From assembly GCA_963693285.1 (NCBI GenBank), contig OY848918.1, positions 17,192,035-17,256,034 on the forward strand: a DNA stretch of 64,000 nucleotides, given 5' to 3'. This stretch comes from Xestospongia muta. Its lineage: Eukaryota > Porifera > Demospongiae > Haplosclerida > Petrosiidae. Below the pieces are notes generated by a model. It was not told the origin of the DNA. It saw only the letters and a list, made by a program, of their open reading frames with translations, and did no database searches. Within the stretch, counting starts at the first letter, position 1. Each line of letters opens with the position of its first letter. The position numbers were made by a program, and so were the translations under genes. Positions 1 to 64,000 of the stretch are shown here, piece after piece.

Positions 1-3000
1 TTTGGAACTTTTGGCAGCAATGTAGATAGTTCTGAAACTCAACTTCTTGTAATATTTCCGTTTTCATTTTTTAGTGAAGTTCTTACTTGTTCTCTTGAGC
101 TTCAGTTTACTTGCACTGAAAAAGTAACATGTTTTATTAACATAAATAGTTACAGCAGCAAACTCTCAGTTTGCATGTTTTGCTTTTACAGGACACTGTC
201 ATAACTTGAAAGAGTTATATCATTGAATCATGCACCTAGATCAGTAATGACTTTCATTGATGATTATTTCATTAAAAATGATGGTTGTTTAGTACAAATA
301 TCTCACAATGTATTGACTAGAAGGCACATATAAAACAATAATTGAAGAGGAATTAACATTATTTTAAAATAAAGAATACAAATTCAATTATACAATAAAT
401 ATTATCTTTATCACCACATTAAAAAAATTTAAATACTTATGAATTAATATTACTTTGAACAGTAATGTCCAGTTGTCCATCACCAATATAGGAATAAGAA
501 CAAAATGTGTATATATTACAAAATGAACATAGCATTACAAGAAAATAAGAATGAGAATGAGATATTTGATAAGTATGTAAATGGTTATTAATACCTACTA
601 TATATAACAAAGCTTACAGTGTACTACACATCTTAAAATGTACATGCAACAGAGTAAATATTGAACTGTTGAAATGTGTAATATATAAATAATATTTATA
701 TATTTATAAGATTATCAGGTGCTGACATAACACCAAAGTGCTACAGTAGCATACTATGATTACTAGTATAAGACCATACAGTTTGACACCATTGTGTTGT
801 GTTAGCACCTCCAATTTTACAGTGTACAATTCCACATTTCAAATCTTCATATGAAAAGAGCTTTCCCTGCAGGTACATAAAAAGAAGCATTTGGTATCTT
901 TTTGCAACTGAATGTGGTAGATTTTTAAAACAATTAACAATTTGTGTAGCTCTTTTAAATTATGAATGCTTTGCTTCCATTCTCATACACTAGCTAGAAA
1001 ACAATGGTCCTACTATGTATGTCATGAAAAATAATAGTTATAATCATACTTTGAAATGCTTGTGAGATTAATAATAATACAGTTAACTATACTGTGAATA
1101 TGGGGAATATGATCATTCACAAGGCTGTTCTTATCCTCCCTTTGGAGGTTATAGGCTCGAACTTTGTTACCATTTTGAAAAGGGTATAAAATAGCAACTT
1201 TCCACATTTCAATCACTAATATATATAGGCAAACAAAAGTAGACACATTAATTTAAACCATTTAGGTCAAAATAGTGCATGTATATACATCATTAGTGTT
1301 TCTTCAAATTAAAGAAATAAATGAGTTGCAAAGTTGAATGGCAGCTCCTATAGCTGCTTTGTTGTTTTTAAAGGATACTTTTTCTATTATATGTAGATTG
1401 CTTCAAGTTTTCTAAAGTAATACCTGATATATTGACAAATCCCAAACCATTAGTTGAAGAGGAATTGCCATGTTTTAGGTGTTTAATTGATGATTTTCTA
1501 TCAGTGAGTCATCTTAATTTATAATTTATTTTTATTACTGACTTTTCAGTAAGACAAAAAAATCATATTATACAGTGCATAGTTCCTCTGCGTCAAATTA
1601 AGAGCCGAGTTATTTGTATGGATACATTACCACTACATAACCAGTACTACAGTTGATCACTTGTATTGATTAGAACAATATGTGAAGAAATTGGTTCAGT
1701 AGTGGTAAGTGTTGAAATAACAATTACAAACAATACTGAACTATGTGATTATGTCATTTCTATAAATCTTGTATGGACTATGAAATAATATCTATTACAA
1801 TCGTACTTACATAAGGGATGATAGAATCACAACAAGGTACTATCCAAAGATCTACAGTTATGTCAAAATCATTGACACAGGTTATCATGAACTAAATCAG
1901 TACTAGAATATGAAAATATTCCGTCTGTTGTAAGTTTTATTCATATTTAAATAAATCAATTGACAAATTTGTAAGCTACAATAAACAAAATATGCCTCAG
2001 AATGTCATCTTGTTTGTTTATATATATAAAAAAATATCGATGTCAGAACATGAACATATTATGCAGGATTGATTTATAGTCCTTGTAGTATTATTCTCTA
2101 CACATTCATAAAATTGCAATTGGTAACTGTAATTATCTGTAATTATTACATCATTCATAAAAATTGTAATTGCAATTGCAATTGTATACCTGTAATTGAG
2201 AAGTAGTTGGATGGCTAAGTTACTATACAATAAATCGAGTCTGGTAAAGGGTCATCATATCACCTGATGTACACATGACCATAATTATTATGGCAAAGAA
2301 AGCCATAACATGGTTTTATGAAATTGTCTTGCAAATTGCGCTGTAACCTCATGCACGATGTCATGAATGATGTAGAGCACTTGTATAGGGTACTGATAAT
2401 AGCTATTGTCATTGTGTGTAATTGCTATCAACTTTTTGTTGTAATTGCTGTGTAAGGTGTAATTGGTAATTGAATTTGAAATTGGGAGATCAAAAACAGA
2501 AGTAATGGTAATTGTAATAAATTACTTTTTTACGGTAATTGCCACATCACTGGAGCCTAATATGTGTACAAAAACTGTTTCACATACTATGTACATTTTC
2601 TACAACATAATTTGATTGATGGTCTTTATAGATATCTGTTTATTGGTTACAATATACCACAATACAAAATCATTCAATATAAAACACAAAAAATGCTCAT
2701 ATACAACCATTATCTTTATATACAACCTAAAATGCTTCAAATTATTGACAAAGGAAATGATTTGTTCTTATGCTTTGTGACGTCTTCTGAAGTCATGTCA
2801 CATGTGTCAAAATTGACAAATTAGTTTTCCATTTTCAGAAAAAATGATTGCTTTCAAATTGAAAAAAAAATTAAATACTAGTATTTAAGTGTTCATTAAC
2901 ATAATTTTTTGTGTAAACTTTATCAGCATTCACAACACAAACTTTGTGGTCAAGTACATTGTACATCACACTGATCCTGGAATATTAAAGTAGCAATTTT

Positions 3001-4017
3001 TTAGTGATGTCTTTATCAATAATTAAAGCATTATAAAACAAAAGAATGATTTTGATTAACTTGCTCCAGTAAGATCATGCATGTACTGGTGAGTTATACG
3101 TCAGGACAGGATTTAGCATTAGAACCGCTGTTAAAGGTTTATGACATCATATGACATCACTTTAAAAATAAAGCCTACTCTGAAAAACATAATGCATGTA
3201 CATGTAATAATGTACGTGTCCCTCTACAGACTATCGTTCTACTAAAGAAGGTAGGCGACTTCACAAACCATGACCCACTTTTAGAAACTCATGATTGATC
3301 CCTAAATGAACAGACACATAGCAATAATGAGCATGATAAAAATCTATGGACTTATTGATTATAATAATGCACATAAAGTACATGTATAGATTATAAAAAT
3401 GGACATAGAAATTAACCTTATATACAATAAAATATTACAAATTAAAAATCGCAAAATTTACAAAATTAGTAACAAATTTAAAAATTTACAAAATTTTCAA
3501 TTGGTTCTTTATAAGTAGTTACAAATTTTAGTAACTACATAGAACAAATATTTTGAAGTCCTTCCCCTAGAGTAAATCTCTGCTGTACTTCAAGAGGAAT
3601 GTCAGCTTTCAATCTTAAACTCAATCCAGTGCCCTCTCCTGGCATCACTATTTCCTTATACTAATTACATCATTAATGTGGATGTGGTCAGTTAATATCT
3701 AAATGAATATAATAATTATTATTCATTTTTAGAAAACATTTTTCAAAACTTTATAATCAACATTACATTGATAAAAGAAGCACTCATGTAAAATGTTAAT
3801 CTTTCAAGAAAATGTTTCAAAAATGTTTCAAAAGTTTCAAAAAAAAATACAAAACATTATAATTGTCACAAGGAAGCATGAATAAAAAACAGCAGTGGCT
3901 AAAGTAAACATTATCATTATCAAACCAATGAAACAAAACTATGTTAGGACAAAATAATTTTGAAATCTTATGTCAAAACAATCATGAAGAATCTTGATTT
4001 AAGAAAAGATCATTTAA
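1..4017. other. Gene-free AT-rich sequence 3' of gene A
   Basis: No open frame with coding character and no RNA gene seen. Between about 2087 and 2545 the motif GTAATTG and its inverse recur many times (for example around 2165-2200 and 2400-2540), which suggests an old MITE or simple-repeat remnant. Confidence 0.5.
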
Positions 4018-4295
4018 TTATTTGCTGATGGAGTAAAAGAAATGTATAATGTCTTCAGCTACAGAAGTTTCAAACACTGGTGGTAATTCTACTGCAATCT
4101 TGATTGTGGCCCAGGTTACATCAGTAGTTTTTTTGTCAAACCAAATTTGAATGACATCAGAGAGTCTGTCAGTATTGCGACTCCATTCATCACGTATATT
4201 TTCTAGATCTCCATGACTTATTCTGAGTGACTGTCCTATTTGTTTCCATTTATATCTAATTGGATGTAGCAAACGAAGGATATCCAGCTTGTTCT
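4018..4295 (-). other. Gene A last exon: death domain
   Basis: The exon encodes about 92 residues and ends at TAA. The fold signature is seen as RYKWKQIGQSLRI, then a hydrophobic-helix pattern, IQIWFDKK, VTWATIKIAVEL and a final amphipathic helix. This matches the W..IG..L / W.. pattern of death domains and the equivalent last exon of gene B (DWDKIGVALEV ... VLRSWMDAF ... CTWNVVLTAV). A death domain usually mediates homotypic binding; no partner can be inferred here. Confidence 0.75.
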
Positions 4296-7200
4296 CTGCA
4301 ATATAAACATGAATTGGAGTTGGTTATTAGCAATTGACAAGTTATTCAATTATAAGCATAATAAAAGTAAAATTGGACTATATTATTTAGAACACCTACC
4401 AAGTTTGATTGGAATATGGGCCAAGTTCTCAAAGTCAATGTCTGAAAAAGTGTCTTGAATATCTGTAATAAGAATAATGAGTGAATAAGAAAGCATAAAT
4501 TACTTGATATTGTTCTTTACATAAATAACATCTTTAAAATCAAGTGGACAATCAAGTATTACAAAATGTCTGTCCGTAGGCTCCATACATGCTAAATTCA
4601 TAGTGACAGACTTGCAAGCCATTTTATTTTCATGATACTATGTCAAGAGACAATTCACAAAAAGTCATGATTTCCTAGTGCTTATCAGTCATGAGATATC
4701 AGATCAATTGCTTTGTTTGCCATATCTCTTAATTTATTCAATATTGATATTATTAATATATTTTAGACAAACATGGGATATGGAGCAATCTTTGATTCTC
4801 TGTTATACAGTTCTTATGCATTTACATCAACATGTTATTTATATGTACAGTATGCTATACAAGTAAACAATGGTGTTAATCAAGAGGAATTGATATTATT
4901 ACTACAATGGGTTCCCTCAAGTCCATATAAAAAGCAATATAAGAAGAAAATGACTTCATTATACCTTCGGTTTTGGAAGGTAAAGGTGGCAGTAATGATG
5001 ATGAACATTCTATATCTACATCAGTGCCTTGATTATCTAGAGTGAATATGAACCATCAATTAAACCACATGTCCTTCTTAGTTTACACTAAAAACTAATG
5101 TTTGTTAATATTAAGTGAAAATTAATTAACCTGACTTAGGTTCTTCTTTCAAAGTAGTGGTTCTGTTGTTACCTTTGTTAATATCTTCCTTTTCTAAATA
5201 TGCACAATAAATTAAATCACCTTGTACAGTGAATTATAAAGACTCACCAAATCCATCCATCCATGGTTGAAACACTTTGTTTAATTCAACTGGTGGCAAG
5301 TCTTGCATAGTACAAGACAATTTAACTTCCTTTCTTTTGTTAACAGTAACAAGTGCTACATGAACAGGAAGCATATGTCGCTGAGCTTGATGCTTTAGGT
5401 TACAGATAGCACCAGGTTTACACTTTAGAGCAGATGGATGATAAACTAAAGGCTCAGCACAGGAGTCAATGGCAGCAGTAACTAGAGAACGTAATGAGGA
5501 ACATTCAGTTGGATCACCAGTCCAATAGATTTCCATCCATAGCATTGTATCTACTAAAAGTAATGATCCGTGAGGTTCTAATGACTGCAATTTAACAGCA
5601 AATCGGAGCTGACAAGGAAATTGAGTATTAAGACACTCGAGTGTGAAAAATGGAGGCTCTTGACGATTCAATAATGCTACAACAGCTGCTGGGAATACAC
5701 CCTAAAAACAAAAGAATGTGAACAAACATTATATTGATCATTCTTACTTGAGGCACAACTCCATGTTGAAAAGATAAAACCAACGGCTCACATGTTTTGG
5801 TGAACTTTTTCTTTTCGTTAGTGGTTAGATGTTTAGGAGATAAAGCAGTTGGAATGAAGTAATACGTAGACTCCTCACGATGAACTTCAGCTACAATACA
5901 GAGGTCACACAGCAAACGTATACGAATTATATTGGAAAGCGCATCCAAGAAATATTGTGGATTTGTAAAAACGAGGTGAGAGCAAGTGTTAAAGTGTAAA
6001 AAAACTGAGAGAGACTTGAAAAATGCAATAGCTCTCTTTATTTGAGCCTCAGTCATTCCTAGTGTCTGACCAATGTCTTGATATTGAGTTTGAGATACAA
6101 TACCATGATCATTTTTCTCTCCTTCTTCTTTGACGTTAGACTCCAAAACATACCAACGAATAGGGACTTTCTTCTCAACAACTGCTTTCTTATGCCCCAC
6201 AACGTATGTTCTAACAAGAGATGAGAGATTTTGACGATCTTTTAGGCACATATTATCAACTGGAAAGATAACCTCTTGTTTCGATTTATTATAAAATATC
6301 AATTGATCTTTGTATTGTTGCAAAGCTGCTATAAGTTGTGCATTCTTTTTTTTTAATGACTCACGAAACAACTTTCCCAGACCTCTCATTTTGTCTTCAT
6401 AGGTACCAATGATGAGAAATGTAGGCAATGACTCACTGTCTGCACCATCAACAGCAGCAAGCTTAGCTGATGAGATGGATCGTACATATGTTATAATGAG
6501 CTGAAGATTAGTCATCCTAAGCTCCTTAGGTTGAGTTAATGGCTTGCCATCAATAGAATATTGAAAGATTGGCTTACTTGACAGTCGATCTGTCAACTTG
6601 TGTACAATCACAATGACTGTATTGCCACGTACAAATGCTCTAGAAACATCAACGAATTGTGGTTGACCACCACTATCAAGTACATATATCCAAGTGGACT
6701 GGGAGAGTTGTCGAGAGGCGGCACCTTTCATTGCAGAGAGAATATTTTTAGACAGCTGTAGAATGTTATCCTTTCTGGCTGGCTTTGGAACAGCCATATC
6801 ACACTCAACAGATCCAAAATCATTCAAAGGCTGAACAGAACCATCTTTTTCCTTAACAACACCTTTTCTACTGTTTGATGGATGACGTGATTCCTTAGGT
6901 AGAGTATCTTCACTTTGAATTGTCTTTGATTTTGGATTTGGTTCTTTCTCATTTTTAGAATAATATTCTAAAGTTGTGGTGGTACTTTGTTCATCCGAAA
7001 TTACCAAAGAGGGTTTTAGAGAAATAGAATGACCAGCAACATCTGAGTGTGGTGTTTCTTTTCCCCTTATTTTTTCAATACTTGATAGTGGTGTTTCGTT
7101 TTTTGGTATAGAAGGCAGAAAATGCTGTTTACCCTCCGTGGGATTTAAGCTTGCTTGTACACGAATGTCTTCTGCTAGCATTCGCATTAGTTCCTTTGTA

Positions 7201-8192
7201 TCAACCATTTCCCAATTTTTTGTACCATCAAGAGTAGCTACTCTTTCAACAGCTCTTATTGGTCGATCAGCAATAGCTGTGCTGTGATGATGATGTGGTG
7301 GCTCCCAGTCAAAGAGAAGATGTTTGAAAGAGGTCTTACCGACAGCTGGAGGACCCACCAAAAGCAATTTTATGATTGAGAGGATAACATAACCTTCATC
7401 AAGAGCTTGCAATAAAATACTTTTGTCTGAACAAATAATAAATTTTAATCATTTCCATATCTGAGATAGTTTGTACTTACTGTTCTGATCAATTTGATCA
7501 ATTTGATCCATGAGCTTTTTGTAGAAATCATGAGCCCTGCTTTTAGCTAATGTCAAAGCTGTGTCACCATTCTAATTTTAAAAAAATCAGGTAATTTCTT
7601 CAGTCCAACTACGAATGAGTAATTCCATGCACTGCTTTGCAAGACATAGTTCATAACTATTATTTTGTAAATTGATATAAAGGAAATACAAAATAAACTA
7701 GTATACTTTATTTATTTCACATATCTGGTATATTCTATTTAACCCTACCTGTGCCAATACATAATATGAAGTGAATTTATTTTAATGATCTTATTCACAG
7801 TTGTATCATTATTGATACTGTCCTTGATTATGTAAAATACATAATAAAATTCATTTTCTTGTGCAGTGTTATGTATATTATTATAATATATAAACTAACT
7901 TTATTATGTAATTGCTTGTCAGCTCCTTTCTCTAATAGAAGTGTCGCTGTTGACTGGTGTCCCTGCTTACAAGCTAACATCAATGGAGTATTGTTATCCT
8001 AGAAAAAGAAACAAAATTTTAATCTTATATTTTTGATGATTACATTTCTTATGTTGTCATCACTACTTTTATTCAGTTATATAACAGCATACTATTACAG
8101 TTTAATATTAATATATATTCATTTACACAATTTGAGTGTGTTACAACATAGAGTGTACATTGCTCTTTGTACAATACATATTCTGTTGGAGT

Positions 8193-8256
<64 letters not shown>

Positions 8257-11200
8257 TAATTTCACTGGCAAAACAATTCATATCAGAAAGTCATAGACAA
8301 TTTTATTTCTCTTAATGTTCCACTCTACTTGTTGCTGCTATATTTGATGGGAATATACTGTTAAACCATTAAATTAACATTTTTTAATGTAATAATAAAT
8401 TTGATTTAATGTTTAACTTGTTATCATATTGCATTTCCCTGAAAGTATGTACTTAACTCTTAACCCTAATTTAAACATCAATGATGATAGTAAATATGCA
8501 TAGGATATAAATGTTTTAGTTATAATGTTGCTTCAATTTGTAGTGTCTATGTTGCTCTCAGATAGCATATGTTGATATTATCTAGCAGTTGCTCAAGTAC
8601 CTAAACCTAAAAGTTCCTAACTCCAACAAGCTACTTCCAAAGCATTTTTATAATATTTTTGGTGAATTTACGAATGAGATATTGCTTTAAAGTTTAGCTA
8701 TAGACTACAAGCTTAAAGTGTGCATGGACTGTAGTCACTTTACACTCATAATTTTTTAATGTACATGATATGGTGACACTTCAAGGCACCAGGTGAGAAG
8801 CTGATAAATATCAATCTAAAAGTATGAAAAGACAATAAAAGTAGTCACCTAGTCATTTCCATTGTATGGTGAAAACAATGTCAGAAGGTTTCTAGATTTG
8901 CTTATATATATATATATATATATAACGGTAACTGGAGCATTCAAAGAAACAATTTCTCAATTGATTCTACTGATATAAAAGGCATCATGATAGTACAATA
9001 CGACAGATCTATCAGTAATACAATACTTTGTACAAGAATTCTTGCTGAGAGTCTAGATCAGGGTATGCGTTATGGCCTGCTTTAAAACCATTGGAGAGTT
9101 CTAAAATCAGTTTCCACCTTAGACACTTAATGCTGTTTACAGTGCCACAATTATTAACTGCTTGCCCAAGCTACTTTACAAAAATCTCCATGTAAGTGAA
9201 AATTTATATAGCTCATCAAGGACAAATTATATCCATGACAAAAAAATATTTACTATGAAGTATACCAGTATACCAGTACTTTGCTTAATGAGAATGACAT
9301 TATTAGCTTATTCCCTTGTAGAGTTTCATATGTAACCATAAATTAAGAAAGGGTACATATCATTAAAATTATTAGAAATCAGGTTGTAGCATTTTATATT
9401 TACATTTGAATAATTAAACTCCATATAAGTCTCAAAAAGATGGAAATCAGAGACAAAAGCAAGTATTTTTGGAATAGCAAGCAAAACAAAAGCATTTAAT
9501 TTACTTTTTCAACTGTAGTGCAGAGAAATACTCTATTATCATTCTGATGAAATCAATATGACTCACAACAAAAGGACATTTAGGTAGTAAAAGATCAAAA
9601 GGTAGGCGTGAGGTAATTACAACACTTGCATGTCTTCAACATGATATATCTTTTGATTTTGTATGGACTAATGTTGAAACAATATCGATGATGAAGAACC
9701 CATGATGACATGGCAAGATGGTAATTAGAATACTTCAAAATGAAGTATCGTTTGACCACCTATGGACTAATGTTGAAACAATTGCTTCATAACTTAATTT
9801 GCTAGCATATGGGAATATATGATGATGGTTTAATGTACAAAAGTCTGAATGATTTGAGTTTTAAGATCAATTTTTAATCATGACTATGCTACAATGTTAC
9901 TTGCTGGGATTGCTATTAATTCCCCTGGCTCTTGTGAAAGTATTTACAAAGTGATTGGCATTTTGCAAGCAATCAATTCATAGTCACACATATAAATTTA
10001 TGTGTATAGTTTTCAAATCGGGAATCACTTATATCTGTAAAGTCAAAAGAACAGAGTATAGTAAATTTCGGTGTAAACTATTTCTTTTTGATTGTATTAA
10101 AAACTTATCATATCCAGTTACCACAGTGACTACTTTTGACTGGTCCTCTACTACTGTCACATGGTCATTATAACCTGGCTGTGATAGCTACTCATCATTC
10201 CCTGTCTGAAAGACATGTCTCCTTGACTCAAAAAGGCGTATCAGCATGAAGGTAAAACCACCAAGTAAACCAATTGGACCAGCTGGATGAAGAGGCAGAT
10301 GTTATCACTTAGAATGTCAAACCATTTAATTTATATCATGGAATAAACATAGTGATAACACTAAATATAATTATAGTTAGTGCTAGGGTTATAGTAAATA
10401 CAGACATATTGTTTATATTGTGTGATATGTTAGCTAATATCATTGTAGCTTGTATCTGATATTACTAGCACCTCATATCTTGTAGAAGTAGGTAGTACTT
10501 GAATGTACATAAACAAATAGATAGAGCTCAAGTGGTATGCTGTCATTGTTCTATCTTTTTACTTAATTTTGCAAATCTGCTTTTCAGTAACGGCCCTTGT
10601 ATCTTCTACAACCCACAGCCACTTACTGTCTCTGTGATTATCAGGAAGTTGAAGTCTGAAGCTACAAATTTCGTAATACCAACAGACAAACAATGTCTGA
10701 GTCCATAGCATTCTTAAAGCACACTATCAGACAATAATGATAACATAGTCTACTATATCACTGATTGTTAGAGCTATGAAATGCTCTAAAGGTATCTCAG
10801 CATAACTTTTTATGATTAATTGTTTGATTTTACCAAGACCTATATAGCTAGAGTAAAGAGCCTTTAGCTTAACAAACAACTGATGTAATAATGATTACAT
10901 TATCAGCACATATAATAATCAGAGTTGATAGAGGATTTTTTTTATTTTTAGTTTATTAATATTGCTTACATGATAAAATGATCAATGTTAGATAATAAAA
11001 CAACAAATAGATACACAATTATAAACACATTAGTACTATACTACACATTGAAGCAATGATTTCTTTAAAATATCAGACACTAGCAAACATATTTCAATTA
11101 TATCTCTTAGTTGGCAGATATGACGAATACATGATAACAATAATCATTATGAAAATTATGATGTTAAAAATCTGTCACACAGCCTACACTGTAAACGTCT

Positions 11201-14200
11201 CTGGCTGTAACTATTAAAGCTTATGTGCATTAAGCTTCAAATGTTTATAATATATTAAAGTACTACTTGCCTACCTATTGTGACCAAAATCAATATGATC
11301 TATGGACAGAAAATTTGTAAAAGTTCTCCCCATATTCAACTTATTAGATGATTGTCGCTTAATTTGTGACATAGAAATATATGTTGACTTTTCTTGGAGA
11401 TACATGTCACCTATGATAGCTACAGCTATATGAAAAGTTTTAACTTTATAACACAAAGCATTCTGTCAAAGGTAACATTTTCCGTTGTATGAGTTTTTGT
11501 GTTTTGCTGAACACTTAAAGTCACATTGGTCACAATCCATCACCTTCCAATGGTATAAATTAGCACTGTATTTTGAAGGCACTATGTCATCTTGGTGTTA
11601 GTTATAGCTACTAAAGTAATTACTTTCATCTGTGTAGTTATTTTAGGAGTGTCCATATAACAATTTATAGGAGATAATTAAACCACAAATATCTACATAA
11701 TTACATGTATTAATAACAACATTATATACAAAATACAGTAATGAATAATAATAACAACATATTTAAATAATGGAAATACTTACTTTGTCAATAGGATCCA
11801 GTGATGCACCAGCTTTAATAAGTATATGAGCTGTTTCAGAATAGCCATTGTAAGCAGCCTGGTGAAGAGGAGTTCTCTTGTTCTAAATATAAGATATGTC
11901 AGTATTTATAATCAATTCACTTTATAATATACAGCTACATCTAATGATACATTACAAAGGATAGGTAAAATAACTCAATATTATTTCACTAATGTGTATA
12001 GATAGGTTAATACTCTATGTGTTTTCAGCAGTTGTAGTCATGATAATGTTTGTCCTATTATGCCACATTTGTTTTATCTACAGGTTTACAATACAGTCTC
12101 ATAATACAATACATGACAGTTAGTCATTTGTTAAGTACATGTTCCATAGAATTTAGATTATTGACAAGTTATAACTAGTATATATCATAATTATTATACA
12201 ACACTTGTAAAATATATACACATAATATTAACATAATAACATTAGTATACACAATATCAAGTATTAAATGGAAAGGAAAGATTCATTATCACTAGTATAT
12301 ATCAGGTAACCTTTACTATCTAATAATGTGAGGATTGACATAATTTAGTCATTTAACTTATATAAGTTTGGGACAGTCCTAGACTTTCAGAATGCTTTTG
12401 AATATATATAAAGTAGGTTGTGATTACAGTAGGATGCTGTCATTGTTTGAGTTTCTCTTCTTACCAACTATATATATATACATGTATGGGAGTGTCGCAG
12501 AATGTCTAATCACAAAAAATGTAATACTCAAATTGTCTAATTCCAAAATGTCTACAGAAAGTACTGACTGAACAAAGAGTCTAAATCAATAAGCTGCAAT
12601 AAACATAGATTTACAAATAGCACAACTTGAAATAATATCTGACTTTGCACTAGTTTATTGCAGTTTCTTGAGCTACAATTTTAAGGCACTATTCTCCATA
12701 TATGTTACTTCCACTTGGTACAGAGCATATAGAAAAAAAGGGCAGAATATTGGTCTAATATAAAATTACAAGGAAGTTCAGTTTATTAGAGGCTTGATTC
12801 AAAAGACAGCAACTATAACATTTGTACTACTAAACTTTGTATGAATAGCTTGAAATGCTATAACAGCAGACATACCAGATAATGATTGAGTGAAAGCATT
12901 TGATCAATATTTTGAAAACACTTGAATAAAGAGCTAATTCACACCAAAAATTTTGAATTATTTAATTATAAAGGTCTATGAATTCAAAGAAACAACATTT
13001 ATGGTTGCCACAAAAGCTTATCCCACGTCTTCTAACTTTTAAAATTGTTCCAGAGAAAGCAGGCAACTACAGAATTAACAATTAGTATATTGGAAGCAGA
13101 TGAATCAGAGGGCTGACAGAAAGAAAGTTGAAAACAGAGGAAAAGATGCAACTTTTACAATCAAAACCTACCAGTGGTGAGAGGACTTTAGACTCACAAA
13201 TATATATATATGGTAATAGTCATTGTGTACTTTCTATTGAGAACTGAGATATGCGCCATTTTGAAAGTACTCGATGCAAAAAATAGCGAATGTTTTCGTA
13301 ACAGCTTCTGATGTCTAAAAGAGGCTTTCCCGTTTTGCAATTAAACTGGGTGGGGCTCTGTATGGAACCTTCCTCAAATAAAGGGGTTTAATCAAGTTAG
13401 CAATAATCCAGCTAATAAGAAATCTTATCATGACTGCGGAATCTAACCATAGTTATTTGACAGTTGGTGAAGGTGTGTAACTATTGTAAATATGGACCTG
13501 AATAGGTTGAAGGTATTGTTATGAAGAAATGTGGAGGTGTGACATTTCTGGTTAAAATGGCTAATGGTCAGGTATGGAAGAGACACCTGCATCAATTGTC
13601 TGTTATAGAAGGAATTCTGATTATTATCATCCTGGTATAGAACAGTCTACTGATGTCTCTGATGATAAAAAAATATTGATCCTGCTATTGACAATACTGT
13701 TTTCATTGGAATCAGTTGATAGTGTACAGAACTCCAGTGACCATAGTTATTCTCAATGAGTTCATAATCATCATAAATACTTTTTTTTTCATTGAATCAA
13801 TTGATGTCTATGATACCATAGAGAACTCCAGTGATCATTGTTATGCTCAACTAGTTTGTAATCATCCAGAACTATTCTTAATAATGTTGCAATGTATTCT
13901 ATTTTATGTATTGGCTTAAGTGGAAGGGATGTCACATACAATGTTGTGTGGGGTTTTGTTTTGCACTTGCTCAATAATTGGAGCACCTCATGTATTAATA
14001 GAATGACTTTGATTTTAATTCTTGTGTAATCAATACATAAAGTTATATGAGATGACTACATAATTAAATGAAAGGCACTAAAGTGCCGAACCTCGCTGTA
14101 GTTTCTAAGTTATTTATAAATTCTATGCCAGCTTAGACCCAGCTATGATGTTGTTATTGCAAGAAAATTTATTAACAATTTTATTAAAAATTTATTATGC

Positions 14201-17200
14201 TCATTAATTGTTGCTTGATTTCTAGCTTTGCCATGTTTGTGAAGCAGTAACTGAGTAAGTGATAGTATCATTCAATTGCCAAGCAAGATTAAGTGCTAAT
14301 TTCGTGATGAAAAGTTTCTCTGAGTCTTTACATGACCCTTTAAAATGTATCAATATTTCATATATAAAATTTATTGTAACTTGAAGATGAAACGTTCTTT
14401 GGAAACGTCCCGTAGTACAAATATAAATCGATATATTATCTATTAGTAGCAGTCTTTTCAGTGCTTGGAGACGTTTCCTGAATGCGTTACTTTGCTCCAA
14501 GTCCACAAAACATTTTTCAGAACTTTTCTAACGATTACTTCGACCAACGGCCTTCTGTCTTGCTGATCCGTATTCCTCTGAGATTGTTTACAACATACTA
14601 AAAAATCTCCACGTTAAGTTTTTTACTTTTCGAGAAACGGCACTTGACCTCTGCAGCCTGAAAATTCTTTTGCGAGTTTTAAGCTTCTGTTTTCCTTGAC
14701 GATGTTCTTGATACTACTGTTGTAAAGTCCACATGTTTTTCTATTCGTTGCTAAACGTTGGTAGCTGCTAATGCTTCGGTTGCCAAGTTATAGCAGTTCA
14801 AAAAAAACAGGCAGTGCAGACACACACACACACACACAAACAGACTACAGTACCCTCGCTATGCGCCCACGCACAGCGAGGTTAATGAATTAATAACAAC
14901 ATTACAAATAATCACACTTTAGTGTACTCTATAGTGTACTGACTTTTCAAATAAACCATCTTTTGAACAGAATATTTTCAATCTTAGTAGTACTAGTTTA
15001 GAATTTTAAGCAGTCACTTAGTTGTGACTTGCTTGAAGTTGTTTCTTAGAGTTTAAACAAAATACAGTTCTTTATAATAATGACAACATGTTTAATAATA
15101 AAGACACTTACATTGTTAATTGCATCCAGTGATGCACCAGACTTTATTAGCACATCAGCTACATCATTATGGCCATAGGTAGCAGCAGAGTGAAGGGGAG
15201 TATCATAGTACTACATAAAGTAGATGTCAGTATTTATGATCAATTCACTTTATAATATATATCTACAACTAATGGTATATTATAAAGGATAGATAAAATA
15301 ATTCAATGTTTTTAAATTAATGTGTATAGAGAGGTTGATACTTTTTGTGATGTCAGCAGTAGTATTCATGATAACTAGCTATGATATGTTTGGAAATTAA
15401 AATGTTTGTCCTATTATGTCGCATTTGTTTTATCTACAGGTTTACAATATAGTCTCATAATACAATACATGACAGTAAGTCATTTGTTAAGTACATGTTC
15501 CATAGAATTTAGATTATTGACAAGTTGTAACTAGTATATATCATAATTATTATACAACACTTGTAAAATATATACACATAATATTAACATAATAACATTA
15601 GTATACACAATATCAAGTATTAAATGGAAAGGAAAGATTCATTATCACTAGTATATATCAGGTAACCTTTACTATCTAATAATGTGAGCATTGACATGAT
15701 TTAGTCATTTAACTTATATAGGTTTGGGACAGTCCTAGACTTTCAGAATGCTTTTGAATATATATAAAGTAGGTTGTGATTACAGTAGGATGCTGTCATT
15801 GTTTGAGTTTCTCTTCTTACCAACTATATGTACATGTATGGGAGTGTCGCAGAATGTCTAATCACAAAAAATCTAATACTCAAATTGTCTAATTCCAAAA
15901 TGTCTACAGAAAGTACTGACTGAACAAAGAGTCTAAATCAATAAGCTGCAATAAACATAGATTTACAAATAGCACAACTTGAAATTATATCTGACTTTGC
16001 ACTAGTTTATTGCAGTTTCTTGAGCTACAATTTTCAGGCACTATTCTCCATATATGTTACTTCCACTTGGTACAGAGCTTATAGAAAAAAAGGGCAGAAC
16101 ATTGGTCTAATATAAAATTACAAGGAAGTTCAGTTTATTGGAGGGTTGATTCAAAAGACAGCAGCTATAATATTTGTACTATTAAACTTTTTATGAATAG
16201 CTTGAAATGCTATAACAGCAGACATACCAGATGATGAGTGAGTGAAAGCATTTGATCAATATTTTGAAAACACTTGAATAAAGAGCTAATTCACACCAAG
16301 AATGTTGAATTATTTAATTATATAAAGGTCTATGAATTCAAAGAAACAACATTTATGGTTGCCACAAAAGCTTATCCCACGTCTTCTAACTTTTAAAATT
16401 GTTCCAGAGAAAGCACGCAACTACAGAAATAACAATTAGTATATTGGAAGCAGATGAATCAGAGGGCTGACAGAAAGAAAGTTGAAAACAGAGGAAAAGA
16501 TGCAACTTTTACAATCAAAACCTACCAGTGGTGAGAGGACTTTAGACTCACAAATATATATATATGGTAATAGTCATTGTGTACTTTCTATTGAGAACTG
16601 AGATATGCGCCATTTTGAAAGTACTCGATGCAAAAAATAGCGAATGTTTTCGTAACAGCTTCTGATGTCTAAAAGAGGCTTTCCCGTTTTGCAATTAAAC
16701 TGGGTGGGGCTCTGTATGGAACCATCCTCAAATAAAGGGGTTTAATCAAGTTAGCAATAATCCAGCTAATAAGAAATCTTATCATGACCGCAGAATCTAA
16801 CCATAGTTATTTGACAGTTGGTGAAGGTGTGTAACTATTGTAAATATGGACCTGAATAGGTTGAAGGTATTGTTATGAAGAAATGTGGAGGTGTGACATT
16901 TCTGGTTAAAATGGCTAATGGTCAGGTATGGAAGAGACACCTGCATCAATTGTCTGTTATAGAAGGAATTCTGATTATTATCATCCTGGTATAGAACAGT
17001 CTACTGATGTCTCTGATGATAAAAAATATTGATCCTGCTATTGACAATACTGTTTTCATTGGAATCAGTTGATACTGTACAGAACTCCAGTGACCATAGT
17101 TATTCTTAATGAGCTCATAATCATCATGAATACAGTTTTTTCATTGAATCAATTGATGTCTATGATACCATAGAGAACTCCAGTGATCATTGTTATGCTC

Positions 17201-20200
17201 AACTAGTTTGTAATCATCCTGAACTATTCTTAATAATGTTGCAATGTATTCTATTTTATGTATTGGCTTAAGTGAAAGGGATGTCACATACAATGGTGTG
17301 TGGGGTTTTTGTTTTGCACTTGCTCAATAATTGGAGCACCTCATGTATTAATAGAATGATTTTGATTTTAATTCTTGTGTAATCAATACATAAAGTTATA
17401 TGAGATGACTACATAATTACATGAATTAATAACAACATTACAAATAATCACACTTTAGTGTACTCTATAGTGTACTGACTTTTCAAATAAACCATCTTTT
17501 GAAACAGAATAGTTTTAATCTTAGTAGTACTAGTTTAGAATTTTAAGCAGTCACTTAGTTGTGACTTGCTTGAAGTTGTTTCTTAGAGTTTAAACAAAAT
17601 GCAGTTCTTTATAATAATGACAACATGTTTAATAATAAAGACACTTACATTGTTAATTGCATCCAGTGATGCACCAGACTTTATTAGCACATTTGATAAG
17701 TCATTTGATAAGTACATGCTCCAAAAATTTATATTATTAACAAGTTATAACTAGTATAACACAATAGCTGTATAATAGCTAAATATGATAGGAATTAAGT
17801 ATACACAATATCAGGTGTTAAATGAAAGGAAGACTAATTATTATCAATATATATCAGGTAACCTACACTATCTAATAATGTCATTATTGACATCATTTTG
17901 TTACATTCATTCTATTGTTAGTTCTCTTTTATTCCACATAACACTATCTAAGCAAAAATGCATGTTTAAATTTTATGCAACAAACCTGACAATTAAGTGT
18001 TAAAGTATACTGAAGTATGTAATATCATACTTGTCTGCACAAGCTAAGGCACTTCAAATAGACTATGAGGCTATAGGACAAGTGATCAACATGACTTGCA
18101 TAACATATATTATAAAAATTATAAAAGTTGTAGATTGTTGAATTTTCTTTGTTATTTGATTTATTCTTGTTGATAACAATAGTAATAAATTTATCAAAAC
18201 AATGACGTAATGTTAGTGAAAGCTTGGTTTATAGAAATATGTCCACAATGTGTACAAGAAATAATTTTTACAACACATACTTGCTTGTACTTGATGAGAG
18301 ATGATATTGCGGATAAATTCATATTTTCATAATTTGTGATTAAAACAGTAAATAAATGAAAATTTCACAAGTTTTATAGCTTTAATACTTATTAATCAAA
18401 AGGATGTACTTTACAAACCATATTCTTGAGGTAATCAAGAAGTAAGCTGGGACTAATGTGGTAAGACGTTTGTGTAGAAAACATGAACATACATATCTTA
18501 TTATCAGAGATCACATTCTATATCATGGCCTATTTTGTTGGGTGGTTGTTATTGGCAACATTTAATTTCTCAGTCAGTTTTAAGTAGGTTCATTTATTAT
18601 TCACAGTATGTATTTGTTGATATATGGTATCAATAATTATTAAGGAAATTATATCATATAAAGACTTTATTGATTAGGAAAGTAAAAAGACTCTATTAAC
18701 AACATGTACCAGCCATCAAACAATGACATTGGCTAGACTTATGACTTACTGACTCTCATAGTTAGCTTCTATTATCTGATGACAACAATGAAGATAGTAC
18801 AGCATACATTACAAACCACTGGTATATCGTACTTATAGACTAAGCGTAAAAACACTGCCATGTATTGGAAACTATTACTTAACATATAGAACCTTGGTAT
18901 ATTATTTCTTTGTCAACACAGACTCTGTACAGGTTGGTTGAGTTACTAGAGTTACTGTTACATAACATTCTAACATTGTACAACAGGACTTGTTGACTCC
19001 ACCCACACAGAAATATACAGTACTTGGAAAAGCATACTTATCACATAACTTGTCAACACAGACTATTTATATTCTAAATGTATAATCTAAATGTATACTG
19101 TACTTGTTTCTGTGAAAATTCATGTATTCTATTCCTTATAATTTATGTTAATTACTTTTATATTACTTATAGTTTAAACATATATTGAAATGTATTCTCC
19201 ACCATAACTTTAAAATCATGAATGTTTTAAGGAGTTCTGTTTATATAGTGTTAGAATGATGACAACAAGTTGTAGAATGTATTTTTTTATAATATAATAT
19301 CAATACATATAAAGATCTATTAGGCTATAAGTTTGTGATTTCACTAATCCATTATTAAACACATGAAATCAATATATTCATTAACTGGATTAGTGCTGCC
19401 GCGATAATCGATAATATCGATATATCACAATATAAACAGTTATGACATGATATGATATAAATTACTTTTTATTGATATAAAACACACCTATTTAAATAGG
19501 CTTGTGAGTAGACTCGTGCGTAAATGTTTTCATTTGTCGCTACAAGTGTTCCATCAGAACACCTGTTCAGTGCCACTGGCAATGTAATTACTGAAAAAAG
19601 AAACTGTTTAACACCACAACATGCAGACCAGTTAATCTTTCTGTTTGAGAATTGTTGATTTATTACAAATATAAAAATTTCAAAATTTATCATGATATGT
19701 GATATATCGTGATATAAATATCCATGATATGTGATATAGATTTTTATATATCATGGCAGCACTAAACTGGATATTAAAAATGATGACTCTTTGCTACTAT
19801 CACTCATAAAAACCATTCATTATATATAATACAAAAGGTTTCCATATTTCCTGAGTCAACAAGTAATGTGTATTAAATGGCAATTCATTTTAGACCACAC
19901 TATTTGTTTTAATTAGTAAGGTTTCCATTATTCATAAGTCCAATGTTCCACTGTACTGATACTGATAGACTTACATGTACTTAATATAACATTGTCATGT
20001 TATTTGGCAAAACTACACATGTTGTGCTAAAAAATTTGAAAAACTGTTGTGTATATGTGGTTTCTATGTGGCCTTTTTTACATAATTTTTAACAAATTTG
20101 GTTACTAAGTATTTTTATGATTTTACTTCCTGGATACCAAGTATGTATGCAACCATTCGTTTTGAAACTATTTAGGGGAACATGTGTGATTTTCCCAAAT

Positions 20201-22067
20201 TAGTTCACATTTAATATATTCTCGAAATTCCAATGATTGATGTATAATTATAATGTTTGCTATAGTTAGTGATTACTATTTTACTTAATTATTACAGTAC
20301 AATGTAAATGAGCGTAGTCTATTGAACAATGTACATTACACAAGAATTGTAGTCTTCATGTAGATATTATGTAACAGACAAACACAAACATAACATTGAA
20401 ATATAAAGACTTGACAATATCAACCACTAAACACATAAATTAAACAAGTAACTTGTTTTATAAGATCCTCATAGCTTAACTTTGTACTAAATTATAATCA
20501 TAATATGAGGTACTAATAAGTTTAAATTACAATATTAAACACTAACCTGATCTAGTGCATGTATATTGGACTTGTTTTTAATTAGCATTTCTGCTATTTC
20601 AGCATTAGATGCCCAGTGTAATGCTGTTCGAACAAACTGAAAAAGAAGAAATATAAAGTTAATACTAGATAACTAACAGTATACTATACATTGTACATAT
20701 ACAAGTACTATCATAACATGTGGTCAATATCAGTGAAGGTTCATGTTGTTTATTCTCTCTCTTATGAGTATTATTAGTAGCTCATATCATGTCATGTCAA
20801 TGTAGTACATTGAACAAACACTATATTATGAGCAACAAAACTAACATGTTTAGGAAAGACTACTAATACATTTGCAAATATATGGTAAAAGCACATCTGA
20901 CTTAATGATGATAAAACCTCTTTACACACCCTATTATTAAATATAGACCATAAAACATTTTGATACAATATTTTAATAAATATCTGAGATGTAAAATTTA
21001 CAGTTCTTTTAATACAATTGTTAAATTAATTCTCAAAATGTTTTACATAAGTCTGTTATGTTAGTGGCTTTGCTGACTATACTGTTTATGAGTATATAAA
21101 ACATAAAATTATAATGTTGTTTCTCAAATGAAATGTTGGAATACAAAACAACTAAGGCCACTCAATAAAAATAGACTATAGTTAGCTATGCAAACAACTT
21201 GTTGATATAATCATAATCAATGCTTCTGAAGGGTATTTAACAAACTATATTTATCAGAGCTTTATCAGCATTCTGGTAGATTGTAAATATATGAGAACAG
21301 TGAGTGAATAAATGTGTGCGTGGTATAAAATCTTAAAATGATTCCAGAAAATGCATTTTATAAATGCTACATAGAAAGCAAATTCATATAAATAATGTCT
21401 TCAAAAGATGTGTTATATGATAGATATGAACTGGCTCTGTTAGAATTATTCAGTAACATTGTTATTAGATCAACAAATGTACACATCATGTCAGTAATAT
21501 TAACACTTTATTATTATCAGGAGATGACACAGAAAAGGAAACAAACTCCTACACTATTGATTAAAATCACACAAGAATTTGTGATAATAAATTTAGACCA
21601 TCCCATGTATTATAGCTCAACCAACATCATACTATAATGATGATACAATGTGTAGTAATGTGATAATTATTGGATCTTAGACTTATTTATAAAAACACAC
21701 TGTATATGAAAAGTAGGCTTTACTGTTGAGATATATACTTAAATATTGAGAGCTAGTAACTTACCGCGTATGTATGATAGTTTACATCAGCACCTCGTTC
21801 AATAGTAGATTTGACTTCTTCAATGTTTCCATTATCAGCTGCCCATAACAATTGTTCATTCTATTATAAAGACAACATGTATCATGTAGTGTAGTATAGT
21901 GAGTATACAGACAGATCAGCCCTTATAACTAAAGGACCATCTTTTAGAAAGATATTCTGTCTATACAATAACACTGATATGTGAGTTTAGTTAGTATCAC
22001 AGTGATATATAGGGATAATGACATAGTAATAGAAAGATTATAGACTTACTAGGTCTCTCTGAGACAT
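4018..22067 (-). CDS. Gene A: ankyrin repeat / Roc-COR-like GTPase / death-domain protein (13 exons, complete)
   Basis: Exons, 5' to 3' on the minus strand: 22067-22050, 21860-21765, 20636-20547, 15210-15112, 11882-11784, 7998-7900, 7571-7481, 7426-5748, 5701-5248, 5193-5131, 5036-4965, 4462-4400, 4295-4018. All junctions are GT-AG and the phases agree, giving 1066 codons plus TAA. The start is MSQRDL; an in-frame TAA lies seven codons upstream, so no kinase domain precedes it. Residues ~5-195 are ankyrin repeats, with a 99-bp exon each for repeats 4-6. The P-loop GPPAVGKT is at ~222-229, followed by a ~130-residue Ser/Lys-rich insertion, then the Walker-B-like DSGGQ and GTYEDK. A COR-like region follows (RWYVLE...), then an acidic linker, and a death domain fills the last ~90 residues. 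Family knowledge: ankyrin-Roc-COR-death is the order found in DAPK1 minus its kinase, which suggests cytoplasmic signalling or cell-death scaffolding. Ligand and partner cannot be read from the sequence. Confidence 0.88.
5748..7426 (-). other. Gene A exon 8: P-loop GTPase and first part of COR-like region
   Basis: This 1679-bp exon is the largest of gene A and carries the whole nucleotide-binding module. Visible motifs are GPPAVGKTS (G1), YVLDSGGQPQF (G3) and IIGTYEDK (G4-like, with Thr-Tyr-Glu-Asp in place of NKxD). A long low-complexity insertion sits between G1 and G3; such insertions are seen in divergent Roc proteins. It ends at a codon boundary before a 46-bp intron (5702-5747). Reading through that intron would shift the frame, so it must be spliced. 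Gene B has no intron at the same place. Confidence 0.85.
8033..9110. repeat. Gene A intron segment with a diverged copy at 38787-39920
   Basis: Collinear similarity to 38787-39920 extends over ~1.1 kb, including the start (gatgattacattt), gcatactattac, gtgtctatg/gtgtctagg and the end (atggcctgctttaaaacc). The gene A copy starts just upstream of exon 6, so the other copy is a fragment of an additional gene-family duplicate. Confidence 0.8.
8193..8254. repeat. (CATA)n/(TA)n microsatellite in a gene A intron
   Basis: About seven ACAT units run directly into ~20 TA units. A shorter (TA)n lies at 8904-8924. Confidence 0.95.
10340..11780. repeat. Segmental duplication, gene A intron copy (partner 60655-61965)
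   Basis: This intronic stretch aligns nearly end to end with 60655-61965 in gene B. Shared landmarks include the text around 10370 (atagttagtgctagggttat) and the last 130 bp before the exon. It shows that A and B arose by duplication of a genomic block rather than by retrocopy. Divergence is moderate, with many point changes and small indels. Confidence 0.85.
13491..13600 (+). pseudogene. Ty3/gypsy-type integrase C-terminal (GPY/F-like) remnant
   Basis: The frame reads a G-P-E-stop-V-E-G-I-V start, then FLVKMANGQVWKRHLHQL. This fits the end of Ty3/gypsy integrases, where a Trp (here TAG) and a final RH..QL motif are typical. Only ~35 codons are recognisable and there is a stop, so this is a relic with no flanking LTR visible. 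An almost identical copy lies at 16844-16955 as part of the tandem duplication. Confidence 0.6.
14071..14883 (-). mobile_element. Non-autonomous DNA element (MITE family 1, copy 1)
   Basis: An 11-bp inverted repeat AACCTCGCTGT (14089-14099) / ACAGCGAGGTT (14873-14883) bounds the element. Outside the left repeat is a small hairpin ggcactaaagtgcc. The interior has a (CA)n tract and no convincing gene. The tandem-duplicate copy at 15.4-17.7 kb lacks it (empty site around 17417), which fixes the ends to within a few bases. The target duplication is short and AT-rich (aat or atga) and cannot be resolved. Copy 2 lies at 35435-36602 in opposite orientation. The superfamily is not assigned. Confidence 0.8.
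16844..16955 (+). pseudogene. Ty3/gypsy-type integrase C-terminal remnant (duplicate)
   Basis: Second copy of the relic at 13491-13600, carried along in the tandem duplication. It has the same TAG in place of the conserved Trp, so the inactivation preceded the duplication. Confidence 0.6.
17649..17695 (-). pseudogene. Truncated copy of gene A ankyrin exon 4
   Basis: On the minus strand this encodes the end of an ankyrin repeat (VLIKSGASLDAINN) followed by a good GTAAGTG donor, identical to exon 4. No acceptor lies at its upstream edge. It is a by-product of the tandem duplication breakpoint. Confidence 0.85.
19391..19764 (+). mobile_element. Internally deleted hAT transposon with 8-bp target duplication
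   Basis: The terminal inverted repeat is TAGTGCTGCC ... GGCAGCACTA, flanked on both sides by the 8-bp direct repeat AACTGGAT (19383-19390 and 19765-19772). The paralogous site near 63916 in gene B is empty. TAG-start TIRs and an 8-bp duplication are hAT hallmarks. At 19524-19658 (plus strand) the frame VATSVPSEHLFSATGNV followed by ITEKRN matches the hAT C-terminal dimerisation domain. The element is therefore a deletion derivative keeping the 3' end of a transposase gene. The rest is AT-rich with repeated atatcgatat motifs. Confidence 0.88.
19524..19658 (+). pseudogene. hAT transposase C-terminal dimerisation remnant
   Basis: About 45 codons ending at TGA. The motif SVPSEHLFSATGNVITEKR corresponds to the conserved S-x-x-x-E-R-x-F-S-x-x-G block of hAT transposases, with R replaced by H. 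No upstream catalytic part is left in the 374-bp element. Confidence 0.75.
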
Positions 22068-22120
22068 TTTGAAAAGTGTTGGTCCTTACTCCTTAGCTAT
22101 CACTGTTCTTATGTCAGGTG

Positions 22121-24960
22121 TCTATAGATAATATAGGAAGCAGGTTACATAGATTGTAATAGCTATATACTACATTGGAATGAAGAAAAGTCTACTAACT
22201 AAATCAACTATCACCTAATTATAGTAAGATAGAATATACTGTCTGTCTACTAACTACTACTATATGTAATAGATATACACTCACACTATGTATGTACTGT
22301 ACACTATATGATATCATTGGATACTAATAATATTCAACGATTTAGTAGTAGAATAGAATATAGAATGATATTCTGTCTATTTAGTCAATAATGTTGTGAA
22401 ACTAATATAATCACAGTTATGTTCCAACAATGACAATTTAGGATCTATAAACATAGTTAGTCTTGCATTGTTGGCCACTTTGTATAGAGCAAATGTGGTC
22501 TGGAGATAGCAACTCCAAACAAGAGATTAGTATTAATTTCACTTTTCAGAGCGCTAGCAGAGTATCAATGTTCTCAATAGCTACATATGCCATCTTGTGT
22601 TGGTTAAAATGTCATGAAACTAATATAATAACAGTTATGTTCAAAGGATGAGAATTTGGGTCTAGAGATTAGTTGGTCTTGTATTGTTGCCCACTTTGTA
22701 TCTTTAAAGTGAAAGTGATCTGATGATACAACTCAAGAGATTAGTATTAATTTCACATTAAAGAACAATGCATCAATATTCACAATAGCTACCTAAGTAC
22801 AGTGAACTCAATATCATAAACAACTACACAATTGCATGACTAAATAATATTGTTGATAGAAATTCTGGTTCAGTTTAACAGCACATTGGGTTTTCCATTC
22901 ATTTAGTGAGGTCTGTTACTTGATAATTATAAAAGTAATGTCAATAGTAATATTGTATCACAACATTGTATTCTTTCATTGGGTTTTTTGGAAGAGGAGA
23001 TTGTAACAAAAATTATTCTCTTTCAATTAGAATTATTCTGACAGTATCATATTCAAACAACAATCATGTATTTTATATTATTTCTAATTATATGTCAATA
23101 AGTCTATTTAACCAGATCTCCATAAATGAAAATTCATTTCATTAACTTATTGTCATATACTTCTACAATATACTACCAGTATCATTCATTATAAAGGACA
23201 CATGTATCAATGTGACACTAACACGTTAAGTATATTCTTAGATAATCAAAGTTCTAACAAGACATGAATACTTCACATAATCATATATATTAAACTGATG
23301 GTAATAGTGTTTTTAGCTGTAACACAATTATATATACAATGGATCTATCATTCTATAGTTATACTTAAATGACAGATGGATCATTTGAAAGGAATTTAAT
23401 TTTCTGATTTGACAATTAGTTAACAATATATACATCAATACATGTTTCCTTATATTTATACAGAATGGATAATTTTTAGATTATTACTAAGGAATGCAAT
23501 CAGTATTTATAATTACAAATACAATACACTCCCTCAATACTGTACAGTTGTTAACACTAGAGTATTCTATTGTACTATATAACAGTACCTGAGTACATAT
23601 AATAATATGTATGATATATAACAAATGATCTAATCACAGAGTGTCAATGGAAACAAGAAGTACTGAGGAAACACTTATATGATAAATACTATCTTCTATT
23701 TTAATCAGTGGTATGGGCTGGGTCATTCACACTCATCGTCTTCTTAATGAATTGGTATCAATACATAGGAAGTGTGTAAACACTGGACTGGATAGTTTAA
23801 CTGAACTGTCCTTAAATTATTTATGTTGGAGAAGGTTGCTGTCAGAATCATCCTATGCCACAAGTTTCATTATATAGTTTGTATGACTTCTCAATTTTAC
23901 ATCCTTGACTTTTTTGTTAGTACAATAAAATAAAATTTATAAATAATTAAAGACTGAATACATTCAAAACCAAACTATCCTATAGACTGTATAATGATGT
24001 ATGAGTAAATAATACAACATTGAGTAAAAGTAACACAAAATCTTTTGCCTTACAAAGTGGTCATTCTTTAAAACTGCATACATTCTTTCCAGTTAATGAT
24101 GATGTTTTAGAATGGAGTTAATGTTTTGAATTGTTTCCTTTGAAAAGTTGACAACACCACATATTTAGTGTAGTTGTGTGGATAAGTGTACATAGTTCCT
24201 TCAACTGACTACTATTCCTAATATCAAGGTGTCTATAGATAATACAGGAAGTAGGTGACATAGTTAGATAGTAAACTACTATATTGGAATGAGAAAACTC
24301 TACTAACTAAATCAACTGTAACCTAATTATAGTAAGATAGAGTATACACTCTGTCTACTAACTATATACTACCACATGTGATACACTCACACTATGTATG
24401 TACTGTACACTATATGATCATATATAATTAACAGCTGCTTAGTAATGTCTGACACATGATAACCATAAAAGTAATGCCAATAGTCATTATTGTCTCATAA
24501 CATTACATTCTTTCATTAGATTCATTGGAAAAGGAGATTGTAACAGAAATTCTTTTCATTCTCTAGAAATTAATTTACAGTATCATCTTTACACATCAAT
24601 CATGTATTTATCATTATTTCAAACTATATATATGTCAATAACTGTATAGATCTCTATAAATGAAAAGATGTCTCATTAATTTATTCTAATGTCCTTATAC
24701 TTCTACAGTATAACTTCTGTATCATTCATTACAAAGGATAGATATATCAATGTGCACACTAGTTCTTACAATGTCATCTTAGAAATTGAAAGCTCTAACA
24801 AGACATCAGTACTACATATAAAGATGGACATTATTAAGTTGATTGTTATGGTGTTTTAATAGCTGAAACAAAATAATTTGTAGGATATATCTATCATTCT
24901 ATAGTTATATTTTAATGAAAGATGGATTATTTAAAAAGAATTTAATTTTGCATTTGACAG
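22121..24960. repeat. Diverged duplications upstream of gene A
   Basis: The block 22121-22330 recurs at 24228-24430 (shared tgtctatagataata.aggaag). The block ~22900-23400 recurs at ~24440-24960. Within the first half, 22384-22560 is repeated at 22610-22770. All are diverged and none has a coding signature. The rest of 22068-25950 shows no gene on either strand; it would contain the gene A promoter, but I see no clear core element. Confidence 0.7.
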
Positions 24961-25956
24961 GTGATAATGAGGTATTCGAATAAGACAGGATGCAGGATGA
25001 AGAGGAAGTGATGTCTATGAAGTATGATTGTGCTAGAATAATAGAATTGAATCTGTGACTGTTTATTATGAGATGTATTAACACCTTGTATTTTAATACT
25101 GATCAGAACCTTCCAATTAAAAAAATTGTAATGATATCTCTTTTATAATGTACATTCCTAAATAAGTCGTTGTAGTATTGTGTAGCATTCACATTTGACA
25201 TGTGTTAACAATATAATACGATATGTGTCATGAATTCGCCTGACACCAAAAGTTATTGCATTTTAGTAGTACAAACTAAAACCATAGATACTATTTGACT
25301 GGATGCTAATATAAAGTACATGTATAAACGTCATTTTCGTTTGTCTCTATGTGTCTATGGGTAAAGATGGCAAATGTGGTAAGTATATGGTGTTACTTTA
25401 GTAATTATTGGATACTGTAGAAGCTTTTGTAGTCATTTACGATATGACATAGAGGCGTGGCTCAATGATCGGACACGTTGGTGTTTTTACTGTTTTTAAA
25501 TACACAAAGCGTTCGAAGCTGACTTCCGACACCAGCTTCGAGTGCCCCAATCTGTCATATAGTTATTGCAAAAAATATACTGAAAAAGAAATCTCTTTGC
25601 ACAATGTACAAGCATATTTTCTGTACACTCGAGATAATGATTAAACGGACATTCTTATGTAGATTCGAACGATGACCATATCTTGATAACAATTGTAGCT
25701 TGAACGTTTTCTCTGCTTTTGAACATTATATAATATGTTAGGAATTAACTGTCAAAATTTGGAGAAATATCTACAAGCAGTTCTGAATATACATCTCTTT
25801 GAAAACATAAACTCATTGACTAATAAACGGACATTTAAGAGAAATCCTTTTTTAAAGTAGGTGATAACTGTTTGTTAATTATTAACTCAAATGACAATCA
25901 CAAACACTATGCATGAAGATATTAATTTTACTGCAAAAAAGTCTAGTAGTTAATTA

Positions 25957-26111
25957 TTACATGTCACACATAAAACAAACAAAATTTAGTGATTTTTCTT
26001 TCTTGATCCCAACACATACCATGTGGTACCACCGGAAACATTTTTCACATTCCACCCAATTAGTCGCCTTAGTGTGAAAACATAAATTATTAGAACATGC
26101 TGATAGTTTTT
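25957..26111 (-). other. T1 terminal exon: PHD-type zinc finger
   Basis: The exon encodes 51 residues after the last repeat. Cys and His positions (ACSNNLC, then H, then WVECEKC, RWYHMVC, and CFMC at the end) fit a C4HC3-like PHD finger with the usual W-(Y/F)-H-x-x-C core. Such fingers commonly read histone tails. Confidence 0.65.
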
Positions 26112-26159
26112 CTGTAATGAAATACATGAATTGTGTTATTATATTGTGAATATTTCATA

Positions 26160-27720
26160 CTGGTTGTCAGGTTATTCTTTGACTGTTCTAGTGTACTTTC
26201 TAAAATGGCGAGCCACTAATCTATAGGGTAAATTATAATATAATATCACATACCATTATCACTGAGTCCATTCTTGTGAAATTCACTGAGTCCTGTCTCT
26301 TCTTCACTTCTCTTGCTAGCATTTCTGGTACATCTCTTCCTACCTGTAACAAAGATAATTAACTCAAAAATACTTCAATATATAAACACTACACATACTG
26401 GAAATTTGAGAATTTTTAGGCAATTTCTTTGACTGTTCCAGTGTACTTTCTAAAATGGCAAGCCAGTAATCTAGGGTAAATTATAATATAATATCACATA
26501 CCATTATCGCTGAGTCCATTCTTGTCAAATTCACTGAGTCTTGTCTCTTCTTCACTTCTCTTGCTAGCACTTCTGGTACATCTCTTCCTCCCTGTAACAA
26601 AGATAATTAACTCAAAAATACTTCAATATATAAATACTACACATACTGGAAATTTGAGAATTTTTGGGTAATGTCTTTGACTGTTCTAGTGTACTTTCTA
26701 AAATGGCAAGCCACTAATCTAGGTTAATTTATAATATAATATCACATACCATTATCACTGAGTCCATTCTTGTCAAATTCACTGAGTCTTGTCTCTTCTT
26801 CACTTCTCTTGCTAGCATTTCTGGTACATCTCTTCCTCCCTGTAGCAAAGATAATTAACTCAAAAATACTTCAATATATAAACACTACACATACTGGAAA
26901 TTTGAGAATTTTTGGGCAATGTCTTTGACTGTTCCAGTGTACTTTCTAAAATGGCAAGCCAGTAATCTAGGGTAAATTATAATATAATAAATATCACATA
27001 CCATTATCGCTGAGTCCATTCTTGTCAAATTCACTGAGTCTTGTCTCTTCTTCACTTCTCTTGCTAGCACTTCTGGTACATCTCTTCCTCCCTGTAACAA
27101 AGATAATTAACTAAAAAATACTTCAATATATAAACACTACACATACTGGAAATTTGAGAATTTTTGGGTAATGTCTTTGACTGTTCCAGTGTACTTTCTA
27201 AAATGGCAAGCCAGTAATCTAGGGTAAATTATAATATAATAAATATCACATACCATTATCGCTGAGTCCATTCTTGTCAAATTCACTAAGTCTTGTCTCT
27301 TCTTCACTTCTCTTGCTAGCACTTCTGGTACATCTCTTCCTCCCTGTAACAAAGATAATTAACTCAAAAATACTTCAATATATAAACACTACACATACTG
27401 GAAATTTGAGAATTTTTGGGTAATGTCTTTGACTGTTCTAGTGTACTTTCTAAAATGGCAAGCCACTAATCTAGGTTAATTTATAATATAATATCACATA
27501 CCATTATCACTGAGTCCATTCTTGTCAAATTCACTGAGTCTTGTCTCTTCTTCACTTCTCTTGCTAGCATTTCTGGTACATCTCTTCCTCCCTGTAGCAA
27601 AGATAATTAACTCAAAAATACTTCAATATATAAACACTACATGCACGTACTGGAAATTTGAAAATTTTTGGGTGATTGTTCTAGTGTACTTTTTGAAATA
27701 GCAAGCCATTAATTCAAAGT
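26160..27720 (-). repeat. T1 tandem exon array: six ~250-bp units each with one 90-bp exon
   Basis: Units of 248-252 bp each hold a 90-bp exon, phase 1 at both ends, with introns of 158-162 bp. Each exon encodes RKRCTRSASKRSEEET followed by RLSEFDKNGLSDN, a basic half then an acidic half. Two unit subtypes alternate (atcactg/atttctgg versus atcgctg/acttctgg) in the order a-b-b-a-b-a. Units 27502 and 26750 are almost identical, which suggests unequal exchange. Because exon phases are symmetric, any number can be gained, lost or skipped without shifting the frame. Confidence 0.88.
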
Positions 27721-30539
27721 ATAATCAACCTAAGGCTGTATGACTTACTATTCTCATCCACTTCACTGAGACCAATGTCTCCACCACTGGATTTACATGC
27801 TGTAGTGTCTAAAGATAATTCTTCAGGGTGGAATATTTTTTTCCATTTTCCGTATCTGATGTCAGGTAGATCATAACCATTCTCATACCTCCTACAAAAC
27901 CGACTGTGCTCTTCTCCTGTAAATTCAAATTTTGATGTACTTTCTTCACTTTCTTTTTTTAATTTTTTTTGTCTCTCTTTTTCAGCTTTTTCAACTGCTC
28001 TTTTAAGTTTTCTCTCCTCTACTTCCTTCTTTTTTTGTTCTCGTTCCATTGCCTTCTTTTCTCGTTGTTGCTTTCTAAGATCTTTTGCTTTTGATTCATC
28101 TGCTTTCTTAATTTCTTTTTCTCTTATCAACTTAAGATTTTCAGAACTTGTTAAAACACGAGCACTGTGGTTTGTTTTCTTCTCATTACTTGGTAGCTGA
28201 GGTAAAGTAAGAAAATTATGAAGAATAGATGGCTGAACTTTTGTAATGTAATCTTCATCTTCAGAAAATTTACCATAGTAACCACAGGTACTGTCTTCAC
28301 TACAAGTGTTTTCTTCACAATAATCAATGCTTTCACTATCGGAAGTACAGGTACGAGGATGAGACTTGGATGGGCTATACAGAGGAAGAAACAGTCCCAT
28401 CTTGGAGGCTATCATATCTATTTTCCCATCCTCCTCAAGTTGCAAGTAACGTAATATTGCATATCTGTTGAGGGGATATATACCAGTGGATCTAAACCCA
28501 GCAACAATATTGGCTGGTGTCATTGCCTTTGTCCAGGCTCGACTAAAAATTTCGGTAAAATTAAATCTATTAATGGCTTTCCCAGGATTACAGGACATGT
28601 AGAGATGACATTCATTATTGTATGCCTTTTTTAAGGAGCTAAAACACGACCTGTCCAGTGGTTGACACAAATGAGTTGTATGAGGTGGCAAGCAAAATAA
28701 GATGATCTGATTTGCAGCAGCTGTCTTGATCAATTAAGGTTGGTAATGTGAAGAATGTCCATCCAGGAGTAACAAGATGGGTCGCTGTGGAGGAATGTGA
28801 AGTAAGAAGTGATTAGTAAACCATTCCTGAAACAATTCGGAATCTATCCATCCATTTTTAGACAACCCATATGCAGTACCTGGGATTTCTCCTGTTGTGA
28901 AATTAGGTTTGAGTTTTTTCCGATCAAAAATTATCATAGGAGGCAAAAGGTAACCAGAAGCACTGCATGCTGACAAAACAGTAATTTGGGCTTTATCACT
29001 ACTAGTAATACAGGATATATCTCTCTGACCTTGTACTCCAATTATTTTGCCAGGTTTATGTTGCAAAGAGAACCCACTCTCATCACAGTTAAAAATCAAC
29101 ATTGGTGATTCAAGCAAATTATTAGACTTCAATGTTTCTTCAAGCAAGTCAAAATAACGATTTATGACATCTGGGTTAGCTGCAATAGCTCTACAATATG
29201 CTAGCTTGGATCCACATCTTAATCGTAGCTTTGGATGCCGCTTCACAAATGAGCCCCACCAACCAGTGGTGACATTGACATCTTCAACTTCACATTGACG
29301 CTTCTTTGCTAGTGCTGCTCTGACAATACAAAGAACTTGTTCCTTTGTGCGAGCGAAGCCAATTTTAGCTGAGCCTACCAAAAATGTTACTAGTTCTTCT
29401 TCTTCAATGTCATTTAAGTATCTAGGAGGTCCACTATGAGCACCAAAAGAGACATTACCAGACACTCGATCCCATAATGTTGACTTTGGCACATTATACA
29501 TTTCAGCAGCTTTTCTAAGAGTAAATCGTCCTTTAGATACATCCTTTGCTGCTTTACGTAACTGGGTCTCACTCCACCGCTTGTAGTGCCTATCTCTTGG
29601 CTTTTTTCCTCCAGATAACCTAGGCTATTAAAGAAAATGCAACTATAACATAATAAATCATATATAAACAAAGAAAAATAGACTCATGTCGGGGGCACTT
29701 AAAAAAGGACTTGGCTGCACTATGTTTTCTAACAAATAATTGTCTCAGCACCCATTTAAAGCACATAAACATTGTGGTTTGCAATAAGTCACTTGTAAAA
29801 AGGTTTTTCACAATCTTATACTAATTGTCATAGTTTTGTATATAGATACAGAGACTCCTAGTTATGTATCAAAGATAGAAAGACTCTAGCTCATTGTAGT
29901 AGACTACTGCATTCTGAAGATTCAATAAGACCAGATGAAACCGATAAGTAAGCAGATGTGTCTATTTGTATGCTTGAAGGTATATATCTCTTCTCTACTT
30001 TATAACAAAGACTGTACATTGCACCAATGACTACATGTGATATACCTATATACCACAAACTTTTAGAGCCTATGATCATATCATGAATTTGTGACTATAA
30101 CATCATACCTACAGTATAATGCATGGTCTATGACATATTTTAGTTTATGTGATGACCTTCTTTTCCTCAAAAGTATTAAAAACAATATTATTGTCATGTA
30201 GTTAATTGATTATCATTTAAAAATTTATTTCATTCAGATTATTGTAATTCAAGTATCTATCACTTGTTTACCTACTTGCAGTAAAGTTAGTCATAAAGTC
30301 AAGCAGCTATTAAGCCTCAGTACAACACTCTTATTCTTAAAAAAGTGAACTGACTCTGTTATTACAGACATATATATATATTTACTAATGACTAAAATGG
30401 CCAGGGTTGACTAAAATATTGCTAACACATATATAGCTCAAGCCATTAACGTATTCAAGCTTCCCCATAGTCTCCCACTTGGACATCTATACATTATCAC
30501 CTATTACCATGTTTGATTGTGTCCACAATAGTCCAGCTC

Positions 30540-30800
30540 ACGTTTAGACTTCAGGTTGTGTTGTCCGCTAAAACATACCACGTGTCCGCAAATACATTTA
30601 AGTCCGTACAAGCACCAAAAACGGAGCTCATTCACGACACGGAGTTTGGTTAGGAAATTATGCAAGGAAAGTGTATTCATTGAGCATAACCAAGAGCCAC
30701 ATTATACAGAAGCAATAAGCTGTCTTCAAATTTTTAGAAGAAAAAGTGTCCGAAAATGGATTTGTCCGTCCATTGATTTTCGACTCTATAGATAAAGGTT
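30540..30800. other. GTCCG-rich region upstream of T1, possible transposon subterminal sequence
   Basis: Five GTCCG motifs occur in ~200 bp (about 30565, 30585, 30602, 30744, 30763). On the other side of T1, CGGAC occurs near 25471, 25646 and 25828. T2 termini also carry CGGAC repeats. This could be a transposase-binding region or the T1 promoter. I could not find a matching inverted repeat bounding T1. Confidence 0.35.
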
Positions 30801-31319
30801 TTAGAAAATATAATAAAAAATATTTTTAAGCTTAAGTTTTGTCACAGATATGTTTTAATATAAAATATTAGTTAAAAATAATGGTGTGACCAATTTTTCT
30901 CAACCACTTATATTGAGAGAAAGTTCACAACCACCTCCATGAATTAGTTTTGCCTTTGTTGTTGTAAATGGAAGTATAGCAGAGATATATATTTAATAAA
31001 ACTTGAGTGCCAATTTTATGGCCAATTTATTGCCAGAAGTATACTTTTCTTGAAAGTTTTATTCAGTGTATTGCTAATGTGTAATAGTGTGCATTAATCA
31101 AAAAAAATTAGGTTGTAGGTGTTCCAAATAAGCAAAAAATGTATTCCCAAAATGTCATCATTTATTGTAGATAATGGAGTGTGATATCACATAACTTTTA
31201 CTTTTTAGAAAACTGAGAGACTGAGGAGAAAAAAGCACTAAGGATGTGCTCCTAAAAGACACTTGTGTACAATATCAATGGCTTACAATCCTCTTGTCAC
31301 TGTATGTTATATGTATGTG

Positions 31320-31641
31320 TTGCTATGATAATTTTGTCATGTTTCAATTCAGAAACCATTTCAAGCTATAGCATGTGCAGAGGAAGTAAAATCATTTTCT
31401 CAAAAGTGGATAGTGAGTGCTACAGAATGAGGAAGATATATCTTTATTCACAGTAGTACTGAGAGATACCCTCCCTGATATTGAGCCATTTGTCATAACA
31501 AGATCATTAGTATTAAGTAAATGTCTCTCTTGGGAACTATTTATTTATGGAAAAGCTGCTTATCATCTACCAGCTTTTTCATGTATTGGTGAAGTACTGA
31601 ATTTGGAATTATTTAAGAAACTCATGGGAATTATAATGTAA
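31320..31641 (+). pseudogene. Unidentified possible coding relic
   Basis: From 31417 a frame of ~70 codons reads LRDTLPDIEPFVITRSLVLS and so on, with protein-like composition. Just upstream, another frame (EEVKSFSQKWIVSATE) ends at a TGA and would join by a frameshift. I recognise no family. It is probably a decayed transposon gene. Confidence 0.25.
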
Positions 31642-32066
31642 CAGCAAGATATGCACTGAGAACACAGATGAAAAATATATGTCATATCCTTGATACTAAA
31701 TAGAGTTTAATCCGACTCTCTTAGCAAGGACAAAACATCAATACATACTTATAGAAAGGTCTAGAACACAGTACACACAAAGGAATAGACAATTGGACAT
31801 AATGACTAAGATAGGATATATATACTTATCAAGTCACAATTCAATGAAGTTCATAATTCTTCCACATTAGTCACTTTATTTCATGCTTTGAGATCACTCA
31901 GTATATTCTATGTTTAGGAATACGTTATATTACCTATTTGTGGTTTAAAACGCATGTAGACATCCAGTTTAGCCTAGTTTAATTTCACATCCATATCTAT
32001 GCTAAAACTGACCAATCACGTTTGGGGGGTGGTTTAATTTGAGCACGTAGAACTTTCAATGTGGAC

Positions 32067-32344
32067 ATGACAGAGCCTTCTTCTTTCAAGTCTGGACGTT
32101 GTGATCCCCTTGAAGAGACGCCTACTAGGAATAGTTGTAGAAAAAGCGTTAGAAATACGCCTCCATGGAAAAAGACGAAGTGCCAAATTAAAGAAACTCG
32201 GGACAAGAATACATTTCTTCATCAAAAAATAGTAAGTAGATAATGTTCTTATCATTGGTCATCACTGCTCCTTTTACTGTATTAGCTAATGATAATAATA
32301 AGTCATGAAAAATTTCTTTCCTTTAGGTATCAGCCAAAAAATGA
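32067..32344 (+). CDS. Possible two-exon small basic protein (60 aa)
   Basis: Exon 32067-32231 starts at ATG (MTEPSSFKSG...) and ends at a GTAAGT donor on a codon boundary. A pyrimidine-rich acceptor (tttctttcctttag) precedes 32327, and the joined frame ends with VSAKK and TGA at 32344. The protein would be Lys/Arg/Ser/Thr-rich with no known domain. A CCAAT motif (gaccaatcacg) lies ~55 bp upstream of the ATG. Length and composition alone do not prove a gene; expression evidence would be needed. Confidence 0.35.
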
Positions 32345-32682
32345 ATAACACATTGTGAATGCTCTGTGAAATTATTTGAGAAAATTCTGAGGATCAAGCA
32401 AAGAGCCTCTTTGAAAGGTTTTGGAGGTTATGTGGCTTTAGTGTTCAAAAGAATACATCTGTGATTGTGTAAAAATTCTGAAATAAAAAACCTATACATC
32501 CTATGAGGTTCATCATCTAGTTGAACTTGACGTAAAATGTACTTCATCAGTATTGGCTCAATCTTGAACAAAATATGCAAGACTGCTTTCTTACATATCC
32601 TTGCAGTGTCCAATGGTAGATTAGATTGTGCTCTTCAAGTCCAATCTAAAACTAGAGGTTCACCGCACCCAACCAATGTGGG

Positions 32683-32685
<3 letters not shown>

Positions 32686-32734
<49 letters not shown>
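32686..32734. repeat. (CT)n microsatellite
   Basis: About 24 uninterrupted CT units. Confidence 0.97.
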
Positions 32735-32736
<2 letters not shown>

Positions 32737-33947
32737 CTCACACATGCCATAACTCAATCAATATATCTTTTTTAGACCTAAAAGTGATACTTCTAAAACC
32801 TGTGACTTATTAAAAGTTAAGGTTAATGGAGCAATGTATACTTCTATGTTAGTACACCTAAAAAGTGACAGGAACTGCATCATTGAAGAGCTGGACAGGC
32901 TTATGAACAGTTGAAAGATGATACGGCTTTGTCAAAACATTTAATTTACAACTGTCATTACCTATTCCTGTCCTTTCAACCAATATAGTGCCTTATTAAC
33001 ATCAACTCTGGAGATACAATTTAGGAGTACATAGTTGTAAGACTGGTATTGGATACATACTTGTTTAGCATAAAGGAATAGCAACAAGAGGTTCATGAGA
33101 AGTTGAGTCCAGTATTCTCAACTATATTAGGATAACAATACTACTGCCAAACATCCCATAATGTGCAATGATTCAAGTGGGAGGCAAAATCTCAACTTTA
33201 ATTTCGTCTCTCTCTCTGGCTACACATTGTCAGTAATGACAGTAGTCTTTGACTAGTATTAACCAAAATGTGGTAAAATATTTATACCTTCCCAATGATT
33301 GAGATTTTGGCAGTATTGTAACAGCTAGATGTAAGACTCAGCATGCTTTGTTTAACAGGATTTGAGTAATCTTATATCAAAGACAAGACATCAAAGTCTG
33401 ATCAATGAACATCAATTGTAATGTCAACACCAAGAAAGAAAATGTATAGAATGGCTGAGAATGCAATGAATAAAAAAGATGATCCTCTAGCCTTTCAATA
33501 TCATTACACAGTAAATTATTTGGAAGAATGAAAGATAGTTGATTTTAGAAGAAGAGGAAAACCTAGACCTCCAAACATTGTTAGGATTAAGCCATTACCA
33601 CTCTACACTAGTCCTCAAAAGACTGAAAAGAAAAATTAAAAGTACAAAACAAAGAAATTGTTTTAGTCTTTTAGAGTTTATACCTCTAATTTATCATCCT
33701 TTTATCGTGGACTTGTAAAATTAATGGAGAGGATTTGAAGACTGAAACAATAGTGTCAATGATGATGATGATGTTCTTTAAACGCATCAAAAATTTTAAA
33801 ATAATATTATATGAAAACTTGATCAATAACCATTTGTGGTTACAGTCAAGTATTCTTGTGGCTTTAGCTTTTATTGACATTTTATAGTAAACAAAACACT
33901 TCAAAGAGTTATTAATTACAAGTAACATCATATGGTTAGACTACTGT

Positions 33948-33950
<3 letters not shown>

Positions 33951-34041
<91 letters not shown>

Positions 34042-34144
34042 CCTCCCTCCCTCCCTCCTTTCCTCCCTCCTTTCCTCCCTCCCTCCCTCTCCCTCCCTCT
34101 CTTTTCATCTACACCTTCCGCTCCCCCTCTCCTTTTCTCCTTCT

Positions 34145-34193
<49 letters not shown>

Positions 34194-34290
34194 CCTCCCT
34201 CTCTCCCTCTCTTTTCATCTACACCTTCCGCTCCCCCTCTCCCTCTCTCCTTCTCACTCTCTCTCTCTCTCTCTCTCTTCCTCTCTTTCC
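33951..34290. repeat. 340-bp CT/CCCT polypyrimidine tract with internal duplication
   Basis: A long (CT)n run passes into CCCT units and then a repeated ~100-bp block: the string ttttcatctacaccttccg occurs twice, at ~34101 and ~34211, each followed by CT runs. All T/C purity on one strand is compatible with triplex or slipped structures. Open frames through it (Leu-Ser repeats) are artefacts of composition. Confidence 0.95.
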
Positions 34291-34960
34291 CACATTCACT
34301 GATGCACACACTTATTATCACTAGAGAATATCGAATAGGACCTTTCCTGGGATAACTAAGTATTAGAAGTAATGGGTGTGGTTTACAAGCAGGAGTAATG
34401 TAAGCATTTCCATATAACTTAATCTTTTATTGTTTAATAGTATGATTATTGATGTTAGTATGAGTAACCAGTACTAGTTCAGGAAGAAGTTGATTAACTG
34501 TTAATTAACTCTCAAACTTGTTAACACAGCTTTGATAGAATAAGATGTCATAAGTGAATATCTGAAGACCAAAGAAAGGGACATTGATGTACTCAATGAC
34601 ACAGCAAATGGAAGTGAAAAAAGGCAGAAAATTGAAACTACTAATATTATTCCATTACATATTTATTTCAACAATTGTTCATTCATCTCTATCAACATAA
34701 ACATAACTTTAAAAATATGATAAATTAACTGATTTACAGAAAATTGAAAGATAAGGCAGCAATTTCAGTTAAATTGATTGTTATAACCTTGGAAAACATA
34801 ACCTCAGAGAATAATATATATGAACTTGTACACCTTTCATAGAGGTGTGTAAGTTATTTATTGACCTGATGAAATGGAGCAATCTTGAGATAGCATGGTA
34901 CAACTAGTGATAATATGAAAGACACTTGGATGTTTGGGTAAGTTTAAAGTAGTAATATTG

Positions 34961-35272
34961 ATGTTTTTTTTTAATATTCAACAAACAAAAGTTATTTTAT
35001 TCGCCGAACGTTTCAAGAGTTAGTGCACAAGCAGGAGTCCACCTATGCATTGCGTGCATCTGGTATTTCATCCATTCTTGGTGCGTCAACATCAACTCTA
35101 CCAACATCATGGAAGACATTAACCTTTTAACCTGAATGAAAAGTATAAATAGGACTGTTTTTCATTGTGTATTTATTATGTAGCCACTGATGATAACAGT
35201 TGAACTAATTGTTGAAACGTTAATTTGCTAAATAAAAATGAAATTTTTGGTTGGTGAATATTAAAAAAACAT
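34961..35272. mobile_element. MITE family 2 (312 bp, ~30-bp TIRs)
   Basis: Left end atgttttttttt-aatattcaac and right end ggtgaatatt-aaaaaaacat are inverted copies over about 30 bp with a few mismatches. The inside also holds an inverted pair aacgtttc / gaaacgtt. No coding capacity and no clear target duplication. Superfamily unknown. Confidence 0.65.
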
Positions 35273-35434
35273 GAATATTACTACTATAAGTAGAGATAAT
35301 AGTTTGTTAGTGTACTACTTTAGTCTCTATCTTTCTCTTTATTTTCTCCAGATTTGTTGTAGAATTATTATTAATAACTATTAAAATATCATTTAACTTA
35401 AAATCAATTATTCTAATTTACACAGCAAGTTATT

Positions 35435-36602
35435 AACCTCGCTGTGCGTGGGCGCAAAGCGAGGGTACTGTAGTCTGTTTGTGTGTGTGTGTGTGTGTGT
35501 GTCTGTTACCAGAGTTGTTTTTTTTGAACTGCTATAACTTGGCAACCGAAGCATTAGCAGCTACCAACGTTTAGCAACGAATAGAAAAGCATGTGGACTT
35601 TACAACAGTAGTGTCAAGAACATCGTCAAGGAAAACAGAAGCTTAAAACTCGCAAAAGAATTTTCAGGCTGCAGAGGTCAAGTGCCGTTTCTCGAAAAGT
35701 AAAAAACTTAACGTGGAGATTTTTTAGTATGTTGTAAACAATCTCAGAGGAATACGGATCAGCAAGACAGAAGGCCGTTGGTCGAAGTAATCGTTAGAAA
35801 AGTTCTGAAAAATGTTTTTTGGACTTGGAGCGAAGTAACGCATTCAGGAAACGTCTCCAAGCACTGAAAAGACTGCTACTAATAGATAATATATTGATTT
35901 ATATTTGTACCACGGGACGTTTCCAAAGAAGGTTTCATCTTCAAGTTACAATAAATTTTGTATATGAAATATTGATAGATTTTTTCAGGCTGCAGAGGTC
36001 AAGTGCCGTTTCTCGAAAAGTAAAAAACTTAACGTGGAGATTTTTTAGTATTTGTAAACAATCTCAGAGGAATACGGATCAGCAAGACAGAAGGCCGTTG
36101 GTCGAAGTAATCGTTAGAAAAGTTCTGAAAAATGTTTTGTGGACTTGGAGCGAAGTAACGCATTCAGGAAACGTCTCCAAGCACTGAAAAGACTGCTACT
36201 AATAGATAATATATCGATTTATATTTGTACCACGGGACGTTTCCAAAGAAGGTTTCATCTTCAAGTTACAATAAATTTTGTATATGAAATATTGATACAT
36301 TTTAAAGGGTCATGTAAAGACTCAGAGAAACTTTTCATCACGAAAATAGCACTTAATCTTGCTTGGGAATTGAATGATACTATCACTTATTCAGTTACTG
36401 CTTCACAAACATGGCAAAGCTAGAAATTAAGCAACAATTAATGAGCATATACAGAATGACAAAGCTTGCCATTTTATAACCACACCTTCTGGAATGTTAA
36501 TAAATTTTCTTGCAATAACAACATCATAGCTGGGCCTAAGCTGGCATAGAATTTATAAATAACTTAGAAACTACAGCGAGGTTCGGCACTTTAGTGCCTT
36601 TC
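35435..36602 (+). mobile_element. Non-autonomous DNA element (MITE family 1, copy 2, with internal duplication)
   Basis: Same family as 14071-14883, inverted: it begins AACCTCGCTGT at 35435 and ends ACAGCGAGGTT at 36573-36583 plus the ggcactttagtgcc hairpin. It is ~350 bp longer than copy 1 because about 320 bp (starting near 35662) is repeated in tandem from about 35984. A (GT)n tract lies near the left end. Open frames of 94-122 codons inside are shared with copy 1, but they match nothing recognisable and lack coding features. Confidence 0.8.
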
Positions 36603-37849
36603 ATTTATTTGTGTCATTAAATGCAAAATCTTTTTCTAATTTTTCAATCAATCACTTATTTTGATCTATTATTTATAATTCATTCATTCTCTTTATTTTA
36701 TTAATTTTTGATGCTTTTAATAATCTTTCCTATTGCCAATTTGATTAATTGACATTATAATTAATGTATTTAGTGTTTGATATAACATATTTAAAATCAT
36801 AGCTGGATCCTTAACAAGTACCTTACTTGATAATGATCCTAATCATATAGTTAGTTTATACATACTTGCATATTGCTGTGTATTCCTACTTCACTTTAAC
36901 TACTACAACATAACAACTAGTACTGAATATGAGAAGTTTCTAATCTTGAGTGCTCTCATAATATGTGTGACTGCAGCTGATCTGTTTAGTACCTTGCTTT
37001 TTGTTAGTCTTGTAAGCTTTCTCTTCTCCTTACTTTATAAACTATAGTTTGGGTTTTAAATAGAATTTAATGTCATTTAATTAATGTTAGAAATAAACTC
37101 TTGTTATATTATCATAGGAATTAAACTAATTTATAGGCAATGATTAAGAGGGTGTGTCAACTTGTATCAGTTACATATTTTGTACTGTTGTAGTTATGTT
37201 AAAATAATTAATAATACTCTCTGTATTGACTGATTGTTACTAATGTATGTAACAATTATCACAGATATTTTAGAATTGTTATCAGTCATTCAAAATGCAT
37301 ATGCTGTTTTATTTATCCCTGTGAGTCAACACTATCAACAGGCAAGATTATTTTTTAAAGTTAAGTACTGGCTTTGGATAACATAATCAATGAAATATTG
37401 GATAAGTTAATGTTTACAGCAAAACTCTTTATACAATCTGGAATGTATGAGCTTAAACACTTTATAAAAACGGTCGTATTTGTTTTAACAATACATGTAA
37501 ATTTTGTATAAAATAGACAATAATGTCTCTGCTATTATTAAATAAACCTTTTTTGTTTTAATTTCAAGTGGTCTTGTTAACAAGTACTTGTAACACTTAG
37601 ACAACAACGTATAAATTACCAAATATGGTCATATATGTTTTCTATTATGTAAACAGACAAACTAAGCAATGTAATATTAAAGTATGTTAATTAATGTCAT
37701 AATAACATTCATATTTATTATGTGCAAAGGATGTAGCATAGATCCTAATAGAAATCCCAATATCAGTTATTACAACAACTGCTTACATTTGAGTGTATTA
37801 TGAAAATTAGTAAATTTTTTAGTTCATGTAATCATAAACATTTCTGGAT
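36603..37849. other. Gene-free AT-rich sequence
   Basis: Between MITE family 1 copy 2 and the piggyBac pseudogene. Nothing recognisable on either strand. Confidence 0.5.
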
Positions 37850-38660
37850 TGTTTTTCTATCATATCATTATGTGGAATATAGATGTCATATGTACCATTC
37901 TCTTGTCTTTCCACTTTAAACATATTATGCTACCATCATCAGTGATATCATTGTATACTTCACCTATACAGTGGTAAAGTAATTGATTGTTTGTTTATAT
38001 TATTACATTTAGCTAAACCTGTTGACTTGAATGCCTCATAAGTCCCTTCCTATCCCTCTTACTCTCCTACAAGCCTCAAATTCTTTCTGTTTTAGGTCCA
38101 AGAAAGGGGTAGGCGATGAGTAGTAGTTATCAATGTACACTATGTAACCTATGTTAGAGAGAGGTGATACTAGTTCCATAACTACACAGTGAGCAATACC
38201 TTTCTTAACTGAACCATTTTTTTCTTTCCCTAGTAACATCAGTATTATTGTTTATAGTAAGGTATAGATGTACCTGTATATAACTTGAAATTGTACACAT
38301 AACTATTTTTGGCATCAGGTAATTAATACCTATGCTTTGATACCCCATTTTGTGGTTTTATTAGGCATATACTGAATCCATGAAAGCCTGTCCTTATATC
38401 CTATTATGCTATCATCAGCAGATAGTTCCTGATTAGGGATGTACATGGATTGGAACGCCCTTTACTACTAAAGCAAGGAGTTGTCTTATCTTGTAAATCT
38501 TATCATAGTCATCCTTGTATGATTGGGCTGCTTCTCTGCATCACTGAGATAGAAAAACTTTATCAACTGTTCAAACGTTCTTCCGGACATAATGGCACTG
38601 AAACTTTCATTATAAAATGGCCATTTGATACTCAAATAAGATCTTTTATACAAAATTGTT
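37850..38660 (-). pseudogene. piggyBac-like transposase pseudogene
   Basis: Reading the minus strand from 38660 down, piggyBac blocks appear in order but in different frames: MSGRTFEQLIKFFYLSD; then LSADDSIIGYKDRLSWIQ followed by YMPNKTTKWGIKA; then YVYNFKLYTGTSIPYY; then YIDNYYSSPTPFLDL with EACRRVRGIGRDL (38036-38239); then GEVYNDITDDGSI with LKWKDKRMVHM. These match the piggyBac DDE region (DES-like motif, YMPxKPxKWG, DNYYSS, WxDxRxV). Several stops and frameshifts separate them, so the copy is dead. No terminal repeats were identified. Confidence 0.82.
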
Positions 38661-38786
38661 GCATAAACTTAAATGTAAATATATGTAAAATATATTTATA
38701 TGTATTATGTGTAAACAATAGTAAACTAACTAGTACATGGCATAAATTACCCCACTGTAGGAAACCCCATTATTGCTTCTATTTTT

Positions 38787-39920
38787 GATGATTACATTTA
38801 TTATGTTGTAATCACTAATTCTATTCAGTTATATAATAGCATACTATTACCATTATATATTTTTATATTATAAAAACACTTGAATAACATACTTAGAAAA
38901 CTTAAATCATCAAACAAGCACTACAATGACTGTATGAAAAAGCATTTATGTAATTACAAATCAAGGATAGATGAGATCAGTTATATTACATATCACACAA
39001 AAGTCATGTCTGTCACTAAAGTTCTATCTCATTTAAATCCACTTTTGTGACTGGTAGTAATGAATCATATAAACAATGTTTGTATTACAACATGTAATAT
39101 ACATTGTTCGTTGTACAATACATGTACTAATGGGGTATATACATATTTCTTTCGGTGACACAATAATTTATGTTATAAAGTTATGTAAAATTTAATTTTC
39201 TCTTATTAATTCTTTGTGTTACACTCCACTTGTTATACATGAGGCAATATACTGTTAACTATTAAGTTAATATTTTTATATATTCATTTATTGTTTAATT
39301 TGTTATCACATTGCATTTCCTTGAAAGTATTTAATTAATTCTTGATGTAATCAAAACTCCATTGATGATAGTAAATACAGTTACATACACAGGATTCAAT
39401 AGTTTTAGTTTCGTAAATTGTTTTGGCTATATTGTTGTTTTGATTTTGTAGTGTCTAGGTATCCAACAGATACAACTTATTGATTTTATCTAGTAATTAC
39501 TCATGTAGAGTTTGCTTTAGGATTGTGGTAGGTTTTCAGATATATCAATTTTTATATGCAAGTGATACAGTGACATTAGAAGGAACTAGTGAGAAATTTT
39601 CCTCTAAAAAGCCAATAAAACTCCTAACAAAGCAGTGATGTACCTTTCAATATTTATTATGATGATAGTAAGTGTTAGAATGTTTCTAGGTTATAATGAA
39701 GAACAAATTAGCTCTTTAAATTAAATATGTATATCATTGTCCTGGTATTAATGCTATGCTAATTGGAGTCATTAAGGACACACTATCTCAATTTATTCTA
39801 TACTAATATGAAAGCTAAGAAGATATTGCAAAATGATGGAACTACCAGTAAAACGTAGTTTTTATGAGAATTTTTGCTGAAAATGTAGATAAGTACATAT
39901 GTCATGGCCTGCTTTAAAAC
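38787..39920. repeat. Diverged copy of gene A intron sequence (relic of a third family member)
   Basis: Aligns with 8033-9110 with many substitutions and indels. No ankyrin exon is seen on either side: to the left, where exon 6 should be, is the piggyBac pseudogene. I read it as the remains of an older duplicate. Confidence 0.75.
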
Positions 39921-42894
39921 CATTTGTCAATTATGATAACAGATTGCATTGTAGAAATTTTATATTATCTATGGTGGCACATTATTGGAAACATCCTGTT
40001 TTGTCTACTCTAGATCTGTCTACTAAAACACATGCTATTCTCAATTTCTCTACGAATATTGTAATTAAATAGCACATTAATTTGCCACTGTGTGAATGCA
40101 TACATCTTCTTAAAATAGTTACAAGTGTCTGTCATTTTCTAAAATCACAAACTTTTAAAATTTTATGAGAATACTTGTTACTTAAGGTTTTTCTAAAGAC
40201 AGCATGTGACTTGATGTAATCTTGAAGATCAGAGCTTTTCTCATAATCTAATGGGATAACTATACAGTAACAATCACAGCTTCTCCCTTTTCTGAACTTG
40301 CAATTACACTATTCCAACAACAACAAAATATAACACCAAAAAATTAGCAACAATATAGTTATATGATGAGTTACTGCGAGTAGTTCATATATAGGGATTG
40401 TCTGACCAGAGTCAATGGTGTCTTATTGTAAGACTCAACCATTTGTAGATCTTTGATTCATGAACTGTGTTCTTTGGTTGTCTCTCCTTTAGCTGATACA
40501 ATAACACAAACTATTCAGTCATACCATAATTACAGTAGATGTTGTTGATGAATATGCTGACATTGCAGTACAAGAAGGTTAGTCAATCTATTACTATTGT
40601 TGTCAAGGTTACACTAGATAGGAGAACAGTAGATACAATTGAAAATGAGAAAATTGCTTACTTTTTTAACATTAGATGTGGGTATGATTCCTATAGAAAT
40701 GGTCCTAATACCAGTGCATTCTCTTTTCACCATTACAATTCTACTAGGAGTCAATGTCAACAACTGAATACAGAGGACTCTCTCTTTTTGATAGAGTAGT
40801 AGCACTCACTCTATCCTTCTCCAAAAAAGTGTATCATGTTCCATAACTAAACGAAGTGTAGTAATTGCACGTTATGTGTCTGTTTTGACTTGTACATCAG
40901 TAGGTAATGCTTCATCTAGATCTGTGGGATGCTACTTAGTTTCTCTTACAAAGAGATATGTCTTAATTCATGCATTGCATGAATTAATGAATTAATGCAT
41001 CTTCCACCTTCTATAGTCTCTTCAGTAGCCTCAACAATACCACTGCTCAGTATTGTAAATACCTCTGTGTGATGTGGTGTTCTGAAGTGTCTACTTTACC
41101 TTGAATTATTTTACTTGATTTTTAAATTATCAGTAAATTAAAGTAAAAACAGAAATAGTAAGAAGTTAATGAACTCCAAAGAGTAATTGTAATCTTCGAA
41201 GGAGTAGTCATTGTTAAATATTTATCTATAGAAAGAATGTGGCAATGCTCATCAGAAATGCCACATTTGCTTCTTTCCAAAAATTGAATTATTAAGTATA
41301 TATACTGAAACATTTATATATATACATAAAATACCAAACAATTGGATAAATTTAACAAGCTGTATGAGATCATCTTTGATGACGGTATGCTGGATTGGTG
41401 CTTTCCAGCTATGATTCTTTTGCTGCCAGTAGGCTTTTCATATTTTTTAGCCACTTGTTGAACCAACCTCATTATAGTGAGAATGAAGCATATAATTTTG
41501 TTTATGCTACTTTAGGTTATTGTCAATATCTTTGAGACAGCTGACCTGACAAATCTTAAGAGCTCACACTAATACAACCTGAACTGGTGTGATTGATTAA
41601 ATGTTTGTCACTATAGTAACTTACACACTTACTGCTTTCTTTTTTGTGGCCATAAATTTTACAAACAGTTCTATTTCCAAAATCATACAAAGTATTATAA
41701 TGTCCATAAAACAATTAGTAAAAGTTTTTATACAATCACACGTTTATTTCGTTATTAAATGTTATGTTAGCTGTCCTTCACTACTGTTTGGACTAACGTG
41801 CTATATTCGAAAAAAATGTTAATGACGTTTCTCAAATGAATCAGCTTGCAATGAAATTAATTTCTTAACCAAATAGTCGAATATATGCTTCAAAGATGAT
41901 ATGTTTGATAGATGAGTACAATCAGAATAGAGTATCTCCATGTAGTAAAGTAGACATGTAAACTATTTTATCAGGTCCAAACAAGTTGATTTATTATAAA
42001 CTCTAATAAATGATGAAAGTTAAAATGTAGTATGATATGGTACTTTCAAAGATGTACAGCCAAAGCAGGAAGTCTCCTTGACTGACTTGTCTAACAATTT
42101 ATACAGTACATGTAAAATGAAGTCAATGTGTATACCATACTCCAGTTTTACTATAAGTAATTGATAATTTTTTATCTTATGATTCTGTCCACTTTAAAAA
42201 TACGTGTCAAAAACTCTGTCAAATAAAATAATTGTACAATGTTAACATCATGGTTTCATTGAATCATTTACTAGCTTCAATTTTAAACTACTTTTTAAAA
42301 AAAAGTCAAATAGCTAAATAAAAAAATAATGTGAAAATACACCAAAAACAAAGTATATAGAAAAAATTAATGTTATCACAAAAAGTTTTAGTAAAGAATG
42401 TCTAATAATCATTAATAATGTTACTGATGATAAGGAAAGTAGAATTATCTGTCATCTAAAGGAAAATGTTGTACCAAAGGCTAACCAATTAAAGCTATTT
42501 ATGATATGACTATACAAATTACTTCATATTACAGTTCATGTCCATTACATACAAATACAACTTAGAGCTAATACATGTACTAGTTCCAAGTTGGACTACA
42601 TGGAACATTCTATTCATTGGAGAGAGAATTTCAGTAGCAATTCTAAATAATGTCTTTACCTCAGGTCAGAGTTATATCTCTTTAAGATGTAGGAGGTGTA
42701 GTCCTTTCACCTGTGAAGACAGAAACAAGATAATGACAAAATATATACAAGGTTTGAACACTTCTTCATAACAATTAATTAACAACAATCATTATACTTG
42801 TGGTACGAACATGAGAAAGGATGAAAATGTAACAGTGACCAATTTCATTGAATTCATGGTTTACATTAACTACTGTCAAGTGAACTGCTTACTT

Positions 42895-43003
42895 ATTTTA
42901 AGTTTTTGACGAATATCAAGAGCAAGAACTCTCTTCTGAAGAGGTCCTTCTATGATATCAAGAATATTATCCCATGAAGCAGAAGTTAGTTCATTATCTG
43001 TCA
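42895..43003 (-). CDS. Possible first exon of an unidentified minus-strand gene
   Basis: ATG at 43003 opens MTDNELTSASWDNILDII followed by EGPLQKRVLALDIRQKLKI, ending at a GTAAGC donor at about 42892. The peptide is rich in charged and hydrophobic residues like a helical domain. No convincing following exon was found at lower coordinates, and no family is recognised. It could be a relic. Confidence 0.3.
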
Positions 43004-44473
43004 TAGTTTCTCATTCTTATTGAGTCATGTAACTGAGGATCAACATCATTTTATTGAATTTATGTTAAAGAAGAAAAAAAATTTTGGACTGTTCCTAGAT
43101 CATATATGATGTATTAGCTATTACTTTAGACATGCCAATAAAGGCAATTGATAAGAAAGAAAAAGTTAAATTTCAACAAGATAAGCAATAGTTAATAGTT
43201 ATTTCTATGTATATCAGTGTAAATGGGTAATTTCTTAACTCTACATGGTTTTACTATTGTTTCTTATTAGACCTATCATTATATAATTTGTAAATAGTAA
43301 ACCTGCTGTATTCTTAGTGAACGAAATATACACATATCTATATGTACTTGTTAGGACCTTACTTTGGCCTTGTTGTTGCACACACATTTAGTTTTACATG
43401 AGCACTGTTTGCTGTATATTGATGTGATTGGTTGTAAAATCTAAGAAATAATAAGCACCCATACACAGGATGTAGCAGCATGGTATTCACACTATACACT
43501 ATCTATAGATGTCTAATAGCCAGTTACATACAAGCAGTATATGTAATTAAGTTCATCACTTCCTCATGGACCAACAGTAAACAATATTCTTGATAACAAT
43601 ATCAATTTTATGTCATGTTTGGTCAGTAGTAAACTAACATTTGTTTATTTACATTAGTCTACATTGGTACTGATCAAACAGAATGTAAATAATCACATTT
43701 CCTTTCCTTATTGTTAGAGGAAAGATAACGAAGACGGTAAAACAATTAAAATGTGGCCTATCATGTAAGAAATAATTTCATCAACTATTTTTATAAACCT
43801 CCATGACTAATGTTGTATGACTCTTCTATATGTATTCATTTGTGACCTGATTTGCAAAAGAGACCACTTCCATTAAAACATCTCAAAAACATACAGTTGT
43901 TGTGTACACAACCATACATTTCAATGGACATTTATTATGTTATATCTCAGTTTCAAAGTAATAGATAACTTGAATGCAAAATTTAGTAAACATTCTATTT
44001 TTTAAAATGCCCACAGACATGCAAGTGTTTTTATTTGCTTGTTTTGAAGTGGTCCCTTATTGGATATCAGGCTACATTTATATTTAATTTAAATTACAAA
44101 CAAGAGATCCATATTTTGAAGATAAAATGTGAATTAATATATGGTTAACTTGAAAACTCATAATTGTAGTGGCACCTAATAATTGATTTTGAAGATAATG
44201 TTGTTACATCATAATGTCAGTTCAGTAGTAATCATTCTGTAGATTGATTTATTCATTTTGGAATTATTAGTAGGTTAATTCAAATACATATTCATATTCC
44301 TCTCATTCTTCTGATTCTTATCATATGGTAATTACAAAGTAATTAAACTATTTTAAAGTGTTCCTTTGCATAAGAATTTTTCATAAATTTATATGTTACA
44401 TTAGTTATAAGTATGGATTGATGAGTTGTAAATGTTTAATATGATAAATAAATGGACCTTGCATTAACATTCG

Positions 44474-44536
44474 TAAATAATCTATTTATTATAATTATAT
44501 TATGATAATTATAATTATGATAAAATAGATTATTTA
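44474..44536. repeat. AT-rich near-perfect palindrome (~63 bp)
   Basis: The arms taaataatctatttat and ataaaatagattattta, continued inward by ataattat / ataattat, form a hairpin or cruciform of about 30 bp per arm. No protein-coding or RNA-gene context is visible. Confidence 0.8.
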
Positions 44537-46139
44537 AGGAATTCTTTATTGTCAAGACAATTGTTCAAATTCTATAGTAGATAGGTGAATTACTATAGAA
44601 GTATATAGGTGTTTCTGAAGAACGTCTACAGCGTTAGCTTGGTAGTTATTTAGTAGACTTTGGCTCAATGACAAACTTTGGTAAAAGGTGGAAATTATGT
44701 GTTTGAATTGTGCTGAAAGCTGCACTGGATATTGACGCTAGATGGTGTTCCTTCTGTTACAACTGTTGAAGGTGTGATAGAAATTGATGATTTAGTCTTT
44801 AAAACCATATTCTGTTCACATCACATTTAAAGCTATTTTATTGTATTTAAAGAAAATGTAAATTCAAAATAAACTACATTGAAATATAAGAAGTTAATAT
44901 AGGAATCTGCATGCAATCTAAACTAGTGTATGACAGAAAGCATATATTATACAAAGAATTGGCATAAAGTCATACTTAAGAAAGGAACTAAATACAGTTA
45001 ATAACAACATAGATTAAGGGATCTATACAGAAATAATGTATGATGTCACAATTGTTATACTACAAATCAACAATCTATACTTGTTTAAAATTAATACTAA
45101 AGAATAAAATTTAAAATTATTACTAGATCAAAGACAAAAAGAAAAAGTGAAACAGAAAAGTTATAAAAGTGTTTAACGTCAATTTTTTTAGGAAAAAAAT
45201 TAATGTGCTTATCAGGGTTTGTCTTTCCTAAGAAAAGTTGCTGGTGATATATATTTCTTAGCAAAATAATTTTATTCTAAATGTAAGCTACTCTAACTAC
45301 AAATTGATGTATGTAAATTACTTAGTTCTTTATAGACAAAGCCAGGGCAGAACAAATTGACAGTGTACATCTATCACAGGCTGCAAATTGTTTTCTCAAC
45401 AGTCTATTAATTTTTCACAATTAATGCTGATTGACTTTGCCATCTTAATTCTTCATTCTTTTAATTGATAAAAATCCAGTATTTCACACCAACTACCTTC
45501 AACGTAATCTTAAGCTTGTTTTACAGTCAAAATATTATTACTTGTCCATGTACAATGATAATATTTGCACTTTCTAATATTTCAACTAATTCTCCAACAT
45601 CGATTTAACTAATAATGATCAGCTTTACAATGCCAACTGACATTATAACATTTACATCAATATCAGATAGATCTACATGTCCACTATTATACTATTTGTA
45701 ATAAAAAGGAGTTTTGATTAGCTGCTTTTAAATGACATTAAAAGACTGAAAAAGGTCATTACAATTACCATTAAAGCCTGTAGATTTTACAAGTATGATA
45801 TAACTGAAAGCAGTCAGTAGGACACAAAGCTAGTTTATCGGAGCGTGTGTGTCACCTTTGAAAACTATGAGGCGTCTTTACCTTCTTCAGTATAGTACAT
45901 AACATACAATATCTCTGTTTTGCCATGTCTGTAGATAATATGGTGTCTCATCCAATCTCTGTGATCTTGTTCTGACATTGGTAGAGAATGCAACATTTGG
46001 AGTTGTCTTGTCAGGTCTTGAATAATTTCATGACTAAACTCTTAGTGAATCATTGTTTTTGTTTCTTTTCATGTTTGCTTAGATATAATGTAAGTATTTA
46101 CAATAGATATATCTAATAACCAGAAAAATATACTTTACC

Positions 46140-46526
46140 AATGATATACCAAACAAAACATTCGTTACTGTAGTAGACACATCATCTCCTTTATTTTCCT
46201 CCCCTCTAATTTATTCTCATCCCAAATTTCTACATTCAAAGTTGATGTAGAATTACTACAGTTAGATCTGCTGTCAGAATATTCTTCATTGACTTTCATG
46301 TTATCTGACAGAATATAATTATTATCATGTTGAGATGATTCCTCGACTTCTTCACCACTTGTAGCTATGTCAAAACTTGTATCTAAATTTTTTGTTGAAT
46401 TGATGTTCACTACATTTTCTTGTGATTGTTCATTACTTAAATCAATACCTAGTCTATTACCAGGATATACAGCTCCAAATCTGTCGTATAAGTGTTCATA
46501 AAAAGATGTAGGAGCAAGCTCCTCTG
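46140..46526 (-). pseudogene. Unidentified acidic Ser/Asn-rich coding exon or relic
   Basis: Behind a pyrimidine-rich acceptor (ttttttttgtccag, minus strand) is an open frame of ~128 codons. It begins with ELAPTSFYEHLYDRFG and continues into a Glu/Asp/Ser/Asn-rich stretch (SGEEVEESSQHDNNY), ending at TAA near 46171. Such a tail resembles a disordered terminus of a transposase or nuclear protein, but no domain is recognisable. The T2 element starts only 60 bp to the right, so the upstream part of this gene may have been separated by the insertion. Confidence 0.3.
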
Positions 46527-46588
46527 GACAAAAAAAATCTACGCTTGTTAGATATTAGAACAAGACTATTCTAATTAAAAAATAATTA

Positions 46589-46972
46589 GAGTAACAGACC
46601 AATAGTCGTACGGACCGATATTCGGACGTTTATATCTACTAAATGGTAAATGCTATAAAGCTGATTCTGCAGACACTGGTAGGTGCTTACGTGTACTACT
46701 GGTGTACAAAATATTAGCTTGCAAAAATACAGTATACAAGTGCTGCAGCTCGAAGATCAACATTGTACGAATACCGCGGTTTTCGTACAGTTGAACCAGT
46801 GTTCGGACATCTACCTGGGAAATAGCTGGGAATTGGAGACAAGCAATGAAACGTGAGATTCTAGTTCATCAATGATTCCTCTTTCAAACCTCCAAGCCGG
46901 AGCCCTGCACTTCTTGTATGACCGCGATTACAAGTGTGAGAGTGCAAGTGGGTCACGTGACCAGTATTCGGA
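46589..46972 (+). repeat. T2 left terminal inverted repeat
   Basis: Pairs with 54039-54431. It contains cggaccg, ttcggacg, tgttcggac and attcggat motifs, and a CACGTG site (tcacgtgacc) at the inner end. T2 transcription presumably starts in or just after it: an acceptor (tttatttacag) lies at 47066, suggesting a 5' untranslated intron. Confidence 0.92.
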
Positions 46973-47071
46973 TGCACGTGGAAGATAGAAACTCATACAA
47001 TTTAAGGTAGCCTGTAGCCTGGTTGACTGGTTCAGTCTGGTTGACTTGTTTTTCTTTATTTACAGATCTAG

Positions 47072-50000
47072 ATGTATTCTCACCCACCCATTTCAAGAAG
47101 AGTCGTAAAAGCCGCGCATAGGTCTACTTCGAGTAAGGAAACCTCATCCTGCTCTTTGCCACGGCGTGGTACTACATACAGGAGATGGAACAGCGAGAGT
47201 ATAGAAAAAGCAGTTAAGGAAGTCGAGTTGGGAATGCCAATCAGACAAGCTTGTGAAATCTTCTCAGTCCCAAAATCTTCACTCCATGATAGAGTGAGTG
47301 GCAAAGTTGATTGTAAGGCAAGATCAGGTCCAACCCCTTATTTAAGTTTTGAAGAAGAGGAATTAGCGAGTTTCTTAATCCAAACTGCTAAGATTGGGTA
47401 TCTGCATACCAAGAAACAAGTACTGGCTTTAGTTCAAAGAATTGTTGAGGGAAAGGGAATTGAAACAACACTATCAAATGGATGGTGGGAGAGATTTCTG
47501 GGAAGACATCCCAAATTAACTCTGAAGATGGCTGTACCGTTATCTTATGGAAGGGCAATTGCAACCAATCCAGATGTACTCAATCGTTACTTTGATATGC
47601 TTGAGGAAACTTTAGAAACCAATGGCATACTTGATGATCCTTCTCGCATTTTCAACTGCAACGAAACTGGGCTTCCACTTAGCCCAAAATGTTTAAAGAT
47701 AGTGGACAAGATAGGTTCTAGAAATCCTAGCCACATAATTGGAAATACTAAAGCACAAATAACTGCTTTGGCTTGCTCGTGTGCAGCTGGTTACGTTATA
47801 CCTCCCTTCATCATTTTTAACAGAAAATCTTTAAGTCAGGAGTTAACTAGAGGAGAAATCCCTGGGACACTCTACGGCCTGTCTGACAGTGGGTGGATGT
47901 CAAGGCATCTCTTTTTCCATTGGTTCACAAAGCATTTCCTACTATATGCCCCACAAGTTCGCCCACTGCTTCTACTACTGGATGGGCACTCTACTCACTA
48001 TTGTCATGATACTATCAATATGGCTGCTCAAAATCAAGTTATTATTTTCACCCTCCCACCTCATACAACACATGTGATGCAGCCACTGGACAGAGGATGC
48101 TTTGCACCATTAAAAGTATCATGGAGACAGATTTGTCACCAATTCATTGCTAAAAACCCTGGAAAGACAGTATCTCAGTATGACTTTTGTCAACTTTTCT
48201 CTCAGGCTTGGTCGAAAGCTTTTTCAATAGAAAACATCGTATCAAGTTTTAGAGTCACTGGAGTGTACTCACTTGATCGGTCAGTTACTAAAGCACATGT
48301 GTTGCAGCCAAATGATAATGAAGACTTTGCTCTATTCAAACCCAAAGCTCTTGCTCAAAAAACAGGCCTAGCTTATATTCCATTATATAGCCCTGCTCTT
48401 GGACGTTCAAAGTCCCATTGTCAAGCTGTTACTAGTACTCCACGTTGGTCAATGGATGATCATGAGCTCCTCAGCAATGGAACGTTTCTTAGTTCAGATA
48501 GATCTATGGTCTTGGAAAGGTCGTTGTCTGATCCAGACTTGCACGAGAGATCTTTTCGAGAAGGTTCGTTACCAACTCGATCTGCATCAACTATTGGCAA
48601 TTTTTTAGTTCCTGCATTTTTACCACCAAGTAAAGCCACTACAAAATCTGCAGGAAAAGTTCTTACCAGCCGTCATCATCTCCAATTTCTGTGGGAACGA
48701 CAGAGACAGAAAGAAATAGAAGCTCTACAAAAGGATGAGCGGAAAAGAGTTAGAGAAGATAAGGCAAAAGCCAAAAGAGAACAGTCCCAAACAAAGAGAA
48801 GTGGAAGGAATAAGAAGAAAGGTGTGTCAAATTAAAATTAATGTACGTTTATTGTTTAGTTGTAGTAGGGTTCTCCAAGTCTGAGGCTGATGATTTAGAA
48901 ATGGCATTTCCAAGACAAACCAGGAATAAGAAGAAAGGTGTGTCAAATTAAAATTACTGTACCTTTATTGTTTAGTTGTAGTAGGGTTCTCCAAGTCTGA
49001 GGCTGATGATTTAGAAATGGCACTTCCAAGACAAACCAGGAATAAGAAGAAAGGTGTGTCAAATTAAAATTACTGTACCTTTATTGTTTAGTTGTAGTAG
49101 GGTTCTCCAAGTCTGAGGCTGATGATTTAGAAATGACATTTCCAAGACAAACCAGGAATAAGAAGAAAGGTGTGTCAAATAAAAATTACTGTACCTTTAT
49201 TGTTTAGTTGTAGGAGAGTTGTCTTAGTCTGAGGCTGATAATTTAGAAATGGCACTTCCAAGACAAACCAGGAATAAGAAGAAAGGTGTGTCAAATTAAA
49301 ATTATTGTACCTTTATTGTTTAGTTGTAGGAGAATTCTCCAAGTCTGAGGCTGATGATTTAGAAATGGCAATTCCAAGACAAACCAGGAATAAGAAGAAA
49401 GGTGTGTCAAATTAAAATTACTGTACCTTTATTGTTTAGTTGTAGTAGGGTTCTCCAAGTCTGAGGCTAATCATTTAGAGATGGCACTTCTAAGACAAAC
49501 CAGGAATAAGAAGAAAGGTGTGTCAAATTAAAATTACTTTACCTTTTTTGTTTAGTTGTAGGAGAATTCTCCAAGTCTGAGGCTGATAATTTAGAAATGG
49601 CACTTCCAAGACAAACCAGGAATAAGAAGAAAGGTGTGTCAAATTAAAATTAATGTACCTTTATTGTTTAGTTGTAGGAGAATTCTCCAAGTCTGAGGCT
49701 AATGATTTAGAGATGGCACTTCCAAGACAAACCAGGAATAAGAAGAAAGGTGTGTCAAATAAAAATTACTGTACCTTTATTGTTTAGTTGTAGTAGGGTT
49801 CTCCAAGTCTGAGGCTGATGATTTAGAGATGGCACTTCTAAGACAAACCAGGAATAAGAAGAAAGGTGTGTCAAATTAAAATTACTGTACCTTTATTGTT
49901 TAGTTGTAGTAGGGTTCTCCAAGTCTGAGGCTGATGATTTAGAAATGGCACTTCCAAGACAAACCAGGAATAAGAAGAAAGGTGTGTCAAATTAAAATTA

Positions 50001-53000
50001 CTGTACCTTTATTGTTTAGTTGTAGTAGGGTTCTCCAAGTCTGAGGCTGATGATTTAGAAATGACATTTCCAAGACAAACCAGGAATAAGAAGAAAGGTG
50101 TGTCAAATTAAAATTACTGTACCTTTATTGTTTAGTTGTAGGAGAGTTGTCTTAGTCTGAGGCTGATAATTTAGAAATGGCACTTCCAAGACAAACCAGG
50201 AATAAGAAGAAAGGTGTGTCAAATTAAAATTATTGTACCTTTATTGTTTAGTTGTAGGAGAATTCTCCAAGTCTGAGGCTGATGATTTAGAAATGGCAAT
50301 TCCAAGACAAACCAGGAATAAGAAGAAAGGTGTGTCAAATTAAAATTACTGTACCTTTATTGTTTAGTTGTAGTAGGGTTCTCCAAGTCTGAGGCTAATC
50401 ATTTAGAGATGGCACTTCTAAGACAAACCAGGAATAAGAAGAAAGGTGTGTCAAATTAAAATTACTGTACCTTTTTTGTTTAGTTGTAGGAGAATTCTCC
50501 AAGTCTGAGGCTGATAATTTAGAAATGGCACTTCCAAGACAAACCAGGAATAAGAAGAAAGGTGTGTCAAATTAAAATTAATGTACCTTTATTGTTTAGT
50601 TGTAGGAGAATTCTCCAAGTCTGAGGCTAATGATTTAGAGATGGCACTTCCAAGACAAACCAGGAATAAGAAGAAAGGTGTGTCAAATAAAAATTACTGT
50701 ACCTTTATTGTTTAGTTGTAGTAGGGTTCTCCAAGTCTGAGGCTGATGATTTAGAGATGGCACTTCTAAGACAAACCAGGAATAAGAAGAAAGGTGTGTC
50801 AAATTAAAATTACTGTACCTTTATTGTTTAGTTGTAGTAGGGTTCTCCAAGTCTGAGGCTAATCATTTAGAGATGGCACTTCTAAGACAAACCAGGAATA
50901 AGAAGAAAGGTGTGTCAAATTAAAATTACTGTACCTTTTTTGTTTAGTTGTAGGAGAATTCTCCAAGTCTGAGGCTGATAATTTAGAAATGGCACTTCCA
51001 AGACAAACCAGGAATAAGAAGAAAGGTGTGTCAAATTAAAATTACTGTACCTTTATTGTTTAGTTGTACGAGAATTCTCCAAGTCTGAGGCTAATGATTT
51101 AGAGATGGCACTTCCAAGACAAACCAGGAATAAGAAGAAAGGTGTGTCAAATTAAAATTACTGTACCTTTATTGTTTAGTTGTAGTAGGGTTCTCCAAGT
51201 CTGAGGCTGATGATTTAGAGATGGCACTTCTAAGACAAACCAGGAATAAGAAGAAAGGTGTGTCAAATTAAAATTACTGTACCTTTATTGTTTAGTTGTA
51301 GTAGGGTTCTCCAAGTCTGAGGCTGATAATTTAGAAATGGCACTTCCAAGACAAACCAGGAATAAGAAGAAAGGTGTGTTTAAATTAAAATTACTGTACA
51401 TTTATTGTTTAGTTGTAGTAGATTTGTCCGAGTCTGAGGCTGATGATTTAGAGATGGCACTTCCAAGACAAACCAGGAATAAGAAGAAAGGTGTGTCAAA
51501 TTAAAATTACTGTACCTTTATTGTTTAGTTGTAGGAGAATTCTCCAAGTCTGAGGCTAATGATTTAGAGATGGCACTTCCAAGACAAACCAGGAATAAGA
51601 AAAAAGGTGTGTCAAATTAAAATTACTGTACCTTTATTGTTTAGTTGTAGGAGAATTCTCCAAGTCTGAGGCTGATAATTTAGAAATGGCACTTCCAAGA
51701 CAAACCAGGAATAAGAAGAAAGGTGTGTCAATTTAAAATTACTGTACCTTTATTGTTTAGTTGTGTAGAGTTGTCCGAGTCTGAGGCTAATGATTTAGAA
51801 ATGGCACTTCCAAGACAAACCAGGAATAAGAAGAAAGGTGTGTTTAAATTAAAATTACTGTACATTTATTGTTTAGTTGTAGTAGATTTGTCCGAGTCTG
51901 AGGCTGATGATTTAGAGATGGCACTTCCAAGACAAACCAGGAATAAGAAGAAAGGTGTGTCAAATTAAAATTACTGTACATTTATTGTTTAGTTGTAGTA
52001 GGGTTCTCCAAGTCTGAGGCTAATGATTTAGAGATGGCACTTCCAAGACAAACCAGGAATAAGAAGAAAGGTGTGTCAAATAAAAATTACTGTACCTTTA
52101 TTGTTTAGTTGTAGTAGGGTTCTCCAAGTCTGAGGCTGATAATTTAGAAATGGCACTTCCAAGACAAACCAGGAATAAGAAGAAAGGTGTGTCAAATTAA
52201 AATTATTGTACCTTTATTGTTTAGTTGTAGGAGAATTTTCCAAGTCTGAGGCTGATGATTTAGAAATGGCACTTCCAAGAAAACCAAAAACAGGTATGTC
52301 AAATTGAGATTACTTTACCTTTATTACCATACATGTACTTTGAGAGTTCTTCGACCCTGAGCCTGTTGATGTTGAAGTTTTAGAGACTTGTCAAACTGGA
52401 AAAAATATTAAAGGTGTGTCAAACTCAGACATGGGGCAAGCATTTTCAAGTGCTTAATTGAAGTAATTGAAGCACAAAATATAGAAGTAATTGAAGCACA
52501 AATTCAAACATCACATAACTGTTTTAAGCACAAGCAGGAGCACTTTGATTAAGCAAATTCATTAATAATCACCTTGTTACATAAAAATGAACATTATGAA
52601 ACGTATTATCACTAACCTGGCACCTTTGGGCCTAAAACTTACTAAAACGCTCTGTACATGTACAGACCTTTGTGCTTAATATATAATACTTTAATATAAA
52701 GTAGCACAAGTGCTTATACTTAAGAAAAGTATCAAAGCACCTGAAAGCACTTGCTTAAAGGGCTTTCAAGCACAAGCACTCAAGTGCTTGCCCCATGTCT
52801 GCTACATGTACATGTATATTATGTCATTTTTGTTTACAGGTAAAGCAGATTCCTGGTGGATAAAAGATCTGAATCTTTATATAGCAGACAAGAATCATCT
52901 TGAAAGTGGTTCTGAAGTTTCCGACAATGTGATCAATGCTGCCCACACTCTTCTAAGTCAACAATTTCCACACATACATGGTTTTCAGAATACATTATTG

Positions 53001-53957
53001 GGTTATCGTCTCAAGTTTAAAGTTGTTCCTAGGATACCCTCTGTTCAGATACTTCACACAGGTACAGTGATGTGTGTTAATAAGTTAAGCAGCAAGGTTA
53101 ATAATACCTTATCAGAACAAAAAAGTGTTTAGAAATTTCCACAGCAAAAAAATATGTCTGGTAATAATCCTTATTGGTTGTAGTAATACAAAGAGACTGC
53201 TATTAATTCACCTTGTCAAGTTGTTACATACTTACTGTAAGGATAAAATTTTTGAGGGCTTTTAAATTTTGTTGTTTTCATGGGTGATTTATAATCCATG
53301 AAAATATTGACCCAGCATTTGTGCATGTGCCTACATGTAGGTGCAATGAAAATTAAATACCCTGATATTTAATGAATAAAGGATTATTCTTCATGTAAAC
53401 TCTTTATTGTAGGATCTAATCACTGGATCTGTACATGTTCCCAAAGACCTGGAGTTGTCCAGATTATGGACAGTTTGGCATTATTCTATACACTTAACAA
53501 GCCCACTCTTCTTCAAGTTTCACAAATATACTCCTATTCCTCAAAATCTTCTCTGAAAATACAGACAATGTCTGTACAACAGCAGGAAGGGAGCAGGGAC
53601 TGTGGCCTCTTTTCTATTGCTATGGCAATGGAAGTGTGTTGTGGAAACAATCCTGAATGTGCTAGTTTTCATCAAGAAGTAATGTGTGATCATCTAATTG
53701 ATTGTTTTGAAAGAAGAAAGTTGTCTCTGTTCCCAAAGAAATTGCACAACCAGCCGGAATGTATACCTCGACCTTCGAGACATCATCACATCATTGACCT
53801 ATATTGTTACTGTAAAATGCCTGAAGACTACGACGAGATGATGATCTCTTGTGATGTGTGTGGGCAGTGGTTTCACTGTTCCTGTGTTCATGTTACTCCA
53901 AGTAAAATTTCTGATGTTTGGGAGTGTAAATCATGTTGCAAGATCTCCAAGAAATAG
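47072..53957 (+). CDS. T2 gene: pogo-like transposase - tandem exon repeats - Ulp1/C48-type protease - PHD finger
   Basis: Exon 1 (47072-48821) starts at ATG just after an in-frame TAG and encodes 583 residues: Psq-type helix-turn-helix (~35-80), CENPB-like DNA-binding segment (~95-155, GWWERFLGRHPKL), DDE domain (~190-350) with D304 (LLLDGHSTH) and D340 (QPLDRGCF), then a Lys/Arg-rich tail. The first catalytic Asp is Asn197 (NCNETG). The frame continues in phase 1 through 29 copies of a 72-bp exon (48866-52192), shorter exons 52231-52293 and 52345-52413, then 52840-53061 and 53413-53957. The last two encode a C48-like protease with HW (His), MDS (Asp) and EGSRDCG (Cys), and a C4HC3 PHD finger. 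The protein could reach ~1550-1580 aa if every array exon were used. Two array exons contain TAG, so they must be skipped for a full-length product. Likely nuclear; the protease function in transposition is unknown. Confidence 0.8.
48822..52293 (+). repeat. T2 tandem exon array: ~30 units of ~116 bp (72-bp exon + 44-bp intron)
   Basis: Each unit is a GTGTGT...TTGTAG mini-intron followed by a 72-bp exon that adds 24 residues of the type EFSKSEADDLEMALPRQ plus TRNKKK. Twenty-nine good copies follow exon 1, whose own end (RNKKK) is the same sequence. The final unit (52231-52293) is degenerate. Phase 1 at both ends makes each exon a removable cassette. TAG codons occur at 49225-49227 and 50153-50155. 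The unit near 51070 has TAC instead of TAG at its acceptor, but an in-frame TAG lies 6 bp upstream. A block of eight units is duplicated (see findings). Confidence 0.92.
52426..52801. mobile_element. MITE family 3 (~375 bp) nested in a T2 intron
   Basis: The ends cagacatggggcaagca (52427) and tgcttgccccatgtctg (~52784-52800) form a 17-bp perfect inverted repeat, extended by tcaagtgctt / aagcacttg-type motifs. The interior repeats AAGCAC/GTGCTT many times. No coding potential. Target duplication not clear. It lengthens the intron 52414-52839 without touching splice sites. Confidence 0.78.
52840..53957 (+). other. T2 3' exons: Ulp1/C48-like cysteine protease and PHD finger
   Basis: Exon 52840-53061 begins KADSWWIKDLNLYIAD, and exon 53413-53957 continues SNHWICTC, VVQIMDSL, QQQEGSRDCGLFSIA. 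The order H-W ... D ... Q-x-D-C-G matches Ulp1/SENP catalytic His, Asp, Gln and Cys. After ~60 residues, YCYCKM, SCDVCGQWFHCSC and WECKSC give a canonical PHD finger. TAG stops the frame at 53955-53957. Ulp1-like proteases remove SUMO or related modifiers; whether this one acts on such a substrate is inference. Confidence 0.78.
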
Positions 53958-54038
53958 AATAATTTTGTCTTAGTAATTAAGGACCAGTTGGAAAATTATT
54001 TATAACTCATTATGCACCACCTTCCATAATTGTTTACG

Positions 54039-54431
54039 TCCGAATACTGGTCACGTGATCTACTTGCACTCTCACACTTGTAATAGCGGTCATACAAGAA
54101 GTGCAGGGCTCCGGCTTGGAGGTTTGAAAGAGGAATCATTGATGAACTAGAATCTCACTTTTCATTGCTTGTCTCCAATTCCCAGCTATTTCCCAGGTAG
54201 ATGTCCGAACACTGGTTCAACTGTACGAAAACCGCGGTATTCGTACAATGTTGATCTTCGAGCTGCAGCACTTGTATATTGTATTTTTGCAAGCTAATAT
54301 TTTGTACACAGTAAGCACCTACAGTACAGGTAAGCACCTACCAGTGTCTGCAGAATCAGCTTTATAGCATTCACCATTTAGTAGATATAAACGTCCGAAA
54401 ATCGGTCCGTACGACTATTGGTCTGTTACTC
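54039..54431 (-). repeat. T2 right terminal inverted repeat
   Basis: Inverted copy of 46589-46972, differing by scattered substitutions and an ~8-bp expansion (a repeated gtaagcacctac unit at ~54310-54345). It lies 82 bp after the stop codon of the T2 gene. Confidence 0.92.
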
Positions 54432-54524
54432 TATTATTGATGAATGATGTTAATTATTTTCGCTTAAATAGAATACATTCTGGCATCGAACACTACAGCT
54501 GCTTACTGTTGATTGTGAACGACA

Positions 54525-55365
54525 GCAAGTCATGGAGTTACCAAGATCTCGACAGAGACAAAAGGTCCATACTAGGACGAGGAAACCTCCTGCAGCACGG
54601 TCATTGTTTTCTCAAAGCAGCAGGCCAGTAAGACCGCCTGCATCAACTGGTTGGATCAATTTCGACTACTAGGTAGGCTTGTACAAATCTAGGGAAGTGT
54701 TACTATTACTGTTGTTATGTTATTATAGTTAAGTAAGTTTTAATAATTGTGTCTTATTAAATATTGACATTGATGCTATTGTCATTATTGTCCCTCAGGT
54801 CAGTTACAATGTATGTACATGTGAGTTAGATAAAACAACATTAACAATAGATTAATATTAAATAATGTTCTATTGTTATGTTTGTAGTGTAACAATTTGA
54901 TCTCAGTATACAAAATGCTGAATATACAATATTCTTAAGGGTATGGTTAGTAAGCTAGCATCTTAATGTAGATTTAGAATATTGACTATTGTTCATATAT
55001 GTTCACTTGTCTTTGCTATATTGTACAGATATTATTGGCAACCTGGTCAAATTTAGCAACCTTTGTCCTGATTTACCTGACCAGTTATCTACTTCTTCCC
55101 ATCAGTAGACCACTGACAACAGCATAGTTGTAGATATTTTTCAAAATTTTTAGTAGTCTAGCTAGCATGGAAAAGCAGTTTATAGAGTTTGTAGTAAACT
55201 TGAAAATATTCATGATATAATGGACAACCTTGAACAGTGACAAAAGTCACTGGAAGATGAAATGAAATCAAATACATCTGTTACAAGTTCAAGTTCTTTG
55301 TCTACACCTGATGTTAAATCTAGGATTTGTGGTTGGTTAACAGCTACCTCACTACAGGTTAAGTG
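54525..55365 (+). pseudogene. Degraded multi-exon coding relic right of T2
   Basis: An ATG frame at about 54533 gives MELPRSRQRQKVHTRTRK and stops ~47 codons later. From 55029, after an acceptor, comes DIIGNLVKFSNLCPDLP and then a stop. From ~55168 comes SKLENIHDIMDNLEQ, TGA, QKSLEDEMKSNTSVTSS and SLSTPDVKSRICGWL, ending near a GTTAAG donor. The pieces look like an Arg-rich N-terminus and a coiled coil of a transposon protein. The family is not recognised. Confidence 0.35.
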
Positions 55366-56184
55366 TATACTATATGTGCAGGCATGTGGATACAATTTGC
55401 ATCTTAAATCTCTTTAATCTAGATAAGATATGACATGTCCATTCTATGTTTAATGAAGAAAATAAGAGCAATCCTTCAGAAGAGTAAGTAATGATTTCAT
55501 CAGTCGCAACATTTTGTATATGTTCACAGAATTGTCAGCCAACACAATTGTAAGTTGTTGAGAAGATTATACATGCAATTGGTAGTGACAAATTCAATGA
55601 TGATATCATTAGAAGTAATTTTGTTTACCAATATGAAGTATTTTATTTTTTCCATTTTATGAAGGAGATTGTGCAACAAAACAAAAAATAAGCTGGTTAT
55701 TAATTATCCTTTTACCTGAGCTTTATGAACCCTTATAACAGGTTTCTTATATATTGGAGGCTAAGTAATATGATATTGTACTACTGGAATGTCTGTTTAT
55801 TTCTATAGGCATTTATGGTCAGTTCCAAATTTTTTTCAACCTTTAGGAAATCGGTAAGCATCTTTTATTACTTTTAAGCCAAATGTGTGCATTTGGAAGG
55901 CAAAATTTAATTCTAGTACCTTTTTTACGATGTTTGGTGACCTCTGAGGATATTTTAACAGCAAATCTATAATTATACACAAGTCAGTTATCGATATCTG
56001 TTGAGTGTTTGGTTACTGTAATTTTTTACAACTAACCTGTAGTTAGAAGATTTAAGATCATATGATAACTTTTCATATGCATTATATAACTGATTATATT
56101 ATAAGTGATTATAATTAAATTATATAGACTGATGATTAGAAGTTTATGCTTGATTAACTTTCTCTTTCTTTTGCAGTGTCAATG

Positions 56185-56475
56185 TTTGCCACATGATCCT
56201 TGTGAAATAACACAAAGCAATCATCTTCACTTCCTTTGTAACAAAGGAATTTGTCATATTGTTTACAATACCACATTGTCCCCCGTCGTCTTGACATGTA
56301 TTCCTTGCAAAAGAACAATTCTGACATTTCTTGCTACCTCTAACAGGGAAATGATGGTGGCAAAAACCTACACTCGATGTTCTTGATGGTTGTCCTCTTC
56401 ATTTTCGAGAGTTGTAGTCTCCATTCAGATCTTTAGCTAGTTCTACTTGAAATTCTTTAATGTAAAGTAAATTTT
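56185..56475 (-). pseudogene. piggyBac-like transposase C-terminal remnant
   Basis: Minus-strand reading gives FQVELAKDLNGDYNSRK, then after a stop HFPVRGSKKCQNC, then after a frameshift RGTMWYCKQYDKFLCYKG and DDCFVLFHKD. This is the tail of piggyBac-type transposases: a basic linker, HFP, then a Cys-rich finger ending in CF..FH. It lies ~270 bp beyond the end of gene B and lacks the catalytic part. The plus-strand open frame over it is its shadow. Confidence 0.7.
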
Positions 56476-56741
56476 CTATGGTAAGCAATTATATACTTGC
56501 ATATTGTTAACTCACTCAATTTTAGCAAGAAACTAATAAGAAAAAGTACAATAGTACAGCTAATGAAAAGGGGGGAAATTATAAAGTGGTATCACAAGTA
56601 CAATAAGTAGAAATGTAAGAGTAATGTTAAAACAATAGAAATAATGGATAACCTAAAAATGTATAATTAAAACATTTAGAAAAAAAATTAAAGCGTTTAG
56701 AAAAAAATCAAAAATTGAACTCATCAGTACTGGTCAATCAA

Positions 56742-59700
56742 CTATTTCACTCCATACTTTGACTGTACCTCTGTTTTAGCTAAAAACTGTCGGATTTTCA
56801 TTGCTGTTGAGGGATGCTTAACAACAGGACCTTCAACTGCAGTCAAAACAACATTCCAAGTACAGCTTGATGGAAATGCATCCATCCAGCTTCGTAGAAC
56901 AGCAATAAGTTTGGCTGTGTTATCTTCATTGCTTCGACGCAAACCACCTAAAAATCGATTTTCCACTTCTAATGCAACACCAATCTTGTCCCAATCATAT
57001 TCAATATCAGTCAGTAGACTGAGCAAATCAAGAAACTTTGGTTGTTTCTCAGCAATGTGAGTAATATCTGTAGTGGAAACACACATTTAAAATACTGTAA
57101 GTATTATAATATTACAATATTATAACTTTTGTCGTCTAAGTTTCATAATATTTGATAGATATACAGTCAATAAGATATGTGTTAATGCTTTATTACTAAT
57201 TATAACTAACCCAGTGGTGTTGCACTACTGACAGAAGATCCATCTTGTATCCATGGTAATTGTCGTGATGGGTCAATAGCTGCTGTTAAGCGAGCATCTC
57301 TGCAACAAGTAATGATTTCTTTATCTTCATCTGGACGACAAAGATGATTGGGGATAAGTGGACATATTGAGCATAGGAAACGCTCCTGAGGTATGGAGAG
57401 AACCGGTTTATACTGGAATTTCGTTACGACATCTCCAATGCATTCGAGAACGGCTTGTCTGAGAGCTGAACATTTTACACTGCGGCCAGTGTAATATATC
57501 TCCAACCAATAAATCGAGTCTACTAGTAAAACACTTCCACCAGGACCAATACATGATAATTGAATGGCATTACGAAATTGCATTGAATCCTCTGGTAGTT
57601 CATCCAATTGTGATGGTTGATGTAGATCAAATTTAGGTGTAGCATGTCGCTTGAGGAGACTAACTATCAAAGCAGGAAAGAGACCTTGTGGAATTGGTTT
57701 CATATCCCATGTCAAAACAAAAGAATCGAGCTTTTTCAGAAAAGGACCCCTAATATTATCCAAATGACATGTTGTAGGTAGCACAGAAGGCAGAAAAAAC
57801 TTTCCCTTATGAGGCAAAGGAGCAATGATAAATCTATCATCCATCAGCTTTAAGAAATCATCGGCTGTGAAATCTGGTGTGAATCCATCTGAAAGGCAGT
57901 CAAGTAACTCACGCATAAAGGTACCTTCACATTTAAGTTGATGATGAGCATTCGATGGAAGATCAATGTTCATTTCTTTTAAGCAGACAACAGCATCAGT
58001 GAAAGAAATGCTAATTAATTCTGACAGTTTATTGAACAGTGGCTGTGGGTGGAGAAAAACTACATTAGGTAATACATGTGGAAAATACAAGAAAATCGTC
58101 AAATCGTGATAGAACATGAACGCCGCCTCGACGTCTCTGTCATTCATCTTCAGTGCCAGCCCAATTTTCAAGCACTCACTCTTACTGACAACCATTGACT
58201 CAGTAGTTTTCTGAAGATCCTGTAACTCTAGTTGAAACAGGAACCATCGTGCTGGAATTTCTGCTTCGATGTAAGATTTGCATACAATTCTGCGAATAGT
58301 ATCTGCAATCTTCTTTTCATGCTCATCTCTGGCAGTTGCATTAACAGGGAATATTATTTGCTTTTCAGTTTCGCAATAATTTACACGCACATCCCTAAAC
58401 TGCTTTAATGTAGACCACAAACGAACATTCTTTTGCTCCAGAGACTCGCCCACGCATTCCTTTACTTTATCAAAAAACGTGCCAAGAATAAGAAGGGAAG
58501 GCTTAGGATGTGAAAACTTAACATGAATTTTGCGCAAGTCAGGCTGATCTATGGATGCTAGCGAACGGAAGGAAGACTCAAGTAGTTGTAAGTTGGTAAT
58601 CTGTCGCTCCACTGGTATGCCAAGTTGTTGACCTTTGAAGCTAAAGTAGAATTTAGGTTGGTCATCAAGCTTCTCATTTAGCTTTTGTGTAAGTATATTG
58701 ACTGGATTATAACGTAGCAATGAAGGAGCTATGTCCAGGAATGCTGCCTGTCCACCAGAGTCAATACAGTGTATCCAGTGGGTGTTATTAAGCTCAGGTG
58801 ACTCATCTACAATAGGTAAGGCTTTCACTATCTCATTAGCAACTGCTGATACAGGTTGAGGAAATGACTTGAGAGAAGGAACTGAGGTGACTTCATTAGA
58901 TTGTGTTTTATCCATTGATGAAGAAGAATCTTGTGATCCATCATCATAAGATGATGACTTACTCTCATCATTATGAGGTGTAATGGATTCAGATGAAGTA
59001 GACTGGAGCCCACTTTTTACTGTCTTAGCAAGCATGTCTTTGAAATATGACCGATCTACTTTGCCCCAAAAGTGGGTGCTGGATGAAGTGGATCTAGATC
59101 CAGTAATAACACTGGTGGTCTCTACCTTTCTTATCTCAGGAGCAGTAGTCACAGGAGTACTATCATGATTCTCTGGAGGTGGTTTATCTAGCAAAAGGTT
59201 CATAACAGATGACTTCCCCGTTCCTGGAGCTCCTGACATTGCCAACATTGAGTATTTTGCTGTAATTTTTCCTTCATCAAGAGCTTTGTCAAGCAACTTA
59301 GAATAATCTGTAGGAAGATGAAAGAAAGATAACAAAACTTAATAACGCAAAATTTTTGTCTTTTATTGAAACAAAACAACTTAGTGTTGAAGTATACTAC
59401 TTGTCATATAAAGCTATTACAATGATGAACTGATATGATAGTATTACTACTAGACATCACAAAGATGTTTTGCATTGTATAACTGACAATAAATAAACAG
59501 ATTCTACTAATGACTATTTGAGTACAAATCAGAATATATAACACATTGTCACAATAATTAGATGTTCATGTACATACTATAGTTCCAAGTCTTCATATCT
59601 ATCAGATATCATGTGACATCTAACTGTCACTGCTATCTTACTCATAACCAAGCCACAGAGAGCACAAGTCTGTATAAAATGCTCGAGGATAAGTTTTGAC

Positions 59701-62066
59701 TTGTGGTAGCTTACATGCTAACATGGTGATAATTATATTGACATTGGCTATAATTCTAATTCCAAATGACCATATAATAATATTACTTATATAAAGGGCT
59801 GAGGATGACACAAGATGACAATTTGTACATCTGTGGTTTGTAAAACTATATAATAGTTTAAAATGTATTCTAATAAAGAACCATCATCATTACTATCTTG
59901 CATATAATCAACAAGTATGCTTTGTTTGTTATCAAGCTTTAGAGATCAATGACCTTGTTATATCAATAGTATACATATGTTACTAATATATATATCATAA
60001 TGTAACATCAAAATATGATAATATTAAAAATATACTAAAGTAGATGACATTACAAGTATGTACAAACATAGTTATGATCTATTTAATTAGCAGGATTGAT
60101 AAGGTAGTAGTTTCATAAGATACTCATACACATATCCTAGTATCACTTACACTATAGGTACATGTCTATAGTGATGAACTACATTACCTTTTTTGGCTTC
60201 TTCAATCAAATGTAATATAGTAGCTCTGTTCTTGTCATAAGGACTAACTTTGTCTGCAGCTGATTCACCTTTATTGTTCTTAATGGTAGCATCAGCTCCA
60301 TTTGATAAGAATAATTTGATGCATTCCATTCTGCCCCAAGAGCATGCGTCATGTAATGGAGTGTCACCATTCTATGTAATGAAATAATATCACATATCAT
60401 AAGATACGATACTGAGTGAATTACTTTGTAACTGATGTCTACTATTGATTCTGCTGATCATCGGCAGGAGAAATCAATTATCATAACAACAAAGATGGCA
60501 GTACAGTTATATAAAATGTTAGGATTAATACAAGCAGTAGTTTGTAAAGATTCACTCATATTGAAGAATCTATTATACAAGTCTAATTATTCTCTCAATG
60601 TAAATATCAGAGCATATTTCTACAAGTAATAAACAATATCCTTGTATATTCACTATGTTATCACTTAGAATATCAAACAATTTAATTTATATTATGTAAT
60701 AAACATAGTGATGACACTGACTCTAATTATAGTTAGTGCTAGGGTTATAGTAAATACAGACATGTTGTTTATATTGTGTGATATGTTAGCTAATATCATT
60801 CTAGTTTATATCTGATATTACTAGCATCTCATATGTTGTAGTAGTAGGTAGTACTTGAATGTACATAAACAAATAGACAGAGCTCAAGTGGTATGCTGTC
60901 ATTATTTTATCTTTTTACTTAATATGGCATATCTGCTTCTCAATGAAGGCTTTTGCATCTTTTAGAACCTAAAGCTACTTATTGTCTCTGTGATTATCAG
61001 CAAGTTGAAGTCAGAAACAACAAATTTTGTAATACCAGCAGACAACCAGTGTTTAAATTCATTGCATTGTTAAAGCACGCTATAATACAATAATGATAAC
61101 ATAGTCTACTATATCACTGATTGTTAGAGACATAAAAAGCACTAAAGGTATCTCAACATAACTCGTTATGATTGTTTGATTTTACTAAGACCTATATAAC
61201 TAGAGTAAAGAGCCTCCAGCTAAACAAACAGCTGATGTAATAATGATTATATTATAAGCACAGTTAATAATCAGAGTTGATAGAGTATTTCTTACTTTTA
61301 GTTTGTTAATATTGCTTACATGATAAAACAATCAATGTTAGATGATAAAACAACAAGTAGATACACAATTATAAACACATTAGTACTATACTACACATTG
61401 AAGCAATGATTTCCTTATAATATCTGACACTAGCAAACATATTTCAATTATATCCCTTAATTGGTAGATGTGACAAATATGTGATAACAATAATCATTAG
61501 TAATATCCTGATGTTATAAATCTGTGACACAGCCTATACTGTAAATTTTGTCTAACTGTAATTACTAAAGTTTGCTTGAATTACCCTTCAAATGTTTATA
61601 ACAAATTAAGGTACTACTTGTCTATCTATTACAATCAAAATCAATTTGTTCTATGGATAGAAAATCTGTCAAAGTTCTGCCAATATTCAGCTGACTTGCT
61701 AGTAAAGTAATTAAAGTAGGGATCACCTTCTAAAGGAATAAATTGGCACTTTAGTTTTTGTAGGCATTATGTCATCTTGTGTTAATATTAGTTACTACAA
61801 TAATCACTTTCATCTGTGTAGTTATTTTAGGAGTGTTCATATAACAACTTATAGGAGATAATTAAACCACAAATATCTACATAATTACATGTATTAATAA
61901 CAACATTATAAACAAAATACAGTCATGTATAATAATAACAACATATTTAAATAATGGAAATACTTACTTGGTCAATAGGATCCAGTGATGCACCAGCTTT
62001 AATAAGTATATGAGCTGTTTCAGATTTGCCATTGTGAGCAGCATAGTGAAGAGGAGTTCTCTTGAA
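56742..62066 (-). CDS. Gene B: paralogue of gene A, ankyrin / Roc-COR-like GTPase / death domain (5' end outside window)
   Basis: Exons in the window, in minus-strand order: 62066-61968, 60371-60188, 59307-57211, 57067-56742; phases agree and the protein ends TAG. The first exon encodes a 33-residue ankyrin repeat nearly identical to gene A exon 5. The second encodes a further ankyrin repeat plus a helix. The 2097-bp exon carries the P-loop GAPGTGKSS, a Ser/Asp-rich insertion, CIDSGGQ, LILGTFFDK and the COR-like region (ARWFLFQLEL...) uninterrupted. The last exon is a death domain. About 901 residues are present. The sequence right of 62.1 kb aligns with the gene A intron that follows its third exon, so more ankyrin exons should lie beyond 64 kb. 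Compared with gene A it lacks the intron inside COR and has a Cys-rich patch (CSICPLIPNHLC) near the end of the GTPase exon. Confidence 0.85.
59308..60187. other. Gene B intron
   Basis: 880-bp intron between the second ankyrin exon and the GTPase exon. No further feature seen. Confidence 0.75.
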
Positions 62067-64000
62067 CTACATAAAGAATATGTCAGTATTTATGATCAAT
62101 TGACTATAGAATATACAAATACATCTAATGATACATTATAAAGGATAGATAAAATAACTCAATATCATTTCACTAATGTATATAGAGAGGTTAATACTCT
62201 ATGTGTTGTCAGCAGTGGTATCTTTGATAATATTTTTTCTATTATGCCCATTAAAATTTGTTGTTAATTGTTTATTTGTATAACAGACTAGTGTAAACAA
62301 TCAACAGTGAGTACTTGATTGTTTTATAATAGTACTATAATTGTCATTGACATAGATATGACCAATGAAGAGTCAAAAGGCACACAAAGAATTTTGATAT
62401 TTTCTTATAAACATTCTTTATTTTTTGTGATATTGTTTGTTTCTGTATGTACTACTTCATCATATGATATACTTGTCTTAATATAAAATACAAACCTGAC
62501 TATTAAATGTTAAAGTATACTCAAGTATGTAATATCATACTTGTCTGCACAAGCTAAGGCACTTCAAATAGACTATGAGGGTAAAGGACAAGTGATCTAC
62601 ATGACTTGCATAATATATATTATAAAAATCATAAAAGTTGTAGATTGTTGAATTTTGTTCGTTATTTGATTTATACTTGTTGATAATAATATAATAAATT
62701 TATTAAAACAATGTTATGTTAGTGGAAGCTTCATTTATAGAAAAATGTCCACAATATGTACAAGAAATATTTTTTTCAACACATGCTTGCTTGTACTTGA
62801 TGAAAGATCATTTCGTGGATAAATTCATTTTTTCATATTTTGTGATTAGAACAGTAGATAAATGAAAATTTCACAAATTTTATAGCTTTAATACTTATTA
62901 ATCAAAAGGATGTACTCTACAAACCATAACTGTATTCTTGAGGTAATCAAGGAGTAAACTGGAACTAATGTGGTAAGACTTTTGTGTAGAAAACATGAAC
63001 AAATAATATATACTGTCATGATAGCAATATAAAGTACATATCTTACTATCAGAGATCACATTCTATATAATGCCCTATTTTGATGGCTGGTTGTTACTGG
63101 CAACATTTAATTTCTCAGTCAGTTTTAAGTAGGTTTATTTATTAATCACAGTATGTATTTGTTGATATATAGTATCAATAATTATTAAGGAAATTATATC
63201 ATATAAAGACTTTATTGATTAGGGAAGTAAGAAGACTCTATTAACAACATGTACCAGCAATCAAACAATGACATTGATTAGACTTTTGACTTAGAGACTC
63301 TCATAGTTAGCTTTTATTATCTGATAACAACAATGAAGATAGTACAGCATACATTACAAACCACTGGTACATCATACTTATAGACTGAGTGTAAAAACAT
63401 TACCATGTATTGGAATCTATAACCTAGCATATAGAAGTTTTGTTATATTATTTTTTTGTCAAAATGGACTCTGTACAGGTTGGTTACTAGAGTAACTATT
63501 ACATAACAATCTAACATTGTACAACAGGACTTGTTGACTCCATCCACACAGAAATATACAGTACTTGGAATACAATATTTGTCACATGACTTGTCAACAC
63601 AGAATCTTTATATATAATTTAAGTGTACACTGTGCTTGTTTCTGTGAAAATTCATGCATTCTATTCCTTATAATTTATGTTAATTACTTCATATTACTTA
63701 CAGTTTAAACATATATTGGAATGTAATCTCCACCATAACTTTATAATCATGAATGTTTTAAGGAGTTCTGTTTATATAGTGTTAGAATGATGACAACAAG
63801 TTGTAGAATGTATTTATTTATAATATAATATCAATACATAATTGTAAAGATCAATTAGACCATTATGTTTGTGATTTCACTAATCTATTATTAAACACAC
63901 GAAATCAATATATTCATCAGTGGACATTAAAAGCAATGATTCTTTGTTACTATCGCTCATAAAAAGCATTTGTTATATATAATACAAAAGGTTTCCACTT

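What the first reader, a model, noticed from the sequence alone, without database searches (positions are those of the whole stretch)
46589..54431. A pogo-like transposon whose transposase is fused through a tandem exon array to a Ulp1-type protease and a PHD finger
Seen: ~390-bp TIRs, TA target duplication, and a continuous phase-1 splice frame from a Psq/CENPB/DDE transposase through ~30 small exons into a C48-like protease with His, Asp and Cys in order and a C4HC3 PHD finger. Known: pogo-type elements normally encode only an HTH-DDE transposase; Ulp1-like domains are known from some plant MULE-type elements. Inference: this may be an undescribed animal lineage of pogo-like elements that carry SUMO-type proteolysis and chromatin-reading modules.
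Basis: partly seen in the sequence, partly recalled or inferred. Interest (0 to 1): 0.9.

Follow-up and report, generated by a model that had tools for sequence, protein, structure and literature searches.

The report
Pogo transposon with protease and PHD
In what is probably a sponge genome, a family of "pogo" jumping genes appears to join its cut-and-paste enzyme, through a string of tiny repeated exons, to a SUMO-type protease and a histone-reading finger, a combination that could help the element deal with the host's chromatin while it moves.

Summary
Window 46589-54431 is one TA-flanked element: ~390-bp TIRs, pogo-type transposase, 116-bp tandem array, two-exon Ulp1-like protease plus PHD finger. 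Two further families here and a predicted Amphimedon queenslandica protein have the same order. A relative of the protease folds like NEDP1/SENP/Ulp1; the PHD resembles PHF2. The design is wider than reported: five pogo families here have phase-1 mini-exon arrays, and 20 of 37 loci without a protease match have a PHD exon downstream, including a second element in this window. Not shown: fused transcripts in this species, SUMO cleavage, histone binding. Against: array exons are less conserved than their introns, and some carry stops; this copy's transposase has Asn for the first catalytic Asp. Ulp1+PHD on a transposase is known from Ginger1; ten paper searches listed no such pogo element.

The parts
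46589..46988 (+). left terminal inverted repeat (about 390 bp), starts GAGTAACAGACC after TA
47072..48821 (+). exon 1: pogo-type transposase (HTH_psq + DDE_1), donor in phase 1; read through the donor the ORF stops at 48835 (transposase alone, 587 aa)
48806..52286 (+). 116-bp tandem array, 30 copies; each unit = about 44-nt intron + about 72-nt phase-1 exon (24-aa acidic/basic repeat)
48866..52293 (+). array exons recovered by the splice model (27 of 72 nt, last one 63 nt); two with in-frame stop; two units without the acceptor sought
52345..52413 (+). 69-nt phase-1 exon after the array
52840..53061 (+). first protease exon (Ulp1-like N-terminal part), no Met, phase 1 on both sides
53413..53957 (+). 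last exon: rest of Ulp1-like protease (His, Asp, Gln, Cys) and PHD finger
54039..54431 (-). right terminal inverted repeat, followed by TA
25957..29624 (-). second pogo element copy (related family): transposase with one stop, six 90-nt phase-1 array exons, PHD last exon 26111-25957, no protease match

Best explanation
It is a cut-and-paste pogo-type DNA transposon whose main protein is a fusion made by splicing: transposase - variable number of charged 24-aa repeats - Ulp1-like isopeptidase - PHD finger. If the first intron is kept, translation stops four codons past the donor and gives transposase alone; if it is spliced to a later acceptor, the frame can stay open and give the fusion, with a linker whose length follows the number of array exons used. 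Most likely working (inferred): the transposase binds the TIRs; the PHD docks the complex on H3K4-methylated (open) chromatin; the protease strips SUMO or a SUMO-like modifier from the transposase, from repair factors or from SUMO-dependent silencing factors at the element. Shown here: order, frame, linkage in copies and in related families, fold of a relative of the protease-PHD part. Inferred: splicing in this species, chromatin and SUMO targets.
Against: No RNA evidence in this species. Array exons are less conserved between families 1 and 2 (54%) than array introns (73%), and a frame-open exon arises in 11-17% of randomised single units (four families tried). Within family-1 arrays selection is weak: variants at 14 of 44 synonymous, 34 of 159 nonsynonymous and 25 of 96 intron possibilities; 15 of 187 units (8 of 72 distinct exons) carry a stop. 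The window's transposase lacks the first catalytic Asp. A standalone Ulp-PHD model exists (A. queenslandica LOC109589556). Pfam does not name the Ulp-like domain in the A. queenslandica fusion; it was recognised by alignment.
Confidence: 0.72

Rival explanations
1. The element carries two separate genes: a transposase that stops at 48835 and a protease-PHD gene expressed from a promoter inside or after the array.
For: The transposase ORF is complete without splicing. Array exons hold an in-phase ATG (LEMALP). A standalone Ulp-PHD protein is predicted in A. queenslandica (LOC109589556).
Against: The first protease exon has no Met in families 1 and 2, so it must be joined to upstream sequence with a start. 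Single fused proteins are predicted in A. queenslandica. P0036 is one ORF across the join.
Confidence: 0.18
2. Transposase and protease-PHD are fused by splicing, but the array is a minisatellite inside one intron that is skipped, not coding.
For: Array introns are more conserved than exons; weak selection and stops in 8 of 72 distinct exons; copy number runs from about 3 to about 176 units.
Against: Five families have arrays of differing sequence and period (116, 112, 101, 102 and about 250 bp; only the first two were shown to resemble each other) whose recovered exons are multiples of 3 and mostly open in phase 1. A. queenslandica protein models contain such repeats.
Confidence: 0.2
3. The protease-PHD is a host gene copy that happens to lie inside one transposon.
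For: Single PHD and Ulp domains are ordinary host modules (general knowledge).
Against: Protease-PHD lies inside copies at eight or more different insertion sites, in the same order and strand in three families.
Confidence: 0.02

Closest known systems
Ginger1 elements of Hydra, in particular Ginger1-9_HM (PMC2836005, passages read)
   Same: Cut-and-paste transposase with C-terminal Ulp1 protease and PHD finger in an animal genome
   Different: Gypsy-integrase-like transposase, not a DDE_1/HTH_psq one; 3.8 kb, 2 introns; the word 'tandem' does not occur in its text
pogo superfamily (Passer, Tigger, pogoR, Lemi, Mover, Fot; PMC7386202, passages read)
   Same: HTH_psq-type DNA-binding domain, DDE_1, DD35D spacing, TA target
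   Different: Described there as 1.20-5.20 kb with transposases of 300-977 aa; the words Ulp1, PHD, protease, SUMO and exon do not occur in its text. CENPB, POGK and POGZ are host fusions with other domains
Amphimedon queenslandica LOC109581489 predicted proteins
   Same: 54% transposase identity, repeat array, Ulp-like domain, PHD, same order
   Different: Known to me only as unnamed predicted proteins; repeats differ in sequence
Crypton elements of oomycetes with a C48 (Ulp1) peptidase (PMC3212892, passages read) and Mutator elements with Ulp1 domains (cited inside PMC2836005)
   Same: Transposons carrying a Ulp1-like protease
   Different: Tyrosine recombinase or MULE transposase; PHD does not occur in the Crypton text, and for Mutator it was not checked apart from an alignment legend in PMC2836005

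Membership tests
pogo superfamily transposons | DDE_1 catalytic domain | tested here: met
   PF03184 82.1 bits against cut-off 22
pogo superfamily transposons | DNA-binding HTH of a pogo type (HTH_psq, HTH_Tnp_Tc5 ...) | tested here: met
   HTH_psq 27.5 bits against 20.4; HTH_Tnp_Tc5 15.8, below 22.2
pogo superfamily transposons | third catalytic residue Asp, spacing in the DD29-56D range | tested here: met
   35 residues between the second and third Asp (counted by hand on the ORF); range from PMC7386202. In this copy the first Asp is Asn
pogo superfamily transposons | TA target duplication and TIRs | tested here: met
   TA beside both ends of the window copy, in 16 of 17 left rows (the 17th, L055, was cut at the wrong place) and 13 of 13 right rows; TIRs
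pogo superfamily transposons | element length 1.20-5.20 kb, transposase 300-977 aa (range described in PMC7386202, not a definition) | tested here: inconclusive
   Range. The window element is 7.8 kb, several copies span 3.6-4.9 kb between TIR matches, one is 24.8 kb. The 587-aa transposase ORF lies inside the range; the longer modelled fusion does not
pogo superfamily transposons | placement in a tree with named pogo families | not tested
   No named reference transposases were in the tree
Ulp1/SENP (C48) proteases | His-Asp-Gln-Cys in order with Ulp1-like spacing | tested here: met
   H78, D94, Q132, C138 of the first row of alignment A1, invariant in its 4 rows; the Ulp1 spacing is recalled
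Ulp1/SENP (C48) proteases | Pfam Peptidase_C48 above gathering score | tested here: inconclusive
   Window last exon 16.6 against 20.7 bits; relative P0133 27.2; relatives P0121 and P0126 no C48 match at E <= 1
Ulp1/SENP (C48) proteases | Ulp1 fold | tested here: met
Ulp1/SENP (C48) proteases | isopeptidase activity on SUMO (rather than NEDD8 or ubiquitin) | not testable with these tools
   -
PHD finger, H3K4me3-reading type | C4HC3 plus aromatic cage residues | tested here: met
   PF00628 26.8 bits; PHF2, Spp1 and PHF8 among the best PDB hits; Y/F, Met and Trp positions kept in the 4 rows; the cage role of these positions is recalled, binding not tested
Ginger1 | Gypsy-integrase-like transposase | tested here: not met
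   Pfam finds DDE_1 and no integrase core at E <= 0.1

The most novel reading that the evidence does not exclude
A whole ancient lineage of pogo transposons in sponges uses frame-neutral, phase-1 mini-exon arrays to make a population of transposase isoforms with linkers of differing length, joined to a chromatin reader (PHD) and, in several families, a SUMO-type protease. The array would be a fast-evolving, tunable part of the transposase (up to about 176 units in one 24.8-kb element), and the protease a built-in means to blunt SUMO-dependent silencing.
Probability: 0.4. Interest if true: 0.85.

Novelty: new variant of a known kind. Interest (0 to 1): 0.76.

Why it matters
SUMO promotes silent chromatin in yeast, plants and animals, and argonaute-guided silencing in C. 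elegans involves it (title and abstract start of PMC8131101, search listing only). An element that carries its own SUMO-type protease and a predicted H3K4me3 reader on its transposase would give a direct handle on how transposons may counter silencing and choose chromatin. Together with Ginger1 it suggests that unrelated transposases have taken up the same Ulp1-PHD pair. The tandem mini-exon array is a natural system for studying splicing of dozens of near-identical exons and how repeats expand inside a gene.

Tried and rejected
Chance or host-gene capture: rejected by the copies. Purifying selection on array exons as proof of coding: tried within family 1 and between families; it gives little support, introns being the more conserved part. 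A search of the protein database with only the protease part of the fused query had 154 candidates and none at E <= 0.01; a profile search found 143 proteins. Origin of the protease in the transposase tree: L060 and P0036 fall outside the clade of the window, L059 and A. queenslandica; with only 7 of 85 rows labelled, one change of state suffices, so one old origin with loss is not excluded, nor is repeated gain; the tree has no outgroup. Naming the species was not possible: the best long match of the A. queenslandica fusion in this genome is 57% (partial matches up to 64%), so it is probably not that species.

Papers: ten searches. For most listed papers I saw only titles and abstract starts; passages were read in PMC2836005, PMC7386202, PMC10027918 and PMC3212892. 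None of these described a pogo element with Ulp1 and PHD; the library lacks most subscription journals, and I saw no Repbase report.

Rows dropped: the co-occurrence script used 66 of 92 transposase rows and 80 of 150 protease rows (fragments and weak rows left out; I looked through the dropped protease rows by eye and saw none downstream of a protease-less transposase); one search used 49 of 52 PHD rows (three overlapping duplicates left out). Alignment A2 used 41 of the 120 listed proteins; the tree used 81 of the 120 listed proteins.
Full report
What is there. Window 46589-54431 is bounded by inverted repeats (118 + 271 bp arms, 95 and 98% complementary) and by TA on each side. In one search, 16 of 17 left rows (L055 was cut at the wrong place) and 13 of 13 right rows show TA next to the terminus, which reads GAGTAACAGACC or differs from it by a base or two. 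Inside are a transposase ORF with HTH_psq and DDE_1, 30 copies of a 116-bp unit, and two exons that together encode a Ulp1-like protease followed by a PHD finger.

Frame. The transposase exon ends at 48821 in phase 1. Array units contain an exon of 72 nt and an intron of about 44 nt; the last two exons before the protease are 63 and 69 nt; the protease exons are 52840-53061 and 53413-53957; all joins are phase 1. Two array exons have stops and two units lack the acceptor sought. Since the exons are multiples of three in the same phase, any set can be skipped. Read past the first donor, the ORF ends at 48835, so intron retention would give transposase alone.

Copies. In the same genome the TIR has 40 scored matches, the protease-PHD exon 150, many of them parts or distant relatives, the transposase 92; the tool calls such counts lower bounds. 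Of 20 regions fetched, 13 elements (one spread over two regions) have TIR matches at both ends, and 13 of 13 have transposase and protease-PHD sequence between them; L044 has only part of the transposase and L046 lacks most of the protease. The other regions: L052 has one TIR and a transposase piece but no protease match in 6.4 kb; L055, L056 and L057 have one TIR and protease-PHD but no transposase match; L053 is the right half of a long element on C9; L058 has one TIR, transposase pieces and protease-PHD. Flanks show at least eight different sites with both parts, counting the window; seven loci on contig C1 (L042-L048) share one flank and look like duplicates of one insertion. By place, 22 of 23 transposase loci of >=70% identity, 3 of 3 of 53-69% and 1 of 38 below 53% have the protease downstream on the same strand within 26 kb; upstream controls are 3, 0 and 0, the three being neighbouring copies on C1. 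Six of the 22 belong to the C1 duplicates. Array length varies from about 3 units to about 176 in one 24.8-kb element on C9.

Related families. L059 (transposase 66%, protease 61%) has 17 units of 112 bp; the 16 exons parsed are 72 nt, open, phase 1, though one unit lacks the AG of its acceptor, one lacks the GT of its donor, and a further exon before them carries a stop (by eye). L060 (both about 40%) has four recovered 54-nt exons in a 101-bp array and the protease intron at the same place, but its protease has a stop in the first exon and a frame break near the end, so that copy is broken. A third kind, present in this window at 25957-29624 on the minus strand, has six 90-nt phase-1 exons and a PHD last exon (PF00628, E 3.3e-6) but no protease match. 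A fourth (L063) has 17 recovered exons of 60 or 63 nt in phase 1; its end was not fetched. The PHD exon of the window's second element has a match downstream of 20 of the 38 transposase loci below 53% identity, with 0 upstream and 0 on the opposite strand within 10 kb; one of the 38, L060's, is the one with a protease and is not among the 20, so it is 20 of 37 loci with no protease match.

Other species. Of the 120 proteins listed, the eight with an organism name are A. queenslandica predictions. The six LOC109581489 isoform records (1117-1370 aa) carry 8 to 18 repeats, most of 24-28 aa; the two I read through hold transposase, repeats, a Ulp-like domain and PHD in one chain. Pfam names the transposase and PHD there but not the Ulp-like part; the protease-PHD stretch aligns at 50% identity with the window's. 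LOC109582507 has transposase and a PHD-like end (E 0.0031, 17.9 bits, below cut-off). P0036, an unnamed protein, runs from transposase into the first protease exon in one ORF (41% over 70 residues, E 2e-19 for that one comparison). These are predictions; their RNA support was not visible to me. That the source is a sponge is inferred from these nearest named relatives.

Selection. Between families 1 and 2, pN/pS is 0.26 (transposase, synonymous sites saturated), 0.29 (protease) and 0.52 (PHD, 58 codons). The array does not behave so: introns 73% identical, exons 54%; the exon peptides still score higher than all 2000 shuffles. Single units of four families gave a frame-open exon in 11-17% of randomisations, so one family alone is weak evidence; several families with different units are stronger, though they share ancestry.

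Placement. The element meets the tested sequence marks of pogo and not that of Ginger1, but it is longer than the 1.20-5.20 kb given for pogo in PMC7386202, whose text has no Ulp1, PHD or protease. Ginger1-9_HM of Hydra is the nearest design, with Ulp1 and PHD at the end of a different transposase (PMC2836005, passages). In a tree of 85 transposases, L060 and P0036 lie apart from the window's clade; with only seven rows labelled, one change suffices, so the protease may be old in this lineage, or was taken up more than once.

Verdict. A real, multi-copy, multi-family transposon architecture. The transposase - mini-exon array - (protease) - PHD order is well supported in DNA; the fused transcript and its biochemistry remain to be tested.

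Noticed in passing
window 25957-29624 (minus): A second pogo element with its own array of 90-nt exons (period 248-252 bp) and a PHD last exon; its transposase is interrupted by a stop. Element ends not found (no inverted arms of 40 nt or more in 21000-34000).
   Followed up: partly
L061, L062, L053 (G000:C9:4292925-4317746): One family-1 element of 24.8 kb with about 176 array units, estimated from length.
   Followed up: partly
L042-L048 (G000:C1:20.7-22.2 Mb): Seven copies with the same flank: apparently one insertion multiplied with its surroundings.
   Followed up: partly
L056, L057 (G000:C10:2940074 and 2955580): Two right halves (TIR + protease-PHD) with the same flank; no transposase match within the fetched stretches.
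   Followed up: no
G000:C11:2553748-2556798, C2:11725143-11744106, C10:3146242: Protease-PHD matches at 33-40% identity in frames of 201-266 aa (some with one stop), not beside any pogo transposase match; possibly other transposons or host genes with the same pair.
   Followed up: no
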